Shown here one piece after another: positions 1 to 64,000 of a stretch of DNA of 64,000 bases; within the stretch, counting starts at the first letter, position 1; each line of letters begins with the position of its first letter. Where the stretch lies: assembly GCF_030538755.1 (NCBI RefSeq), contig NZ_JAUNTJ010000006.1, positions 1 to 64,000 of the forward strand, read 5' to 3'. Made by a program: the position numbers and the translations under genes. The notes beneath the pieces are model-generated. The model was not told the origin of the DNA. It saw only the letters and a program-made list of their open reading frames with translations, and made no database searches. The stretch comes from Paracoccus sp. (in: a-proteobacteria). Lineage in GTDB: Bacteria; Pseudomonadota; Alphaproteobacteria; Rhodobacterales; Rhodobacteraceae.

Positions 1-199
1 TTATGAATCACGGACAGATGCCGCCCGTCTACCACTTAAGTTAGCGCGTATGGGGGCTTGCCCGATGGGGCGCGGCGGTTCTGCGCCTGCCATGCGTCGC
101 GCCGTGGCGCATCCGCTGGCAGCGGAAACAAGCCGGGCGGATGGCCTTTGACCGGCCCTCCGCCCTGACCCATGTCACCCGGTCGTCAGACCGCCGGGA

Positions 200-395
200 T
201 CAATCGTCATCGTCGTCGTCATCATCGTCACCACCGCGCGAACCGCCCCGCCCGCGCGAGCCGCGATCGTCATCGTCGTCGTCATCCCGCGATGCGCGCC
301 CACGTCCGCGCGAACCGCGATCATCATCGTCACCACCCCACGACGAGCCACGGCGACCACGCTTGTCGTCATCATCATCATCGTCGTCGTCGCGC
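200..395. repeat. GAC/GAT (GTC/ATC) trinucleotide tracts encoding poly-Asp
   Basis: At least five tracts of consecutive GTC/ATC triplets on the plus strand (Asp codons on the minus strand), separated by Arg/Gly/Ser codons. Because GAC and GAT are mixed the tracts are imperfect, which limits but does not exclude slippage. The repeat explains the artificial Ser-rich and His-rich open frames on the opposite strand, which are not genes. Confidence 0.75.
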
Positions 396-697
396 GACCA
401 GTCGCGTTTACCCTGCGAGCGGTTGCCGCCTGCCTGACTGCGCCTGCCGGAACGGTCGCTGATCTCTGTGCGCGATTTGCGCTCGACCAGACGGCCGGTG
501 CGGGCGTCATAGGACAGGTCGATCTTTTGCGCGCCGCGTTTGGCCTCGACCTTGATGCGGCCATCGTCGCGTTCGATCTCGATATTGCTGAACCCCTGCG
601 ACCGCAGTTGCGAGCGGATCTGCGATTCTGCCGATTGTGCCAGCGCACCGCCCGCCATCAGCGACATGACGGTGGCGATTCCCAAGAAAAGTTTCAT
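200..697 (-). CDS. Secreted PepSY-like protein with long poly-Asp C-terminal tail
   Basis: A protein of 165 aa. The N-terminus is a signal peptide (hydrophobic stretch ending GGALAQ), followed by a ~60-residue alpha/beta region resembling a PepSY-type domain (residues of type IEIERDDGRIKVEA and YDARTGRLVE). The last ~80 residues consist of Arg/Gly/Ser segments separated by runs of 7-9 Asp, and the protein ends on a run of nine Asp. I chose the ATG at 697 because GGAG sits 6 nt before it; the upstream ATG at 709 lies inside that ribosome site. It is divergent from the GST-like gene at 847. The domain reading is moderate. The acidic tail suggests binding of divalent cations or of basic surfaces in the periplasm, which is inference. 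The coding DNA of the tail is a GAC/GAT triplet repeat. Confidence 0.8.
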   Translation of the reverse strand: MKLFLGIATVMSLMAGGALAQSAESQIRSQLRSQGFSNIEIERDDGRIKVEAKRGAQKIDLSYDARTGRLVERKSRTEISDRSGRRSQAGGNRSQGKRDWSRDDDDDDDDDKRGRRGSSWGGDDDDRGSRGRGRASRDDDDDDDRGSRGRGGSRGGDDDDDDDDD

Positions 698-846
698 GTT
701 CGTCTCCATTTTTCAGCGTTGCCCGGCCGGCACAAGGGGAACGGGCCGGGTCGCCGAAACTTCCATCACGGAATCGTGAGCGACGGCGATGGCTGGCCGC
801 GCGTCACCGTGTTACATGCCAGCAGGATCAGGCAGAGGATGGTGCG

Positions 847-1824
847 ATGGGCAGGCTGGTGAACGGGGAATGGCGCGAAGGCTGGATCGACACAGCCGCA
901 ACCGATGGCGAATTCGTCCGCGACACCTCGCGCCACCGCAACTGGATCACCCCCGACGGTGCGCCCGGTCCCAGCGGCGAGGGCGGCTTTGCTGTCGAAA
1001 GCGAGCGCTATCATCTGTATGTGTCCTATGCCTGCCCCTGGGCGCATCGGGCGCTGATCTTTCGCGCGATCAAGGGGCTGACCCCGCATATCGGCATTTC
1101 GGTGGTTCATCCCGACATGCTGTCGGATGGCTGGACCTTTGCGACCGATTTTCCCGGCGCAACCGGCGACCGGCTGTTCGGGGTGCCATTCATGCGCGAC
1201 ATCTATCTGCGCGCCGATCCGCAGACTTCGGGGCGGGTGACAGTGCCGGTGCTGTGGGATTGTCAGCGCGGCACCATCGTATCCAACGAAAGCGCCGAGA
1301 TCATCCGCATGTTCAACAGCGCCTTCGACGGGCTGACCGGCAATGGCCACGATTACTATCCCGCCGCGCTGCGCGACCGGATCGACGCGCTGAACAGCCG
1401 CATCTATGACACGGTGAACAATGGCGTTTACAAGGCCGGTTTCGCCACCACGCAGGCCGCCTATGACAAGGCGATCACACCGCTGTTTGACAGTCTCGAC
1501 TGGATCGAGGGGCTGCTGACGCAGAGCCGATGGCTGGCTGGCGACACGCTGACCGAGGCCGACTGGCGGTTGTTCACCACCATCTGCCGCTTTGACGCGG
1601 TGTATCACACGCATTTCAAATGCAACCGGCAGATGGTGACGGATTATCCCAACCTGTGGGATTGGGCGCGGGCGCTGTATCAATGGCCCGGCGTGGCCGA
1701 GACCGTGCATTGGGATCACATCACCCGGCATTATTATTTCAGCCACGACAGCATCAACCCGCACCGGATCATCCCCGCCGGGCCGCTGCGCGACTGGACC
1801 GCGCCGCACGGGCGCGCGGGCTGA
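847..1824 (+). CDS. yqjG: Glutathionyl-hydroquinone reductase, GST omega-like (YqjG/ECM4 family)
   Basis: A protein of 325 aa, the usual length for this family. It reduces glutathionyl-hydroquinones to hydroquinone using glutathione, in the cytoplasm. The thioredoxin-fold domain carries the family active-site motif CPWAHR with the catalytic Cys at residue 63 (YACPWAHRA), and an all-helical GST C-domain follows. Family landmarks include FRAIKGL, the VPVLWD segment at the cis-Pro region, and ICRFDAVYHTHFKCN in the C-domain. GAGG lies 8 nt before the ATG. The gene stands alone, divergent from the Asp-rich secreted protein. The family is clear; the physiological quinone is unknown. Confidence 0.93.
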   Translation: MGRLVNGEWREGWIDTAATDGEFVRDTSRHRNWITPDGAPGPSGEGGFAVESERYHLYVSYACPWAHRALIFRAIKGLTPHIGISVVHPDMLSDGWTFATDFPGATGDRLFGVPFMRDIYLRADPQTSGRVTVPVLWDCQRGTIVSNESAEIIRMFNSAFDGLTGNGHDYYPAALRDRIDALNSRIYDTVNNGVYKAGFATTQAAYDKAITPLFDSLDWIEGLLTQSRWLAGDTLTEADWRLFTTICRFDAVYHTHFKCNRQMVTDYPNLWDWARALYQWPGVAETVHWDHITRHYYFSHDSINPHRIIPAGPLRDWTAPHGRAG

Positions 1825-1838
1825 CAGGCGGCGGGCTG

Positions 1839-1868
1839 AAAAAAGGAAGCCCCGGCAAATGCCGGGGC
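1839..1868 (-). terminator. Rho-independent terminator, minus strand
   Basis: Perfect 8-bp stem GCCCCGGC / GCCGGGGC (1849-1868) with a 4-nt loop. Read on the minus strand it is followed by TTCCTTTTTT. It would end transcripts of the GNAT/MFS pair entering from the right. On the plus strand, where it lies 25 nt after the GST-like gene, there is no U-tract. Confidence 0.7.
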
Positions 1869-2051
1869 CGAGAGAGAGGGAGGTTGTGGCCGCATCCACC
1901 GACCACTGGGCTTCGGCGGGTTAACGCGGCAGTGCAGGATCGGTTCCCGCGTTTTTGTGGCGGATGATTGATGCGGTTTTTCCCTGCCCGCGCGCCGGGA
2001 AACGCCCGTGCAGCGGGTGCGGGCCTGTGGCCCCGCGCCGCGGCGTTGCTG

Positions 2052-2363
2052 TTACGTTGCGTCGGATGGGGCGAACAGATCGGCCCATTCGGGGTGGCGC
2101 GCCGCCTCGCGCGCGACAAAGGAACAGCGCGGGATCACCCGGAACCCCTGTGCGCGGGCATCCTGCATCAGCGCATCCAGCATGGCGCGGGCCACGCCGC
2201 GCCCGCCCATGGCTTCCGGCACACGGGTATGATCGGCGCTGAACAGGCCCGGCCCGGCGGGGGCCAGCGTCAGTTCGCCTTCGCCCGCGATGCCGTCGAT
2301 CCGGGCGACATAGCGGCCCGCGCCGTCAGCGCCGGTTTCGCGGGTGATGGTTACGTCGGTCAT
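2052..2363 (-). CDS. Small GNAT-family N-acetyltransferase (YjdJ-like)
   Basis: A protein of 103 aa, matching the short GNAT subfamily also found in eukaryotic GTLF-like proteins. Hallmarks are a beta-rich N-terminus, the segment ADHTRVPEAMGGRGVA (the acetyl-CoA pyrophosphate loop is the GGRGVA part), and the C-terminal signature RVIPRCSFV followed by RHPEW. The acceptor substrate is unknown for the family. AAAGGA lies 6 nt before the ATG. It is 50 nt downstream of the MFS transporter gene and probably co-transcribed with it. Confidence 0.88.
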   Translation of the reverse strand: MTDVTITRETGADGAGRYVARIDGIAGEGELTLAPAGPGLFSADHTRVPEAMGGRGVARAMLDALMQDARAQGFRVIPRCSFVAREAARHPEWADLFAPSDAT

Positions 2364-2414
2364 GGTCTGTCCTTTCTGTCAGGGCGGGCAGTGGGGCGCG
2401 GCATTGGCGGGGCG

Positions 2415-3734
2415 CTATCCGATGGCCTGATCGCGGGTTTCCGCCCGCACCATGGTCAGTGCCACGGCTGCCAGCAGCAACAGCCCGGCAAAGGTGCCGA
2501 TGGCCAGCCCGAACCCTTTGGCAAAGACCACCGCCAGCAGGCTGGGTGCCAGAATGCCGCCCAGACGCGCCATGGCACTGGCCGTGCCCATACCCGCCCC
2601 GCGCAGCGATGTGGGGTAAAGCTCGGGTGTAAAGGCATAAAGCGCGCCCCATGTGCCCAGCAGCGCAAAGCTCATCAGCATCAGCGCGCTTGCGATCAGG
2701 GTCGAGGTGCCGGCGATGGTGAACAGGAAACAGCCGGCGGCGGACAGCAGCAGGAACAGCATCAGCGTCGGCTTGCGGCCCCATTTTTCCACGCCCCATG
2801 CCGCCAGCGCGTATCCCGGCACCTGCGCCAGCGCCAGAATGACCAGAAAGCCGTATCCGCGCACAAAGCCGAACCCCTCGGTCGCCAACTGCCCCGGCAC
2901 CCAGACGAACACGCCGTAATAGGACAGCGACACAAGGAACCAGACCGCCAGCATCCCCAGCGTGCGCTGGCGCAGGGCGGGCGCAAAGATCGAGCCTTCG
3001 GCGCGCGGATCGACGGGGGGCGGGATCAGCCTTGCGTCATCGGGCAGCAGGGGCGCGCCATTGCCCGCCAGCACCCGGTTCACCACGGATCGCGCCTGCG
3101 TTTCCTGCCCGTTGCGGATCAGATACATCGGCGATTCCGGCACCCACATGCGCAGCCAGAACCCGATGATCGCCGGGGCGGCGGCGATGAAAAAGATCCA
3201 GCGCCACGGCTGGACCGCGCCTTGTGCTGCGGCGATCCATGCGGTCAGGGCGATGACGATGGTGCCGACGGCCCAGAAGCCTTCCAGCCAGACCAGCCAG
3301 CGACCCCGGTTTTTCGGCGGCAGGAATTCGGCCATCATCGCGTAATCGACCGGCAGCGTGCCCCCCACCGCCACCCCGGTCAGAAAGCGCAGCAGCAAGA
3401 GCAGTTCAAAGCTGGGGGCAAAGACCGACAGCAGGCCGAACAGTGCATCCATCAGCACCGTTGCCAGCAGCACCCGGCGGCGGCCAAAGCGGTCGGCCAC
3501 GCGGCCAAAGACAAAGGCGCCGACGAACATGCCCAGAAAGAACAGCGTGCCGATCTGCAAGGCGGTGGTGCGTTCCAGCCCGAAGGTCATGGCGACGGAC
3601 GGCGCGGCAAAGCCCACCGCGATCACCTGCATCGCATCGGCGGCCCAGACCAGCCCGAAAATCCCCAGCAGCCTGGCCTGATACCGGCCCGTGCCGCCGC
3701 GCGCCAGTGCCTCGTCAACCGTCATTGTCGTCAT
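2415..3734 (-). CDS. MFS transporter, SV2/NiaP-like sugar-acid or aromatic-acid porter type
   Basis: A protein of 439 aa with about 12 membrane segments. MFS signature loops are visible: GRVADRFGRRR between TM2 and TM3, and EKWGRKP in the second half, with PESPMYL following the sixth segment as in the SV2/NiaP/PcaK group. It is probably a proton-coupled symporter for a small organic acid; the substrate cannot be told. I chose the ATG at 3734 because GGAAAG precedes it. The frame stays open for 22 codons further upstream, but that part is not hydrophobic and has no ribosome site. It forms a pair with the GNAT gene. Confidence 0.88.
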   Translation of the reverse strand: MTTMTVDEALARGGTGRYQARLLGIFGLVWAADAMQVIAVGFAAPSVAMTFGLERTTALQIGTLFFLGMFVGAFVFGRVADRFGRRRVLLATVLMDALFGLLSVFAPSFELLLLLRFLTGVAVGGTLPVDYAMMAEFLPPKNRGRWLVWLEGFWAVGTIVIALTAWIAAAQGAVQPWRWIFFIAAAPAIIGFWLRMWVPESPMYLIRNGQETQARSVVNRVLAGNGAPLLPDDARLIPPPVDPRAEGSIFAPALRQRTLGMLAVWFLVSLSYYGVFVWVPGQLATEGFGFVRGYGFLVILALAQVPGYALAAWGVEKWGRKPTLMLFLLLSAAGCFLFTIAGTSTLIASALMLMSFALLGTWGALYAFTPELYPTSLRGAGMGTASAMARLGGILAPSLLAVVFAKGFGLAIGTFAGLLLLAAVALTMVRAETRDQAIG

Positions 3735-3873
3735 GGCAGGTCTTTCCGCGCCGTTGCTTTGCCTTGCGCGCAGGATGAAACGCGATGTGGCCTTGGGCAA
3801 GCGCGAATTTGCGGCGGTGCGGGCTGCGGCAGATCGCCGGGCAGACAGGGCGTGGTGTTTGCGTTACCCTTGC

Positions 3874-3939
3874 CGGGGGGCTGTCTGCCCCCCGCCGCCC
3901 AAGGGCGGCCCCCCCGAGGATATTTGTCAACGAAAGACG
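3874..3939 (+). repeat. Intergenic hairpin repeat with GGATATTTG tail (family A, copy 1)
   Basis: Two adjacent perfect stems: CGGGGGGC/GCCCCCCG (3874-3894) and CCGCCC/GGGCGG (3895-3908). They are followed by GAGGATATTTG and an A-rich end at 3916-3939. The tail recurs inverted at 25601-25623. It is a REP-like element of the kind seen between Rhodobacteraceae genes. It lies directly upstream of the small membrane protein gene and overlaps its ribosome-site region. Confidence 0.6.
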
Positions 3940-3943
3940 CCTG

Positions 3944-4126
3944 ATGATTGATCCTGATGCCCCGATGTTCGATCCGCTGTGGCTGCGTATGCTGATCGTG
4001 GCCCTGCCTTTGCTGATGTCGGCCTATGAATTCGCGACCGGCTCGGTGTTCTGGGGGGCGCTGTTCGGCGGTGTGGGCGGATATATGTTCCACCTGTTCT
4101 TTCTGGCGCGGGTTGATCGTTCCTGA
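3944..4126 (+). CDS. Small two-helix membrane protein of unknown function
   Basis: A 60-aa protein beginning MIDPDAPMFDP. It has two hydrophobic helices (LRMLIVALPLLMSAYEF and a Gly-rich FWGALFGGVGGYMF segment) and a short basic end (ARVDRS). I do not recognise a family. The ATG at 3944 is the first in this frame after the hairpin repeat; the open frame extends upstream through the repeat, but that part is not protein-like. It lies 68 nt before cnoX on the same strand and may share its promoter region. Confidence 0.6.
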   Translation: MIDPDAPMFDPLWLRMLIVALPLLMSAYEFATGSVFWGALFGGVGGYMFHLFFLARVDRS

Positions 4127-4194
4127 CCGGCGACAGCCTTGCAAGGGCGGGGTGCATGGGCCATCTATCCTCTGACTCAATCCGAGAGGCCCCG

Positions 4195-5106
4195 ATGCTG
4201 AACCTTGGCTCTGCCCCCGAAAGCGCGCCTGCCGCCGCCGATCTGATCCTGGACGTGACCGAAGCCAATTTCATGGCCGAGGTGATTGATCGTTCCATGG
4301 AAGTGCCGGTTATCGTCGATCTGTGGGCGCCGTGGTGTGGCCCGTGCAAGACGCTTGGCCCGCTGCTGGAGGCCGAGGTGCTGCGGCTGAAGGGCCGGGT
4401 GCGGATGGTCAAGGTCGATGTCGATCAGAACCAGATGATCGCCGCGCAATTGCGGGTTCAGTCGGTTCCCACCGTCTATGCCTTTTATCAGGGCCGCCCG
4501 GTCGATGCCTTTCAGGGCGCGCTGCCCGCCAGCGAGGTGCGCGCCTTTGTCGAAAAGCTGGCCGGTCTGGCCGGTGATGGCGGGCTGGGCGAGGCGCTGG
4601 AGGCCGCTGAAACCATGCTGGCCGAAGGTGCCGCCGAAGACGCGGCCGAGACATTCGCCGCCATCACCGACGAGGCCCCCGACAATGCCGAAGCATGGGG
4701 CGGGCTGATCCGCGCGCATCTGGCCATGGGGGACGAAGCCGGGGCCGAGGCCGCGCTGGCCCGTGTGCCCGACAAGGTTTCCGGGCTGGCCCCGGTCGAG
4801 GCGGCACGGGCGCAGCTGGCGCTGACCCGGCAGGCCGCCAGTGCCGGGCCGCTGGCCGATCTTGAGGCGCGCGTGACGGCCAGCCCCGACGATCAGCAGG
4901 CGCGGCTGGATTACGCCGGGGCGCTGCATGCCGCGGGCCGGGTGGACGAGGCCATCGACATCCTGCTGGACAGTTTCCGCCGCGACCGCGACTGGAACGA
5001 CGGCGCGGCCAAGGCGCAGTTGCTGACCATCTTCGACAGCCTCAAGCCCAATGATCCGCTGGTGCAGCGGGGGCGGCGGCGGTTGTCCTCGATCATCTTT
5101 GCCTGA
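4195..5106 (+). CDS. cnoX: Thioredoxin-TPR co-chaperone CnoX (YbbN) type
   Basis: A protein of 303 aa. The N-terminal thioredoxin fold holds WCGPC at residues 47-51 (Cys48, Cys51), and a cis-Pro follows in QSVPTVYAF. From ~residue 125 to the end there are TPR-like helical repeats rich in Ala/Glu. This is the architecture of CnoX, the holdase that protects clients during oxidative or hypochlorite stress and passes them to GroEL. The redox-active CXXC resembles the Caulobacter-type protein rather than E. coli YbbN, which lacks the second active-site motif. I chose the start at 4195 because GAGAGG precedes it. Its stop codon overlaps the next start by 1 nt. Confidence 0.9.
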   Translation: MLNLGSAPESAPAAADLILDVTEANFMAEVIDRSMEVPVIVDLWAPWCGPCKTLGPLLEAEVLRLKGRVRMVKVDVDQNQMIAAQLRVQSVPTVYAFYQGRPVDAFQGALPASEVRAFVEKLAGLAGDGGLGEALEAAETMLAEGAAEDAAETFAAITDEAPDNAEAWGGLIRAHLAMGDEAGAEAALARVPDKVSGLAPVEAARAQLALTRQAASAGPLADLEARVTASPDDQQARLDYAGALHAAGRVDEAIDILLDSFRRDRDWNDGAAKAQLLTIFDSLKPNDPLVQRGRRRLSSIIFA

Positions 5107-5735
5107 TGCCGCAGCGGTTCGATCTGCCCGAATGGCTGCCGCTGTTCCCCTTGCCGGGGGTGCTGTTGCTGCCGCGCGCGCGGCTGCCCTTGCAGATTTA
5201 CGAGCCACGCTATCTGCAAATGCTGGATGATGTGCTGAAGGCCGATAACCGGCTGATCGGCGTCATCCAGCCCTCGGGCGAGGATGAGCTGGCCCCCATC
5301 GGCTGTGCGGGCCGCGTGACGGGTTTCACCGAGACCGAGGACGGGCGCTATATGATTTCGCTGCGCGGAGTGTCGCGGTTTCGGCTGACCGACGCGGACG
5401 AGGGCTTTGCGCCCTATCTGAAAGGCCGTGCCGACTGGTCGGATTACGCACATGACACCGGCCCGGCGGAAACCGACCCCGGCTTTGACCGCGCCAGCCT
5501 GATCGACCGGCTGCGCCGCCTGATGGACCAGCACGAGATGAGCGCCGATTGGAACAGCATGGCCGAGGCGGGCGACGAAACGCTGGTCAACGCGCTGTCC
5601 ATGGCGCTGCCCTTTGAGGCCAGCGAAAAGCAGGCCCTGCTCGAGGCGCCGACCTTGCCCGAGCGGCGCAAGATGTTATCCAGCCTGATCGAATTTGCCC
5701 TGCATGACAGCGGCAAAGAGGAGCGTTTGCAATGA
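5106..5735 (+). CDS. Lon N-terminal (PUA-like) domain protein
   Basis: A protein of 209 aa consisting only of the substrate-recognition domain found at the N-terminus of Lon protease. There is no AAA or protease domain. Hallmarks are [29 protein letters not shown] and RLIGVIQP. It is a stand-alone LON-substrate-binding protein of the COG2802 type; its role is unknown, perhaps as an adaptor. The ATG overlaps the cnoX stop by 1 nt and its own stop overlaps the next gene by 4 nt, so a shared protein-quality-control role with CnoX is plausible. Confidence 0.9.
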
Positions 5736-5935
5736 CCGGAACCCCGCCCCGCCCCGCGCCAGAATTCGACCGGCATATGCTGGAATCGCTGGTTTGTCCG
5801 GTCACGCAGACCATGCTGCATTATGATGCGGCGCGGCAGGAACTGGTGTCGCGGGCGGCCGGGCTGGCCTTTCCGATCCGCGCGGGCATTCCGGTGATGC
5901 TGATCGACGAGGCCCGCCAGATCAAGGCCGAATGA
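5732..5935 (+). CDS. Trm112-like small zinc-ribbon-type protein
   Basis: A protein of 67 aa of the Trm112/YcaR family. Diagnostic segments are [14 protein letters not shown] near the N-terminus and [18 protein letters not shown] at the end. Eukaryotic Trm112 activates methyltransferases; the bacterial role is uncertain. Only one Cys is kept in the CPVT motif, so metal binding is doubtful. ATGA overlaps join it to both neighbours. Confidence 0.9.
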
Positions 5936-6384
5936 TGGATTACGACGCCCTTGCCGCCCGTATCCGCGCCCTGACGGCGGGCGAAACGGATGAAATCGCG
6001 CTGATGGCGACGCTGGCCTGCGAGATTCACCACAGCGACGACCGTTTTCACTGGACCGGGTTTTATCGCGTCACCGGGCCGGAGTTGCTGAAGATCGGTC
6101 CCTATCAGGGCGGGCATGGTTGTCTGGTGATCCCCTTTGCGCGCGGGGTCTGCGGGGCGGCGGCGCGGACGCGGCAGACCCAGCTTGTGCCGGATGTGGA
6201 CGCCTTTCCGGGGCATATCGCCTGCGCATCCAGCACCCGATCTGAACTGGTGATTCCGGTGACTGGCGCGCGCGGGCGGCTGATCGGGGTTCTGGACATC
6301 GACAGCGATCTGCCCGACGCTTTCACCCGCACCGATGCCGACCGGCTGGGGGCGATTCTGGATGACACATTCGCAGGGTGTTAG
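5932..6384 (+). CDS. msrC: Free methionine-(R)-sulfoxide reductase, GAF domain (fRMsr/YebR type)
   Basis: A protein of 150 aa, a single GAF domain. It reduces free Met-R-sulfoxide in the cytoplasm. The three family cysteines are present: Cys64 ([10 protein letters not shown]), Cys74 (RGVCGAAA) and Cys98 (HIACAS). The ligand-pocket acidic residues ([18 protein letters not shown]) are also there. The location fits an oxidative-damage repair group with CnoX. It starts with two consecutive Met codons, the first of which overlaps the previous stop by 4 nt. Confidence 0.93.
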
Positions 6385-6709
6385 GTTCACGGGCGGTTGC
6401 CTGTGCGGTGCAGCGCCAGCGCGCCTGCCAGTGCCGCCGCTGGTCGGGGCCTCGTTCGACAGCGACAGCCCGACGGTTCGGGGCGAGCTGCGCTGGTTCC
6501 TCTTGCCCAGAGCGGCCGGGCGCGGGTTCTGCCCCGCCTGCGGATCGTCGCTGTTCTGGCGGTGCTTCGGCGCAGACAGGGTCAAGGTCGCCGCCGGGGC
6601 GGTCGATTCCCCCATCGGGCTGCGGCTGGCCGGGCATATCCACACCGCCGATATGGGCGATTATTACACGATTGACGGCGGTCTGCCGCAGGCGGCACAA
6701 GGCGGGTAA
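6362..6709 (+). pseudogene. GFA/CENP-V family protein with damaged zinc-binding centre
   Basis: The 115-codon frame begins [17 protein letters not shown], the normal first Cys pair of GFA proteins. It ends with the normal third site FCPACGSSLFW and the usual tail AGHIHTADMGDYYTIDG. Between them the obligatory CHCxxCRRxSG block is missing in this frame. A trace of it, CQCRRWSG, lies in another frame at about 6421-6445. Two compensating frameshifts or small deletions fit best. It overlaps the fRMsr gene by 23 nt. Either a genuine pseudogene or a sequence error would explain this; an intact gene of another function seems unlikely. Confidence 0.7.
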
Positions 6710-6730
6710 AGCCCAACCGCACGGTGTGCC

Positions 6731-7357
6731 ATGATCCTTGAAACCCTTGCCGCCATTCCTGCGCCGCAGCTTGCAGCCTTTGTGCTGGGCGGGCTGGTGC
6801 TGAACTTTACCCCCGGTCAGGATGTGTTCTTTGCCAGTGCCTGCGGGATACAGGGCGGGCCAAGGGCCGGGGCGCTGGCGGGCTTTGGCGTCGGGCTGGG
6901 GGTGCTGTTTCACCTGACGCTGGCCGTGGTCGGCCTTGGCGCGGTGATAGCGGCCTATCCGCAGGCGCTGACGGTGGTGAAATATGCGGGCGCGGCCTAT
7001 CTGCTGTTTCTGGCGTGGAAAAGCTGGACTGCCGGGCCGGTCGATCCGACGGCGCGGGGCAGCGTGCGGCCGTGGAACATTATCCGGCGCGGAGCCTTGT
7101 CGAATATCCTCAACCCCAAGCCGGTGCTGTTTCTGCTGGCCTTTCTGCCGCAGTTCACCCGCGCCAGCTATGGCCCGGTCTGGGAACAGATCCTGGGGCT
7201 GGGGCTGATCTTTGCCCTTACCGGAACGCTGGTGACGATGGGTTACGGCATTGTCGCGGGCTATGCCGGGCAGGTGCTGGGGCGCCGCCTTGGCGTGGTG
7301 AACAAGATCGCCGCAGTGCTGTTCGCCGGGCTGGCGATCCGGCTGGTGGCGAAATGA
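6731..7357 (+). CDS. LysE/RhtB family amino-acid exporter
   Basis: A protein of 208 aa with six hydrophobic segments. The family start NFTPGQDVFFASACGIQGGPRAG is recognisable (usual form NPGP/TPGPD), followed by VKYAGAAYLLFLAWKSW and the NPKPVLFLLAFLPQF motif. It is an inner-membrane exporter of amino acids or homoserine-lactone-like compounds; the substrate is not predictable. Its stop overlaps the RluA-type gene by 4 nt. Confidence 0.92.
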   Translation: MILETLAAIPAPQLAAFVLGGLVLNFTPGQDVFFASACGIQGGPRAGALAGFGVGLGVLFHLTLAVVGLGAVIAAYPQALTVVKYAGAAYLLFLAWKSWTAGPVDPTARGSVRPWNIIRRGALSNILNPKPVLFLLAFLPQFTRASYGPVWEQILGLGLIFALTGTLVTMGYGIVAGYAGQVLGRRLGVVNKIAAVLFAGLAIRLVAK

Positions 7358-7995
7358 GCTATGCCCCGCCCCCCGGCCTGCCCGACATCATCCATGCCGA
7401 CCATGAAATCCTGCTGGTGAACAAGCCGCCCGGCATCCTGTCGGTGCCGGGCCGGGGCGAGGACAAGGCCGATTGCGTCATCAACCGCCTGCGCGGCCCG
7501 TTCCCGACCGTGCTGCTGGTGCATCGGCTGGATATGGATACCTCGGGGGTGATGGTCTTTGCGCTGACCCCCCATGCGCAGCGGCATCTGGCGCGGCAGT
7601 TCGAGGAACGGCAGACGCGCAAGGCCTATGTCGCGCGCCTGCACGGGCGGCTGGAACCGAAAACCGGCACCGTCGATCTGCCGCTGATCGTCGATTGGCC
7701 CAACCGCCCCCGGCAAAAGGTCGATCACGCCGAGGGCCGCCCGGCGCAGACCGACTGGCGGGTGATGCGCGCCAGCGATGACGAAACGCGGGTGCGGCTG
7801 TTTCCGCTGACCGGGCGCAGCCATCAGTTGCGGGTTCACATGGCCTCGCTCGGGCATCCGATTCTGGGCGATCCGCTGTATGCGACGGGGGCTGCGGCGG
7901 ATCACCCGCGGCTGATGCTGCATGCCGAAACGCTGCGGCTGCGCCACCCCAACAGCGGGGTGATGCAGGGCTTTTCCGCGCCGGTGCCGTTCTGA
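7354..7995 (+). CDS. rluA: RluA-family pseudouridine synthase
   Basis: A protein of 213 aa with no S4 domain, matching the short RluA type (23S rRNA position 746 and tRNA position 32 in E. coli). The catalytic motif HRLDMDTSG is at residues 57-65, with Asp60 as nucleophile. Other conserved parts are NKPPGILSVPG, RKAYVARLHG and GRSHQLRVHMASLGHPILGD (split here only by naming). The ATG at 7354 overlaps the lysE stop; a longer upstream frame is a run through the lysE gene and is not real. Confidence 0.92.
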   Translation: MSYAPPPGLPDIIHADHEILLVNKPPGILSVPGRGEDKADCVINRLRGPFPTVLLVHRLDMDTSGVMVFALTPHAQRHLARQFEERQTRKAYVARLHGRLEPKTGTVDLPLIVDWPNRPRQKVDHAEGRPAQTDWRVMRASDDETRVRLFPLTGRSHQLRVHMASLGHPILGDPLYATGAAADHPRLMLHAETLRLRHPNSGVMQGFSAPVPF

Positions 7996-8053
7996 TCCTT
8001 TTCCTTTCCGGCGCGCTGCCCTATCTGTGCGGCAGGCATGACAGGGGGATGAT

Positions 8054-9109
8054 ATGGTGCATTTGTGGGTCCGGGCGGAAAGCCGCCCCAACGAAGACCG
8101 GGTGGGCATCACCCCCGATGGCGCAGCCCGGCTGATCGCCGCCGGTCACAAGCTGACGGTCGAGGAAAGCCCGCACCGGATCATCCCCATCGCCCGCTAT
8201 GCCGAGGCAGGGGCGGTGATCGCCCCGCAAGGGTCGTGGCCCACCGCCCCCGATGACGCGATCATCTTTGGGCTGAAGGAACTGCCTGCGGACGGGTCGC
8301 CCTTGCGGCACCGGCACATCATGTTCGGCCATGCCTTCAAGGGCCAGTCCGCCGGGCAGGTGCTGCTGCGGCGGTTCCGCGATGGTGGCGGGGCGCTGTA
8401 TGATCTGGAATATCTGCTGGATGACAGCGGGCGGCGGCTGGCGGCCTTTGGCTATTGGGCCGGTTACGCGGGCGCGGCGGTGTCGCTGATGGCATGGGCG
8501 GCGCAGCAGCGCGGGCAGATCTGCGGCCCGGTTCACGCCTATGCGGGCAGGGAACTGTTGCTGGACGATCTGCGCGCGCGGCTGGATGCGGTGCCCCGCC
8601 CGCGCCCGCGCGCGATCGTCATCGGCGCGCTTGGGCGTGTGGGCCGGGGCGCGTCCGACCTGCTGCGCGATATGGGCGTGGCCGTGACCCGCTGGGATAT
8701 GGCGGAAACCGCCCATGGCGGCCCGTTCCCGGAAATTCTGGCGCATGAGCTGTTCATCAACGCGATTCTGGCCATGCCCGGCGTGCCTGTCTTTGTGCCC
8801 GCCAGTGCCACCAATCCGGGCCGCGCGCTGACGGTGATCGGCGATGTGGCCTGCGACCCGAGCAGCGATTTTTCCCCGATCAAGGTCTATGACCGCGAAA
8901 CCACCTGGGACCAGCCTGTCCGCCGCGTGGCCGAACATCCGCCGCTGGATGTGATGGCCATCGACAACCTGCCCTCGATGCTGCCGCTGGAAAGCTCCGA
9001 GGATTATGCCGGGCAATTGCTGCCGGTGCTGGAACAACTGGGCCAGATCGGCGCCGGGCCATGGGGCCGGGCGAATGCCATCTTTGACAAACATGTGAAC
9101 GAGGTCTGA
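8054..9109 (+). CDS. Saccharopine dehydrogenase (NAD+, L-lysine-forming type, Lys1-like)
   Basis: A protein of 351 aa. It resembles fungal Lys1: N-terminal alanine-dehydrogenase-like domain with RAESRPNEDRVGITPDGAARL, then FGHAFKGQ, YDLEYLLDDSGRRLAAFGYWAGYAGAA in part, and a Rossmann region AIVIGALGRVGRGA. In a bacterium with the partner gene next to it, the likely direction is lysine plus 2-oxoglutarate to saccharopine and on to glutamate and aminoadipate semialdehyde, i.e. catabolism or osmotic adaptation. GGGGG precedes the ATG. The next gene starts 1 nt after its stop. Confidence 0.9.
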   Translation: MVHLWVRAESRPNEDRVGITPDGAARLIAAGHKLTVEESPHRIIPIARYAEAGAVIAPQGSWPTAPDDAIIFGLKELPADGSPLRHRHIMFGHAFKGQSAGQVLLRRFRDGGGALYDLEYLLDDSGRRLAAFGYWAGYAGAAVSLMAWAAQQRGQICGPVHAYAGRELLLDDLRARLDAVPRPRPRAIVIGALGRVGRGASDLLRDMGVAVTRWDMAETAHGGPFPEILAHELFINAILAMPGVPVFVPASATNPGRALTVIGDVACDPSSDFSPIKVYDRETTWDQPVRRVAEHPPLDVMAIDNLPSMLPLESSEDYAGQLLPVLEQLGQIGAGPWGRANAIFDKHVNEV

Positions 9110-9110
9110 C

Positions 9111-10256
9111 ATGACGATTCACTGGGCAGGCACCGGCCTGTCGTCCATCCCCGGCCTGCGCCGCCTGATCGCGGCGGGTCAGCCGGTCGTGGTCTGGAAC
9201 CGCACCGTGGACAAGGCGCGCGCCGCCGTGGGCGACCTGACCGGCGACATCCGCGCCTATACCCCCGATGCGCTGGCCCAAGCGGTGCAGCCGGGCGACA
9301 TCGTGGTGTCGATGCTGCCCGCCGACCAGCACCCGCCGATTGCGGCGATGTGCGTGGACAAGGGGGCGCATTTCGTCAGCTCGTCCTATGTTTCGCCGGC
9401 GATGGCGGAACTGGACGATGCGGCCCGCGCCGCCGGTGTCGCGCTGGTGAACGAGGTCGGGCTGGACCCCGGCATCGACCATCTGATGGCGCATGAACTG
9501 GTCGCCGATTACCGCCAGATCGCGCAGCCGGGCGATGTGGTGCGGTTCACATCCTATTGCGGCGGGGTGCCGAAACATCCCAATCCGTTCCGCTATAAAT
9601 TCAGCTGGTCGCCGCTGGGTGTGCTGCGGGCGCTGAAATCTCCGTCGAAATCGCTGAAAGACGGGCAGGTGCTGGATGTGTCGCGCCCGTGGGATGCGAT
9701 CACCCCCTATGACGCGCCCCTGCCGGTGCCCGAACGGTTCGAGGTTTACCCCAACCGCGATTCGCTGCCCTTTGTGCAGCAATACGGCTTTGACCCGGCG
9801 TGGGACGTGAGCGATTTCGTGCGCGGCACCATCCGGCTGAAGGGCTGGCAGGACGCATGGACCCCGGTCTTCACCGAGATCGAGTCCCTGACCGGCGCAG
9901 CAGGCGAAGCCCGCCTGCGCGAGATGGCCGACCAGTTCTGGCGCGACAACAGCTATGCCGAAGGCGAACCCGACCGCGTGGTGCTGTTCGTGGCGCTGCG
10001 GGCCGAACGCGACGGGGCGGCGGTGTTCGACAAGGAATGGGTGCTGGACGCCCATGGCAATGCCAATGGCAGCGCGATGGCGCAGCTTGTCTCCACCCCG
10101 GTTGCGCTGGCGGTGCAGGCGGTGGCGGCGGGCAGGATCGCCCCCGGTGTCCACGCCGCGCCCCATGATCCGGTGCAGGTGGCCGATTGGCTGGTGGAAA
10201 CCGGCCAGATCGCCCAGCATATGGCCAAGGTCGATCATCTGGCCCATTCCGGCTGA
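9111..10256 (+). CDS. Saccharopine dehydrogenase (L-glutamate-forming type, Lys9-like)
   Basis: A protein of 381 aa. The N-terminal Rossmann fold is reduced (MTIHWAGTGLSSIPGLRRLI), followed by DIVVSMLPADQHPPIA and the family block ALVNEVGLDPGIDHLMAH. CGGVPKHPNPFRYKFSWSP marks the catalytic domain of the glutamate-forming enzyme. Together with the preceding gene it gives the two-step saccharopine route on separate polypeptides. Translational coupling is likely because only 1 nt separates the genes. Confidence 0.9.
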   Translation: MTIHWAGTGLSSIPGLRRLIAAGQPVVVWNRTVDKARAAVGDLTGDIRAYTPDALAQAVQPGDIVVSMLPADQHPPIAAMCVDKGAHFVSSSYVSPAMAELDDAARAAGVALVNEVGLDPGIDHLMAHELVADYRQIAQPGDVVRFTSYCGGVPKHPNPFRYKFSWSPLGVLRALKSPSKSLKDGQVLDVSRPWDAITPYDAPLPVPERFEVYPNRDSLPFVQQYGFDPAWDVSDFVRGTIRLKGWQDAWTPVFTEIESLTGAAGEARLREMADQFWRDNSYAEGEPDRVVLFVALRAERDGAAVFDKEWVLDAHGNANGSAMAQLVSTPVALAVQAVAAGRIAPGVHAAPHDPVQVADWLVETGQIAQHMAKVDHLAHSG

Positions 10257-10262
10257 CGGGGC

Positions 10263-10295
10263 CTGTCTGACGGGTTTCGCCTGACCCGCTGACAG
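10263..10295 (+). terminator. Stem-loop after the saccharopine operon
   Basis: Nested inverted repeat: CTGTC/GACAG outside and CGGGT/ACCCG inside. It lies 7 nt after the stop of the Lys9-like gene. There is no U-run, so it may be a weak or Rho-assisted terminator. Confidence 0.4.
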
Positions 10296-10371
10296 CCCTG
10301 TGATCGCGGCGGTGGAACGTGACCGGCTTTCGCGGGTTGGGTGCATGACCCGATCTGCGAAAGGAACTGCC

Positions 10372-11577
10372 ATGACGACCCGCCCGATCCGCCCCGCCGC
10401 CAGCCTGCTTGCCCTTGCTGCGGGCGGGCTGATGGCCGGAACCGCCTTGGCCGATTTCAACGACACGCCGCCCAATGGCGCGGCTTTCGATCAGACCCCG
10501 GCCTTTGAAAACCAGACCCGCGCGCCGGTGATTCAGGATGACATTACCCTGACCCAGACCGTGGTGGCCGAGGGGCTGGAGCACCCTTGGGGCCTTGCCG
10601 CGCTGCCCGATGGCGCATGGCTGCTGACCGAACGTCCGGGCCGGATGCGGCTGGTCGCCGCCGATGGCACCCTGTCCGACCCGATCAGCGGCCTGCCCGA
10701 GGTTGACGCGCGTGGGCAGGGCGGGTTGCATGATGTGTCGGTCAGCGACGATTTTGCCGAAACCCGCCGCGTCTGGTGGACCTATGCCGAGCCGCGCGGC
10801 GACGGCACCAACGCCACGGCCATTGCCACCGGCACCCTGTCGGCGGATGGCAGCGCGATGGAAAACGTCGAACGCATCTGGCAGCAACAGCCCGCCGCTT
10901 CTTCGAACAATCATTTCGGCGCGCGCATCCTGCATGACGGCGAAGGGCATCTGATCGTGGGTCTGGGCGAACGATCCGACCGCCAGTATCGCGACTCGGC
11001 GCAAGATCCGGCGACGACCCTGGGCAAGGTGATCCGCATCAGCGCGGCGGATGGCAGCCCCGCCGGTTCCGGGATCGAGGGCGCCGCGCCCGAGGTCTGG
11101 ACCACGGGCCACCGCAACATTCAGGGGGCCGCCGTCGCCCCCGACGGGCGCATCTGGATGAACGAACACGGCCCAAAAGGCGGGGACGAGCTGAACCTGA
11201 TCGAACCGGGCCTGAACTATGGCTGGCCGGTCATTGCCTATGGCACCGAATACAGCGGCGGGCAGGTCGGCGAGGGGCTGACGGCGCAGGACGGGATGCA
11301 GCAGCCGAACTATTACTGGGACCCCTCGCCCGCGATCAGCGGCATGGCGTTTTATGACGGCGAGATGTTCCCCGACTGGCAGGGCAGCGCGCTGATCGGC
11401 GGGATGCGGTCGGGCGACCTGATCCGCCTGACGCTGGACGGCGACCGCGTAACCGGCGAGGCCCGCTATCTGGACGGCATCGGCCGCGTGCGCGAAGTCG
11501 AGGTTGCCGCCGATGGCGCGCTGATGATTATCACCGACCATGCCGACGGCAAGCTGATCCGGGTCAGCGCCGACTAG
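10372..11577 (+). CDS. yliI: PQQ-dependent aldose sugar dehydrogenase (soluble GDH/YliI family)
   Basis: A protein of 401 aa. A signal peptide (ends near GTALADF) sends it to the periplasm. It is a six-bladed beta-propeller of the GSDH family, with family blocks EGLEHPWGLAALPDG, LTERPGRMRL, GQGGLHDV, NNHFGARI, GHRNIQG and EHGPKGGDELN. It oxidises aldoses with pyrroloquinoline quinone; no PQQ synthesis genes are in the window. I chose the ATG at 10372 for its AAGGAA ribosome site and signal peptide; the upstream extension is not signal-like. Confidence 0.92.
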   Translation: MTTRPIRPAASLLALAAGGLMAGTALADFNDTPPNGAAFDQTPAFENQTRAPVIQDDITLTQTVVAEGLEHPWGLAALPDGAWLLTERPGRMRLVAADGTLSDPISGLPEVDARGQGGLHDVSVSDDFAETRRVWWTYAEPRGDGTNATAIATGTLSADGSAMENVERIWQQQPAASSNNHFGARILHDGEGHLIVGLGERSDRQYRDSAQDPATTLGKVIRISAADGSPAGSGIEGAAPEVWTTGHRNIQGAAVAPDGRIWMNEHGPKGGDELNLIEPGLNYGWPVIAYGTEYSGGQVGEGLTAQDGMQQPNYYWDPSPAISGMAFYDGEMFPDWQGSALIGGMRSGDLIRLTLDGDRVTGEARYLDGIGRVREVEVAADGALMIITDHADGKLIRVSAD

Positions 11578-11583
11578 GCCAGC

Positions 11584-11641
11584 ATCGCCCCCGGCGTTTC
11601 CGAAAGGCGCATATCAAGGGGCGATCCGCAGCATTACGGAT
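11584..11641. terminator. Two stem-loops between convergent genes
   Basis: ATCGCCCC/GGGGCGAT (11584-11591 with 11618-11625) and ATCCG/CGGAT (11624-11628 with 11637-11641). They sit between the convergent PQQ dehydrogenase and DUF3775 genes. No clear U-tract on either strand; termination in both directions is inference from position. Confidence 0.45.
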
Positions 11642-11686
11642 GCAGCGGGTCGCCCTGGCCGATGCGGGTGCGTGGGACAGCGGACC

Positions 11687-12058
11687 TTAGACCGGCTTTT
11701 GCAGGTCTTGTTCCTCATCCTCGGGCGACAGGCCAAGCGCCTCCATCCCGGCTTCGAGGTAATCGGCCAGACGGGGTTCGCCCATCAGGTAATCCTCGGT
11801 CGGGGTGGATTTTTCGGCGCGGGCGGTGGCGATGGCTTCGGCCAGTTCCTCGGGCTCGAAACTTTCGCGGCCAATCCACATCACCGCAACCAGGGCCGCC
11901 TGTTCATCGTCGTTCAGGCTTTCGATGAAGTCATGCAGTTCGGTTCGGGTGCCATGGCCGCGCCGATGGCCGTTATGCGCCCAAGCGTCGATGCCGCTGT
12001 CATATTCGCGGGCGCGGATGATGATATGGGCGATCTTGTCGGGCGTAATGTCCAGCAT
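11687..12058 (-). CDS. DUF3775 domain protein
   Basis: A protein of 123 aa, acidic and soluble. It matches the DUF3775 pattern: ITPDKIAHIIIRAREYD at the N-terminus, then IESLNDDEQAALVAVMWIGR and a C-terminal LMGEPRLADYLEAGMEALG. Function unknown. A strong AAGGAGG precedes the ATG at 12058. It follows the sulfotransferase gene after 43 nt and ends opposite the PQQ dehydrogenase. Confidence 0.87.
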   Translation of the reverse strand: MLDITPDKIAHIIIRAREYDSGIDAWAHNGHRRGHGTRTELHDFIESLNDDEQAALVAVMWIGRESFEPEELAEAIATARAEKSTPTEDYLMGEPRLADYLEAGMEALGLSPEDEEQDLQKPV

Positions 12059-12101
12059 GGCGGGCCTCCTTGATGCTTTATTGCGCCATGTGCGGCGCGG
12101 A

Positions 12102-12752
12102 TCAATCGGCATCGAACGAATATCCGAATCGGGTGACGCTTTCCTGCGCCGCGGCGGCAACGATGCCGGCGGTTTCGGCCGTGTAATAGCTGCGATAATC
12201 GCCGCGCGCGGATTTTTTCAGATGCGGCAGCGGGTTCAGCTTCAGCCCCAGCCGCCGGCCCAGCCCTTCGGTGTCGGCGGCCAGTGTTTCAAAGCGCAGG
12301 ATCAGCGCCGGCCATTCGGTGCCCCGGCTGTCGGTCAGGTAATAGCCGATGCGCCGGGCCATGGTGGGGCGGGCGATGGGGCTGCGGATGAATTCGTCAA
12401 AATCGACGGTCTGCGCCAGCCTGACCAGCGGGTGGCTGAACCGCTGGTCCCGCGCCCAGTGATACATGCTGACCATGCGATCCCACGGGTTCCGCACGAT
12501 GGTCAGGATCAGGTAATCGGCATAGATCGCCGGATCGACCAGCCCTTCGATGTCGGCCAGCGTGGCATGTTTCCACAGCCGCCCGCGCGCCGTGGCATCC
12601 TTGACGCGGCGGCGGCGGGCGCGGCCCTTGGGCGTATCGGACAGGATGATGTCGTCGCGGCCCACCCGCTGTTCCAGCGCCTGCGTCAGCGATGTGCCGC
12701 CGGTCTTGGGGATATGCACAAAGATATAGCGATGCCGGGTGGAAATAATCAT
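12102..12752 (-). CDS. Sulfotransferase family 2 protein
   Basis: A protein of 216 aa. The 5'-phosphosulfate loop PKTGGTS is at residues 15-21 and the 3'-phosphate site is in [15 protein letters not shown]. These mark a PAPS-dependent sulfotransferase; the acceptor (carbohydrate or other) is unknown. The ATG at 12752 overlaps the mutL stop by 4 nt, so it is translated from the mutL message although the functions look unrelated. Confidence 0.88.
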
Positions 12753-14575
12753 CCGCTGCGGCCAAACAGCCGCTCGATGTCGTTTAGCCCCAGCCGCACC
12801 CATGTCGGGCGGCCATGGTTGCACTGGCCGGAATTGGGCGTGCGCTCCATCTCGCGCAGCAGGGCGTTCATTTCGTCGCCGTTCATCCGTCGCCCCGAGC
12901 GGACCGATCCGTGGCAGGCCATCGAGGACAGCACCGCGTCGATGCGCGCGCGCAGCCGGTCGGATGCGCCAAGGTCGGACAGGTCGTCCAGAATGTCGCG
13001 GATCAGCGCGGCGACATTCAGGCGCGGCAGAATGGCGGGAACCTCGCGCACGGCGATGGCACCGCCGCCAAAGGCTTCGATCACCAGCCCCAGTTCGGCC
13101 AATTCGGGTGCGAATTCCAGTATCCGCGCGGCATCCGCCGGGGGCAGGTCCACGATTTCGGGCACCAGCAGGGCCTGCGCCGGAACGGTGCGCGCGGCGG
13201 CCTGCGCTTTCAGCCGTTCGTAAACCAGCCGTTCATGGGCGGCGTGCTGATCGACGATCACCAGCCCGTCGGCGGTCTGGGCGATGATCCAGTTTTCATG
13301 GATCTGCGCCCGCGCCGCGCCAAGGGGGGCATCGGCGGGGGCGGGCTGTTCGGGCGGCGGCTCGACACGGGCGGCGGGGGCCTCGGCAAAGCCGGGGTGC
13401 AGGGGCGCCTGCGCGGCATATCCGCTGGCCAGAGCGGCAAGGCCGGGGCGCGGCGGCGCATTCAGCGGGCGCATCGGCGGGGCCGCCGCCGTCGCAGGTT
13501 CGGGGCGAAAGGCGGCGATGGTCGCATCGGCCAGCGTGGTGGCCGCGCGCGGTGCCGCCATGGCCAGCGCATGGCGCAGCGCCGACACCACCAGCCCGCG
13601 TGCCATCGCGGGGTCACGGAACCGCACCTCGGCCTTGGCGGGGTGGACGTTCACATCCACCAGATGCGGATCGCAGGTGACAAACAGCGCCGCCGCCGGG
13701 TGCCGCCCGGCCGCCAGCACATCCATGTAACCGGCGCGCAAGGCCCCGGTCAGCAGCTTGTCACGCACCGGGCGGCCGTTCACGAACAGATGCTGCGCCA
13801 CCGCCGCGCCGCGCGAATAGGTGGGCAGGGCGGCGAATCCGGTCAGGGTGATGCCGTCGCGGGTGGCGTCAATGGGCAGGGCATTGTCGATGAAATCGCG
13901 GCCCATGATCCGCGTCAGCCGCGATTGCAGCGCGCCGAACAGATCGCCCTGTTCGGCATCGGCGCGGAAAATCTCGCGCCCGGAATCGGTCAGGGTAAAG
14001 GCGACATGCGGTTCGGCCATGGCCAGACGGCGCACCACATCGGCGATGGCCTGCGTTTCCGCCCGCTCGCTGCGCAGGAATTTAAGCCGCGCGGGGGTGG
14101 CAAAGAACAGGTCGCGCAGTTCCACCACCGTGCCGCGATTGCCCGCCGCCGGGCGCAGCGGGCCGATGCGCCCGCCCTCCACGGTGATCTGCGCCGCCTC
14201 ATGCCCCGCCGCGCGCGAGGTGATCGACAGCCGCGCCACCGCGCCAAGGCTGGGCAGCGCCTCGCCGCGAAAGCCAAAGCTGCGGATGTCCAGCAGGTCG
14301 GTGCCGTCGATCTTGGAGGTGGCATGTCGGGCCAAGGCCAGCGGCAGGTCGTCTGCCGTCATGCCGCAGCCGTCGTCGGTGACGCGGATCAGGTCGCGCC
14401 CGCCGCCCGCGATGTCGATGCCGATGCGCGTGGCCCCGGCGTCCAGCGCGTTTTCCACCAGCTCCTTGACGGCGGATGCCGGACGTTCGACCACCTCGCC
14501 AGCGGCGATACGGTTGGCGGCGGCTTCGTCAAGCTGGCGGATGACCGGGCGGATATTGGGGGCGGCGCTGTTCAT
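12749..14575 (-). CDS. mutL: DNA mismatch repair protein MutL (endonuclease type)
   Basis: A protein of 608 aa. The N-terminal GHKL ATPase has ENALDAGAT (Mg-ATP Asn), DDGCGM and [11 protein letters not shown]. The C-terminal dimerisation domain carries [12 protein letters not shown], the DQHA(X)2E(X)4E metal motif of MutL proteins with their own nicking activity, as expected in bacteria lacking MutH. A Pro/Ala-rich linker lies between. I chose the start [15 protein letters not shown] at 14575; the frame continues 18 codons upstream without a ribosome site. Confidence 0.97.
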
Positions 14576-14724
14576 GCCCCCAGATCTAGCAGCTTGCCCC
14601 GGCAAGGCCAATGATTCCCCCAAGGCCAATCCCCATCCCGATCACAAAATTATCATTGGTTAACGGAACCGCAACCGCAGGACGAGTGTTCCAGCCCCAT
14701 AGCCTTTGCAAAAGGAGAGATCCA

Positions 14725-14910
14725 ATGACCAAAGTAATGACCGCTGCCCTGCTGGGCGGATTTGCCCTGACCCTTGCCGCCTGCGGTCCCGACGCGGCGA
14801 CCCGCGCCACCACGGGCGCTGCGACGGGTGCCGTGGTTGCCGGCCCTGTGGGCGCGGTCGCCGGTGCCGGTCTGGGTGCAACCGGCGCGGTGCGCGTCAA
14901 TACGCCCTGA
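14725..14910 (+). CDS. Small glycine-rich lipoprotein
   Basis: A protein of 61 aa. Signal peptide with lipobox LAAC (MTKVMTAALLGGFALTLAAC), then an Ala/Gly/Thr/Val-rich glycine-zipper-like stretch, TTGAATGAVVAGPVGAVAG, ending in VRVNTP. It is probably an outer-membrane or periplasm-anchored lipoprotein of unknown role. AAAGGAGAG lies just before the ATG. It is a monocistronic gene divergent from mutL. Confidence 0.8.
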   Translation: MTKVMTAALLGGFALTLAACGPDAATRATTGAATGAVVAGPVGAVAGAGLGATGAVRVNTP

Positions 14911-14940
14911 TCCGGGCCGATTGAGTTTGAATGATAAAAC

Positions 14941-14966
14941 AGGGCCGCGCCACCGGGCGCGGCCCT
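14941..14966 (-). terminator. Strong stem-loop, terminator of the M16 peptidase operon
   Basis: Perfect 11-bp stem AGGGCCGCGCC/GGCGCGGCCCT with a 4-nt loop. On the minus strand it is followed by GTTTTATC. It lies between the convergent lipoprotein and M16 genes and could work both ways, though the U-tract favours the minus strand. Confidence 0.75.
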
Positions 14967-14991
14967 TGCCGTTGGGGGGCAGGGGGCCTGC

Positions 14992-16371
14992 CTAGTTCGT
15001 TGCCTGATCCGGGGTCTGATCGGGGGCCTGATCCGGGGCAGGCGCATCGCCGCTGTCCCCGGCGTCATCCTGACGGATGCCTTCGGGGCGGCCGACCAGC
15101 ACAAAGCGCAGCCCGTCGGCATCCAGCAGCCGCTGCGCCACGCGCTGCACATCGGCGGCGGTCACGGCCTCGACCATGGCGTTGCGGGTGTTGGGGTAAT
15201 CAATCGGAAAGCCGACCATCTGCATTCCGGTCAGGATACCGGCGATCTTGCCATTGCCGTCAAAGCGCAGCGGATATTCGCCGGTCAGATAGGTTTTCGC
15301 ATCGGCCAGTTCCTGATCCGTCACGCCCTCGGCCAGCCGGTCCCACTCGGCCCGGATCAGACCGACCGCCTGACCGACATTGGCATTGGCGATTGCTGAT
15401 CCGCCGCCCCATGTCTGGCCATAGATCCCGGTCGAAAGGCTGGTGCCGATGCCATAGGTCAACCCGCGCTTTTCGCGGATTTCATCCATCAGTCGGCTGG
15501 AAAACCCGCCGCCGCCCAGAATGTGATTGGCGACGAAGGCGGCGAAATAATCGGGGTCGTCGATCGGCAGCCCCGGCCCGGCAAAGGATACCACCGTCTG
15601 CGGGCTGTCCCAGTCGATCACCGTCACCCCGCCGGTCAGCCCCAGCGTGGCGGGGCCGGGCAGCGGCGCGGTGCCCTGTTCGGGCAGGCCGCCCAGAATG
15701 CTGTCCAGCATCTGGCCCAGCTCATCAGGGGTGATGTCGCCCGCTGCGCCGATCACCACCCGGTCGCGGGCCAGAACGCGGTTCCTGGCCTCGATCAGGT
15801 CGGCCTGTCGCAGCGTCGCCACCGATTCCGCCGTGCCATTGACCGAAGTGGCATAGGGGTGATCGCCCCATGCCTGCCGCGCCATTTCCTTGGAGGCCAG
15901 CGCGCGGGGGTTGGTATCATCCGACCGGATCGCCGCCTGCACCTGCGCGCGCACCCGATCCACCGCATCGGCGTCAAAGCGCGGCTGCGTCAGCGCCTGC
16001 GCCAGCAGGGCGGCGGCCTCATCGCGGTTTTCGGTCAGCGCGCGCAGATCGACCGACAGCGCGTCATCGCCTGCCGCAAAGCTGAACTGCGCCCCCAGCG
16101 ATTCGACCGCCTGGGCAAAGGCGGTTGCGTCCAGCTCGCCCGCGCCTTCTTCCAGCGTGGCGGCCATCAGATTCACCGCGCCGCGCTTGTCGGGCGTATC
16201 GAGGCTGGCCCCGCCCATAAAGGCCAGCGAGACGGCGACGAAGGGGATCGAGTGATCCTCGACCAGCCATGCCTGAATGCCGCCGGGCGAGGTGACGGGC
16301 TGGATCTCGATCGCATGGGCGGCGGGGGCGGCGATCAGGGTGACGCACAGTGCGAATGTGGCGCGGATCAT
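14992..16371 (-). CDS. M16 family peptidase-like protein, non-catalytic partner
   Basis: A protein of 459 aa. Signal peptide (MIRATFALCVTLIAAPAAHA). Fold features of the M16 (insulinase/MPP) family: SIPFVAVSLAFMGGASLDTPDKRGAVN in part, and a second domain with HILGGGGFSSRLMDEIREKRGLTYG (split naming). The zinc motif HxxEH is absent: the position reads NLMAATLEEG. This is the usual non-catalytic half of a bacterial periplasmic M16 pair. The C-terminus is rich in Asp/Pro/Gln. It overlaps the catalytic partner by 4 nt. Confidence 0.9.
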   Translation of the reverse strand: MIRATFALCVTLIAAPAAHAIEIQPVTSPGGIQAWLVEDHSIPFVAVSLAFMGGASLDTPDKRGAVNLMAATLEEGAGELDATAFAQAVESLGAQFSFAAGDDALSVDLRALTENRDEAAALLAQALTQPRFDADAVDRVRAQVQAAIRSDDTNPRALASKEMARQAWGDHPYATSVNGTAESVATLRQADLIEARNRVLARDRVVIGAAGDITPDELGQMLDSILGGLPEQGTAPLPGPATLGLTGGVTVIDWDSPQTVVSFAGPGLPIDDPDYFAAFVANHILGGGGFSSRLMDEIREKRGLTYGIGTSLSTGIYGQTWGGGSAIANANVGQAVGLIRAEWDRLAEGVTDQELADAKTYLTGEYPLRFDGNGKIAGILTGMQMVGFPIDYPNTRNAMVEAVTAADVQRVAQRLLDADGLRFVLVGRPEGIRQDDAGDSGDAPAPDQAPDQTPDQATN

Positions 16372-17714
16372 TGCTGCACCTCCTGGGGTTGGGGGGCGGG
16401 CAGCAGCCAGCCGGTAACGGTTGCATCCGAGGCCAGCAGATCGCGCGCCGCCGCAGTCACATCATCGGCGGTGATGGCGGCCAGAATGTCGGGCCAGTCG
16501 TTCACGTCCTGAATGGTCAGCCCGGTGGACAGGCCCTGACCGTAGTCATAGGCGCGGCCATGGGCGCTGTCCTGCGCATAGATGCGGGCGGCGCGGATCT
16601 GGGTTTTCACCCGTTCCAGCGCCTCGGCATCGGGGCCGGTTTCCACAAAGCGGCTCAGCACGCGGTTCAGTTCGGCTTCTGCATCGGCCCGGTCCATGTC
16701 ATCGGCGGGCATCATGGAAATGCTGAAGGTGGTCGGATCGACCGACAGCCCGTCATAGCTGGTGCCGACCCACAGCGCCTTGCCGGTCATCGCCAGTTCG
16801 CGCCCCAGAACCGAGGTCTGCATATTCCCGCCCAGCAGTTCCGACAGCACGGTCAGCGCGGCGGCGCGGGTCTGATCGCCGGCATTGCGTTCGGGGGCGA
16901 TGATGGTGCGTGTCATCATCGGCTGCGGCACGCGCGGGTCGGTCATTTCCATCCGCCGGGGCGAGCGTTGCTGCGGTTCCTGCGGGCGCAGGCGCGGCGC
17001 GGGCTGGCCCTTGGGCGGGATCGGGCCGTAATATTCCTCGGCCAGTTCGCGGGCGCGTTCGGGGGTGACATCGCCCGCCAGAATCAGGATCGCTTCGTTC
17101 GGGGAATAGTGGTCGTCATACCAGGCGATGGCGTCTTCGCGGGTCAGCGCCTCCATTTCCTGACGCCAGCCGATGACGGGGCGGCCATAGGGGTGGTTGT
17201 AGAACTGCACCGCGCTGGATTCTTCGGCGAACAGGGCGCGGGGGTTGCTGTCGGTGCGCTGCGCCCTTTCCTCTAACACGACCTGCCGTTCGGCCTGCCA
17301 GTCGTCTTCGCCGATGCGCAGATTGGCCATGCGGTCGGCCTCCATCTGCATGACCAGCGGCAGCCGGTCGGCGGCGATGCGCTGGAAATAGGCGGTGAAG
17401 TCGTAAGAGGTAAAGGCGTTGTCCATGCCGCCATTGCGCGTCACCGTGCGGCTGAGTTCGCCGGGTGCCAGCGTATCGGTGCCTTTGAACATGAGGTGTT
17501 CCAGATAATGCGCGATGCCTGATTTGCCGGGCGGTTCGTCGGCCGATCCGATCTTATACCAGACCATCTGCACCACCACCGGCGCGCGGTGATCCTGAAT
17601 GACCACGGTTTCCAGCCCGTTGGGCAGGGTGAAATGGCTGATCCCTTCGGGCATGTCCGCCAATGCGGGGCTGGTCAGGGCAAGGGCGGTCAGAACGGCA
17701 AGCGGGGCGCGCAT
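16368..17714 (-). CDS. M16 family zinc peptidase, catalytic subunit
   Basis: A protein of 448 aa. Signal peptide (MRAPLAVLTALALTSPALA). The inverted zinc motif HYLEH is at residues 69-73, with the downstream Glu ligand region ERQVVLEER. The second domain has the R/Y pair expected for substrate binding (FSISMMPADD region). It is a periplasmic oligopeptide-degrading enzyme. I chose the ATG at 17714, six nt after AAAGG; the ATG at 17720 is inside that ribosome site. The frame is open much further upstream without protein-like sequence. Confidence 0.92.
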   Translation of the reverse strand: MRAPLAVLTALALTSPALADMPEGISHFTLPNGLETVVIQDHRAPVVVQMVWYKIGSADEPPGKSGIAHYLEHLMFKGTDTLAPGELSRTVTRNGGMDNAFTSYDFTAYFQRIAADRLPLVMQMEADRMANLRIGEDDWQAERQVVLEERAQRTDSNPRALFAEESSAVQFYNHPYGRPVIGWRQEMEALTREDAIAWYDDHYSPNEAILILAGDVTPERARELAEEYYGPIPPKGQPAPRLRPQEPQQRSPRRMEMTDPRVPQPMMTRTIIAPERNAGDQTRAAALTVLSELLGGNMQTSVLGRELAMTGKALWVGTSYDGLSVDPTTFSISMMPADDMDRADAEAELNRVLSRFVETGPDAEALERVKTQIRAARIYAQDSAHGRAYDYGQGLSTGLTIQDVNDWPDILAAITADDVTAAARDLLASDATVTGWLLPAPQPQEVQQ

Positions 17715-17835
17715 GGGCATCCTTTCGGTTGGTGGCGTGAAGGTGCCGGTTGTGGGCGCGGGGTTCAAGCGCCCTCGCGGCATTGTGTGGGCCGGGGTGC
17801 GGGCGGCGTGCCGGTTGATCTGCCGTGCCCCAAGT

Positions 17836-17859
17836 TGCGTATTTGGGCAAACAGGAAGC
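17836..17859 (+). repeat. Dispersed 24-bp repeat, family B copy 1
   Basis: Contains TATTTGGGCAAACAGGAAG. Identical over 24 bp to 22749-22772 and inverted at 32444-32467 with one mismatch. All copies lie at 3' ends or between genes. The bases just before it can pair with its first half (CCCCAA with TTTGGG), giving a small hairpin. Confidence 0.8.
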
Positions 17860-17866
17860 GGCGGGC

Positions 17867-18631
17867 TTAGCCCTTGGGTGGCAGATTCAGGCCGCTGCGC
17901 AGGCTGTCCAGCCCCTGGGTCAGCGCCTGTGGCGTGCCGCAATCGGCCAGTTTGCGGCTGAGGGTCTGGTTCAGCCCGCCTTCGGTGCTCAGCCCCTGTC
18001 GCAGGCGGGGCAGGTCGGGGGTCTGGTCCAGCATCCGGCAATAGCCGCCGATCAGCCCGGCCAGATATTGTGTGGCGCTGTTTCGGTCGCCGGTAAAGCT
18101 GGCCAGCCATTCGGCGGCGCTGTCGATCTGATCCAGCAGCGGCAGCAGGATGCCGGTGGCGGCGAAATGCGCCGCCAGATCGGTTTCCGAGGCGCAGATG
18201 TGGATGGTTGCGTGTCGCCCAAGAAGATGTCTCAGCGCCGCATTGTCGGGATAGGCTGCCAGCGGCGTTCCGCCAAGGCTGATCGGCGGCAGCGGGATGG
18301 CCGCGCAGATGTCGGTTGCCGGGGCGCAGAGTGTTTGCAATTCGGCGATGCTGACGCGGGCCATGACGGAAATCACCGTCTGATCGGGGCGCAGGTGCAG
18401 TTCCGGCAGCAGTTGCCGGGCCGTGTCTGCCAGAAGGCAGATGAAAACGATGTCGCTGTTGTCCAGAACCTGCTGGTTTTCGGCCCGGTTGACCCCGGCA
18501 AAGCGGTTGGCCAGATGCTGCGAGACGGTTTCGGATCGGCGTGACAGGGTGATCTGATGGCCGTCACCGGCCATCGTTTCCACCAGCGCCGCCGCGATTT
18601 CGCCTGTGCCCAGAAAGCCGATGCGCGCCAT
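17867..18631 (-). CDS. NAD(P)-binding oxidoreductase, F420-dependent NADP reductase / P5C reductase-like fold
   Basis: A protein of 254 aa. An N-terminal Rossmann fold MARIGFLGTGEIAAAL (GxGxxA type) with an Arg/Ser-rich end of beta-2 (SRRSET) suggests NADPH. The next part, FICLLADTARQLLPEL and ISVMARVSIAEL, resembles ProC-like proteins; the helical C-terminus would form the dimer. The substrate is unknown. AAAGG lies 7 nt before the ATG. It follows the P450 gene after 32 nt, so it may act with it, but there is no direct evidence for that. Confidence 0.75.
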   Translation of the reverse strand: MARIGFLGTGEIAAALVETMAGDGHQITLSRRSETVSQHLANRFAGVNRAENQQVLDNSDIVFICLLADTARQLLPELHLRPDQTVISVMARVSIAELQTLCAPATDICAAIPLPPISLGGTPLAAYPDNAALRHLLGRHATIHICASETDLAAHFAATGILLPLLDQIDSAAEWLASFTGDRNSATQYLAGLIGGYCRMLDQTPDLPRLRQGLSTEGGLNQTLSRKLADCGTPQALTQGLDSLRSGLNLPPKG

Positions 18632-18663
18632 GCTGAACCTTTCGTTTCTGGTGTGGCCGGGTC

Positions 18664-19887
18664 TCAGGCCATGCTGATCGGCAGGCTGGTGGGGCCATGC
18701 GCCTGAAGGCCCGCCTTCCACACCACCGGCCCGTCCAGTGCGATCTGGCTGGTGCGCGCCAGCAGGGCGGTAAAGATCGCCTCCATATTCATGCGCGACA
18801 GGTTGTTGCCCAGACAGACATGTGGCCCGCCGCCAAAGGCGATGTGGCGGTTCGGGCTGCGCGCCACGTCAAAGCGGTCGGGTTCGGGGAAGGCCGCCGG
18901 ATCGCGGTTGGCGGCGGCATAGAGCAGCGCGAATTTCGTGCCCTGTGGCCAGTCGCGGCCCGCCACGGTCAGATCGGTCGAGGCATAGCGGTGAAAGAAC
19001 GGCAGCGGCGCGGCCCAGCGGAACATTTCCTGCACGGCCAGCGGCATCAGTGCCGGATCGTCGCGCAGGCGCTGCATCTGGTCGGGATGGGTCAGCAGCG
19101 CATGCAGGCCCGATCCCAGCACGTCGATGGTCGAGCCGTGGCCCGCGTGCAGGATCTGCATGACGGCGGCGATCAATTCGTCACCGCGCAGATCGCCACG
19201 CGATTCGGCCCCGATCAGCGCGGTCATCAGATCGTCGCGGGGGCGGGTGATACGCTCGTCTCGCAGGCACACCAGATAATCGTGAAACAGCACGGTCGCC
19301 TGTTCGGCGCGGGCCTTTTTCTCGGCGGTGCGGTCGATGTCGAAATAGCTGACGACATCCTCGCTCCACCCGGTCATCTGACGGCTGTCCTCGTCGGGGA
19401 CGCCGATCAGGCGGCCGATGATCCGCCCCGGCAGGTCCGAGGCCAGATCGGCGATAAAGTCGATCCGGCCCCGCGGCAGCAGATCGCGGATCAGCGCATC
19501 GGCGGTGGCGGCGATGGCCGGGCGCAGGCTTTCCAGCCGGGTGCGGGTGAAAAACGGAAATACGGCGCGGCGCAGGCGGTCATGGTCGGGACCGTCGATT
19601 TCCAGCATCGAGGTCTGCACAAAGCGTTCGTGGAACGGCATGTCGTGGAAATTCGCCTGCCGCTGCATCTGGCGGACTTGATCGGGCGGCAGGAACACGG
19701 CGGCGCTGCGCACCATGCGCCGGTCGGTGGCGATGGCCTGCACATCGGCAAAGCGCGAGGCCAGCCAGCCGCCAAAGGGTTCGTGCCAATACAGCCCCGG
19801 CTGATCGCGCAGCGCCGCATAGGCGTGCCACGGGTTTTCACCGAAACCGGGCGCTGCCGGGTCGAACAGCGTCATGGTCAGCGTCAT
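18664..19887 (-). CDS. Cytochrome P450
   Basis: A protein of 407 aa, soluble bacterial class. The haem-ligand signature FGGGPHVCLGNNLSR contains the axial Cys. The K-helix ExxR is EMFR, and the I-helix oxygen groove is HAGHGSTID (acid-alcohol pair altered to S-T). DHDRLRRAVFPFF is the C-helix. It is a monooxygenase of unknown substrate; no ferredoxin gene is adjacent. The ATG overlaps the stop of the DUF3035 lipoprotein gene by 4 nt, placing a P450 in a housekeeping operon (purH-lspA). The nearby ATG at 19875 is an alternative start. Confidence 0.93.
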   Translation of the reverse strand: MTLTMTLFDPAAPGFGENPWHAYAALRDQPGLYWHEPFGGWLASRFADVQAIATDRRMVRSAAVFLPPDQVRQMQRQANFHDMPFHERFVQTSMLEIDGPDHDRLRRAVFPFFTRTRLESLRPAIAATADALIRDLLPRGRIDFIADLASDLPGRIIGRLIGVPDEDSRQMTGWSEDVVSYFDIDRTAEKKARAEQATVLFHDYLVCLRDERITRPRDDLMTALIGAESRGDLRGDELIAAVMQILHAGHGSTIDVLGSGLHALLTHPDQMQRLRDDPALMPLAVQEMFRWAAPLPFFHRYASTDLTVAGRDWPQGTKFALLYAAANRDPAAFPEPDRFDVARSPNRHIAFGGGPHVCLGNNLSRMNMEAIFTALLARTSQIALDGPVVWKAGLQAHGPTSLPISMA

Positions 19888-20399
19888 GGGCGGGGAGGGG
19901 CGGTCGGCACGCGGGCACCCGCGCGGCCCCAGCGTTCCTGTTCGGCCTGCGAATCCAGCATCATCGGGCGGTAGGCGCGCATATAGACATTGGTGCGGGC
20001 GATGGTTTCCAGCAACCGGCGCGAGTTGGCCGAGCGCCACGCCACGTCCTCTTGTGCCAGTTGCTGGCGGATGCCGGGGCTGGTGCCGCCGCGGCCCGCA
20101 TAGGCCACCAGCGCCGCATCGCCTGCGCCGATCCCCTGCGCGGCCAGTTGCGCCGGATTGCCGCCAAGCGCCGCCACCGCATCGCCCATCGGCGCGGGGT
20201 CGGTGATATTGCTGCCGCCCGGCGTCGGCGGGGGCAGCACGTTCAGATCGGAAGGCAGGCTCAGTTGCCGGGTGGGCAGGATGGCGAATTCATCCGGCCC
20301 GTCCTGACCCGCGCCGAGGTTCATCAGATTCGGGTCGCGGCTGCATCCCGACAGGCCCGCCATGGCCACGATTCCCAAAGTCAGCAAGAAGGCCCGCAT
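19884..20399 (-). CDS. DUF3035 lipoprotein
   Basis: A protein of 171 aa. Lipoprotein signal with lipobox LSGC (MRAFLLTLGIVAMAGLSGC). The mature part has the DUF3035 pattern: PDEFAILPTRQLSLPSDLNVLPPPTPGG, then a helical Arg/Gln-rich segment RQQLAQEDVAWRSANSRR. The family is limited to alphaproteobacteria and may relate to outer-membrane assembly, which is uncertain. It is 28 nt after lspA, which encodes the peptidase that would process it. Confidence 0.87.
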   Translation of the reverse strand: MRAFLLTLGIVAMAGLSGCSRDPNLMNLGAGQDGPDEFAILPTRQLSLPSDLNVLPPPTPGGSNITDPAPMGDAVAALGGNPAQLAAQGIGAGDAALVAYAGRGGTSPGIRQQLAQEDVAWRSANSRRLLETIARTNVYMRAYRPMMLDSQAEQERWGRAGARVPTAPPRP

Positions 20400-20427
20400 G
20401 ATCGTCCCTTTGTCCGTTCGCCCCGTT

Positions 20428-21054
20428 CTAGCGCGCTTTGCCGCGCGCGTCACGGGTGTTGTCGTCATCGCCCGCAGGCATCAGCACCAGACCGATGGCC
20501 CCGGCAAAGATCGCAATATCCGCGACGTTAAAGCTGTAGGGGTTTTGCCAGCCCGGCAGCGACATGTTCAGGAAATCGGCCACCGCGCCATAGATCAGCC
20601 GGTCGATCACATTGCCGATCGCCCCGCCGATCAGCAGCCCGCCCGAGATCTGCGCCAGCAGCCCGGCGCGCGACCGCGCCAGCCAGATCCAGACCCATGC
20701 GCAGACCGCCAAGGCCACCGCGATCAGCAGCCAGCGGGTCAGATTGGCGTCGCTGGCCAGCAGGCCAAAGTTCATCCCCTGATTCCACGCCATGCGCAGG
20801 TTCAGCCATGGCGGGATCACGTCGATCATCTGCACCCGGTCCAGATCGAGCAGATGCACCACCAGATATTTCAGCGCCTGATCCAGCAACAGCGTGCCCG
20901 CTGCGACCTTGGCCACCAGCGCCATGCCCGGTTGCGGCACCGGGGGCGGGGCGGCCTTGGGCGCGCGGGGTTTGCGCGGAGCCTTGGGCCGGGGCGCGTC
21001 CGGCCCCGCCCGTTCTGCCGGGGTCTTGCGCGGGGCTTTGGGTTCGGTGGTCAT
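20428..21054 (-). CDS. lspA: Lipoprotein signal peptidase LspA with N-terminal Lys/Pro-rich extension
   Basis: A protein of 208 aa. The membrane aspartyl peptidase core starts near residue 44 and has four hydrophobic segments. Catalytic regions are visible: GNVIDRLIYGAVADFLN and FNVADIAIFAG hold the two Asp. LspA is usually about 160-170 aa; here ~43 residues precede the first helix, with PKAPRK-type repeats (KAPRKTP, KAPRKPR, APKAAPPP). The ATG is 3 nt after the purH stop. An internal ATG at 20925 would give a normal-length protein but has no ribosome site. Confidence 0.92.
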   Translation of the reverse strand: MTTEPKAPRKTPAERAGPDAPRPKAPRKPRAPKAAPPPVPQPGMALVAKVAAGTLLLDQALKYLVVHLLDLDRVQMIDVIPPWLNLRMAWNQGMNFGLLASDANLTRWLLIAVALAVCAWVWIWLARSRAGLLAQISGGLLIGGAIGNVIDRLIYGAVADFLNMSLPGWQNPYSFNVADIAIFAGAIGLVLMPAGDDDNTRDARGKAR

Positions 21055-21057
21055 GGC

Positions 21058-22647
21058 TCAGTGGCGGAAATGACGCTGGCCGGTGAACACCATGGCAAGG
21101 CCAAGCCGGTCGGCGGTCTCGATCACCTCGGCGTCGCGCATGGAGCCGCCGGGCTGGATGACGGCGCGGGCACCCGCCTCGGCCAGTGCCTCGATCCCGT
21201 CCGCAAAGGGGAAGAACGCGTCCGAGGCCACCGCCGCGCCTTCGGTCAGGGGCGCGGACAGGCCCAGGACCTGCGCCATATCCTCGGATTTGCGGCGGCC
21301 GATGCGGGTGCTGTCAACGCGGCTCATCTGGCCGGCGCCGATGCCGACGGTGGCGCGGTCCCTGGCATAGACGATGGCGTTCGATTTGACGTGTTTGGCG
21401 ACGGTCCATGCGAACAGCAGGTCATCCAGTTCCGCATCCGAGGGCGCGCGTCTGGTGACGACCTTCAGATCGGGGCGCAGCACCCGGCCATTGTCGCGGT
21501 CCTGCACCAGCAGGCCCCCGGCCACTTGCCGGAAGGTCAGCCCCGCCGCTGCCGGATCGGGCAGGCCGCCGGTGGTCAGCAGGCGCAGGTTTTTCTTGGC
21601 GGCAAAGATTTCGCGCGCTTCGTCGCTGGCGTCGGGGGCGATGACGACTTCGGTAAAGATCTCGGTGATGGCGCGGGCGGTGTCGGCATCCAGCGGCTGG
21701 TTCAGCGCGATGATGCCGCCGAATGCGCTGGTGCGGTCGCAGTCGAACGCGCGGGCATAGGCCTGCGCCGCCGTATCCCCCAGTGCCACACCGCAGGGGT
21801 TGGCGTGTTTGATGATGGCGCAGGCCGGGCCGTTGGCCGGGTCGAATTCGGCCACCAGTTCAAAGGCTGCGTCGGTGTCGTTGATGTTGTTGTAGGACAG
21901 TTCCTTGCCCTGCCACTGGCGGGCGGTGGCAACGCCGGGACGCGGCTCGCCCGTGGTGTAAAAGGCGGCTGTCTGATGCGGGTTTTCGCCATAGCGCAGC
22001 CCCTGCGCCAGCGTTCCGGCAAAGGCGCGGCGGCGCGGGGTTGCCTCGCCAATGGCGCCTGCCATCCACGAGGACACCGCCGCATCATAAGCCGCCGTCC
22101 GGGCATAGGCCGTCTGCGCCAGCCGCTGGCGAAAGCGCAGGCTGATGCGGTCGTCGTTGGCGTTCATTTCTTGCAGCAGGGCGTCGTAATCCTGCACATC
22201 GACGATGACGCCGACAAAGGCGTGGTTTTTCGCCGCAGCCCGGATCATCGCCGGGCCGCCGATGTCGATGTTTTCCACGCAGGTCGCGTAATCGCCGCCC
22301 TTGGCCACGGTTTCCTCGAACGGGTAGAGGTTCACGACCAGCAGGTCGATGGGCGCGATGTCATGCGCCTGCATCGCCGCAAGGTGTTCGTCATTGTCGC
22401 GCAGCGCCAGCAGGCCGCCATGCACCTTGGGGTGCAGCGTTTTCACCCGCCCGTCCATCATTTCGGGAAAGCCGGTCACATCGGCCACATCCACGACCGT
22501 CAGCCCCGCCTCGCGCAGCGATTTCGCGGTGCCGCCGGTGGACAGGATTTCAATCCCGCGTGCGGCCAGCTTTTGCGCGAACTCGATCAGCCCGGTCTTG
22601 TCGGAAACCGAGATAAGCGCGCGTTGGATGTGGATCAGGTCGGACAT
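21058..22647 (-). CDS. purH: Bifunctional AICAR transformylase / IMP cyclohydrolase PurH
   Basis: A protein of 529 aa, the typical length. It catalyses the last two steps of purine synthesis: formylation of AICAR with 10-formyl-THF, and ring closure to IMP. The N-terminal cyclohydrolase domain has [24 protein letters not shown] and [13 protein letters not shown]. The C-terminal domain has [25 protein letters not shown] and the AFGGIIALN block. It is the first gene of the purH-lspA-DUF3035-P450-oxidoreductase run. Confidence 0.97.
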
Positions 22648-22748
22648 GGCAGCCTCGGGCGGTTAAGGTTTGCCGGTCAGTTAGCCGAGCGGGGGGCCAA
22701 GGTCCAGCGTCGCGCGCCGGTCGGTCGTGGCGGCGCTGCGCCCGAAGG

Positions 22749-22772
22749 TGCGTATTTGGGCAAACAGGAAGC
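22749..22772 (+). repeat. Dispersed 24-bp repeat, family B copy 2
   Basis: Same 24 bases as 17836-17859. It lies in the 138-nt gap between purH and rsmB, starting 13 nt beyond the rsmB stop codon. The rest of the gap (22648-22748) carries no recognisable site; a short coding-like stretch on the minus strand ends at a TAA at 22681-22683. Confidence 0.8.
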
Positions 22773-22785
22773 GGGTGGGGCGGTT

Positions 22786-24036
22786 TTAATGCGCTTGGCC
22801 CGGCTTTCGCAGCCTTGCGATGAAGAACCCGTCCATGCCGCCCTGATCCGGCCAGTAATCGGGGCGCAGGCGCAGGCCGTGGGGGCCAAGCCATGCAGGA
22901 TCGATGCCGGGCGGGGTGGGTGTGTCGGCGATCACGTCGGGGTGGCGGGCCAATGCGGCGGCGATCTGGTCTTCGCCCTCGGCCGGCAGCAGCGAGCAGA
23001 CGGCATAGACCAGCCGCCCGCCGGGGGGCAGCAGGGTCAGCGCGTGGTCGATCATGTGTGCTTGCAGATCGGTCAGCGCCGCGATGCCGCTGCCGTCGCG
23101 CAGGAAGGGCAGGTCGGGGTGGCGGCGGATGGTGCCGGTGGCCGAACAGGGCGCGTCCAGCAGGATCGCATCGGGCGGGCTGTCGGGGCGGAAGCTCAGC
23201 GCGTCGGCGGTTATCAGCCGTGCCGTCAGCCCGCAGCGGTTCAGGTTTTCCTGCACGCGGGCCATGCGGGGGGCAGAGATGTCCAGCGCCGTCACTTCTG
23301 CCCCGGCGGCGGCCAGTTGCAGCGTCTTGCCGCCCGGCGCGGCGCAGAGGTCGAGGATATGTTCGCCGGGCTGCGGTTCCAGCGCGCGCACGGCCAGCGC
23401 GGCGGCGGCATCCTGCACCCACCAGTTGCCCGCGTCATAGCCGGGCAGGGCCGATACCTGTGCCCCCGCAGGCAGGCGGAGCGATCCGGTGGGCAGCGGC
23501 TCGCCGGGGGCTTCGGCGTTGCGCGGGGTCAGGTCCAGCGGCGCCCCGGCCTGATGGGCGGTTTCGATGGCGCGGGCGGTGTCTTCGCCCCATGCCGTGA
23601 CTACCGGATCGCGCAGCCAGCCCGGCATCCGCTGTGGAGGCAGCGTATCCCAGCCGGTCGTGGCGGCGGCCTTGCGCAGCACCGCATTGGCCATGCCCGC
23701 CGCTGCCCGCCCGCGCGGGCCAAGGCCGCGCACCAGCGCGACGGCGGCATTTACGACTCCGTGCGGGGCCTGATCCAGTTGCAGCATCTCGACCACGGCC
23801 ATGCGCAGGATTTCCCCCACCTCGGGGCGGGGGCGGCGGTCCATCAGCGCGGCCAGCACCGCATCGGCCCGGCCCGCATGGCGCAGCGTTTCCGCCGCCA
23901 GCCGTCCGGCCCGCGCCCGGTCTGCCGGGGCCAGGCCGGCCAGCCGCCCGGTCTGATCGGACAGCGACACCCCTTCGCGCACCCCGCGCAGCAGCGACAG
24001 CGCCGCGTGGCGGACCGGATCGTGAACCTTTGCCAA
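22786..24036 (-). CDS. rsmB: 16S rRNA m5C methyltransferase, RsmB/NOP family
   Basis: A protein of 416 aa. The N-terminal ~130 residues form a NusB-like RNA-binding domain (ALSLLRGVREG, ILRMAVVEMLQLDQAPHGVVNAAVAL). The SAM methyltransferase domain follows: ILDLCAAPGGKTLQLA (motif I), DAPCSATGTIRRHPD (motif IV, Cys) and YAVCSLLPAEGE (motif VI, nucleophilic Cys). It methylates C967 in E. coli numbering. It is divergent from the SDHAF4-like small gene with 58 nt between starts. Confidence 0.95.
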   Translation of the reverse strand: MAKVHDPVRHAALSLLRGVREGVSLSDQTGRLAGLAPADRARAGRLAAETLRHAGRADAVLAALMDRRPRPEVGEILRMAVVEMLQLDQAPHGVVNAAVALVRGLGPRGRAAAGMANAVLRKAAATTGWDTLPPQRMPGWLRDPVVTAWGEDTARAIETAHQAGAPLDLTPRNAEAPGEPLPTGSLRLPAGAQVSALPGYDAGNWWVQDAAAALAVRALEPQPGEHILDLCAAPGGKTLQLAAAGAEVTALDISAPRMARVQENLNRCGLTARLITADALSFRPDSPPDAILLDAPCSATGTIRRHPDLPFLRDGSGIAALTDLQAHMIDHALTLLPPGGRLVYAVCSLLPAEGEDQIAAALARHPDVIADTPTPPGIDPAWLGPHGLRLRPDYWPDQGGMDGFFIARLRKPGQAH

Positions 24037-24094
24037 AACCGTTTCCTTCGCTTAACCTGCCACCATCCGTTAGGCCAAAACAGGGCGCAATGCC

Positions 24095-24271
24095 ATGACC
24101 GACCGCACAGACCTGCCCCCCGCCGCCCAACGCGCGCTGGCCGAGGCCGCAGAACGCCGCAAGGCCGCCGCCGCGAACCAGCCCTTGCCCAAGGAATACG
24201 GCGGGCGCGACGGGCCGGAACCCGTGCGCTTTGGCGATTACGAAAAGAACGGCATCGCGGTGGATTTCTGA
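24095..24271 (+). CDS. DUF1674 protein, succinate dehydrogenase assembly factor 4 (SDHAF4) family
   Basis: A protein of only 58 aa. The C-terminal signature is GPEPVRFGDYEKNGIAVDF, the hallmark of DUF1674/SDHAF4 (consensus GPEPTRYGDWEKNG..DF). The N-terminal half is Ala/Arg-rich and helical. Mitochondrial SDHAF4 binds flavinylated SdhA and helps its assembly; the alphaproteobacterial proteins are the presumed ancestors. The sdh genes are not in this window. Its TGA shares one base with the ATG of the amidase gene. rsmB next door is a common neighbour of this family in alphaproteobacteria (from memory). Confidence 0.88.
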   Translation: MTDRTDLPPAAQRALAEAAERRKAAAANQPLPKEYGGRDGPEPVRFGDYEKNGIAVDF

Positions 24272-25596
24272 TGGACTGGCAGCGCGCTTCTGCCACCGAG
24301 CAGGGCCGGGCGATCATGGCTGGCCTGCTGGACCCGGTTGACCTGACCGAAGCCTATCTCGACGCGGCCCGCCGCCATCCCTATGGCCGCCGCATCTATG
24401 CCCGCCTGACCGAAACCCGCGCCCGGTCCGAGGCGATTTCAGCCCATGACCGCGTCAAGGATGGCCTGCGCCGCAGCCTGCTGGATGGGGTGGCGCTGTC
24501 GTGGAAAGACAATATCGACAGCGCCCGCACCCCGACCGAGGCCGGATCGCGCCTGCTGGACGGGCGCACCCCCGATGCCGATGCCGAGGTGCTGGCCAAT
24601 GCGACAGCCGCCGGGGCGATCTGCCTGGGCAAGACGCATATGACCGAACTGGCCTTTTCCGGCCTGGGCCTGAACCCGCGCACGGCGACGCCGCCCAATG
24701 CGCTGGACCCGGCCCTTGCGCCGGGCGGGTCGTCATCGGGCGCGGCGGTGTCGGTGGCGCTTGGGCTGTCGGCGGCGGCCATCGGGTCGGACACCGGCGG
24801 GTCGATCCGGGTGCCTGCGGCGTGGAACGGGCTGTGCGGGTTCAAGCCGACCCACGGCGCCGTGCCCGCCACCGGCGTGGTGCCGCTGTGCCGCCGCTTT
24901 GACGTGGCCGGACCGATCGCCCGCACGGTCGAGGATTGCGCCGAACTGTTCGCCCTTGTCACCGCCCGCCGCGCGCCTGATCTGCGCGGGGCCACGCCGT
25001 CAGGCCTGAAGCTGCTGGTGCTGGAAGGCGCGCCCTTCGACCAGATCGAACAAGGCCCCGCCACCGCCTTTGAAACCGCTGTCGAACGGCTGGCCCGCGC
25101 AGGCGCAGGCATCAGCCGTGCCGCCCCCGACATCATCCCCCGTGTGCTGGACCTGTCGCCAACCCTGTTCGCCCCCGAAGCCTATGCCCTCTGGCGCGAC
25201 CAGATCGAAGCCGCGCCGGAACTGATGCACAAGCCGATCCTCGAACGCTTTCGGGGCGGCAAGGCCGTCGCCGCCACCGACTATATCGCCGGATGGGAAA
25301 CGCTGCACCGCTGCCGTGCCAGATGGGCGACGGCGGTGGCGGGCTTTGATGCGGTGATCCTGCCAACCGTGCCGATCCTGCCCCCCGATGCGGAACGCCT
25401 GTCCACGGACGAAGACTATTTCGTCCGGGCCAACCTGCTGACCCTGCGCAATACCCGCATCGGCAACCTGCTGGGCCTGCCCGCCATCACCCTGCCCACC
25501 GCCAGCCCCGGTTGCGGCATCATGGCCATGGGCGCGGCGGGCGGCGATCTGGCTCTGCTGCGCGTCGCTGCGGCAATGGAACAGGCCTTGGCCTGA
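24271..25596 (+). CDS. Amidase signature family hydrolase
   Basis: A protein of 441 aa. The Ser-cisSer-Lys triad is complete: Lys79 (LSWKDN), cis-Ser154 in PGGSSSGAAV, and the nucleophile Ser178 in GSDTGGSIR. Also present: CGFKPTHGAVP and ILPTVPILPPDAE. It hydrolyses an amide; the substrate is open. No GatB or GatC gene is beside it and the C-terminus is short, so a GatA role is unlikely. The correct start is MDWQRAS; the same frame is open for several kb upstream, antisense to rsmB and purH, and that part is not coding. Confidence 0.92.
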   Translation: MDWQRASATEQGRAIMAGLLDPVDLTEAYLDAARRHPYGRRIYARLTETRARSEAISAHDRVKDGLRRSLLDGVALSWKDNIDSARTPTEAGSRLLDGRTPDADAEVLANATAAGAICLGKTHMTELAFSGLGLNPRTATPPNALDPALAPGGSSSGAAVSVALGLSAAAIGSDTGGSIRVPAAWNGLCGFKPTHGAVPATGVVPLCRRFDVAGPIARTVEDCAELFALVTARRAPDLRGATPSGLKLLVLEGAPFDQIEQGPATAFETAVERLARAGAGISRAAPDIIPRVLDLSPTLFAPEAYALWRDQIEAAPELMHKPILERFRGGKAVAATDYIAGWETLHRCRARWATAVAGFDAVILPTVPILPPDAERLSTDEDYFVRANLLTLRNTRIGNLLGLPAITLPTASPGCGIMAMGAAGGDLALLRVAAAMEQALA

Positions 25597-25600
25597 CAGG

Positions 25601-25623
25601 CATCTTTGGTCTGCAAATATCCC
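25601..25623 (-). repeat. Intergenic repeat family A, copy 2 (inverted)
   Basis: Minus-strand sequence GGGATATTTG followed by an A-rich end, like 3916-3939. It starts 5 nt after the amidase stop and adjoins the terminator stem at 25632. Confidence 0.55.
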
Positions 25624-25631
25624 ACGGGGGT

Positions 25632-25652
25632 CCGGGGGTGTGAAACCCCCGG
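25632..25652 (+). terminator. Terminator after the amidase gene
   Basis: Perfect stem CCGGGGGT/ACCCCCGG with loop GTGAA, followed by CCTTTGG. It lies 36 nt downstream of the amidase stop. The T-run is short, so efficiency is uncertain. Confidence 0.65.
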
Positions 25653-25741
25653 CCTTTGGGCGCGACATTCTCTTTACCCCACAGTCACTTTGCCGTAATC
25701 TGACAGGCAAACGGGGCAAAAGACCCCAAAAGCGAGGCAGT

Positions 25742-26926
25742 ATGGCATTCCCCGAGCGGTTTTCGAACCTGCCGGAATACGCGTTTCCGCGTTTGCGGGC
25801 GCTGTTGTCCGGTCTTCAGCCCGGCGGCGATCCGGTGGTTCTGACCATCGGCGAGCCGCGTCACCCCATGCCCGATTTCGTCGGGCAGGTGATGGCTGAC
25901 AACCTGAACGGATTTGCCAAATACCCGCCGAACGAAGGCTCGCCCGACCTGCTGGCGGCGATTTCCGGCTGGCTGGACCGGCGCTATGGGCTGGATGTGG
26001 ACCCGGCGCGGATCATGGCGCTGAACGGCACGCGCGAGGGGCTGTTCAACGCGGCCATCGCGCTGTGCCCGGAACAGAAAAACGGCCAGCGCCCGGCGAT
26101 CCTGATCCCGAACCCGTTCTATCAGGTCTATGCCGTGGCTGCGGCTACGGTCGGGGCCGACCCGGTCTTTGTGCCCGCCACCGATGCCACCGGGCACCTG
26201 CCCGATTACGCCAGCCTTGCCCCTGATCTGCTGGATCGCACGACGCTGGCCTATCTGTGTTCGCCCGCCAATCCGCAGGGCGCGACCGCCAGCGAGGCTG
26301 ATCTGGAACGGCTGATCGACCTGGCTCAGCGGCATGATTTCACCATCCTTGCCGATGAATGCTATTCCGAGATCTGGCGCGATGCGCCGCCGCCCGGTGC
26401 CTTGGCGGTGGCCACGCGGATGGGGCTGGCCGACCGGGTGATGATGTTCAATTCGCTGTCGAAACGCTCGAACCTGCCGGGGCTGCGGTCGGGCTTTGCG
26501 GCGGGTGGGGCGGCGCAGATCGCGCGGATGCGGCAGTTGCGCGCCTATGCGGGTGCGCCGCTATCGCTGCCCGCACAGGCCATCAGCGCGGCCGCCTGGC
26601 GCGACGAAGCGCATGTCGATGCCAGCCGTGCGCTGTATCAGCAAAAATACGCCATCGCCGACCGGATCTTTGGCAATATCCCCGGCTATCTGCCGCCTGC
26701 GGGCGGGTTTTTCCTGTGGCTGCCGGTCGATGACGGCGAGATGGCGGCAAAACGCCTGTGGGAACAGGCCGGTATTCAGGTGCTGCCCGGCGCCTATCTG
26801 TCGCGTGATGTGAACGGCGACAATCCGGGCAAGGGCTTTATCCGCGTGGCGCTGGTCGCCGATGCGGCAGAAACGGAAATCGCGCTGACCCGCCTGCGCG
26901 CGGTGCTTTACGACGGAAGGGGTTAA
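25742..26926 (+). CDS. dapC: Aminotransferase class I/II, N-succinyldiaminopimelate aminotransferase-like (DapC)
   Basis: A protein of 394 aa. Fold type I PLP enzyme: [12 protein letters not shown] and [15 protein letters not shown] (N-terminal family blocks), [28 protein letters not shown] (Asn and Asp of PLP region) and [15 protein letters not shown] with the PLP Lys. The overall pattern fits the proteobacterial DapC group, which works in lysine and peptidoglycan precursor synthesis. GAGG precedes the ATG. The stop is 2 nt before ftsK, a conserved arrangement in this family. The exact substrate is inferred. Confidence 0.85.
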
Positions 26927-26928
26927 CC

Positions 26929-29574
26929 ATGGCAAGCTGGCAGGCCAAGGGCCGCGATCCGCTGTTCGATCAGACCACGCAGGCGGCACTGGAACGCCGG
27001 GGCAAGGAATTGCTGGGCGCGGGGCTGATCGTGCTGGGCGTGATGATTGCGCTGATGTTGGCAAGCTGGTCGGCGGATGATCCCAGCTTTTTGTCGGCCA
27101 CCGATGCGGCGGCGCAGAACTGGCTGGGCACCATCGGGGCCTATATCGCCTCGCCCCTGATGATGATCGCGGGCTATGGGTCGTGGCTGCTGGTGGTCGG
27201 AGCCGTGGTCTGGGGGCTGCGGCTGATCCTGCACAGGGGCGAAGAACGGATCATGCGCGGCATTTTCCTGCCGATCGCGGTGGCGCTGTGGTCGGTCTAT
27301 GCCACCTCGCTGGTGCCCCCGGCGGATTGGGTGCAGAACTACGGCCTTGGCGGGCATTTCGGCGATATGGTGATGGCGGCGCTGCTGAACCTGCTGCCGT
27401 TTTCGCCCTATGCCGGGATCAAGATCCTTGCCCTGCTGGTGGCCATCGGGGCGGCGGGCTTTACCGCCTTTGTGCTGGGCTTCGACGCCGCCGAGCTGCG
27501 GGCGCTGTGGCGGCGCTTTGTCATCGGGCTGCTGACGGCCTATGACGGCGCGATGCGGCTGGCCGGGCGCGGGGCCGTGGCCTCGGTCACGATGGCGGAA
27601 CGGCTGCGCGAACGCCGCGCGGCGCGGACCGCCGCTGCTGCCGCCGTGGCCGATGCCCCCACTGCCGTGGCCGCACCGGGCATCTTTGCCCGCCGCAAGC
27701 CGCAGCCGCTGGACGAGGCGGACGATCTGACCACCGCCGATCTGCCCGAACCCGAACTGATTGACCGCCAGTCCGACTGGGACGGCGAGGCCCCCTCGCA
27801 GGACGAGGTAAGCCACCGCATTTCCGACGCGATCCGCAACCGCTCGGGGGCGGGGTCGGTGCTGGCCGCCGTGGCCGCGCGCCTGTCGCGCGATGGCGGC
27901 GCCAAGGTCGCACAGGATGACGCCGCGCCGGTCGTGGAACCGGCCGAACCCGCCCCCTTTGGTGCCGAAACGCCGCGCACCGTGGTGCCACCCGCGCGCA
28001 AGGCCGCGCCCTCGAAACAGGCGCAGGCCGAGGCACAGCCGCAACTGCGCTTTGCCGAGGAAAACAGCGCCTATGAACGCCCGCCGCTGGCCCTGCTGAC
28101 CGATGCCCGCCCCGGCGACCGCCATCAGATGTCGCAAGAGGCGCTGATGGAAAACGCCCGTATGCTCGAGGCGGTGCTGGATGATTACGGCGTCAAGGGC
28201 CAGATCACCGAGGTGCGCCCCGGCCCGGTCGTGACCCTGTATGAGCTGGAACCCGCGCCGGGGCTGAAGGCCAGCCGTGTCATCGGTCTGGCCGATGACA
28301 TCGCGCGCAGCATGTCGGCGCTGTCGGCGCGCGTCAGCACCGTGCCGGGCCGCACCGTCATCGGCATCGAACTGCCCAATGCGCGGCGCGAAAAGGTGGT
28401 GCTGCGCGAAATCCTGTCGGCGCGCGCCTATGGCGACGGCACGCATCCGCTGCCGCTGGCACTTGGCAAGGACATCGGCGGCGATCCGGTGGTGGCCAAT
28501 CTGGCCAAGATGCCGCACCTGCTGATCGCCGGGACCACGGGTTCGGGGAAATCGGTGGCGATCAACACCATGATCCTGTCGCTGCTGTATAAGCTGACGC
28601 CCGACGAATGCCGGATGATTATGATCGACCCCAAGATGCTGGAACTGTCGGTCTATGACGGCATTCCGCATCTGCTGTCCCCGGTCGTGACCGATCCGAA
28701 AAAGGCCGTCGTGGCCCTGAAATGGGTCGTGTCGGAAATGGAGGAACGCTATCGCAAGATGTCCAAGATGGGCGTGCGCAATATCGAGGGCTATAACGGC
28801 CGCGTCCGCGAGGCCTTGGCCAAGAACGAGATGTTCCGCCGCACCGTCCAGACCGGCTTTGACGAAGACACCGGCGAGCCGATCTTTGAAACCGAGGAAT
28901 TCCTGCCCGAAACCTTCCCCTATATCGTCGTCGTCGTGGACGAGATGGCCGATCTGATGATGGTCGCGGGCAAGGAAATCGAGGCGTGTATTCAACGCCT
29001 TGCGCAGATGGCGCGGGCCTCGGGGATTCACCTGATCATGGCAACGCAGCGGCCTTCGGTCGATGTTATCACCGGCACGATCAAGGCGAACTTCCCCACC
29101 CGGATCAGCTTTCAGGTTACGTCGAAAATCGACTCGCGCACGATTCTGGGCGAACAGGGGGCCGAACAACTGCTGGGGCAGGGCGACATGCTGTATATGG
29201 GCAACGGCGCGCGCATCGCCCGTATCCACGGCCCCTTCGTCAGCGATGAAGAGGTTGAAGAGGTCGTCAACCACCTGAAATCCTTTGGCCCGCCCAGCTA
29301 TCAGTCGGGCGTCGTCGAAGGCCCCGAGGATGACCGCGCCGACGAAATCGACGCCGTTCTGGGCCTTGGCACCGACAATTCCGACGAGGCGCTTTACGAT
29401 CAGGCGGTGATGATCGTCGCCCGCGACCGCAAATGTTCCACCAGCTATCTGCAACGCAAACTGTCCATCGGCTATCAAAAAGCCGCGCGTCTGGTCGATC
29501 AGCTGGAAGAACAGGGCGTCGTCTCGGCCAGCAACCACGTCGGCAAACGCGAAGTGCTGGTGCCCGAGGTGTAA
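26929..29574 (+). CDS. ftsK: DNA translocase FtsK
   Basis: A protein of 881 aa. The N-terminal ~200 residues hold four membrane helices that anchor it at the septum. A charged, Ala/Pro-rich linker (about 200-390) follows. The motor has Walker [14 protein letters not shown] at about residue 535 and Walker [14 protein letters not shown]. The C-terminal winged-helix gamma domain ([20 protein letters not shown] in part) reads KOPS-type DNA signs and activates XerCD. It starts 2 nt after the aminotransferase gene. The lolA gene often found after ftsK in relatives is not here. Confidence 0.97.
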
Positions 29575-29643
29575 GGGCGTTCACGGTTTGTTAAACCAAC
29601 GCTGCTATGGGTGACGCAGACCCATGGCAGCGAGGTAAGTTTG

Positions 29644-29797
29644 ATGAAGCCGCAGACCATTCCGCATCAGTTGAATGCGGCTTTGGGGCCACTGTGCCCT
29701 TCCCGGCGACGATGCGGCCTTTCTGGCGGATCGTGCCGCCCGGATTGCGCAAGAGCTTGAGCGGTTGACCGCCCCTCTGACTGCCGCGCGGGGCTGA
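29644..29797 (+). pseudogene. Possible small frameshifted gene
   Basis: An ATG at 29644 with an AGG ribosome-like site starts MKPQTIPHQLNAALGPLCP, and the frame then loses coding character after 29701. In a different frame from 29702 to the TGA at 29795-29797 the sequence reads PGDDAAFLADRAARIAQEL and continues as a plausible amphipathic helix. One frameshift would join both parts into a ~50-aa protein. No family recognised. The 263-nt gap between ftsK and the DUF2268 gene shows nothing else. A sequencing error or chance is possible. Confidence 0.3.
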
Positions 29798-29837
29798 GGT
29801 CTTTTCATGCGCCGTCGGATCGGGCATCACCGCCCAT

Positions 29838-30530
29838 ATGACGACCTTTTATCTGCACCCCCTGAACGCGCATCATGCGCTGACCCCGATCCTGCCCGAG
29901 ATCCGGGCGGGGGCGCGTCATGCGGTGGCGATGGCCTCGGATCTGGTTGCCGTGCCTGATTTCGATCTGGTGGTGCGGGCCGAACCGGGCGGCGGGGCGA
30001 CCGATTGGGGGATGTCCGGCTATGCCCCCGCGCCCGGCCTGGTCGAGATCATGCTGGACCCGGCGCGCTATAATGCGCAGGCGCTGATCCGCACTCTGCT
30101 GCATGAAATGCACCACATCGTGCGTTGGGCGGGGCCGGGCTATGGCCGGTCTTTGGGCGAAACGCTGGTCAGCGAGGGGCTGGCCGGGCATTTCGTCTTG
30201 CAGGTGCTGGGGGGGCAGCCCGACCCGTGGGACCGCACCGTGCCGTCTGCCGGGCTGGCGCGGCGGGCGCAGAACGAATGGTCGCGGCTGGATTTCAGCT
30301 ATGCCGAATGGTTTCAGGGCAAGGCCGGGCTGCGCAAATGGTCCGGCTATGGGTTGGGGCACCGGCTGATCGCCGAATATCTGACGCAGGCCCCCGACGA
30401 TACAGCGGCCTCGCTGGCGCAAACCGGGGCCGATGCCTTTCGCGCCGCCATGCGCCGGCTGGTCACGGCCGAGGGGGCCGCGCCCGATGCCCCGGCCGAC
30501 GCACCCGCCGCCGATCACGCCCAAGGTTGA
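29838..30530 (+). CDS. DUF2268 putative zinc-dependent protease
   Basis: A protein of 230 aa. The metalloprotease motif HEMHH is at residues 89-93, and a likely third ligand is the Glu in SEGLAGHF (residue ~113). The pattern of an Asp-rich N-terminus, a long helix before HExxH and EWFQGKAGLRKWSGYGLGHRL after it fits DUF2268. There is no signal peptide, so it is cytoplasmic. The C-terminus is an Ala/Pro/Asp tail. Substrate unknown. Confidence 0.85.
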   Translation: MTTFYLHPLNAHHALTPILPEIRAGARHAVAMASDLVAVPDFDLVVRAEPGGGATDWGMSGYAPAPGLVEIMLDPARYNAQALIRTLLHEMHHIVRWAGPGYGRSLGETLVSEGLAGHFVLQVLGGQPDPWDRTVPSAGLARRAQNEWSRLDFSYAEWFQGKAGLRKWSGYGLGHRLIAEYLTQAPDDTAASLAQTGADAFRAAMRRLVTAEGAAPDAPADAPAADHAQG

Positions 30531-30586
30531 GCGGCGCAAGCCAATGCAGTAAAAGCGCAGGGTCAGTGTTAAAAGGTTCACCCGTC

Positions 30587-31555
30587 ATGTCCGGCGACCG
30601 GATCGCAATCATCATCGTCAATTACCGCACGCCGCATCTGGTCTGCGATTGTCTGGATTCGCTTGCCGATCCCGCGGCGCGGCTGGATCTGCGGGTCTTT
30701 ATCGGGGATGCCGAATCCGGCGATGGCTCGGTTCAGGCGATCCATGCCCATATCACGCAGCGCGGCTATGATTGGGCCGAATGCGCGCCCATCGGCAAGA
30801 ACGGCGGCTTTGCCTATGGCAATAACGCGATCTATCAGCGGCAGGTCGCCCCGGACGCTTCGTTCGGCTATGTGCATTTCCTGAACCCGGACACGGTGAT
30901 CCGCCCCGGCGCGGTGGACCGGCTGTGGGAATTTCTGCGCGATCACCCCGATGCGGGCATTGCGGGCAGCCAGTTGCTGAACCCCGATGGCAGCCTTGCC
31001 GCATCGGGCTTCCGCTTTCCGGTGCCGTGGCGCGAGTTCTTTCGCGGGCTGTGCTTTGGCCCGGCAGACCGGCTGGTGCCGTCAGGGGTGATCCCGATGC
31101 TGAAACTGCGCGAGACGCAGCAGGTCGATTGGGTGTCGGGGGCCAGCTTTATGGCACGGCGCAGCCTGCTGGATGAGGTCGGGCTGATGGATGACGGCTT
31201 TTTCCTGTATTTCGAGGAAACCGATCTGATGACCCGCGCCCGCCGTGCCGGGCAGCAGGTCTGGTTCGTCGCCGACAGCCTTGTGGTGCATTACGAAGGC
31301 CAGTCCACCGGCCTGCGCCCCGGCGAGCCGCCGCCCGAGGCCAAACCGATATCGCCGATCTGGCTGCAATCGCGCCGCCGCTATCTGCGGCGGCATCACG
31401 GCGCGGCGGGGCTGTGGGCCGGGAATGCGCTGTTTTTGCTGGGCAATACGCTGCACCGCGTGCAGGCCCGCCTGCGCGGCAAGCACCAGCCGCAGCCGCC
31501 GCATCTATGGCGCGATTATCTGGCGCGCGACGGCAATTCGGGCAAGGGCGGCTGA
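30587..31555 (+). CDS. Glycosyltransferase family 2 (rhamnosyltransferase-like)
   Basis: A protein of 322 aa. The GT-A fold starts at IAIIIVNYRTPHLVCDCLDSL; the nucleotide-binding region is GKNGGFAYGNN and the DXD-like site is FLNPDTVI. WVSGASFMARRSLLDEVGLMDDGFFLYFEETDL is the acceptor region shared with N-acetylglucosaminyl-diphospho-prenol rhamnosyltransferase WbbL. The C-terminal 70 residues are basic and may contact the membrane. The ATG at 30587 follows AAAAGG. Its role is in cell-surface polysaccharide; no other polysaccharide gene is nearby. Confidence 0.9.
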   Translation: MSGDRIAIIIVNYRTPHLVCDCLDSLADPAARLDLRVFIGDAESGDGSVQAIHAHITQRGYDWAECAPIGKNGGFAYGNNAIYQRQVAPDASFGYVHFLNPDTVIRPGAVDRLWEFLRDHPDAGIAGSQLLNPDGSLAASGFRFPVPWREFFRGLCFGPADRLVPSGVIPMLKLRETQQVDWVSGASFMARRSLLDEVGLMDDGFFLYFEETDLMTRARRAGQQVWFVADSLVVHYEGQSTGLRPGEPPPEAKPISPIWLQSRRRYLRRHHGAAGLWAGNALFLLGNTLHRVQARLRGKHQPQPPHLWRDYLARDGNSGKGG

Positions 31556-31562
31556 GGGCGGC

Positions 31563-32201
31563 TTATCGCGGCGCGCGCATCGGCTTGCGCTGTGGCGGCG
31601 GCATCGCGCCATAGACCGCGCCCATGACCAGCCCGGCCAGCGCTCCGCCCAGATGTGCCTGCCATGCGACGCTGGGCATCAGCACCGTCAGGATCAGGTT
31701 CAGCCCGATCAGGATCGCGGCGGATCGCATCAGCCCCCCCATCGGCAGCCCGCGCGCCCTGTATCGCACCACGGCAAAGCCAAACAGCGCCCCCGCCAGC
31801 CCGAACACCGCCCCCGAGGCTCCGACCATCGGCCCGCCAATCGGGTGCATCTGCCAAAACAACAGCGCCCCGGCCACCTGCGCAACGGCATAGATCGCCA
31901 GCAGCCGCGCCGTGGACAGCGCCGGGGCCATTTCGCGCACCAGAACCGCCAGTGACAGCATGTTCATCGCCAGATGCGCCAGCCCGGCATGAAGCAAGCC
32001 ATAGCTGACGAACATCGCCAGATCCTGAAACGGATAGACGCCGCGCCCGGTGCCGACGATGGCAGGCCAGAACCCGCCCAGGGCGAACACCAACTGCCGC
32101 ACACCGACCGGCGCACCCAGCAGGGGCGCAAGGCTCAGGGCTGCTTCGATCAGGCAGCACAGGGCGATAATGGCGATAAAGGGGCGGGGGAGGGTTTTCA
32201 T
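31563..32201 (-). CDS. Rhomboid family intramembrane serine protease
   Basis: A protein of 212 aa with about six membrane helices. The catalytic Ser is in VGASGAVFG and the catalytic His in WQAHLGG. HAGLAHLAMNMLSL corresponds to the HxxxN oxyanion region. It cleaves within membrane helices; the substrate is unknown. I chose the start at 32201 (MKTLPRPF); 19 further codons are open upstream but polar. It is convergent with the glycosyltransferase gene, only 7 nt apart. Confidence 0.93.
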   Translation of the reverse strand: MKTLPRPFIAIIALCCLIEAALSLAPLLGAPVGVRQLVFALGGFWPAIVGTGRGVYPFQDLAMFVSYGLLHAGLAHLAMNMLSLAVLVREMAPALSTARLLAIYAVAQVAGALLFWQMHPIGGPMVGASGAVFGLAGALFGFAVVRYRARGLPMGGLMRSAAILIGLNLILTVLMPSVAWQAHLGGALAGLVMGAVYGAMPPPQRKPMRAPR

Positions 32202-32697
32202 GGACACCGTGCGCTTGATCCCTCGAAATAAGCACAGGCCGCGCTGATTGCAACGCAACAGGCGGGATACCGCGCGGCGCGGATGGATGATCCGACATTC
32301 ACCGGCCCGCGAAATCTGAAAGAATAACCCCGTAGTTTACCATCAAGCGTGAATGGCCTCGACCGCCATCACCGCCTTTGACGACCGGGTGCCGGTCAAA
32401 CAACTATCGCCCAAGGGCGCCGCCCTGAACCGCCCCCAAGCAGGCTTCCTGTTTGCCTAAATACGCACCTTGGGGCGCTCCCCCACAACCCGGAACGGCT
32501 TGTCACGGGCAGTCACCCCGCCCGCCAGAACCGGCTTTGCCTTGCCGCCGGGCGAATCGGGGGCTTGTCCGCCGCTTTTCAATAAGGGGCCGGCCGGACA
32601 AGGGCGCTGGACGCGTGGTCCACAGCGGCGCATAGTGCCCCGGATTTGCGCAGATTTCCCGCCGGGCGGGGCTGCCGGGGCCATCAGGGGGAACCAC
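32202..32697. other. Gene-poor 496-nt region between rhomboid and VOC genes
   Basis: Promoter space for the divergent rhomboid and VOC genes. It holds the inverted family B repeat (32444-32467), flanked by CCCAAGGG-type inverted sequences, and AT-richer DNA near 32310-32350. Open frames here lack ribosome sites and recognisable content. I see no tRNA or known small RNA. Confidence 0.6.
32444..32467 (-). repeat. Dispersed 24-bp repeat, family B copy 3 (inverted)
   Basis: Minus-strand copy with TATTTAGGCAAACAGGAAG, one base different (G to A) from the two plus-strand copies at 17836 and 22749. It is followed by CCTTGGGGCG, again able to pair with the repeat's own first half. Confidence 0.78.
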
Positions 32698-33111
32698 ATG
32701 GAAAGCCGCTTTCACCTTGCCTATCACGTCACCGATCTGGATGCGGCGCGGGCGTTTTACGGCGATATTCTGGGCTGTGCCGAGGGGCGCAGCACCGAAA
32801 CATGGGTCGATTTCGACATGGCCGGCCATCAGATCAGCCTGCATCTGGGCCAGCCCTTTGCCACCACCGACACGGGCCGGGTGGGCGATCATCTGGTGCC
32901 GATGCCGCATCTGGGGCTGGTGCTGCGGATGGCCGACTGGCAGGCCATGGCCGACCGCCTGACCGCCGCCGGGGTCGCGTTCGTGATCGCCCCCACCATC
33001 CGTTTTGCCGGCCAACCCGGCGAGCAGGGCACGATGTTCTTTCGCGACCCGTCCGGCAACCCGATCGAGATCAAGGGTTTTGCCGACTGGTCAGGGATGT
33101 TCGCCCGATAA
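32698..33111 (+). CDS. VOC (glyoxalase/dioxygenase fold) family protein
   Basis: A protein of 137 aa. Two beta-alpha-beta-beta-beta modules. His at FHLAYHVTDLDAARAFYGDIL, His in ISLHLGQPF and Glu in FFRDPSGNPIEIKGF are likely metal ligands. It could be a glyoxalase, dioxygenase or antibiotic-binding protein; the closest look is the DUF/VOC enzymes annotated as extradiol dioxygenase-like. GGGGGAACC precedes the ATG at 32698. Confidence 0.88.
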   Translation: MESRFHLAYHVTDLDAARAFYGDILGCAEGRSTETWVDFDMAGHQISLHLGQPFATTDTGRVGDHLVPMPHLGLVLRMADWQAMADRLTAAGVAFVIAPTIRFAGQPGEQGTMFFRDPSGNPIEIKGFADWSGMFAR

Positions 33112-33114
33112 CCG

Positions 33115-33153
33115 GGCGGCGCGGCAGTGGCGGCGCGGCAGTGGCGGCGCGGC
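33115..33153 (+). repeat. 14-bp GC-rich tandem repeat
   Basis: GGCGGCGCGGCAGT occurs twice exactly (33115-33128, 33129-33142) and a third time in part. It lies 4 nt after the VOC stop codon. The following 180 nt to the transglycosylase stop show no further feature. Confidence 0.8.
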
Positions 33154-33337
33154 GGCGGGGGCGTGGCGGACGCCCGGTCAGCCGATGGTTCTGACAGGGG
33201 TGCGGCACAGCGGATTGCGCTTGCCTCCAAAGGGGCAGGCGACCCAAGGGGATAGCCTCAAGGCCGGGAGGCAAGCTGTCGATCAGCAAAGCCGGGCCAG
33301 CCAGACGCCTTGACCGGGCGCGGCCAGCCCCTCGGCC

Positions 33338-33919
33338 TTACCGGCAGTTCGTCAGTTGCGCCTGATACATCGCCGACCGCTGGCTGACATTGCCCGCCAC
33401 GCGCAGCAGCCATGGCTTGTTCATATGCGATCCGCGGGCAAAGCCGCTGCGGCCCTCGTGATAGGCCAGATACTGCCCGCCCGCGTCCCATTTGGAAATG
33501 CCCAGACGGTTGGTGGTGCCGTGCATATACCAGCCCATGAAATCGGTGGCGTCGCGGATATTGTCGCGCCGGGCGCGGCGGTTGCCGGTTTCCTTGACGT
33601 ATTCATCCCAGGTGCCATCCAGCGCCTGACTATAGCCAAAGGCGCTGCTTTGCCGCCCGATGGGGATGACGCCCAATGCGTATTGATGCGGAGTGCGCGC
33701 ATCGCCGATGAATTTCGATTCCTGATGGATCGTGGCCATCTGCACATGCACCGGCACGCCCCAGCGCCGTTCGGTGGCCCGCATCGCGTTCATATAGGCC
33801 GGGCGTTCGCGCACCAGCAGGCACGCATTATCCAGATTGCGGGGCGCGGAATAATTACCGCCGCCACCACCGCATGATGCGACCAGCCCGACAATGGCCA
33901 GTTTCAAAAGCCTGTTCAT
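33338..33919 (-). CDS. Lipoprotein lytic transglycosylase (SLT domain)
   Basis: A protein of 193 aa. Lipoprotein-like signal (MNRLLKLAIVGLVASCGGGGG, lipobox VASC). The SLT fold has the catalytic Glu in IHQESKF, then SSAFGYSQALDGTWDEY (GxxQ block) and a terminal YLAYHEGRSGF. It cleaves peptidoglycan without water, leaving 1,6-anhydro ends. I chose the ATG at 33919 with GAGG five nt upstream; a GTG at 33922 is adjacent. The gene is monocistronic. Confidence 0.88.
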   Translation of the reverse strand: MNRLLKLAIVGLVASCGGGGGNYSAPRNLDNACLLVRERPAYMNAMRATERRWGVPVHVQMATIHQESKFIGDARTPHQYALGVIPIGRQSSAFGYSQALDGTWDEYVKETGNRRARRDNIRDATDFMGWYMHGTTNRLGISKWDAGGQYLAYHEGRSGFARGSHMNKPWLLRVAGNVSQRSAMYQAQLTNCR

Positions 33920-33992
33920 CACTGCCTCGTGTTCTTTTTCCGACGATCATAGGGGAAATCGCGGCATTGTGGAATCACGAAAGGCTCATCGG

Positions 33993-35060
33993 TCACGATT
34001 GGCGGATCAGCGCCACCGTCTTGATGACGGCAAAGCAGTCGCTGCCGGGGCGCAGCTCCAGCGCGGCGGCGGATCGGGCGGTGATTTCGGCCAGCATCCG
34101 CGCCCGGCCCATGGCCAGTTGCACCAGAACCCGGCTGCCCGATTCCGACAGCGCGGCGACGCGGGCGGGCAGCACGTTCAGCGCCGACAGCCCGGCGGGG
34201 GCGGTGCGCGCCAGCATCACCTCATGCGCCAGAATGCGCAGGCGCAGCGTGGTGCCGGGCGCGCCGGGCGGATCGGCCAGCAGGATCGGCCCGGCGGGCG
34301 TGTCCAGCCGGGTCAGCCCGTCCGGCCCCGGCCCGGCGACGGTGGCGGGCAGGATCGCGCCGCCCTCGGCCCCGCCGATGGCGCGGGCGGCGGCGGGATC
34401 AGACAGCGCCTCGGCCAGCGGCCCGGCATGGGCCACGCGCCCGCGCGCCATCACGATCAGCGTATCGGCCAGCCGGGCGATTTCGGCCATCGCGTGGCTG
34501 ACATACAGGATCGGCGGCCCCTCGGCCTGCCGCAGCCGCATCAGAAACGGCAGGATGTCCGCCTTGCGCCCCGGATCGAGCGAGGCCAGCGGCTCGTCCA
34601 GAATCAGCAGATCGGGCGAGGATAACAGCGCGCGGCCGATGGCGACACGCTGATGCTCGCCGCCCGACAGACCGGCGGGGCGGCGGGTCAGCAGCGCGCC
34701 GATGTCCAGCATCTCGATCACGCGGGCGCGGGTGGCGGCATCGGGCGGGGCGGGGGCAAAGCGGGCCGGGTAATCCAGATTGCCCGCGACATTCAGATGC
34801 GGAAACAGCCGTGCATCCTGAAAGACATAGCCGATGCGGCGCCGATGCGGCGGCAGGCCGCGCCCCCCGGCCCACAGATCGCGCCCGTTCAGGCTGATGC
34901 GCCCGGCGTCGGGCGTCATCAGCCCGGCCACGGCATTGACCGTGGTGGTCTTGCCGCAACCCGAAGGGCCATAGATCGCCGTCACCCCGCCCGGCGCGTC
35001 AAAGGCCACGTCCAGCGACAGGCCGGGAAAGGTCTTGCGGAAATCGACCGACAGGCTCAT
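33993..35060 (-). CDS. modC: Molybdate ABC transporter ATP-binding protein ModC
   Basis: A protein of 355 aa. Walker A GPSGCGKTT, signature LSGGEHQRVAIGRAL and Walker B LLILDEPLASLD, with the H-loop in YVSHAMAE. The C-terminal ~125 residues are a Mop/TOBE molybdate-binding domain (LRLRILAHEVMLAR, LNVLPARV). It overlaps modB by 4 nt and is the last gene of the mod operon. Confidence 0.95.
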   Translation of the reverse strand: MSLSVDFRKTFPGLSLDVAFDAPGGVTAIYGPSGCGKTTTVNAVAGLMTPDAGRISLNGRDLWAGGRGLPPHRRRIGYVFQDARLFPHLNVAGNLDYPARFAPAPPDAATRARVIEMLDIGALLTRRPAGLSGGEHQRVAIGRALLSSPDLLILDEPLASLDPGRKADILPFLMRLRQAEGPPILYVSHAMAEIARLADTLIVMARGRVAHAGPLAEALSDPAAARAIGGAEGGAILPATVAGPGPDGLTRLDTPAGPILLADPPGAPGTTLRLRILAHEVMLARTAPAGLSALNVLPARVAALSESGSRVLVQLAMGRARMLAEITARSAAALELRPGSDCFAVIKTVALIRQS

Positions 35061-35746
35061 GCGGTCAGCCTTGCCTGCGCGCGCCGCGCCAGCACCTCGG
35101 ATGCCAGCACGGCCAGAATCGCAATGCCGACCGAGATCCCGACCAGCCGCATCGCCGCGCCCTCGCCGCCCGGCACTTGCAGCAGGGCATAGATGGCCGA
35201 TGGCAGCGTCTGCGTCTGGCCGGGGATATTGGCGACAAAGGTGATGGTCGCGCCGAATTCACCCATGGCCTTGGCAAAGCCCAGTACGGTTCCGGCGATG
35301 ATCGCGGGCAGGATCAGCGGCAGGGTGACGGTGGCGAATACGGCGGGGCGGCTGGCGCCAAGGGTGGAGGCGGCGGCCTCTAGCCGGGGGTCCACCGCTT
35401 CGAACCCCAGCCGGATGGCGCGCACCATCAGCGGAAAGCCCATGACGCCCGCGGCAATCGCCGCGCCGGTCCAGTGAAAGGCGGGCGACATGCCGATGCC
35501 GGCCAGAAAGCTGCCAACCGGCGCATTGCGGCGAAACAGCAGCAGCAGCAGATAGCCGGTGACGACCGGCGGCAGCACCAGCGGCAGATGCAGCGCGGCA
35601 GACAACAGCCCGTGGCCCGGAAAGCGCCGCCGCGCCAGCACCCAGCCCAGACCGATGGCCAGGGGCAGCGCGGCCAGCGTGGCCACCGTCGCCACCCGCA
35701 GCGACAGCAGCACCGCCTGCCATTCCTGCGGGCCGAGCCAGCTCAT
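35057..35746 (-). CDS. modB: Molybdate ABC transporter permease ModB
   Basis: A protein of 229 aa with five or six membrane helices. The EAA loop is EAAASTLGASRPAVFATVTLPLILP in meaning (key residues E-A-A, G, then LP). HLPLVLPPVVTGYLLLLLF is typical of ModB. It overlaps modC and modA by 4 nt each. Confidence 0.95.
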   Translation of the reverse strand: MSWLGPQEWQAVLLSLRVATVATLAALPLAIGLGWVLARRRFPGHGLLSAALHLPLVLPPVVTGYLLLLLFRRNAPVGSFLAGIGMSPAFHWTGAAIAAGVMGFPLMVRAIRLGFEAVDPRLEAAASTLGASRPAVFATVTLPLILPAIIAGTVLGFAKAMGEFGATITFVANIPGQTQTLPSAIYALLQVPGGEGAAMRLVGISVGIAILAVLASEVLARRAQARLTA

Positions 35747-36483
35747 TCCGCCAGCGTGGTAAAGCCGTTTGCGGCAAAGACGGCGCGGGCGGCATCGCCC
35801 GACAGCGCATCCAGAAACTCTGCCGCCGCCGCGTTATCGCTTAGCAGGGCGGCGGGGTAGATGATCGGATCGTGGCTGCCTTGCGGAAAGGTATAGACCA
35901 CCGAAACGGCGGGTTCGGCCACCGCGTCGCTGGCATAGACGATGCCATAGGGGGCCGCCCCCGATGCCACCAGCGCCAAGGCCGCGCGCACATCGTCGGC
36001 CTGCGCGACATGCGGTTCCAGCGCCGCCCATTGCCCCAGAGATTCCAGCGCCTGCTTGCCGTAAACCCCTGCGGGCACGGATTCGACCAGCGCCATGGCC
36101 AGCTTGTCATCGCCCAATGTGTCGGCAAACCCGTCCAGCGAGGTGATCGCCGCGCCCTGCCCATGGGCCACCAGCACCAGATCGTTGCCCAGCAGATCGC
36201 GGCGGCTGTCGCCTGCGATCAGCCCGGCGCTGTCTACCTCGTCCATCCACGGCACAGAGGCCGAGATGAAGATGTCGGCAGGCGCACCCGACACGATCTG
36301 GCGGGCAAGGGCGGACGACCCGCCATAGGAAATGACCGCCGTGCCCGGATGTTCGGCGGCGATCTGATCCAGCGCGGTTTTCAGGCTGGCGGCGGCAAAG
36401 ATGGTGATGTCTTCGGCCTGCGACAGCGCCGGGATCAGGGCGATGGTTGCGGCCAGAATGGCACGGCGGGTCAGGGTTGGCAT
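35743..36483 (-). CDS. modA: Molybdate ABC transporter substrate-binding protein ModA
   Basis: A protein of 246 aa. Signal peptide (RRAILAATIALIPALSQA). The molybdate site residues are visible: FAAASLKTALDQI, YGGSSALARQI and GAPADIFISAS, then GVYGKQALE and ASDAVAEPAV. It binds molybdate or tungstate in the periplasm. AGAGGGG precedes the ATG at 36483. A perfect 7-bp inverted repeat lies just upstream. Confidence 0.95.
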   Translation of the reverse strand: MPTLTRRAILAATIALIPALSQAEDITIFAAASLKTALDQIAAEHPGTAVISYGGSSALARQIVSGAPADIFISASVPWMDEVDSAGLIAGDSRRDLLGNDLVLVAHGQGAAITSLDGFADTLGDDKLAMALVESVPAGVYGKQALESLGQWAALEPHVAQADDVRAALALVASGAAPYGIVYASDAVAEPAVSVVYTFPQGSHDPIIYPAALLSDNAAAAEFLDALSGDAARAVFAANGFTTLAE

Positions 36484-36495
36484 GGCGGCCCCTCT

Positions 36496-36519
36496 GGTTA
36501 TGTCCGGGCGACCATAACC
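36496..36519 (-). promoter_or_regulatory. Putative ModE-type operator upstream of modA
   Basis: Perfect inverted repeat GGTTATG - 10 nt - CATAACC, 13 nt before the modA ATG. It sits between the ModE-like regulator gene and modA. Known alphaproteobacterial Mo-boxes are AT-rich dyads with TATA-like half sites and a 6-nt spacer; this one differs in spacer, so the assignment rests on position and symmetry. Confidence 0.5.
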
Positions 36520-36543
36520 GCGCCGCGCCCGGTCAGGCAAGCG

Positions 36544-36933
36544 TCATTTCCGTTCGGACATATCGTCCAGCATCCCGGTGATGGCGGCAATATCGCCCGA
36601 CCCCGCCCCGACCAGCAGCGATTCCAGCGCCCGGAAATGCGCCAGCACCTGCGCGCCGGTTTCGGTCAGCACCGCGCCGCCCCCGCCCGGCCCGCCACGC
36701 GCGCTGTCCACCAGCGGGCGGGCAAAGGCGCTGTTCATTTCCTCGACCAGCGACCAGGCGCGCTTATAGCTCATGCCCATGCGGCGGCCTGCGGCGGAAA
36801 TCGAGCCAAGCTCGGCGATGCCGGTCAGCAGATCGGCCTTGCCGGGGCCAAGGGTCAACGCCGGGCCGTAATCCAGCCGCAGCTTGATACGGGGCAAAGC
36901 GGGCTTTTGCGGGTTGTCAGCCGGTTCGGTCAT
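36544..36933 (-). CDS. ModE-like winged-helix regulator lacking the molybdate-binding domains
   Basis: A protein of 129 aa. The LysR/ModE type winged helix is clear: GKADLLTGIAELGSISAAGRRMGMSYKRAWSLV in outline, key words SISAAGR and SYKRAW. The Gly-rich hinge GGPGGGGAVLTETG follows. The two Mop domains of full ModE (~260 aa) are absent, so it may sense molybdate through another protein or not at all. It is first in the mod operon and divergent from the thiolase. The start at 36933 is chosen on content; a GTG at 36996 is possible. Confidence 0.85.
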   Translation of the reverse strand: MTEPADNPQKPALPRIKLRLDYGPALTLGPGKADLLTGIAELGSISAAGRRMGMSYKRAWSLVEEMNSAFARPLVDSARGGPGGGGAVLTETGAQVLAHFRALESLLVGAGSGDIAAITGMLDDMSERK

Positions 36934-37034
36934 CGCCACATTGTCGGGCGACTGGCCTGCGTGACGCAAGGGCTTTTCGACGCCCGGTTCTCGCACTAAG
37001 GTCGCAGGAGCATTTTACATAGAGGGGGAACTTC

Positions 37035-38210
37035 ATGTCGGATATCGTTATCCTGTCGGGCGCGCGCACGGCCATTGGCGGCTTTGGCGGCAGCCTGGCC
37101 TCGGTCCCGCCGATTCAATTGGCCACGCATGTCGCCAAGGCCGCGATGGAACGCGGCGGCGTGTCGCCGGACCAGATCGGCACTGTCGTGTTCGGCCATG
37201 TCATCAACACCGAACCACGCGACATGTATCTGTCGCGCGCCGCCATGCTGGAGGCCGGGATTCCCGACACCACCCCGGCGATGAACGTGAACCGGCTGTG
37301 CGGTTCGGGCGCGCAGGCGGTGGTTTCGGCGGCGCAGGCGCTGATGCTGGGCGATGCCGATTTCGCCCTTGCCGGCGGCGCCGAAAACATGAGTCGCGCG
37401 CCCTATGCCTCGCCCACCATGCGGCACGGGCAGCGGATGGGCGATGCCACCATGTATGACATGATGGTTGGCGCGCTGACCTGCCCGATGGGCACCGGCC
37501 ACATGGGCATCACCGCCGAAAACGTCGCCGCCGAAAACGGCGTGACGCGCGAAGAGCAGGATGCCTTTGCGCTGGAATCGCAGAACCGCGCCGCCAAGGC
37601 GATCGAGGAAGGCCGCTTCAAGGATCAGATCGCGGGCTTTGAGATCAAGTCGCGCAAGGGTGTGACGGTGTTCGACACCGACGAACACCCCAAGGCCACC
37701 ACGCTGGAAAAACTGGGTGCCTTGCGCGCCGCCTTCCAGAAGGATGGCACCGTGACCGCCGGTAACGCCTCGGGCATCAACGATGGCGCCGCCGCCGTGG
37801 TGCTGGCCCGTGCCGAGGCCGCCGAAAAGGCCGGTCTGACGCCCAAGGCCAAGCTGCTGGGCTATGCCGTGGCGGGGGTTCCGGCGCGGATCATGGGCAT
37901 CGGCCCGGTGCCTGCGGTCCAGCAATTGCTGGAAAAAACCGGGCTGTCGCTGGGTGATTTCGACGTGATCGAATCGAACGAGGCCTTTGCCGCACAGGCG
38001 CTGGCCGTGAACAAGCAACTGGGTCTGGACCCGGCCAAGGTCAACCCGAACGGCGGCGCGATCGCGCTGGGCCACCCGGTCGGCGCGACCGGGGCGATCC
38101 TGACCGTGAAGGCTCTGTATGAGCTGGAGCGGATCGGCGGCAAGCGCGCCATCGTCACCATGTGCATCGGCGGCGGTCAGGGTATCGCGCTGGCGCTGGA
38201 ACGGCTCTGA
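37035..38210 (+). CDS. Acetyl-CoA C-acetyltransferase / beta-ketothiolase
   Basis: A protein of 391 aa. The acyl-enzyme Cys is residue 89 (NRLCGSGAQ). His is in GGAIALGHPVGATGA and the second Cys in CIGGGQGIA. NEAFAAQA is the other conserved block. It condenses two acetyl-CoA, or cleaves 3-ketoacyl-CoA; BktB- or PhaA-like. GAGGGGG precedes the ATG. No phaB reductase follows; its TGA shares one base with the start of a small HhH-like protein gene. It could feed the acyl-CoA operon 8 kb downstream, which is inference. Confidence 0.93.
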   Translation: MSDIVILSGARTAIGGFGGSLASVPPIQLATHVAKAAMERGGVSPDQIGTVVFGHVINTEPRDMYLSRAAMLEAGIPDTTPAMNVNRLCGSGAQAVVSAAQALMLGDADFALAGGAENMSRAPYASPTMRHGQRMGDATMYDMMVGALTCPMGTGHMGITAENVAAENGVTREEQDAFALESQNRAAKAIEEGRFKDQIAGFEIKSRKGVTVFDTDEHPKATTLEKLGALRAAFQKDGTVTAGNASGINDGAAAVVLARAEAAEKAGLTPKAKLLGYAVAGVPARIMGIGPVPAVQQLLEKTGLSLGDFDVIESNEAFAAQALAVNKQLGLDPAKVNPNGGAIALGHPVGATGAILTVKALYELERIGGKRAIVTMCIGGGQGIALALERL

Positions 38211-38446
38211 TGCGCTTCGCGCCGGGCGAACGTCAGGTTCTGCCGGGCGCGAAATTCGTCGGGCCGATGGTGGTGCAACGTCTTGAAGAGGCAGGGTTTT
38301 GCGGCCTTGCCTCTTTGGCCAAGGCGGATGCGGAAACCATCTGCCGGGGCACGGCGGCGGCTTTGGGCACGACCTGCTGGGCGAACAGCCCGCAGGCGCG
38401 CCGTGCGGTGGAGAACGCCATTGCCGCGGCACGCGCGGCGGGGTGA
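38210..38446 (+). CDS. Small helix-hairpin-helix-like protein (Cdd1-like)
   Basis: A protein of 78 aa. GAKFVGPMVVQRLEEAGFCGLASLAKAD has the shape of a HhH repeat (LPG..PG..LxxAGI.S..DLA). The protein also has three Cys and a helical Ala-rich C-terminus (NSPQARRAVENAIAAAR). The nearest family I can suggest is the small pathogenicity-locus / McrB-like HhH proteins. Function unknown. Translational coupling to the thiolase by a TGATG overlap is evidence that it is real. Confidence 0.65.
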   Translation: MRFAPGERQVLPGAKFVGPMVVQRLEEAGFCGLASLAKADAETICRGTAAALGTTCWANSPQARRAVENAIAAARAAG

Positions 38447-39078
38447 GTTTCGGCAGGTCGGCAGATTGACGGTGCGTTCCGAAAGGGCGCGCCGTTTTCT
38501 TTTGCGCCTGCGCAACGGCTGCGGGCGTTGCATGGCGCAACAGGGCGCAGGGCCGGGCCGCGAAAGCCAGCAAATGCCGGGATTTTGGCTGCACAACCGA
38601 TGCACAACCTGTGCACAGGCTGTACACAAGCTGTGCACAGACGATGCGCGTTGCAGGATAGGGGGGCGCAGCGGGGCCGGGTGAGGGGCGATGTGGCGCA
38701 GAGACGCGGCGGATTGCCCAAGGTGCCCGATGCCGGAGGCCGCAGGGTGTGATCCGTGAGTGGCGGCTGCCTTTCTCTGAACTGTCAGCTTCGCGGCGAC
38801 TGCCGATTTTTGATGGCACGGGCACGGCTGGGCTTTGTCGGGCGGGTGCGTCGCCTTGGATTTAGAAAAATTTTCCATATTCAGATTGTCTGGCGGTGAT
38901 GGAACCCTTCGGGGATGACCTGATGCGGGAAGCCGCAGCGGCAGTGCTGGATGTGCCTCTGCGGATGGCTTTGCTGCGGGTTTGTGGGCAGATCGGGGGC
39001 AGGCGCATGGCCCGAGGCTTGGGAACATGTGTCGCCCGCAGATCGTTAGCCAGAATGAAAAACAACAGGGATGACCCG
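38447..39078. other. 632-nt gene-free region with iteron-like array and AT-rich pocket
   Basis: No supported gene. It holds six 11-bp units at 38587-38652 and an AT-rich stretch at 38858-38890 (TTTAGAAAAATTTTCC core) in otherwise GC-rich DNA. The latter could be promoter DNA for the GFA gene at 39079. Open frames across the array are short, rich in Cys/His as a by-product of the repeat, and have no ribosome site. Confidence 0.65.
38587..38652. repeat. Six tandem 11-bp units centred on TGCACA
   Basis: TGCACA-like cores start at 38590, 38601, 38612, 38623 (TACACA), 38634 and 38645 (TGCGCG), exactly every 11 bp. The middle units are CTGTGCACAGG, CTGTACACAAG and CTGTGCACAGA; two contain the perfect palindrome TGTGCACA. 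The 11-bp step places all sites on nearly the same face of the helix, as in operator arrays or replication iterons. The cores differ from the DnaA box TTATCCACA at two positions. Confidence 0.85.
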
Positions 39079-39528
39079 ATGCCGAAAACCGGAGGTTGTG
39101 ACTGCGGTGCCGTGACCTATGCCGTCGCGGTCGGGCGGCTGCATGTTTACGCCTGCCATTGCCTGAACTGTCAGACCCGCAGCAGCAGCGCCTTTGCCGA
39201 ACATGCGATGCTGACGGCGGATGCGCTGGATTGCAGCGGCGAAACGGTTGGCTTTGTGCGGCAGCGGGATGGTATCCGCTTTACCGAAGTGTTCTGCGCC
39301 GCCTGTCATACCCGGCTGTTCAATCGCAACGATATGCTGCCCGATATGGTCTTTCTGCGTGCCGGGACGCTGGATCACAGCGCGGGGCTGGTGCCGATGG
39401 CGCATATCTGGACCAGCCGGAAACAGCCGTGGCTGGTGCTGCCCGAGGGGGTGCCCGCCTTTGAACAATCGCCCACGCCCGAAGAATTCGGCGCGGCGGT
39501 GCAGGCGGCCGAGGCGCGGGGGGCCTGA
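39079..39528 (+). CDS. GFA/CENP-V family protein (intact)
   Basis: A protein of 149 aa. It has all three Cys sites of the family: [22 protein letters not shown] and [10 protein letters not shown]. These bind structural and catalytic zinc; substrate unknown (a glutathione-adduct role is proposed for some members). AGGGA precedes the ATG at 39079; an in-frame ATG at 39055 is an alternative. It is convergent with betC, 15 nt apart. Compare the broken relative at 6362. Confidence 0.9.
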
Positions 39529-39543
39529 GGCCCGCCCCCGCCG

Positions 39544-41037
39544 CTATTCCCCGCGCGGGAATCTTTGCGATTCTTCCAGCACGTTCAGGTCCATGTGGTT
39601 GCGCATGTATCGGTCTGATGCCTGCTGCAAGGGCTGGTAATCCCACGGGAAATAGGCGCCGTTGCGCAGGGCGGGATAGACGATCCAGCGGCGGGCCTGA
39701 CTTTCGCGGACTTCGGCATCATAGGCGGGCAGGTCCCAGCGGGCCGTGGCCATCTGGCGCAGGCGCGACAGGGTGCCCGCATGGGCCGGGTCGGCGGCAA
39801 GGTTGCTGCGCTCGTCCGGGTCGGTTTGCAGGTCGAACAATTGTTCGGGATCGGCGGGGCAGGCGATGTATTTCCAGCGCCCGTCGCGCAGGGCGATCAT
39901 CGGCGCGATCGAGCCTTCGGCGGCGTATTCCATCGGCACCGGCGGGCGGTCGGCGGGGTTCAGCAGGGAATGGCCGTCGGTCCATGGCGCGATCTCGTCC
40001 ATGGGCAGGCCGGCAAGGTCGCATAGCGTGGGCAGCACGTCCAGCGTGGACACCGGCTGATCTACCCGGCCCGGCTGCATCCCCGGCGCGGCGATCATCA
40101 GCGGCACGCGGGCGGATTGTTCGAAGAAGTTCATCTTGAACCAAAGGCCACGGTTGCCCAGCATCTCGCCATGGTCGGACAGCAGCAGGATGATGGCGTC
40201 CTGTCGGGTGCGATCCAGCACGTCGAGGATTTCGCCGATCTTGTCGTCGATATAGCTGATATTGGCGAAATAGCCCTGCCGGGCGCGGCGGATATGGTCG
40301 GCGGTGATATGGGATGCGCGCCAGTCGCTGGCGTCCATCAGGCGCTGGGAATGCGGGTCCATCGCTTCGTAGGGGATAGCCGGGGGTGGCTCCAGCTCGG
40401 GCGCGTTTTCGTAGAGATCCCAGTATTTGCGGCGGGCCACGAAGGGGTCGTGCGGGTGGGTAAAGCTGACCGTCAGGCACCACGGGCGGTCGTCGGCCCC
40501 GCGCGCAAGGTCATACAGCTTGCGGCAGGCGTGATAGGCCACCTCGTCGTCGTATTCGTATTGGTTGCTGATTTCCGCCACGCCCGCGCCGGTGACGGAC
40601 CCGAGGTTGTGATACCACCAGTCGATCCGCTGCCCCGGTTTGCGCCAGTCCGGGGTCCAGCCGAAATCGGCGGGGTAGATGTCGGTCGTCAGCCTTTGTT
40701 CAAAGCCGTGAAGCTGGTCGGGGCCGACAAAGTGCATCTTGCCCGACAGGCAGGTGTGCCAGCCCGCGCGGCGCAGGTGGTGCGCATAGGTCGGGATGTC
40801 GGATGCGAATTCCGCCGCATTGTCATAGACGCGGGTGCGGCGCGGCAATTGCCCCGACATGAACGAGGCCCGCCCCGGCGCGCACAGCGGGCTGGCGGTA
40901 TAGGCATTGGCAAAGCGCGTGCTGCGCGCGGCAAGGCGGCGCAGGTTCGGCACATGCAGGAAATCGGCGGGGCCGTCGGGGAACAGCACCCCCGACAGTT
41001 GGTCCGCCATCAGGATCAGAAAGTTCGGTTTGCTCAC
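39544..41037 (-). CDS. betC: Choline-sulfatase BetC
   Basis: A protein of 497 aa. Type I sulfatase: the formylglycine-forming Cys52 lies in SPLCAPGRASF (C-x-P-x-R). Metal residues are in LILMADQ and LLLSDHGEMLG, and LSGKMHFVGPDQ is the Lys/His site. The choline-sulfatase C-terminal region is present (RRWIVYPALRNGAYFPWDY). It releases choline and sulfate from choline-O-sulfate; choline can become glycine betaine. The absence of a signal peptide fits a cytoplasmic enzyme. It overlaps choX by 4 nt. Confidence 0.95.
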   Translation of the reverse strand: MSKPNFLILMADQLSGVLFPDGPADFLHVPNLRRLAARSTRFANAYTASPLCAPGRASFMSGQLPRRTRVYDNAAEFASDIPTYAHHLRRAGWHTCLSGKMHFVGPDQLHGFEQRLTTDIYPADFGWTPDWRKPGQRIDWWYHNLGSVTGAGVAEISNQYEYDDEVAYHACRKLYDLARGADDRPWCLTVSFTHPHDPFVARRKYWDLYENAPELEPPPAIPYEAMDPHSQRLMDASDWRASHITADHIRRARQGYFANISYIDDKIGEILDVLDRTRQDAIILLLSDHGEMLGNRGLWFKMNFFEQSARVPLMIAAPGMQPGRVDQPVSTLDVLPTLCDLAGLPMDEIAPWTDGHSLLNPADRPPVPMEYAAEGSIAPMIALRDGRWKYIACPADPEQLFDLQTDPDERSNLAADPAHAGTLSRLRQMATARWDLPAYDAEVRESQARRWIVYPALRNGAYFPWDYQPLQQASDRYMRNHMDLNVLEESQRFPRGE

Positions 41038-41963
41038 AGGGCTGCCTTTACCGCGTCCAGTCCGGGCTGGCCGTCAAGGGTGGTTATGCCGTCCAGCCAG
41101 GGCGTCAGGCGGTCGGGGTTTTCGGCCAGCCATGCCCGTGCCGCCTGCTCGCCGCTGTCGCCGTTATCCAGAATGCGGGCCATCAGCGCGTTTTCCATAT
41201 CCACGTCGAACTCCAGCTGCGACAGCAGCCGCGCGACATTGGGGCAGGTGTCGGCCCATTCGCCGCGCGCCAGCGTATGCACGGTTGCGCCGCCGAAATC
41301 GGGGCCGAACTGCGCATCGCCGCCCGACAGGTAGGTCAGGTCGTGGGCGATGTTCATCGGGTGCGGCGCCCATGCCAGAAAGACCGAGGGCCGGTCTGCC
41401 GCGCTGTTGCGCGTGACCTGCGCCAGCATCCCCTGTTCGCTGGATTCGACCAGCTCCCAATCGCCGAGGCCGAATTCGTCGGCGTCGATCATCGCCTGAA
41501 TCGACTGGTTGGCGGGGGCGCCCGGCTCGATCCCGTAGATCTTGCCGTCGAAGGCGTCGCGCTGGGCGTCGAGATCGGCGAAATCGGCCACGCCAAGCGC
41601 CGCGCCGGGGGCGGTGACGGCAAGGGTGAATTTCGCGCCGGTCAGGTTCTGCGCCAGTTCGCGCACGCTGCCCGATGCGTCCAGATCGTCGCGGAACGCC
41701 TGCTGCGCGGGCATCCAGTTGCCCAGAAAGGCGTCGGTATTGCCGGTTTTCAGCGCCTCATAGCCGATGGGGACGGACAGGATCTGCACCTCGGGCTGAT
41801 AGCCGAGGGCGGACAGCAGCACGGTGGCGACGCCGTTGGTGGCGGTGATGTCGGTCCAGCCGGGATCGGACAGGCGCACGGCGGCGCAGGATGCGGGGTC
41901 GGCGGCCATGGCAAGCGCGGGCAGGGTGGTCAGCGCGGTGGCCAGAAGGGTGGTGCGGATCAT
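41034..41963 (-). CDS. choX: Choline ABC transporter substrate-binding protein ChoX
   Basis: A protein of 309 aa. Signal peptide (TTLLATALTTLPALAMA). It belongs to the OpuAC/ChoX class: DPGWTDITATNGVATVLLSALGY, GNWMPAQQAFRDDL and FLAWAPHPMN hold aromatic residues of the quaternary-amine box. It delivers choline or acetylcholine, and perhaps choline-O-sulfate given betC. The partner genes choW and choV are not in this window, so the pair choX-betC must use a permease encoded elsewhere. Confidence 0.92.
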   Translation of the reverse strand: MIRTTLLATALTTLPALAMAADPASCAAVRLSDPGWTDITATNGVATVLLSALGYQPEVQILSVPIGYEALKTGNTDAFLGNWMPAQQAFRDDLDASGSVRELAQNLTGAKFTLAVTAPGAALGVADFADLDAQRDAFDGKIYGIEPGAPANQSIQAMIDADEFGLGDWELVESSEQGMLAQVTRNSAADRPSVFLAWAPHPMNIAHDLTYLSGGDAQFGPDFGGATVHTLARGEWADTCPNVARLLSQLEFDVDMENALMARILDNGDSGEQAARAWLAENPDRLTPWLDGITTLDGQPGLDAVKAAL

Positions 41964-42077
41964 TGTGGTTTTCCCTGTTGTCTGTCGCGTTGGTCTGCTT
42001 GAAACTGGTCTGAGCGTTGCAGATCGGTCCGGCGTTGAAAAGGGGGCGTTGTCGCCGCGAACCTGCCAGTTTGTGTC

Positions 42078-42104
42078 GAAATTCAGGCAATCCTGTCGTT
42101 TCGG
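42078..42104. promoter_or_regulatory. Imperfect palindrome upstream of choX
   Basis: CAGG-CAAT-CCTG at its centre (42085-42096) with outer arms CGAAA and TTTCG offset by one base. It lies between the divergent choX and TAXI genes, 114 nt from the choX start and 93 nt from the TAXI gene start. A TetR-type regulator such as BetI is one candidate binder; none is encoded here. Confidence 0.35.
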
Positions 42105-42196
42105 TCAGTTGCGCCATTGTGACGGGTCGCCTAGGATCGCGGCGAATTCCCGCCTGTTTGCGCGGGGGTATCGGACCAACAGGAAAGGATAACGAG

Positions 42197-43201
42197 ATGT
42201 TTGCAAAGCGGATCATGGCGGCTGCCGCAGCCCTGACGCTGGGGCTGACCGGGGTTGCCACTGCGCAGGAAATGAACTTTTTCCGGGTCGCCACGGGCGG
42301 CACGTCGGGCACCTATTACCCGATTGGCGGGCTGCTGGCGAATGCCATTTCCAACCCGCCCGGATCGCGCGCCTGCGAAGAGGGCGGGTCGTGCGGCGTG
42401 CCGGGGCTGATCGCCTCGGCTGTGGCCTCGAACGGGTCGGTTGCCAATGTGAACGCCATTCAGGGCGGCACCATGGAATCGGGCTTTGTGCAGGGTGACG
42501 TGGCCACCTGGGCGTTCAACGGCACCGGCATCTGGGAAGGCCAGCCCGCGGCTGACAAGGTGCGCGTCATCGCCAACCTGTATCCCGAATCGATCCACCT
42601 GATCGCCTCGGCCGGGGCGGGCATCAGCTCGGTCGCCGATCTGGCGGGCAAGCGGGTGTCGCTGGACGAGCCTGGCTCGGGGACGCTGGTGGATGCGCAG
42701 ATCATCCTGAACGCCGCCGGCCTGTCCGAAGCGGACATCCGCCCCGAATATCTGAAGCCCGAACAGGCCGCTGACCGGATGCGCGATGGCGCGATGGATG
42801 CGTTCTTCTTTGTCGGCGGCTATCCGACCGGCGCTGTGGCCGAACTGGCCAGCCAGCATGACGTGGTGGTGGTGCCGATCGACGGCGAACTGCGCGACAA
42901 GATTCTGGCCGACAGCAGCTTTTTCGCCGCCGATACCTTTCCGGCTGGCACCTATGACGGGCAGGACAGCGATGTGGACACCATCGCCGTGGGCGCGCAA
43001 TGGGTGACATCGGCCGATCAGTCGGACGATCTGGTCTATGGCATCACCGCCGCGCTGTGGAACGACAACACCCGCAAGCTGCTGGATGCGGGCCACGCCA
43101 AGGGCAAGATGATTACCCGTGAACATGCGCTGGACGGCGTGGGTATTCCGCTGCATCCGGGTGCAGAACGCTTTTACCGCGAAGCGGGTCTGCTGGAATA
43201 A
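42197..43201 (+). CDS. TRAP transporter solute-binding protein, TAXI family
   Basis: A protein of 334 aa. Signal peptide ends at GVATAQ. TAXI landmarks: FRVATGGTSGTYYPIGGLLAN, NVNAIQGGTMESGFVQGD, and DLAGKRVSLDEPGSGTLVDAQ. TAXI proteins bind small anions such as glutamate or other carboxylates; the ligand is not predictable. AGGAAAGGA lies before the ATG. A stem-loop with T-run follows, and then the fused permease. Confidence 0.93.
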   Translation: MFAKRIMAAAAALTLGLTGVATAQEMNFFRVATGGTSGTYYPIGGLLANAISNPPGSRACEEGGSCGVPGLIASAVASNGSVANVNAIQGGTMESGFVQGDVATWAFNGTGIWEGQPAADKVRVIANLYPESIHLIASAGAGISSVADLAGKRVSLDEPGSGTLVDAQIILNAAGLSEADIRPEYLKPEQAADRMRDGAMDAFFFVGGYPTGAVAELASQHDVVVVPIDGELRDKILADSSFFAADTFPAGTYDGQDSDVDTIAVGAQWVTSADQSDDLVYGITAALWNDNTRKLLDAGHAKGKMITREHALDGVGIPLHPGAERFYREAGLLE

Positions 43202-43210
43202 GATGACAGG

Positions 43211-43238
43211 TCAGGGGGCGTCAGCCCCCTGACTTTTT
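43211..43238 (+). terminator. Rho-independent terminator/attenuator between TAXI protein and permease
   Basis: Perfect 9-bp stem TCAGGGGGC/GCCCCCTGA, 4-nt loop, then CTTTTT. It lies 10 nt after the binding-protein stop and 54 nt before the permease start. Partial read-through would give more binding protein than permease. Confidence 0.85.
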
Positions 43239-43291
43239 GCCGCCAAGGCCAACAAGACCATGCCGCAGGGCATGCAAGAAGGAACCGGGGG

Positions 43292-45397
43292 ATGACCGAT
43301 CCAAACCGCGCCGCAAACCCGGCGCAGCACAGCACCCAGACACATGACGAAGATGCCATCGGCCATCTGAGCGCCGATGAATTGCAGGCGATCGAGGAAA
43401 AATACGATCCCGAGCTGCGCTTTCGCGATCTTTTGCCCTGGGCCACGGGTCTGGTGGGCATCGTTCTGTTTCTGCTGTCCTGCTATCATTACTATACCGC
43501 CGGTTTCGGCATTCCGCAGGCGGTGATCCATCGCGGGCTGCATCTGTCGGTGACGCTGGCGATTGTGTTTTTTGCCTTTTCCGCCTTTGGCAGCGGCGCG
43601 GTGCGGCGCGGGCCGCTGGATATTGGCGGGATGCCGGTCTGGGACTGGGCCTTTGCGCTGATGGGGGCTGCGGCGGCGCTGTATGTGCCGTGGATCTATT
43701 CCGATCTGGCCTTCCGCGTCGGCAATCCGACCACGCTGGACGTGACCATGGGCACGATCCTGATCGTCGTCCTGCTGGAGGCCGTGCGCCGGTCGATGGG
43801 CTGGCCCCTGCCGGTGATTGCGATGCTGTTCATGGCCTATGCCTATTTCGGCCAGCATATGCCGGGCATTCTGGTGCATCCGGGCGCAAGCTGGACGGGG
43901 ATCGTCAACCATCTGTATCTGACCTCGCAGGGGATTTACGGCACTGCGCTGGGCGTGATCGCGACATATGTGTTCCACTTTGTGCTGTTCGGGGTGATGG
44001 CCACGCGCATCGGGCTGGGGCAGCTGTTCATTGATGTGGCGGCGGCGCTGGCCGGGCGTTATTCGGGCGGGCCGGCCAAGGTGTCGGTGCTGTCCTCGGC
44101 GCTGCTGGGGTCGATTTCGGGATCGTCCATCGCCAATACGGTGACAACCGGCGCGCTGACCATTCCGGCGATGATCCGCATCGGCTATCCCCGCCATTTC
44201 GCCGCCGCAGTCGAGGCGGCGTCATCGACCGGGGGGCAGATCACGCCGCCGGTGATGGGGGCGGTGGCCTTTCTGATGATCGAATATCTGGGCGTGCCGC
44301 TGACCACGATTCTGGTGGCGGCGCTGGTTCCGGCCTTCATGCACTTTTTCGGCGTGCTGTTGCAGGTGCATCTTGAGGCGCGGCGTCTGGGCCTGCGCGG
44401 CCTGCACCCCGAGGAAATTCCCAATGCGCTGCGGGTGATCCGTCAGGGCTGGCTGTCGGTCGTGCCGCTGGTCATCCTGATCGCGGTGCTGATGTCGGGG
44501 CGCACGCCCTTTGCCGCCGCCTTCTGGGCGATTTCATCCTGTATCGTCGTGCTGCTGTTGCAGGAACTGATGGCCAAGGGCGTGGCCGGGGCGATCCGGG
44601 GCACCCTCCACGGCATCATCGAGGGCTTTGTTCTGGGGGCGAAACAGTCGCTGTCGGTCACGGCCGCCGCCGCGCTGGTGGGTGTGGTGATCGGGGTGGT
44701 GACGCTGACCGGCGTTGGCTTCAAGATCGCCTATATGGTCACGGGCACCGCGCAGGGCTGGGCCGCGGGGATGCACGCCTGGCTGGCCTTCCTGCCGTTC
44801 GAGGTGATGAGCATTGCCACCATGACGCTGCTGTTCACGCTGTTCATGACGGCCATCGTCTGCATCCTGATGGGCTGCGGCATCCCGACCACGGCGAACT
44901 ATATCATCATGGTTGCCGTGGCCGCGCCGATCCTTGGCCTGATGGGGGTCGAGCCGCTGGTGGCGCATTTCTTCGTGTTCTACTTTGGCGTGCTGGCGGA
45001 TGTGACGCCGCCCGTCGCGCTGGCCGCCTATGCCGGGGCCAGTATCGCGGGGGCCAACGGCTTCAAGGCCGGGAACACGGCCTTCCGCCTGTCGATGGGC
45101 AAGGCGCTGGTGCCCTTCGTCTTTGTGTTCCAGCCGGCGCTGCTGCTGGTGACGCAGGGCTTTACCTGGGGGGCCTTTGCGCTGGCCTTCTTTGGGGCGG
45201 TGGGCGGCATCTGGGCCTTGTCCACCGCGATCACCGGCTGGCTGTTCGCGCCGCTTTACCGGGTGGAACGGCTGGTTCTGGCGCTGGCCGCGCTGCTGCT
45301 GATCGCGCCGCATCCGGTGCCGACCGTGATCGGGGTGGTGCTGTTCCTGCCGATCATCGCGCGGCAGTTGCTGGGGCGCGGCACGGCCGCCGCCTGA
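43292..45397 (+). CDS. TRAP transporter fused permease (4TM+12TM), TAXI type
   Basis: A protein of 701 aa. About 16-18 membrane helices: the small (DctQ-like) subunit is fused to the large (DctM-like) one. Family blocks are GSISGSSIANTVTTGALTIPAM, EAASSTGGQITPPVMGAVAF and MGCGIPTTANYII. The polar N-terminal 45 residues (DDAIGHLSADELQAIEEKYDPE style) precede the first helix. It works as a sodium- or proton-driven importer with the TAXI protein. GGGGG precedes the ATG. Confidence 0.95.
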   Translation: MTDPNRAANPAQHSTQTHDEDAIGHLSADELQAIEEKYDPELRFRDLLPWATGLVGIVLFLLSCYHYYTAGFGIPQAVIHRGLHLSVTLAIVFFAFSAFGSGAVRRGPLDIGGMPVWDWAFALMGAAAALYVPWIYSDLAFRVGNPTTLDVTMGTILIVVLLEAVRRSMGWPLPVIAMLFMAYAYFGQHMPGILVHPGASWTGIVNHLYLTSQGIYGTALGVIATYVFHFVLFGVMATRIGLGQLFIDVAAALAGRYSGGPAKVSVLSSALLGSISGSSIANTVTTGALTIPAMIRIGYPRHFAAAVEAASSTGGQITPPVMGAVAFLMIEYLGVPLTTILVAALVPAFMHFFGVLLQVHLEARRLGLRGLHPEEIPNALRVIRQGWLSVVPLVILIAVLMSGRTPFAAAFWAISSCIVVLLLQELMAKGVAGAIRGTLHGIIEGFVLGAKQSLSVTAAAALVGVVIGVVTLTGVGFKIAYMVTGTAQGWAAGMHAWLAFLPFEVMSIATMTLLFTLFMTAIVCILMGCGIPTTANYIIMVAVAAPILGLMGVEPLVAHFFVFYFGVLADVTPPVALAAYAGASIAGANGFKAGNTAFRLSMGKALVPFVFVFQPALLLVTQGFTWGAFALAFFGAVGGIWALSTAITGWLFAPLYRVERLVLALAALLLIAPHPVPTVIGVVLFLPIIARQLLGRGTAAA

Positions 45398-45408
45398 CGC
45401 GGTTTACC

Positions 45409-45463
45409 AGACCGGCCAGTCGGGGTGCGCCTGCCCCCGGCTGGCTGGTTGGGGTGCCGGTCT
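45409..45463 (+). terminator. Nested stem-loop downstream of the TRAP permease
   Basis: Inner stem CCAGTCGGGG/CCCCGGCTGG (45416-45425 with 45435-45444, one G-U pair) inside an outer stem AGACCGG/CCGGTCT (45409-45415 with 45457-45463). No U-run follows. It may stop transcription or protect the 3' end, and separates the TRAP genes from the fabI operon. Confidence 0.5.
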
Positions 45464-45548
45464 GATTGTCAGCGAAACGTCATCATCCTGTCGCCTGCCC
45501 GACTCATGCCGCTGTTAACCAGCGGCTGAGGCAATTTTGGGGGCAGGC

Positions 45549-46313
45549 ATGTTTTCCTTGTCCGGGCGCAAGGCGCTGGTGGTGGGCATCGCCAACGATC
45601 AATCCATCGCCTATGGCTGCGCGCAGGCGCTGTGCGATCAGGGGGCCGATCTGGCGGTCACATGGCTGAACGCCAAGGCCGAACCGCATGTCCGCCCGCT
45701 GGCCGAATCGCTGGGGGCCGAGATCGTGGCGCCGCTGGATGTGTCGCAGCCCGACCAGTTGCAGGCGCTGTTTCAGCAGATCACCGACCGCTGGGGCCGT
45801 CTGGATGTGCTGATCCATTCCATCGCCTTTGCGCCGCGCGATGATCTGCATGGCCGGGTGATCGACTGTTCCGCCGCAGGCTTTGCGCAGGCGATGGATG
45901 TGTCGGTGCATTCCTTCCTGCGCATGATCCGCCTGGCCGAGCCGCTGATGCCCGATGGCGGCACCTGCATGTCGGTGTCGTTCTTTGGGTCGTCGCGGGT
46001 GGTGGATCATTACAACATCATGGGTCCGGTCAAGGCCGCGCTGGAAAGCGCCGTGCGCTATGCCGCCGCCGAACTGGGGCCAAAGGGTATTTCGGTTCAC
46101 GCGCTGTCGCCGGGGCCTCTGGCGACGCGGGCGGCCTCGGGGATCGACCATTTCGACGAGCTGATGCGCACCGCGACCGAGCGCGCGCCGATGCACCAGC
46201 TGGCCACGATTCAGGATGTGGGCGCGATGGCGGCCTTTCTGGCCTCGCGCGAGGCGCGCAATCTGACCGGCGGCGTTCATGCCATCGACGGCGGTTATTC
46301 CATCACGGCCTGA
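45549..46313 (+). CDS. fabI: Enoyl-ACP/acyl-CoA reductase FabI-like, variant active site
   Basis: A protein of 254 aa. SDR fold with the FabI-type cofactor loop [13 protein letters not shown]. The catalytic pair is Tyr155 and Lys162 (HYNIMGPVK). The first Tyr of the FabI triad (E. coli Tyr146) is Phe145 here: [11 protein letters not shown]-terminal [13 protein letters not shown] and IDGGYSI are typical. It reduces enoyl-thioesters with NADH. The first position in an operon with acyl-CoA genes, plus this change, suggests a specialised paralogue and not the housekeeping FabI; a CoA substrate is inference. I chose the ATG at 45549 over the one at 45537. Confidence 0.88.
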
Positions 46314-46332
46314 GTCACGAAAGGGAACTGCC

Positions 46333-48840
46333 ATGACCAGTCTATTCGATCTGTTCGACCCCGCCCATGATGCGCTGTATGGCCCGGCCAATGATGCCGG
46401 GCTGATGCTGGGCGACTGGCTGGTGAATGCGCAGTCCGAAATCGAGGCGCACAGCAAGACCGGCGACATCATCGCCAGCGCGTTTCAGCGGCAGATGCGC
46501 CATATCTCGGCCACGCATGGCGCCCGCGCCCGCGATACGGCCAATGCCACCGCCCGCGTGGTGCAGGGGTTCCGGCAGGCGCAGCAATCCCATGCGCTGG
46601 CGACGGCCTGGGCCAGCTATCTGACCGATGCCGCCGAACGGGCGGTGTTGACGGCGGATGCGCTGCGCCAGCGCGGCGACATCTTTCTGGAACACGAGGC
46701 GGCGGGCTGCCCGCCGGTGCTGATCTATGATTACGAGGTGGTGATGGACGGGGCCGACCAGCCCTATCCGTCGAACTATATGCTGCTGCGCATCCTGCCG
46801 CCCGAGGGCGTCAGCATCGACGACAGCCGCCGCCCCTATATCGTCATCGACCCGCGCGCGGGCCATGGCCCCGGCATCGGCGGGTTCAAATCCGACAGTC
46901 AGGTGGGCGTCGCCATGCGCGAGGGGCACCCGGTCTATTTCGTGTCCTTCCGCCGCGCGCCGGAACCGGGGCAGTTCCTGTCCTATGTCACCCGCACCGA
47001 GGCCGCCTTTGTGCGCGAGGTGATGCGGCGCCACCCCGATGCCTCGGCCCCGGTCATCATCGGCAATTGTCAGGGCGGCTGGGCCACGCTGCTGCTGGCG
47101 GCGACCAACCCCGATCTGACCGGGCCGATCGTCATCAACGGCGCGCCGGTCGCGCCATGGGCCGGGCGTGTGGGCGAAAACCCGATGCGCTATAACGCCG
47201 GGGTCTTGGGCGGGACGTGGATTCCGATGTTCCTGTCGGATCTGGGCGGCGGCATCTTTGACGGCGCGCATCTGGTGCAGAACTTTGAGCTGCTGAACCC
47301 CGGCCGCACGATGTTTCGCAAATACACCGACCTGTTCCGCGACATCGACAAGGGCACCGACCGCTTTCTGGAATTCGAAACATGGTGGGGCGGCTTTTTC
47401 CTGCTGACCGAACCGGAAATCCGCTGGATCGTGGAACAGTTGTTCGTCGGCAACCGTCTGGTCAAGAACGAGGCCCGGATCGAGCCGGGCCGGCCCATCG
47501 ACCTGAAAGCCATCCGCGCGCCGATCATCGCCTTTGCCAGCTTTGGCGACAATATCACCCCGCCGCAGCAGGCGCTGAACTGGATCTGCGAAACCTATAC
47601 CGATGTGAACGAAATCCGCATCCGGGGACAGCGGATCATCTATATGATCCATGAACAGGTCGGGCATCTGGGCATCTTTGTCAGCAGCCAGATCGCCAAT
47701 CGCGAACATTCGGAAATGGCCTCGACGATGAAGACCATCGAGGCGCTGGCCCCCGGTCTTTACGAAATGCGCATCGAGGATGTGACCGAAAAGAACGGCC
47801 GCACGCATTTCACCGTCGGTTTCGCCGAACGCACGCTGGACGACATTCGCGGCATCGACGACGGCTTTGACGATGAACGCCCCTTTGCCGCCGTGGCCCG
47901 CGCATCAGAGATGCAGGCGCAGTTTTACGAAGGCGCGGTGCGTCCGCTGGTGCGCGCGGCGGTGACGCCATCCATGGCCGAGGCGGGGCGGGTGCTGCAT
48001 CCGCTGCGGGTGCAGCGCGCGGTGATGTCGTCGCGCAATCCGGTCATGGGGCTGGTCGAAAGCGCCGCCGAAAAGCTGCGCGACAACCGCCATCCTGTCC
48101 ACGCCGACAACCCCTTTGTCGCCGCCGAGGCGCTGTGGGTGCAATCCGTCGAACAGGCGCTGGATTTCTGGCGCGACTGGCGCGACATGTGTTACGAGAT
48201 GACCTTTTTCGGCATGTGGTCGAACCCCTGGGCGCGCGCCTTTGGCCAAAGCCACGAGGCGCGGCGCACGCTGAAAGACGCGGGCGAATTGCGCGGCCTG
48301 CCCGAGGTCGCCAGCGCGCTGACCCAGATCGACAAGGGCGGCTTTGCCGAGGCGGTGATCCGCATGTTGATCCTGATGGTGGACAGCCGGGGCAATGTGC
48401 GCCGCGACCGTCTGGAACGGTCCAGCCGGGTGCTGACCTGCGACGAACCCTTCGCCAGCCTTGGCGCGGAAAAGCGCGCCATCATCATTCATCAGCAAAC
48501 CCTGATCGCCAGCTTTGAACGCGACCGCGCCATCGAAACGCTGCCGCTGCTGCTGCCCGATCCGGCGGATCGCGAACTGGCGATGGCGGTGGCGCAATAT
48601 ATCCCCGGTCGTCTGGATGAAATGTCGCCCGCCACGCTGGCTCTGCTGGACCGGATGCGCTCGGTTCTGGGGTTGGGGCCGATTACGGCGGATGTGAACG
48701 ACGATCCGCTTGCGCAACGGCACCCCAACGCGCAAGACAGTGCGCAAGACATGCCGGGCGCGGAACAGGCTGCGCCCAAGCCCGCACCGGCCAGTCGCGG
48801 GCGCAGAACCCGAAAGGCAGAGACTGATGCACTTGGTTAA
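46333..48840 (+). CDS. DUF3141 protein, PHA-synthase-like alpha/beta hydrolase
   Basis: A protein of 835 aa. Residues ~120-470 form an alpha/beta-hydrolase domain like poly(3-hydroxyalkanoate) synthase PhaC. The nucleophile box is GNCQGG with Cys246 (G-x-C-x-G-G, as in PhaC). The acid is Asp406 in FGDNITPP (PhaC: D-H-I-x-P) and the base is His445 in VGHLGIF (PhaC: SGHI). The ~120 N-terminal helical residues also recall PhaC. The ~370-residue C-terminal part is unique to DUF3141 and ends in a basic Pro/Ala tail. AAAGGGAA precedes the ATG at 46333. Acyl-transferase or thioesterase activity is inferred; it is much longer than PhaC (~560-600 aa). Confidence 0.9.
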
Positions 48841-50236
48841 CCGCACGCTGGATGAATTGCAGATCGGCGACACGGCCGAATTCCGCCGCCTGATTACGCT
48901 GGACGATCTGTTTTCCTTTGCCGTGATTTCCGGCAATTATAACCCGATGCACCTGCCGGACGAGGATGGCGACGGCGATGGCGTGCCCGAAAGCGTGGCG
49001 CCGGGCATGTTTCTGGCCTCGCTGTTTTCGGCGGCGCTGGGCACGCGGCTGCCCGGCCCCGGCACGCTGTATCGGCGGCAGGTGCTGAATTTCCACGAAC
49101 GCGCCCATTCCGGCGAAGAGGTCGTCTGCCGCGTTCGTGTGACCGGCAAGGAACCGGGCGGCATCGTGATGCTGGAAACCGAATTGCGCCGGGTCGGCGA
49201 TGACGTGCTGCTGCTGGATGGTCAGGCGACGGTGCAGGCCCCGACGCGCAAGTTCGACCGCGACGGGATCGAGGTTCCCGGCCTGCTGGTCGAACGGCAC
49301 CGCCATTTCAGCGCGCTGCTGGAAAAGGCCAGACACCTGCCCGCGCTGCCGACGGCGGTGGTCTGCCCCGACGATCCCAACTCGTTGGGGGGGGCGCTGA
49401 AGGCCGCGCATGAGGGGCTGATCGTGCCGATCCTGATCGGCAAGGCGGCGGCGATCCGCGCCACCGCGCAGGAACTGGGCGAAAGCCTTGACGGGATCGA
49501 GGTGATCGACATCGCCGGCGATGCCGAGGCCGCCGCCGAGGCCTGCCATCTGGTTCACGCGGGCCGCGCCGCCGCAGTGATGAAGGGGCATATGCACACC
49601 GATGATCTGCTGCGCCCGATGCTGTCGAAAACCCACGGGCTACGCGTCGGCCGCCGCTTTACCCATGTGTTCGTCATGGATGTGCCCAGCCGCCCCGAGC
49701 CGGTTCTGGTGACGGATGCCGCGATCAACATCGCGCCCGATCTGGCGACCAAGCAGGACATCGTTCAGAACGCGCTGGAACTGGCCGCTGCCATCGGGCT
49801 GGAACCGCGCGCGGGGGTTCTGTCGGCGGTGGAAACGGTGAACCCGGCGATCCAGTCATCCATCGACGCGGCGCTGCTGTCCAAGATGGCAGAGCGCGGC
49901 CAGATCACCGGCGGGCAGGTCGATGGCCCGCTGGCGATGGATAACGCCGTCGATATGGGTGCCGCCCGCACCAAGGGGCTGCGCGGCGAGGTGGCGGGCC
50001 GGGCCAATATTCTGGTGGTGCCCGACATCGACGCGGGCAATATGCTGGCGAAACAGCTTGCCTTTATCAGCCATGCCGAGGGGGCCGGGCTGGTTCTGGG
50101 CGCGCGGGTGCCGGTGATCCTGAATTCGCGGTCCGACAGCGCGGCCTCGCGCCTGGCATCCTGCGCGGTGGCGGCGCTGCATCATGCGGCGACCGGCGCG
50201 GGGCGGGGCGATCTGACCGGGGTGGCCGCACAATGA
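48827..50236 (+). CDS. MaoC hydratase - phosphate acetyl/butyryltransferase fusion
   Basis: A protein of 469 aa. Residues 1 to ~145 form a MaoC-like hot-dog domain ([15 protein letters not shown], a hydratase-2 motif variant, and [16 protein letters not shown]). Residues ~155-460 form a PTA_PTB domain ([44 protein letters not shown]). It could hydrate or dehydrate a short acyl-CoA and swap CoA for phosphate. Such fusions are annotated bifunctional enoyl-CoA hydratase/phosphate acetyltransferase. AAAGG precedes the ATG at 48827, which lies 14 nt inside the DUF3141 gene. It overlaps ackA by 4 nt. Confidence 0.92.
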
Positions 50237-51450
50237 ACCGCCCGACCAACCGCCCCACGGGGCACGACGTCATTCTGGCGCTGAACGCCGGGTCGTCCTC
50301 GTTGAAATTCGTGGTCTTTGCGGCGCAGGATGGCGACAGCGCGCTGGCCGAAGGTCTGGTGGACCGTATCGGCAGCGATGCGGCCAGCATCCGCCTGCGC
50401 GACGGGGCGGGCGCCGATCTGCCGGTGGCCGAGGGCCGCCCCGCCGATCACGCCGCCGCGCTGCAACTGGCGCTGGACAGCCTGTCGGCGGCGCTGCCCG
50501 ATGCGCGGGTGGTGGCCGTGGGGCATCGCGTGGTGCATGGCGGCACCACCTTTCGCGGCCCGGTGATCGTCGATGAGCCGGTGATGGCGCAGATCGAGGC
50601 GCTGCGCCCCTTTGCGCCGCTGCATCAGCCGCATAACATCGCCGGTATCCGCGCCGCGATGGCGGCCTTTCCGGGCGTGCCGCAGATCGCCTGTTTCGAC
50701 ACCGCCTTTCACCGCACCCACCCATGGGTGAACGATACCTTTGCCCTGCCCAGCAGCTTTTACGACGAAGGCGTGCGCCGCTATGGTTTCCACGGGCTGA
50801 GCTATGATTACATCACATCCGAACTGCACCGCATCGCGCCGCTGATTGCGGCGGGGCGGGTGGTGATCGCGCATCTGGGCAATGGCGCGTCGATGTGCGC
50901 GGTGCAGAATGGCCGCTCGGTCGCCTCGACCATGGGGTTCACGGCGCTGGACGGGCTGCCGATGGGGACGCGCAGCGGGCAGTTGGACCCCGGCGTGGTG
51001 CTGTATCTGATGGATCAGCGCGGTATGACCACCGCCGAGGTGCGCCGCCTGCTGTATGAAAAATCCGGCCTGCTGGGCCTGTCGGGCGGGCTGTCGAACG
51101 ACATGCGCACGCTGGAATCCGCCGCCACCCCCGAGGCGCAGCAGGCCATCGACTATTTCGTGTTCCGCATCCAGCGCGAGCTGGGCGCGATGGCGGCGGC
51201 CATGGGCGGCATCGACGCGCTGGTGTTCTGCGGCGGCATCGGGGAAAACTCGCGCCTGATCCGCGCACGGGTGTGCGAGCGGACGGAATGGATGGGCCTT
51301 GAAATCGACCATGGCCGCAATGACCGCAACGAAACCATCATCTCATCGGATGTGTCGCGCGGTCATGTCATGGTCATCCCCACCAACGAAGGGCTGGTGA
51401 TCGCCCGCGCGGCGCGCGATCTGTTGAATCTGGGGGGCAGCACGACATGA
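50233..51450 (+). CDS. ackA: Acetate/short-chain acid kinase AckA
   Basis: A protein of 405 aa. ASKHA fold: LALNAGSSSLKFVVF (phosphate 1), VGHRVVHGG with the substrate-site Arg, FDTAFHRTHP (catalytic Asp), YGFHGLSYDYI and HLGNGASMCAV, and GGIGENS. It makes ATP from acyl-phosphate (acetyl, propionyl or butyryl). ATGA overlaps join it to the transacylase fusion and to atoD, so acyl-CoA to acid plus ATP can run in one operon. Confidence 0.95.
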   Translation: MNRPTNRPTGHDVILALNAGSSSLKFVVFAAQDGDSALAEGLVDRIGSDAASIRLRDGAGADLPVAEGRPADHAAALQLALDSLSAALPDARVVAVGHRVVHGGTTFRGPVIVDEPVMAQIEALRPFAPLHQPHNIAGIRAAMAAFPGVPQIACFDTAFHRTHPWVNDTFALPSSFYDEGVRRYGFHGLSYDYITSELHRIAPLIAAGRVVIAHLGNGASMCAVQNGRSVASTMGFTALDGLPMGTRSGQLDPGVVLYLMDQRGMTTAEVRRLLYEKSGLLGLSGGLSNDMRTLESAATPEAQQAIDYFVFRIQRELGAMAAAMGGIDALVFCGGIGENSRLIRARVCERTEWMGLEIDHGRNDRNETIISSDVSRGHVMVIPTNEGLVIARAARDLLNLGGSTT

Positions 51451-52112
51451 AGGGCGCTTTGACACCGCAGGCGGCGGCGCAGATGATCCCCGACGGGGCC
51501 AGCGTGATGATCGGCGGCTTTATGGGGGTGGGGTCGCCGCACCGGATGATCGACGCGCTGGTGGCGCGGGGCGCGCGCGGGCTGACCGTCATCGCCAATG
51601 ACACCGCCCGGCCCGGCCATGGCATCGGCAAGCTGGTGTCGGCGGGGGCGGTGGCGCGGGTCATCACCTCGCATATCGGGCTGAACCCGGAAACGCAGGC
51701 GGGCATGATCGACGGCAGCATTCAGGTCGATCTGGTGCCGCAGGGCACGCTGGTCGAACGCATCCGCGCGGGCGGCGTCGGTCTGGGCGGGGTGCTGACG
51801 CCCACCGGCCTTGGCACCGAGGTCGAGGACGGCAAGCAGATCATCCAGATCGAGGGCCGCGATTTCCTGCTGGATCTGCCGCTGAAGGCCGATTTCGCGC
51901 TGTTGGCCGCCGCGCAGGCGGATTACATCGGCAACCTGTCCTATTCGTTGACGGCGCATAACTTTAACCCGGTCATGGCGCTGGCCGGGGCCACCGTCAT
52001 CGCCGAGGCGGATGTGATCGTGCCCGTGGGCGTGATCCCGCCCGATGCCGTGAAAACGCCCGGTGTGCTGGTCGATCACCTGCTGCTGCGCGCGACTCAT
52101 GGGGAAGGTTGA
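51447..52112 (+). CDS. atoD: 3-oxoacid / acetate CoA-transferase subunit alpha
   Basis: A protein of 221 aa. Family I CoA-transferase alpha subunit: IPDGASVMIGGFMGVGSPHRMIDAL in outline, then IANDTARPGHGIGKLV and SHIGLNPETQ. The C-terminal ATVIAEADVIVPVG is also conserved. It needs the beta subunit AtoA for activity. Possible donors are acetyl-CoA, butyryl-CoA and acetoacetate. ATGA overlap with ackA; 13 nt before atoA. Confidence 0.93.
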   Translation: MKGALTPQAAAQMIPDGASVMIGGFMGVGSPHRMIDALVARGARGLTVIANDTARPGHGIGKLVSAGAVARVITSHIGLNPETQAGMIDGSIQVDLVPQGTLVERIRAGGVGLGGVLTPTGLGTEVEDGKQIIQIEGRDFLLDLPLKADFALLAAAQADYIGNLSYSLTAHNFNPVMALAGATVIAEADVIVPVGVIPPDAVKTPGVLVDHLLLRATHGEG

Positions 52113-52125
52113 GGGGGAAAAGCCG

Positions 52126-52779
52126 ATGGATGCCAAGGAACTGATCGCCCGCCGCGTGGCGCAGGAAATCCGGCCCGGAATGCTGGTCAATCTGGGCATC
52201 GGCCTGCCCAGCCTTGTCGCCAGTTTCGTTCCCGCCGGGCGAGGCGTGTTCTTTCAGGCGGAAAACGGCGTCATCGGCCTTGGCGCCCGCCCGCCCGAGG
52301 GGATGGAGGACCCGAACCTGACCGATGCGGGCGGCGGTTTCGTGTCGGCGGTGCCCGGCGCGGCCTCTATCGACAGCGCGATGAGCTTTGGCCTGATCCG
52401 GGGCGGGCATCTGGATATGACCGTTCTGGGCGGCTTGCAGGTGGACGAGGCCGGGCATCTGGCCAACTGGAAGGTGCCGGGCAAGATGGTGCCGGGCATG
52501 GGCGGGGCGATGGATCTTGTGACCGGCGCGGCCCGCGTCATCGTGGCCATGCAGCACAGCGCGCGCGGGCAGGCCAAGATCGTGCGCCGCTGTTCCCTGC
52601 CGCTGACGGCGCGGCGCAAGGTTGATCTGATCGTCACCGATCTGGCGGTGATCGAGCCGACCGGCCACGGCCTGATCCTGCGCGAACGCGCGCCGGGCGT
52701 CAGCACCGACGCCATCCGGGCTGCGACAGAGGCGGATCTTGTCATTCCCGACGATGTGCCCGAAATGCAGTTGGGCTGA
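52126..52779 (+). CDS. atoA: 3-oxoacid / acetate CoA-transferase subunit beta
   Basis: A protein of 217 aa. The catalytic Glu that forms the CoA thioester is residue 46 in QAENGVIGLG. NLGIGLPSLVA and GGHLDMTVLGGLQVDEAG are family blocks. The ATG at 52126 follows GAGGGGG. It pairs with AtoD. The likely role is activation of a short-chain acid (acetoacetate, butyrate) with acyl-CoA. Confidence 0.93.
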   Translation: MDAKELIARRVAQEIRPGMLVNLGIGLPSLVASFVPAGRGVFFQAENGVIGLGARPPEGMEDPNLTDAGGGFVSAVPGAASIDSAMSFGLIRGGHLDMTVLGGLQVDEAGHLANWKVPGKMVPGMGGAMDLVTGAARVIVAMQHSARGQAKIVRRCSLPLTARRKVDLIVTDLAVIEPTGHGLILRERAPGVSTDAIRAATEADLVIPDDVPEMQLG

Positions 52780-52827
52780 CCCGGCTGGCATCCTGTCGGT
52801 CATGGTCGGCAATGGGGGGCAAAGCCG

Positions 52828-53700
52828 GTGACGCAGACGACGTTTCGCGCCCGCGACGGGGCGCGGCTGGCCTATCAGGACGAAGGGCAGGGCTTGCCCT
52901 TGCTGGCGCTGGCGGGGCTGACCCGCGACGGGCGCGACTTTGGCTATCTGGCGCGCAGGCTGGACGTCGATGCGGTGCGGCTGATCCGGCTGGACAGCCG
53001 CGGGCGCGGCGGCTCTGACTGGACCGGGCCGGACAGCTATATCGTCGGGCAAGAGGCGCAGGACGCGCTGGCGCTGCTGGATCATCTGGGGCTGGACCGC
53101 GCGGCGGTGATCGGATCGTCGCGCGGCGGTCTGCTGGGCATGGCGATGGTGGGGATGGCGCCGGGGCGCGTGTCGGGCATCTGTTTCAACGATGTCGGCC
53201 CGGTGATCGAACGCGACGGGCTGATGCGCATCGGCCAGTTCATCGGCGTGCGCCCCACCGTGTCCACGCTGGACGAGATCGCCGACCGTCTGCCCGCCGC
53301 CATGCCCGGTTTCGCCAATGTGCCGCCCGCCCGCTGGGCCGATGAGACCGTGCGCCATTATGTGCAGCAGGCCGATGGCGTGGGCCTGACCTATGACCCG
53401 GCGCTGCGTATCGCCTTTGACAAGGCGATGGAGGCGAACCCCTTGCCCGACGCATGGCCCTTGTTCGATGCCTGCGCGGGCCTGCCGCTGGCGCTGATCC
53501 GGGGGGCTGGCTCGGACGTGCTGACGCGCGCCACCGCCGCCGAGATGCGCCGCCGCCGTCCCGACCTGCTGTTCGCCGAAATCCCCGACCGTGGCCACAT
53601 CCCCTTTCTGGATGAACCGCAGGCGCTGGCGGTGATCCACGACTGGCTGGACCTGATCCGCGCCCAAGGCCCGGTCCCCGGCGGCGATGCGGCCGGGTAA
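52828..53700 (+). CDS. Alpha/beta hydrolase
   Basis: A protein of 290 aa with a GTG start; GGGGGG lies 10 nt upstream. The nucleophile is Ser98 in GSSRGG; the acid/base end is DRGHIPFLDEP with the catalytic His. LDSRGRGGSDW is the usual loop after strand 4. It looks like an esterase or lactonase of the 3-oxoadipate enol-lactonase type. Located 48 nt after atoA, it may be the last gene of the operon, perhaps releasing hydroxyacids from esters or oligomers; this is inference. Confidence 0.85.
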   Translation: MTQTTFRARDGARLAYQDEGQGLPLLALAGLTRDGRDFGYLARRLDVDAVRLIRLDSRGRGGSDWTGPDSYIVGQEAQDALALLDHLGLDRAAVIGSSRGGLLGMAMVGMAPGRVSGICFNDVGPVIERDGLMRIGQFIGVRPTVSTLDEIADRLPAAMPGFANVPPARWADETVRHYVQQADGVGLTYDPALRIAFDKAMEANPLPDAWPLFDACAGLPLALIRGAGSDVLTRATAAEMRRRRPDLLFAEIPDRGHIPFLDEPQALAVIHDWLDLIRAQGPVPGGDAAG

Positions 53701-53841
53701 CAGTCGGCGCGTGATTTGCGCAAATATTTCAGCGATCTGATTATTCTGCTGCGGCACGCCTGCCGGGGGGTTGGCAAGGGCTGCGCGGGGCGCTACCAAA
53801 GATTGAACTGAACTGTTCGTAATACATCTTGGAGAGGGTCG

Positions 53842-54858
53842 ATGCACGCTGCCCTGTTGCTTGGGTCGGCCCGCTGCGGATCAACGCTGGTATCACAGAT
53901 CATCCGCCAGCACCCCGATGTGCTGAGCCTGTCGGAACTGTTCATCGGGCTTGGTCCCTATGGCTATCGCCCTGACCGCTGCGACGGGCGCACCTTTTGG
54001 CGGCACCTGACGCAACCCACGCCCCTGATGCGCCGTCTGGCCAATCCCGACACGATGCCGGACGAATTTCTGTATCACCGTGTCGAAAACCGCCGCCACG
54101 ATCCGTTCAACTGCCCGCCGGTGCTGAACATCATGCTGCCGCATCTGACCGACCGGCCCGATGATCTGCTGGATGCGCTGGGGGCCGAGGTGGTCACATG
54201 GCCGCTGCGGCCGCTGGCCGATCAGTATCTCGCCCTGTTTGCGGCGCTGGACAGGCTGGTGCCGGGCGGGCCGCGCAAGGTCTGGGCCGAACGCTCGGGC
54301 GGGTCATTGGTGGCGGTGCGGACGCTGCGGCGCATGTTCCCGCAGGCGCGGCTGGTGCTGTTGCGGCGCAACGGGGCGGCGACGGCGTTAAGCCTGCGCC
54401 AGTTCACCATGGCCCGCGCGCCGGTCTGGCTGTGGAAAACCGGGCTGCCCTGGGTGAACACGCTGAATCCGCGACATCATTTCGGGCGCGGTCCATTCTG
54501 GCCGCTGCTGTGCCGGATGGGCGGGCTGCCGGGGGTGAACCATCTGCTGACGAAACGGCCCTCGGTCGTGGATTGCGGGCGGTTCTGGTCGGACATGATG
54601 CAGACCGCCGTGGCTGAACTGCGCGGCGCCGATGTGACGGTGATCCGTTATGAGCAGTTGCTGGCCGATCCGCCCCGGCAGATCGTGCGGCTGGGGATGG
54701 CGGTTGCGGGCAATGCACCGCCCGGCTGGGTTGCGGCGACGGCGCATCTGCCCATGGCGCGGGTGTCGCAACTGGATGCGCTGTCCCCCGCCGACCGCCG
54801 CGCCCTGCTGGCCGCCTGCGAACCGGGCGAGGCGGCGCTGGATATGCTTGGCCGGTAA
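53842..54858 (+). CDS. Sulfotransferase-like protein
   Basis: A protein of 338 aa. The N-terminal P-loop GSARCGSTLVSQII corresponds to the PAPS 5'-phosphosulfate site, and ARLVLLRRNGAATALSLRQF to the 3' site. VTVIRYEQLLADPPRQI is the typical late block. It is unrelated in detail to the sulfotransferase at 12102. Acceptor unknown. GGAGAGG precedes the ATG. It is monocistronic. Confidence 0.83.
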   Translation: MHAALLLGSARCGSTLVSQIIRQHPDVLSLSELFIGLGPYGYRPDRCDGRTFWRHLTQPTPLMRRLANPDTMPDEFLYHRVENRRHDPFNCPPVLNIMLPHLTDRPDDLLDALGAEVVTWPLRPLADQYLALFAALDRLVPGGPRKVWAERSGGSLVAVRTLRRMFPQARLVLLRRNGAATALSLRQFTMARAPVWLWKTGLPWVNTLNPRHHFGRGPFWPLLCRMGGLPGVNHLLTKRPSVVDCGRFWSDMMQTAVAELRGADVTVIRYEQLLADPPRQIVRLGMAVAGNAPPGWVAATAHLPMARVSQLDALSPADRRALLAACEPGEAALDMLGR

Positions 54859-54910
54859 CGGGGCGCGGGCGGGCGTTTGCAGGACAGGGCAACCCGGCGT
54901 TTGCAAATCG

Positions 54911-54938
54911 CGAACGAAATATGCGTTGTTCGTTCGCT
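54911..54938. promoter_or_regulatory. Perfect 9-bp inverted repeat upstream of doxX
   Basis: GCGAACGAA - 10 nt - TTCGTTCGC, ending 70 nt before the DoxX start. Neighbouring ATATGCG is AT-richer than the surroundings. It may be an operator for a dimeric repressor or a hairpin ending the sulfotransferase transcript; it lacks a U-tract. Confidence 0.5.
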
Positions 54939-55008
54939 GCTTTCGTCCTATCTGCACGGGCTATAGCAGCAGGGCGCAAATCCGCTGCACCATGCAAAAG
55001 GAAAAGAC

Positions 55009-55398
55009 ATGTTCACCCAACTGACCACCTACGCGCCCACCATGCGCAGCGTGCTGCGGATTATGGCGGCGCTGATCTTTATGGCCCATGGCACGCAAAA
55101 GATCCTTGGCTTTCCGGCCGGGATGAGCCCGGACGCCTTTAGCCTGTCGTGGATTTCGGGCGTGATGGAGCTGATCGGCGGTGCGCTGCTGGTGATCGGC
55201 CTGTTCACCCGCCCGGTGGCGTTTCTGTTGTCGGGGCTGATGGCATTCGCCTATTTCATCGCCCACGCGCCGCAAAGTTTCTTTCCGGTGCTGAATGGCG
55301 GGGATGCGGCGATCCTTTACTGCTTTGTGTTCCTGTATCTGGTCTTTGCCGGCCCCGGCCCGATCAGCGTGGATGCCGCAACCGGGCGCGACAGCTAA
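55009..55398 (+). CDS. DoxX family membrane protein
   Basis: A protein of 129 aa with four membrane helices: RIMAALIFMAHGTQKILGF (with the family HGxQK), MELIGGALLVIGLFTRPVAF, SGLMAFAYFIAHAP and ILYCFVFLYLVFAGPGP. DoxX proteins are linked to redox stress or terminal oxidase function; exact role unknown. AAAAGGAAAA precedes the ATG. Confidence 0.92.
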   Translation: MFTQLTTYAPTMRSVLRIMAALIFMAHGTQKILGFPAGMSPDAFSLSWISGVMELIGGALLVIGLFTRPVAFLLSGLMAFAYFIAHAPQSFFPVLNGGDAAILYCFVFLYLVFAGPGPISVDAATGRDS

Positions 55399-55439
55399 GG
55401 TTATCGCTGGCGCGGGCGGGGCATTGGTGCCTGCCCGCG

Positions 55440-56237
55440 TCAGATCACCATATGCCGAACCTTGGCCGAGACCCATTCGCTGATGACGACGGTGCCAAGG
55501 ATCACCAGAATAATCAGCGACACCTGCGGCCATGCCAGCACGTTCAGGCTGGATTGCAACTGCATCCCGATGCCGCCCGCGCCCACCAGCCCCAGAATCG
55601 CGCTTTCGCGGATGTTGATGTCCCAGCGGAACACGCTGATGCCGTAGAATGTCGGCAGCACCTGCGGCACGATGCCATAGCTCAGCACCTGCGCCTGCGA
55701 TGCGCCGGTGGCGGTGATCGCCTCGATCTGCCTGATGTCGGTTTCCTCGATCGCTTCATACAGCAGCTTGCCGATGAACCCGACCGAGCGGAATCCGATG
55801 GCGATGATCCCGGCCAGAATCCCCGGCCCAAGGATCGACACCAGCAGCAAGGCCCAGATCAGCGAATTGATCGAGCGTGACGCCACGATGCAGAACAGCG
55901 CAAAGGGGCGCAGGATCAGCGCCGAAGGCGTGGTGTTGCGCGCCGCCAGAAAGGCCAGCGGCACGGCGATGACGATGCCCAGCAGCGTGCCCAGCGTGGC
56001 GATGTTGATCGTGTCCCACAAAGGCGCCCACAGCCGCTCCATATAGGACCAGCGCGGCGGCACGGCGCGGCCCAGCAGGTCGCCCGCCGCCTGCGGTGCG
56101 TCCCGGACAAAGCCCCAGTTGGTGCGCGCCGTCATCAGGTTCCAGCACCAGACGAACAGCGCGACGGTGGCGAACCAGCCCGCCCAGATCAGCAGGCGCG
56201 TGCGGGGGGTGCGGTATTGCCAGACCTGATCCATCAT
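55440..56237 (-). CDS. phnE: Phosphonate/phosphite ABC transporter permease PhnE (second)
   Basis: A protein of about 265 aa with six membrane helices. PhnE landmarks: TINIATLGTLLGIVIAVPLAF, ARNTTP, IRQIEAITATGASQAQVLSYGIVPQ (EAA loop with G) and RWDINIRESAILGLVGAGGIG. I chose the ATG at 56237, which overlaps the stop of the first permease gene by 4 nt; the ATG at 56246 is an alternative. It likely forms a heterodimer with the other PhnE. Confidence 0.9.
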   Translation of the reverse strand: MMDQVWQYRTPRTRLLIWAGWFATVALFVWCWNLMTARTNWGFVRDAPQAAGDLLGRAVPPRWSYMERLWAPLWDTINIATLGTLLGIVIAVPLAFLAARNTTPSALILRPFALFCIVASRSINSLIWALLLVSILGPGILAGIIAIGFRSVGFIGKLLYEAIEETDIRQIEAITATGASQAQVLSYGIVPQVLPTFYGISVFRWDINIRESAILGLVGAGGIGMQLQSSLNVLAWPQVSLIILVILGTVVISEWVSAKVRHMVI

Positions 56238-57031
56238 TGCACCCATTTGCGCAGATGCCCGGATGCGTATTCCGACAGCATCACGATGGCGATGATAATC
56301 AACAGGATCGCCCCGGCGCTGCTGTATTCATAGCGCGACAGCGAGGTGTTCAGCGTCGCCCCGATGCCGCCTGCGCCGACGATGCCGATAACGGCGGATT
56401 CGCGGAAGTTGATGTCCAGCCGATACAGCGACAGCCCGATCAGGCGCGGCATGACCTGCGGCTGGATGCCGTAATTGATAAGCTGCATCCAGCTTGCGCC
56501 GGTGGCGCGGATCGCCTCGGCCTGCTTTTCGTCGATGTCCTCGATGTCTTCGGCCAGCAGCTTGCCGATGAAACCGATGGTGGAAAAGGCCAGCGTCAGG
56601 AACCCGGCGAAGGCGCCGAATCCGAACAGCGCCACGAAAAAGATGGCGACGATGATTTCCTGCAAGGCGCGGCTGATGGCGATGATGCTGCGGCAGATCA
56701 GATACAGCCAGCGCGGGGCCAGATTGCGCGCCGCGCCGATGCCGATGGGGATGGAAATCAGCACGCCGACCACGGTGGATGTCAGCGTCATCGTCAGGCT
56801 TTCGACCAGCCCGGCTGAAATATCGCGCCAGCGGGTGGTGAAGTCGGGCGTCAGAAAGCCGGTGACGAACCGCTGCCCGCGTTCCATCCCGGCGGCGACG
56901 CGGGTCCAGTTCACCTCGATACTGCCGATGGCCAGCGCCAGATAGACCAGCGCGCCCAGGGTCAGCGTGATGCGCCAGAACCGCGAGCGGATCAGTTGCG
57001 GCGGCCGCCGCCATGTGCCGGGGTAGGTCAC
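56234..57031 (-). CDS. phnE: Phosphonate/phosphite ABC transporter permease PhnE (first)
   Basis: A protein of 265 aa with six membrane helices. It has [58 protein letters not shown] (EAA loop) and [21 protein letters not shown]. It overlaps phnC by 4 nt. The two permeases are only distantly alike outside the EAA loop, as usual for PhnE1/PhnE2 pairs. Confidence 0.92.
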
Positions 57032-57852
57032 AGCGCCTCCAGCATCTTTTCGCGGGCCTCGCGCTCATCGGCCTCGGCGGCGTCGTCGTCGGCGGATTGG
57101 CGCATGGCGGCCCAGTCTTCTTCGCCATAGATCGCGGTCAGGGCGTTTTCGGTCAGATCGGCAGGCGCGCCGTCGAACACGATCTGCCCGGCGCGCAGCC
57201 CGATGATGCGGTCGGTGAATTGCTGCGCCAGCACCACGTCGTGAATGTTGATGATCGCGGGCAACCCGCGTTCGCGGCAGATTTCCACGATCAGCCGCAT
57301 GATCTGGCGGCTGGTTTTCGGATCGAGGCTGGCGGTCGGTTCGTCCACCAGCAGCAGTTCGGGGTTCTGTTCCAGCGCCCGCGCAATGCCGACGCGCTGC
57401 CGCTGGCCGCCCGACAGCGCATCGGCGCGCTTATCGACATGCGCCGACAGGCCCACCCGGTCCAGCAGCTTGAAGGCGTTCTGCACATCGGCGGGCGGAA
57501 AGCGGCGCATCAGGCTGCGCCAGAAGCCGACATAGCCCAACCGCCCCGACAGCACGTTTTCCATCACCGTCAGCCGTTCGACCAGCGCATATTCCTGAAA
57601 GATCATGCCGATGCGGCGGCGGGCGCGGCGCAGATCACCGGCGCGCAGGCGGGTGATGTCGGTGTCGTTCAGCCGCACCGTGCCGCTGGTCGGTTCCACC
57701 AGCCGGTTGATGCAGCGGATCAGCGTCGATTTGCCCGCCCCCGATGGCCCGATCAGGCCCACGACCTGCCCGGCGGGGATGGTGAAAGACGCATCCGACA
57801 GCGCCTTGTCGCCGGTGCGATAGGTCTTGGTCAGGTTTTCGACGGTCAGCAT
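57028..57852 (-). CDS. phnC: Phosphonate/phosphite ABC transporter ATP-binding protein PhnC
   Basis: A protein of 274 aa. Walker [14 protein letters not shown]-loop [19 protein letters not shown], signature [16 protein letters not shown], Walker [14 protein letters not shown] and H-loop IINIHDV. The C-terminal ~30 residues are very acidic (DDDAAEADE) and not usual for PhnC. AAAAGGGG precedes the ATG. Confidence 0.94.
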
Positions 57853-57870
57853 CGGCGGCCCCTTTTACGC

Positions 57871-57895
57871 AAAAGGCGGGCAAGGTTGCCCCGCC
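57871..57895 (-). terminator. Attenuator-like stem-loop between phnD and phnC
   Basis: On the minus strand GGCGGGGCAA pairs with TTGCCCGCC (one bulge) around a 2-nt loop, followed by TTTT. It lies 22 nt after the phnD stop and 19 nt before phnC. It would keep binding-protein mRNA above transporter mRNA. Confidence 0.6.
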
Positions 57896-57916
57896 CGCCC
57901 GGATGTGATGCGGCGT

Positions 57917-58870
57917 TCAGTTGCAGGTATAGGTCACGCCCATCGCCTCGTCGATCTGGCGGATCACGGCCCAATGTTCCTGAAAGCTGATCGGGATGAA
58001 CTGGGTTTCGCCCTGCGGGGCGAATTCGGTTTCCAGCCCGGTGCCGGTCCAGTCAAAGCTGAAGAACGCCTGCTGGATCTTGTCCTGCAATTCGGGCGTC
58101 AGGTTGTGGACCACGCCGTAACCCGTGGTCGGGAAGGTGTCGGATTTATAGACCGTGACCAGATCATCGCTGTTCACCACGCCGCGCGCGGTCATGCGGG
58201 TCAGCACCGAATTGGCGATGGCGGCGGCGTCGTAATCCTTGTTCGCGACCCCCAGGATAGAGTTGTCATGCCCGCCCGAAAACGCCGGAGTATAGTCGCG
58301 TTCCACCTGCAAATCGAATTCCGATTCCAGCAGCGCCTGCGGTGCCTTGAAGCCCGAATTCGACGTTTCCGAGGTGAAGGCCAGCTGGCGCCCCTTCAGA
58401 TCGGACAATTCGCTGATGCCGCTGTCGGGATAGGTGATGATTTCCATCTCGTATCCATACGACCCGTCGGCATTGGCCATCATCGCAAAGGGGCGAAAGC
58501 CCGAACAGGCCACCGCGATCGCGTTGCCGCCGGTGTTCACGCCCGCGATGTGCAGACGGCCCGCGCGCATGGCTTCGTATTGCGCGGCGTTGTTTTGCAC
58601 CGGAAAGAACTCGACCGGCTTGCCGGTGACCTCGCTCAGGTGGTCCAGAAACTCTTTCCACACATCGACGTAAACCGCCGGGTCTTCGACCGGGGTATAG
58701 GCAAAGATCAGCGTGGCCGGGTCAACCTGCTGCGCCGGATCCGAGGGGATGTCGGCGACCATATCGCCATCGGCGTCGGTAAAGCGGGCGTCCAGCGCGA
58801 ATTCGGCGCTGGCGGGGATGGCGATCAGACTGGCCAATGCGGTTGCTGCGGCAAGGCGAAAGAGGGTCAT
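57917..58870 (-). CDS. phnD: Phosphonate/phosphite ABC transporter substrate-binding protein PhnD
   Basis: A protein of 317 aa. Signal peptide (MTLFRLAAATALASLIAIPASA). PhnD landmarks are VEFFPVQNNAAQYEAMRAG, HIAGVNTGGNAIAV and the ligand loop AFTSETSNSGFKAPQALL. It could bind phosphonates, phosphite or phosphate. No C-P lyase or phosphite dehydrogenase gene is in the window. GGAG lies 8 nt before the ATG. It is the first gene of phnD-C-E-E. The frame is open far upstream on non-coding DNA. Confidence 0.93.
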   Translation of the reverse strand: MTLFRLAAATALASLIAIPASAEFALDARFTDADGDMVADIPSDPAQQVDPATLIFAYTPVEDPAVYVDVWKEFLDHLSEVTGKPVEFFPVQNNAAQYEAMRAGRLHIAGVNTGGNAIAVACSGFRPFAMMANADGSYGYEMEIITYPDSGISELSDLKGRQLAFTSETSNSGFKAPQALLESEFDLQVERDYTPAFSGGHDNSILGVANKDYDAAAIANSVLTRMTARGVVNSDDLVTVYKSDTFPTTGYGVVHNLTPELQDKIQQAFFSFDWTGTGLETEFAPQGETQFIPISFQEHWAVIRQIDEAMGVTYTCN

Positions 58871-59006
58871 CGGATGCTCCGGTTCGACAGGGTTCCGGTG
58901 GGGTGTAGGGGTGGCGGATGACTCTTTTACGACCGGAATGTGACGGTTTTGTGACAATCTGCCACCGCCGCTGCCGGTGGTCAAGGCAGAGGTGCCGCGC
59001 CGACAG

Positions 59007-59039
59007 GGCGGGGCAGGGGCGGTCGCCCTTTGCCCCGCC
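59007..59039 (-). terminator. Stem-loop just after fruA
   Basis: GGCGGGGCA/TGCCCCGCC with an inner GGGCG/CGCCC, starting 4 nt downstream of the fruA stop on the minus strand. No U-run follows; it is possibly a 3'-end stabilising hairpin or weak terminator of the fru operon. Confidence 0.5.
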
Positions 59040-59043
59040 GTAT

Positions 59044-60792
59044 TCAGGCGGTCTGCGCCGCGGCTGCCGCCACGGGCCGTTTGACCGCCATCAGCGCCAC
59101 GGCCGAGACCAGCGTGCCCACCAGCATCGCAATGATAAAGCCGGTCAGGTTCGTGACCGCATTCGGGATCGGCAGGACGAACACCCCGCCATGCGGCACC
59201 CGCAGCGCCACGCCCATCATCATGCAGATCGCCCCGGCCACCGCCGACCCCGCGATCAGCGAGGGGATCACCCGCAGCGGGTCGCGCGCGGCAAAGGGGA
59301 TTGCGCCCTCGGTCACGAAGGCAAGGCCCAGCACGGCGGCGGCGTTGCCCGCCTCGCGTTCCTCGGGGGTAAAGATCGAGGGGCGCAGTTTCGACGCCAG
59401 CGCCAGCGCCAGCGGCGGGGTCATGCCTGCGCACATCACGGCGGCCATGGGCTGATAGATTTCCGAGGCGATCAGCGTGGTGCCAAAGACATAGGCCGCC
59501 TTGTTGATCGGCCCGCCCATATCGACGGCCATCATGCCGCCAAGGATCAGCCCCAGGATCAGCGCCGACGATCCTTGCATCCCCTTCAGCCATTCCGTCA
59601 GCGCGGCCAGTGCCTGCGCCGTCGGGCCGCCTACGACGTAATACATCAGCAGCCCGGTGATCGCCGTGGCCAGCAGCGGCAGGATCAGCACCGGCATCAG
59701 CCCTTGCAGCGTCTTGGGCAGGCGGATCACCCGGATCAGCGCCAGCACCGTGTAACCGGCGATGAACCCGGCCACGATCCCGCCCAGAAAGCCCGCGCCG
59801 ATGGTGCCCGCGATCACGCCTCCGGTCATGCCCGGCGCGATACCGGGCCGGTCGGCAATCGAATAGGCGATATAGCCCGCCAGCGCCGGAACCATCAGCG
59901 TAAAGGCTCCGTTCGCGCCGATCTGGAACAGCGTCCAGCCCAGCGTGCCCTGATACTGGTCTTCGTAGACATAGATGCCGCCAAGGGCAAAGGCGATGGC
60001 GATCAGCAGACCGCCCGCCACCACAAAGGGCAGCATGAAGGACACGCCGGTCATCAGGTGCTTGTAAGCGCCGGTCTTATGCGCGGGCTGCGCGGATTCG
60101 GCGGTTTGCGCGGTGGCGGTGCCCTGCGTCTGGGCCTCGGCCTGCGCGCGGCGGATCAGGCCCGCGCCATCGTTGATCGCGGGCTTGGTCGGGCCGGTGA
60201 ACACCCGCTTGCCGGCAAAGCGCGACAGTTCCACCTGCCGGTCGGCGGCGATGATGACCAGATCGGCGGCGGCGATTTCATCCGCCGTCAGCGCGTCCTG
60301 CGAGCCGACCGACCCCTGCGTTTCCACCCGGATCGAGTGGCCAAGCTGTTTCGCGCCCTCGGTCAGCCCTTCGGCGGCCATGAAGGTATGCGCGATGCCG
60401 GTGGGGCAGGATGTGATGGCGACGATCTTCAGCGGGCCATCGGTGGCGGGGGGCGCGGTCGGGGCAGGCGCTGCCGTTGCCGCGCCGCCGCCCGCCGCCG
60501 CGACCAGTTGCGCCAGAACCGCGCCTGCGTCTTGCAGCAGGTCTTCCTTGGTGGCGCGCAGCACCGGCAGACCGGCAAAGCGGCCATCGTCCACCGCGTC
60601 ATCGACCAGCAGCACCGCCCGCGCCCCGGCAATGGCCGCAGCGTCCAGCGGGTCAACCACCCCGTCGGCGGTGTCCAGTTCGATGGCGATGCCGTGGTTC
60701 TGCGCGGCGGCAACCTTGCGCAGCGCCTCGCGCGATAGCACGGCATGGGTGCCCCGGTGGCGTGTTCCGATGACGGCTATGAAATCGGTCAT
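59044..60792 (-). CDS. fruA: PTS fructose transporter subunit IIBC
   Basis: A protein of 582 aa. Domains: IIB' (1-~100), in which the phospho-Cys position is lost ([13 protein letters not shown]); Ala/Pro linker; active IIB (~120-215) with Cys129 in [13 protein letters not shown]; second linker; IIC (~245-575) with about ten membrane helices and [12 protein letters not shown] and ATEG-like FVTEGAIPF blocks. It imports fructose as fructose 1-phosphate. A duplicated IIB with one dead copy is known for FruA. It lies 25 nt after fruK. Confidence 0.96.
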
Positions 60793-60817
60793 CCTGTTCT
60801 CCTTTAATGTCCGGGCG

Positions 60818-61768
60818 TCAGGCGCCGGTGATCCAATCGGCCAGTGGTATCAGGGCGACCTGCGCCGCCAGGTCACGCACCGCATCGCGCGAAGGCAGAT
60901 GCGGGCCGGGGTTTTGCAGTTTCGCGCCGGAAAAACCCGTGGCCTGCCGCGCCAGATCGGGCAGGGGCAGCTTTTCGGCCAGCGCCGCCGTCAGGCCCGC
61001 GACCATGGCATCGCCTGCGCCGACCGCGCTGCCGGTGGACAGCGCCACGGGCCGCGCCTGCACGGCGTCATCGGCGGTCAGGAACAGCGCGCCTTCGGTG
61101 CCCAGCGACACCACCACCAGCCCGATCCCGCGCGCCAGCAGATCGCGCGCCGCGCCGACCAGATCGGCGCGGTCTGACAGATCGGCGCCGGTCAGTTCCT
61201 CTAACTCGTGGCGGTTGGGCTTGATGGCAAAGGGCAGGGTGTCGGATGCCAGCGCCGCGCGCAGCGGAGCGCCCGACACATCCATGACCACCCGTGCGCC
61301 CCTGGCCGTCAGCGCCGCGATCAGTGCGGCGGTGGCTTCGGGCGGCAGGGCGGCGGGCTGGCTGCCCGACACGACGGCCAGTTCCCCGGCCTGCGCCACG
61401 TCCAGACCGGCGCGCACCCGGTCCAGCGCCGCAGCATCGGCGTCAAAGCCGGGCAGGTTCACATCGGTGGTGCGCCCGTCCTGTTCCAGTATCTTGATAT
61501 TGGTGCGCGTCGCGCCGGGCACACGGATCATGCGGTCGGTGATGCCCTTTTGCGCGAACAGCGCCTGAAACACGGCGGCGTTATCCTGCCCCAGCAGGCC
61601 ATGCGCGGTGGCCGCCATCCCCCAGTCGGCCAGCACCGAGGCGACGTTCACCGCCTTGCCGCCGGGGTCCTGCCGGACCGAGCGGGCGCGGACGACCGCC
61701 CCCGGTTCCAGCCGGTCCAGCGTCACCGTCTGGTCGATGGCGGGGTTCAGCCCGATGCAGTGGATCAT
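60818..61768 (-). CDS. fruK: 1-Phosphofructokinase
   Basis: A protein of 316 aa of the PfkB/ribokinase family. The N-terminal [17 protein letters not shown] and [16 protein letters not shown] bind the sugar. The C-terminal [13 protein letters not shown] and [15 protein letters not shown] hold the catalytic Asp (GAGDA). It makes fructose 1,6-bisphosphate from the PTS product. The ATG overlaps the fruB stop by 4 nt. Confidence 0.96.
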
Positions 61769-64000
61769 GCCAGTTCCCCCGCCAAGGCGCGCACGGCGGC
61801 TGCGTCGGGCGCGGCCAGCGCGCGTTCGGCCAGCGCGCGCAGCGTGGCCAGATCGGCGTTACGCAGCCGGTCCTTGACCGCCGGGATGTCGCGGGGCGTC
61901 ATCGACAGCTCGTCCACGCCAAGCCCGACCAGCAGCGCTGCGCCGAATGCATCGCCCGCGATGCCGCCGCAGACGCCGACCCAACGGCCATGCTTGTGCG
62001 CGCCCTCGACCGTCTGGGCGATCAGTTTCAGCACGGCGGGGTGCAGGCTGTCGGCCTCGGGGGCCAGCACCGGGTTCTGGCGGTCGATGGCCAGCGTGTA
62101 TTGCGTCAGGTCGTTGGTGCCGATGCTGAAAAAATCCGCCTCTCGGGCCAGTTCTTCGGCCAGAAGTGCGGCGGAGGGCACCTCGATCATGATCCCCAGG
62201 GGGATTTCCGGCGCGTCCAGATCGGCGCGGATCTGGTCGCAAGTCGCCCGCAGCGCACGCAATTCCGGGGCCGAGGTAATCATCGGAAACATCACATGGA
62301 TGTCGGCCCCGTCCTTGGCCGCGCGATACAGCGCCCGCAATTGCGGCACCAGCAGTTCGGGCCGGCGCAGCAGCAGCCGCGCCCCGCGCACGCCAAGGAA
62401 GGGGTTTTCCTCGCGCGGGAGGTCGAGATAGCTGACCTGTTTGTCGCCGCCGATGTCCAGCGCGCGGATCACCAGTTGCCGCCCGCCCATGGCCTGCGAC
62501 ATGGCGGTATAGGCGTGATACTGGTCATCCTCGGTCGGGCTGGCGCTGCGTTCCAGATACAGAAACTCGGTCCGCATCAGGCCGACGCCCTCGGCCCCTT
62601 GCTCCAGCGCAAAACCGGCCTGTTCGGCAAGGTTGATATTGGCGCCGATGGCGACCTGATGGCCGTCGCGCGTCGTGGCGGGCAGGGCGCGGGCCTGTGC
62701 GGCATGGGCGCGCTTTTCATCCTCGGTCGCGATAAAGGCGCGGGCGGATGCCAGATCGGCATCGGATGGCGACAGGAACAGCCGCCCGCCCGAGCCGTCG
62801 ATGATCGCCTGCGCCCCGTCCTTCAGCCGCGACAGCGCCGCGCCCGCGCCGACCACCGCAGGCAGGCCCAGCGTGCGCGCCAGAATCGCCGTGTGCGAGG
62901 TCGGCCCGCCCTGCGCCGTCACCAGCCCGCTGATGCGGTCGGGGTCCAGCCCCGCCGTGTCGGTCGGGGTCAGGTCATCGGCGATCAGGATGGTGCCGGG
63001 CGCGACCTCGGCCGGGGTGGCGCGGGCCAGATCGGGGTCGATCAGCGCCAGCACCCGCTGGCCCACATCGCGCAGGTCCACCGCCCGGCCCGCCAGCACG
63101 GCATTGCCCACGGCGGTCAGTTGCGCCGCGGTTTCCTGCACGGCGGCGTGCCACGACCATGCCAGGCCATGCCCCGCCACCAGTTTCTGCGAGGCCAGCG
63201 TGACCAGCCCCGGATCGTTCAGCAATTCGGCCTGAGCGCGAAAGATCCCCGCATCCGATTCGCCCAGACGCCGCGCGGTGTCATCGGCCAGCGACCGCAA
63301 CTGTTCGCGCGCACGGGCCAGCGCATCATGCAGCCGGTCGGCGGCGCTGGTCAGGTCGGTGGGGGTGTCGGGGATGTCGATCTCGCCCGATTCCATCCGG
63401 TGCAGCGTGCCGATGGCCAGACCGGGCGAGGCGGACACGCCGTCCACCACGTCGCCGCCGTCAACCGGCACCCAGCCGCCGCTGGCCGCCGTGGCGGCGC
63501 GCTTTTCCTCGGCCCGCGCGGCATCGGCCTTTTCGCGGGCGGACAGGCCGGTGATGACCACCCGCAGCGTGGACAGCGCGTCGGCGGCATCTGGCCCTTC
63601 GGCGGAAATGGTGACGGCATCGCCGGGTTTCAGGCCCAGTTGCAGCAGGTCGATCATGTTGCGGGCATCCGCCGCCTCGGCCCCGTGGCGCACCCGGATG
63701 CGGGCGGCAAAGCGGCGGGCGGTTTCGGTCCATTCCGTCGCCGGGCGCGCGTGCAGCCCGGTGGGATAATCCACCGTCCAATCAAAGGACTGGCCGAAAT
63801 CGGTGGCGGGCGCACCGGCTGGGGCAGCGGCTTCGGCACCCGACAGCGCGGCGATGATCTGGCCCGCGTCATCGGTGGTTGCCAGCATGGCCACGCGCGC
63901 TTCGTCCTGCATCAGCCGGGTCAGGCGGCGCAGGATGCCGATATGCGCATCCGACCGCGCGGCGATGGCCACCACCAGTTGCGCCCGGTGGTCGTCGTTC
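61765..64000 (-). CDS. fruB: Fructose PTS multiphosphoryl transfer protein IIA-HPr-EI (5' end outside window)
   Basis: Partial: the frame stays open to the right edge. Visible from the N-side: the end of a IIA-Fru domain (LVVAIAARSDAHIGIL, EIIA helix), an HPr domain with phospho-His in YPTGLHARPATEW, and a complete EI domain with phospho-His in GGPTSHTAILAR, GVGLMRTEFLYLER, and a C-terminus with SIGTNDLTQYTLA and CGGIAGD. The phospho-His of IIA would lie beyond the window. It carries phosphate from PEP to FruA. This is the FruB/MTP form known from Rhodobacter capsulatus, with the same fruB-fruK-fruA order. Confidence 0.95.
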   Translation of the reverse strand, partial: NDDHRAQLVVAIAARSDAHIGILRRLTRLMQDEARVAMLATTDDAGQIIAALSGAEAAAPAGAPATDFGQSFDWTVDYPTGLHARPATEWTETARRFAARIRVRHGAEAADARNMIDLLQLGLKPGDAVTISAEGPDAADALSTLRVVITGLSAREKADAARAEEKRAATAASGGWVPVDGGDVVDGVSASPGLAIGTLHRMESGEIDIPDTPTDLTSAADRLHDALARAREQLRSLADDTARRLGESDAGIFRAQAELLNDPGLVTLASQKLVAGHGLAWSWHAAVQETAAQLTAVGNAVLAGRAVDLRDVGQRVLALIDPDLARATPAEVAPGTILIADDLTPTDTAGLDPDRISGLVTAQGGPTSHTAILARTLGLPAVVGAGAALSRLKDGAQAIIDGSGGRLFLSPSDADLASARAFIATEDEKRAHAAQARALPATTRDGHQVAIGANINLAEQAGFALEQGAEGVGLMRTEFLYLERSASPTEDDQYHAYTAMSQAMGGRQLVIRALDIGGDKQVSYLDLPREENPFLGVRGARLLLRRPELLVPQLRALYRAAKDGADIHVMFPMITSAPELRALRATCDQIRADLDAPEIPLGIMIEVPSAALLAEELAREADFFSIGTNDLTQYTLAIDRQNPVLAPEADSLHPAVLKLIAQTVEGAHKHGRWVGVCGGIAGDAFGAALLVGLGVDELSMTPRDIPAVKDRLRNADLATLRALAERALAAPDAAAVRALAGELA

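Follow-up and report, generated by a model that had tools for sequence, protein, structure and literature searches.

A DUF3141 operon with acyl-CoA and acyl-phosphate enzymes and a PHO-box-like repeat in Paracoccus sp.

In Paracoccus sp., the gene of a DUF3141 protein, a PhaC-like alpha/beta hydrolase, lies in a run of genes for enzymes that act on acyl-CoA and acyl-phosphates, which raises the question of what these proteins do together. Pfam keeps DUF3141 as a family of unknown function, present in many Proteobacteria. The window analysed was a stretch of 64,000 nt (contig NZ_JAUNTJ010000006.1, positions 1 to 64,000), with the following features:

45467..45493, + strand: PHO-box-like triple direct repeat with an 11-bp period, TGTCAGCGAAACGTCATCATCCTGTCG; 2 mismatches to TGTCA-N6-TGTCA-N6-TGTCA
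45549..46313, + strand: fabI, FabI-type enoyl-thioester reductase (PRK07533 group); NF005717, 420.6 bits (cut-off 337)
46333..48840, + strand: DUF3141 protein, PhaC-like alpha/beta hydrolase with C246-D406-H445; PF11339, 749.5 bits
48827..50236, + strand: MaoC domain (N37-H42) fused to a short phosphotransacylase (PTA); PRK08190/NF006045, 593.3 bits (cut-off 282)
50233..51450, + strand: acetate/propionate-type kinase AckA; TIGR00016, 398.3 bits (cut-off 293.4)
51447..52112, + strand: CoA-transferase subunit A, AtoD-like; TIGR02429, 215.2 bits (cut-off 128.5)
52126..52779, + strand: CoA-transferase subunit B, AtoA-like, with Glu46; TIGR02428, 291.6 (cut-off 243.55)
52828..53700, + strand: alpha/beta hydrolase with S98-D230-H257; PF12697, 52.6 bits
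58930..58956, - strand: PHO-like triple repeat before phnD, an internal comparison; 3 mismatches; phnD (ATG at 58870) named from its translation

The seven genes run fabI, DUF3141, MaoC-PTA, ackA, atoD, atoA and alpha/beta hydrolase on the + strand, with gaps, from the gene coordinates, of 19, -14, -4, -4, 13 and 48 nt, in agreement with an earlier note on this DNA. The gap sizes hinge on the choice of start, since the ORF list offers earlier starts for fabI, DUF3141, MaoC-PTA and atoA. The gene names given earlier also fit the domain matches, the hydrolase reaching the generic Abhydrolase level only.

The function that we tentatively prefer, while giving it somewhat less weight than its alternatives taken together, is that of a Pho-regulon-type operon that would discharge PHB-related C2-C4 acyl-CoA to acids and recover CoA, NAD+ and ATP without respiration.

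Recurrence of the gene set and its known counterparts

The DUF3141 loci sampled were 53 full-length matches above 480 bits, the window's own genome excluded. The window's own family search supplied sixteen of them. Three genomes contributed two loci each, two copies carried stops (G648, G710) and several ended at contig edges. Neighbours were counted at an identity of at least 40%, and three duplicates of the named set, all with the full core, were dropped. At least one of fabI, pta and ackA was found within 6 kb in 35 of the remaining 50 unique loci and all three in 26 (fabI in 32, pta and ackA in 29 each, atoDA in 9). When no identity floor was applied, 39 of the 53 loci had a core gene and 36 had fabI; the floor was adopted because one such "fabI" (L199) was a 27% SDR match. 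The named set of 80 loci is biased, having been chosen as the closest among at least 582.

Over 130 unique DUF3141 loci there were 41 gene arrangements, 22 of them with all three core genes. The atoDA pair occurred in 24 loci, 23 of which also had fabI, pta or ackA. On the DUF3141 tree, with absence scored only for loci with both 6-kb flanks available, fabI and pta-ackA were gained or lost together (of 18 independent pairs, an average of 10 changed in the same direction and 1 in the opposite one; median p 0.012, range 0.002-0.07), and no significant association was found between atoDA and pta-ackA (median p 0.125). Clustering of the neighbour genes was disturbed by shadow ORFs and served for candidate finding only. 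DUF3141 neighbourhoods are non-random across genomes and, as the earlier note had supposed, the genes behave as a functional group: the same set recurs in shuffled order in many genomes, so the grouping is not due to chance. That the genes have no joint function is scarcely credible: 43 of the 130 loci lack fabI, pta and ackA nearby (24 of the 90 with both 6-kb flanks), but the repeated linkage in many orders contradicts it, as does the co-transcription published for Sinorhizobium meliloti (PMC8231600). A phage origin was discarded on finding no match in phage records, and a mobile origin was rejected; 11 plasmid records match, each covering at most 14% of the query.

The suspected link to C4 and PHA metabolism was supported by other recurrent neighbours. 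BdhA is 3-hydroxybutyrate dehydrogenase and HBD is 3-hydroxybutyryl-CoA dehydrogenase; relatives carry their genes (356 bits in L180 and 413 bits in L086, the locus of Fertoeibacter niger, respectively) between atoA and the hydrolase gene. In 5 of 130 loci DUF3141 is preceded by a PhaC homologue, and the sole one scanned (L126) is a class I PhaC by model. In two plasmids the closest of the upstream genes listed codes for a phasin, and in one of them phbB and phbC follow at a greater distance. The Paracoccus assembly holds two PhaC_N genes, BdhA and HBD, and no further free phosphotransacylase was found in it. HBD-like matches beside DUF3141 in six loci were left out of the HBD count: L151, the only one of them to be scanned, stayed below every HBD cut-off.

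The core set is already known. The earlier note knew of no description of it as a unified pathway, which was wrong for the core (published in PMC8231600, in the passages cited here); the extended form with atoDA, the hydrolase and 3-hydroxybutyrate enzymes is added here. The same source, citing Summers 1999, describes a PhoB-controlled, co-transcribed ORF-pta-ack-fabI operon in S. meliloti. The gene order in S. meliloti GR4 is DUF3141-pta-ackA-fabI, so orfA of that operon is probably DUF3141. As far as that account goes, the two operons have gene content in common, with phosphate control there and a candidate PHO-like repeat here, whereas in the window fabI is first, the PTA is a MaoC fusion, and atoDA and the hydrolase gene belong to the same run. 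The phaC group D1/D2 clusters of Burkholderia s.l. (phaC, a phaJ-pta fusion, ackA, fabI and in some phaB; PMC8231600), to which type a P. xenovorans cluster belongs (PMC12568896), share the core with the window, including the fused hydratase-phosphotransacylase; as described in those passages they are without atoDA or the hydrolase gene, and their hydratase is taken as active. The Halomonadaceae clusters phaC1-fabI-bi-pta-ackA of Cobetia marina and Halomonas sp. SF2003 (PMC8686332, PMC7175313) similarly combine a PHA gene with fabI, a fused pta and ackA next to it; that PHA gene is by these accounts a true GYCLG-box PhaC1 that made PHA in C. necator PHB-4, whereas the window has DUF3141 instead.

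Passages of PMC8231600 and PMC8686332 interpret such clusters as serving acid uptake, in which AckA-PTA and AtoDA would convert short acids (acetate, propionate, butyrate or acetoacetate) into CoA thioesters for PHA synthesis. The AckA of the window is of the acetate/propionate type, and both enzyme pairs are reversible. However, an NADH-dependent enoyl reductase would be a misfit, as a PHA route needs hydration of enoyl-CoA and not its reduction, and the PHO-like site offers no reason for acid uptake, which we consider unlikely.

A PHO-box-like repeat upstream of fabI

The triple repeat sits 55 nt upstream of fabI; a phosphate link was absent from the earlier note. The window contains four PHO-like sites with at most 3 mismatches, compared with 0.44 expected, a number reached in none of 100 shuffles; when the 200 nt upstream of the operon were shuffled 200 times, no shuffle scored as high as the operon repeat. 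A permuted control pattern sharing TGTC was also enriched (24 versus 12 expected at up to 4 mismatches), and the strict pattern CTGTCAT-N4-CTGTCAT, with up to 3 mismatches, gave 5 window sites versus 3.14 expected, none of them at the operon. Among 133 upstream regions, made up of the window and 132 loci after one with too little upstream DNA was dropped, TGTCA pairs at the 11-bp period were present in 12, versus 1-5 at nine other periods. In 38 hand-chosen regions, shuffle p was ≤0.01 in 7, ≤0.05 in 10 and >0.2 in 21. Of nine plasmid loci, only that of S. meliloti GR4 had a two-mismatch PHO-like site, and this site was weak. PHO-like sites are patchy across related operons.

FNR/FixK sites showed a mild enrichment in front of related operons: with a spacer of 4 and at most one mismatch they were present in 16 of the 133 regions versus 1-10 at nine other spacers, and a wider scan (both strands, 30 nt more) gave 18 sites versus 5.2 expected. 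FNR/FixK control is not claimed here because the window has no site within 2 mismatches. For sigma-54 sites no enrichment was seen.

The repeats before the operon and before phnD would also suit a role in phosphate stress, in which PTA-AckA would govern the level of acetyl-phosphate for PhoB-type signalling or drive scarce Pi into ATP, the extra FabI, a member of the enoyl-ACP reductase family, would act on ACP for phosphorus-free membrane lipids, and the PHA link would be secondary. The S. meliloti operon is described as under PhoB control (PMC8231600), and a Herbaspirillum study reports, in the passage cited, that pta, ackA and phaC2 were up alongside Pho genes, its authors suggesting activation of PhoB by acetyl-phosphate (PMC8222739). 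This role leaves AtoDA and the BdhA, HBD, PhaC and phasin neighbours unexplained, and we regard it as improbable.

Catalytic residues and family membership of the enzymes

The Cys-Asp-His triad of the DUF3141 protein (C246, D406, H445) is kept in all 130 unique loci. The protein has a weak profile match to the PHA synthase structure 9knj (E 7e-5), is far below the PHA synthase model TIGR01836 (33.1 bits, cut-off 365.3) and showed no PhaC_N domain in a Pfam scan. PhaC-like Halomonas proteins with a GNCQAG box, that of Halomonas O-1 among them, are described as giving no PHA when expressed in E. coli (PMC8686332, PMC12229310); judging from box and size, the Halomonas protein would be a DUF3141 protein, not that of the window. 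Counting against a non-synthase reading, other authors place DUF3141 among PHA synthases (PMC11878206, in the part cited). A DUF3141 gene is described as lying behind phaCAB in Pseudomonas umsongensis (PMC8601165), and part of the literature uses the name PhaC or PhaZ for DUF3141 (PMC8050969, PMC8231600-type clusters). The enzyme is PhaC-like, with a synthase role unlikely.

The operon FabI has Y155 and K162 (Tyr-x6-Lys). It is the third copy in the assembly, the other two being 41 and 43% identical to it, and so is probably distinct from the housekeeping FabI. Phe145, where the solved FabI chains aligned with it have Tyr, was dropped as a diagnostic residue (Tyr in 45 and Phe in 35 of 80 loci). 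CoA-transferase A misses the PRK09920 equivalog cut-off for the acetate CoA-transferase alpha subunit (278.7 versus 315). The nearest solved structure to CoA-transferase B is 9csc, a 3-oxoacid CoA-transferase B, followed by 8k9h, a butyrate-acetoacetate CoA-transferase B, and its Glu46, which we take to be the catalytic Glu of CoA-transferases, is present in 31 of 32 loci. For the hydrolase, all NCBIfam models listed score far under cut-off, and S98-D230-H257 is kept in 11 of 11 homologous loci.

The earlier note had proposed a linear route in which the MaoC half dehydrates 3-hydroxybutyryl-CoA, FabI reduces the product, and butyryl-CoA passes through butyryl-phosphate to butyrate and ATP. Alignment of the MaoC half places Asn at the position of the PhaJ catalytic Asp (GNYNPMH in the window versus EDFNPLH in PhaJ 1iq6). 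Of 47 unique fusions, 33 have Asn at this position, 1 has Glu and 1 Ala, 11 keep an intact D-H pair and 1 is unreadable. Sixteen fusions share 55% identity or more with that of the window, and the 15 of them that are readable all lack the Asp. The hydratase step proposed earlier is doubtful here because of this replacement. A separate MaoC protein elsewhere in the genome keeps the D-H pair.

The phosphate butyryltransferase (PTB) identity claimed for the PTA half fared better by structure than by model. Its nearest solved structure, 7vg9, is a phosphate butyryltransferase (198 bits, versus 55 for the best phosphate acetyltransferase), but phosphate butyryltransferase models gave 261-292 bits, all below cut-off, among them the Ptb equivalog TIGR02706 (286 versus 410.5). 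The best stand-alone model was PRK11890, a phosphate acetyltransferase, at 394.5 bits, under its cut-off of 413. AckA matches the acetate kinase structure 2iir with 324 bits and butyrate kinase with 29, which ruled it out as a butyrate kinase; it scores below the PRK07058 equivalog cut-off (435.8 versus 486), with the GHRVVHGG motif largely conserved. Consistent with the linear route are the solved match of the PTA half and the active-site Tyr and Lys of FabI, which 76 of 77 unique loci retain; the Asn in the MaoC half, a kinase that is not Buk-like and the acetyltransferase name of the nearest PTA model argue against it, and the route is very doubtful.

Clostridial ptb-buk and the gut butyryl-CoA:acetate CoA-transferase convert acyl-CoA to acid with ATP, the CoA-transferase with acetate recycling. 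Compared with these routes, the window has an AckA-type kinase and, as a predicted activity, FabI in place of butyryl-CoA dehydrogenase.

Discharge of acyl-CoA as a candidate function

For the preferred function, discharge of PHB-related acyl-CoA, the gene set, its recurrence, the active-site residues and the PHO-like site are observed features. The steps may be envisaged as follows: 1) the DUF3141 Cys-Asp-His enzyme would transfer 3-hydroxybutyryl units to or from CoA, with PHB or oligomers as the other partner, 2) enoyl-CoA would be supplied by another hydratase, for which the separate D-H MaoC protein is a candidate, and not by the MaoC half of the fusion, 3) the extra FabI would reduce enoyl-CoA with NADH, as an NADH sink, 4) AtoDA would swap CoA, with butyryl-CoA or acetoacetate on one side and acetate on the other, and 5) the phosphotransacylase and AckA would convert acyl-CoA, chiefly acetyl- or propionyl-CoA, to acid and ATP. 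AckA need not accept butyrate, since AtoDA could pass CoA from butyryl-CoA to acetate. Substrates, direction and regulation by PhoB are presumptive, and phosphate scarcity is possibly the trigger.

A bolder version, which we put forward as speculation with little expectation that it holds, is a fermentation of stored PHB triggered by phosphate starvation in otherwise respiring bacteria. 3-Hydroxybutyrate units would feed two branches, one oxidised (BdhA, AtoDA, thiolase and PTA-AckA, yielding acetate and ATP) and one reduced (FabI forming butyryl-CoA, from which AtoDA frees butyrate); the scheme would be redox-closed, and the retired hydratase domain would serve the phosphotransacylase as a docking site for acyl-CoA.

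The annotation of DUF3141 is sharpened by its partners, by the CoA-transferase and 3-hydroxybutyrate extension, by the phosphate-type site and by the lost hydratase residue. The PhaJ-like PTA fusions that appear in PHA pathway models may hydrate nothing in many lineages.

Conservation of the gene set around DUF3141

The seven genes, common strand and six gaps described in the earlier note were borne out by the window coordinates (45549-53700, + strand). Profile scans gave family scores that backed the first six gene names (fabI, DUF3141, the MaoC-phosphotransacylase fusion, ackA, atoD and atoA), and the last encodes an alpha/beta hydrolase of generic type whose triad positions hold Ser, Asp and His. 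By sequence inspection, TAXI-type TRAP transporter genes (42131-45397, + strand) stop 151 nt before fabI and a sulfotransferase-like ORF (53842-54858, + strand) directly follows the operon.

Gene copies were counted in the source assembly (3.01 Mb, 50 contigs, 86.8% complete), which may lack roughly one eighth of the genome. DUF3141 occurs once. Two more FabI copies (41 and 43% identity) make the operon FabI an extra copy, and no free phosphotransacylase besides that of the operon was found, since the other PTA domains belong to two ORFs of 759 aa whose sequences look like malic enzymes. The PhaC_N domain was over cut-off in two genes; one 3-hydroxybutyryl-CoA dehydrogenase (HBD) and one 3-hydroxybutyrate dehydrogenase (BdhA), both over cut-off, lie on other contigs. 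Among the matches listed, the genus had two further genomes, G023 and G792; both lack DUF3141, so the operon is patchy.

Even sampling of genomes across the family, class and phylum gave 53 regions with a full-length DUF3141 gene, and 3 regions that duplicated a named set were removed. Within 6 kb of the remaining 50, fabI was found in 32, pta in 29 and ackA in 29; 26 loci had all three core genes, 35 had any, and atoDA (9), HBD-like genes (5), the hydrolase (4) and PhaC (1) were rarer. The uncut, unfiltered count over all 53 was 39 with any core gene and 29 with all three. Pooling with the second set, 80 named loci biased toward near relatives, gave 130 unique loci: 87 with at least one core gene, 51 with all three and 43 with none nearby. 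A PhaC homologue lay upstream of DUF3141 in 5 and atoDA was present in 24, 23 of which had a core gene. Where both flanks were complete (n=90), 66 loci had any core gene and 39 all three. The pooled loci showed 41 arrangements, 22 of them containing all three core genes (MaoC domain ignored, DUF3141 alone taken as one arrangement, loci cut by contig ends included).

Gain and loss were scored on a quick DUF3141 tree, which required at least 22 changes for pta-ackA, 21 for fabI and 12 for atoDA. On average, pta-ackA and fabI changed in the same direction in 10 of 18 independent pairs and in opposite directions in 1 (median p 0.012, range 0.002-0.07); the association of atoDA with pta-ackA on this tree was not significant (median p 0.125). 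The neighbours did not vary at random, the outcome that would have refuted the earlier note, and identical content in shuffled order argues for a joint function. L090, L092 and L093, on contigs titled as Burkholderiaceae, Comamonadaceae and Ottowia MAGs, have similar gene sets and DUF3141 proteins 68-69% identical to that of the window, either by inter-class transfer or because the contigs are mis-binned.

Several neighbours of DUF3141 belong to C4 and PHB metabolism. In locus L180, atoA and the hydrolase are separated by a BdhA gene (TIGR01963, 356 bits, cut-off 307) and a gene of HBD type, where the window has neither; L087 and L221 have similar ORFs, and L086 has HBD only (PRK05808, 413 bits over 408). 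The Psychrobacter locus L126 carries a class I PhaC gene (TIGR01838, 730 bits) whose end lies 200 nt upstream of DUF3141. The closest upstream gene listed for DUF3141 encodes a phasin in plasmids of Sinorhizobium americanum, whose locus lacks pta, ackA and fabI, and Pseudomonas veronii, where phbB and phbC lie further along. In P. umsongensis a DUF3141 gene is behind phaCAB, according to PMC8601165.

Catalytic assignments

In the earlier note, the MaoC half could interconvert 3-hydroxybutyryl-CoA and crotonyl-CoA. PhaJ uses an Asp-His dyad for catalysis. The alignment placed GNYNPMH of the window fusion against EDFNPLH of PhaJ (1iq6), and this hydration step is not to be assumed in the window because Asn occupies the position of the catalytic Asp. 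Taking the best MaoC match per locus, the dyad positions of 47 unique fusions were N-H in 24, D-H in 11, N-N in 6, N-M in 2, and N-S, E-Q and A-G in 1 each, with 1 unreadable. Sixteen rows share 55% identity or more with the window fusion, and all 15 readable ones have N-H; among more distant Rhodobacteraceae, Ruegeria meonggei (L113) has D-H and Mangrovicoccus (L121, L135) N-N. A stand-alone MaoC protein of the source genome keeps both residues (STDRNPVH). Nine loci (L106, L110, L118, L121, L134, L135, L140, L141, L220) retain the domain despite the loss of His as well as Asp, which suggests a non-catalytic role.

The top stand-alone model for the PTA half was PRK11890, named phosphate acetyltransferase (394.5, under 413), followed by phosphate butyryltransferase models (292, 286 and 261, all below cut-off), and the classic Pta model TIGR00651 scored only 56. 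Its best solved match was a phosphate butyryltransferase (198 bits), whereas the top phosphate acetyltransferase reached 55. The operon kinase is of the acetate/propionate type. On paper, AtoDA could reconcile this mismatch by transferring the CoA of butyryl-CoA onto acetate, and PTA-AckA could then draw on the resulting acetyl-CoA.

That DUF3141 is a PHA synthase is unlikely. Cys246, Asp406 and His445 are kept in all 130 unique loci, the protein matches PHA synthase 9knj weakly in a profile comparison, and one classification groups the family with these enzymes (PMC11878206). The protein failed the PhaC models by a wide margin in the profile scan, and one genome paper enters it as a depolymerase (PMC8050969). 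PMC8686332 and PMC12229310 report that Halomonas PhaC-like proteins with a GNCQAG box gave no PHA in E. coli. In one transcriptome the gene was expressed during PHA production; PMC12229310 regards PHA synthesis by them as an undecided matter.

PHO-like repeats and regulation

Four PHO-like triple direct repeats were found in the window (0.44 expected; 0 of 100 shuffles reached four), together with phosphonate transporter genes named from their translations:

45467-45493, triple repeat of 11-bp period, 55 nt before the fabI ATG
58930-58956, - strand, weaker triple repeat with 3 mismatches, 59 nt before the phnD ATG
9085-9111, - strand, triple repeat (2 mismatches), where one + strand ORF ends and meets another, probably chance
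33363-33389, fourth triple repeat
55440-58870, - strand, phnE, phnE, phnC and phnD, convergent with the operon

A strict two-half-site PHO pattern applied to the window did not pick out the operon. A TGTCA pair of period 11 was present in 12 of 133 upstream regions, compared with 1-5 at nine other periods; 60 letter permutations averaged 2.4, and GTCAT, which belongs to the same box, was the only one to score higher than TGTCA; a permuted control sharing TGTC was likewise above expectation. Site-by-site support was patchy: in 38 hand-chosen upstream regions (200 shuffles each), p was ≤0.01 in 7, ≤0.05 in 10 and >0.2 in 21, and 0 of 200 shuffles scored as high for the window, L087, L179 and L097. 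A two-mismatch site was present in just one of nine plasmid loci, that of S. meliloti GR4. In L113, L150, L152, L155 and L201, FNR/FixK-like sites with one mismatch precede the operon or its DUF3141 gene, a hint that other lineages may place it under oxygen control.

Relation to known operons

The Burkholderia sensu lato clusters phaC-(phaJ-pta)-ackA-fabI have the same core as the operon, and PMC8231600 sets them beside the ORF-pta-ack-fabI operon of S. meliloti, which is co-transcribed and induced through PhoB by phosphate starvation (citing Summers 1999). Other papers take up the phaJ-pta fusion again in P. xenovorans (PMC12568896), give the Halomonadaceae order phaC1-fabI-bi-pta-ackA (PMC8686332) and report higher pta, ackA and fixK2 expression in a Bradyrhizobium diazoefficiens phaR mutant (PMC10888616). 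In Herbaspirillum, phaC2 shares an operon with pta-ackA, and these genes were up in high-phosphate medium, as were Pho genes, as if phosphate were short (PMC8222739). A literature search covering few subscription papers found no description of the core set with atoDA, BdhA or HBD, nor of the MaoC Asn change or a butyrate route.

Overall, the observation in the earlier note stands, while its interpretation, a route from 3-hydroxybutyryl-CoA through crotonyl-CoA and butyryl-CoA to butyrate and ATP linked to PHA metabolism, is partly supported. The operon is the known core operon in extended form. From its content and context we infer its function, direction and regulation: most likely, it would serve as a Pho-linked valve through which short acyl-CoA related to PHB yields acids and ATP.
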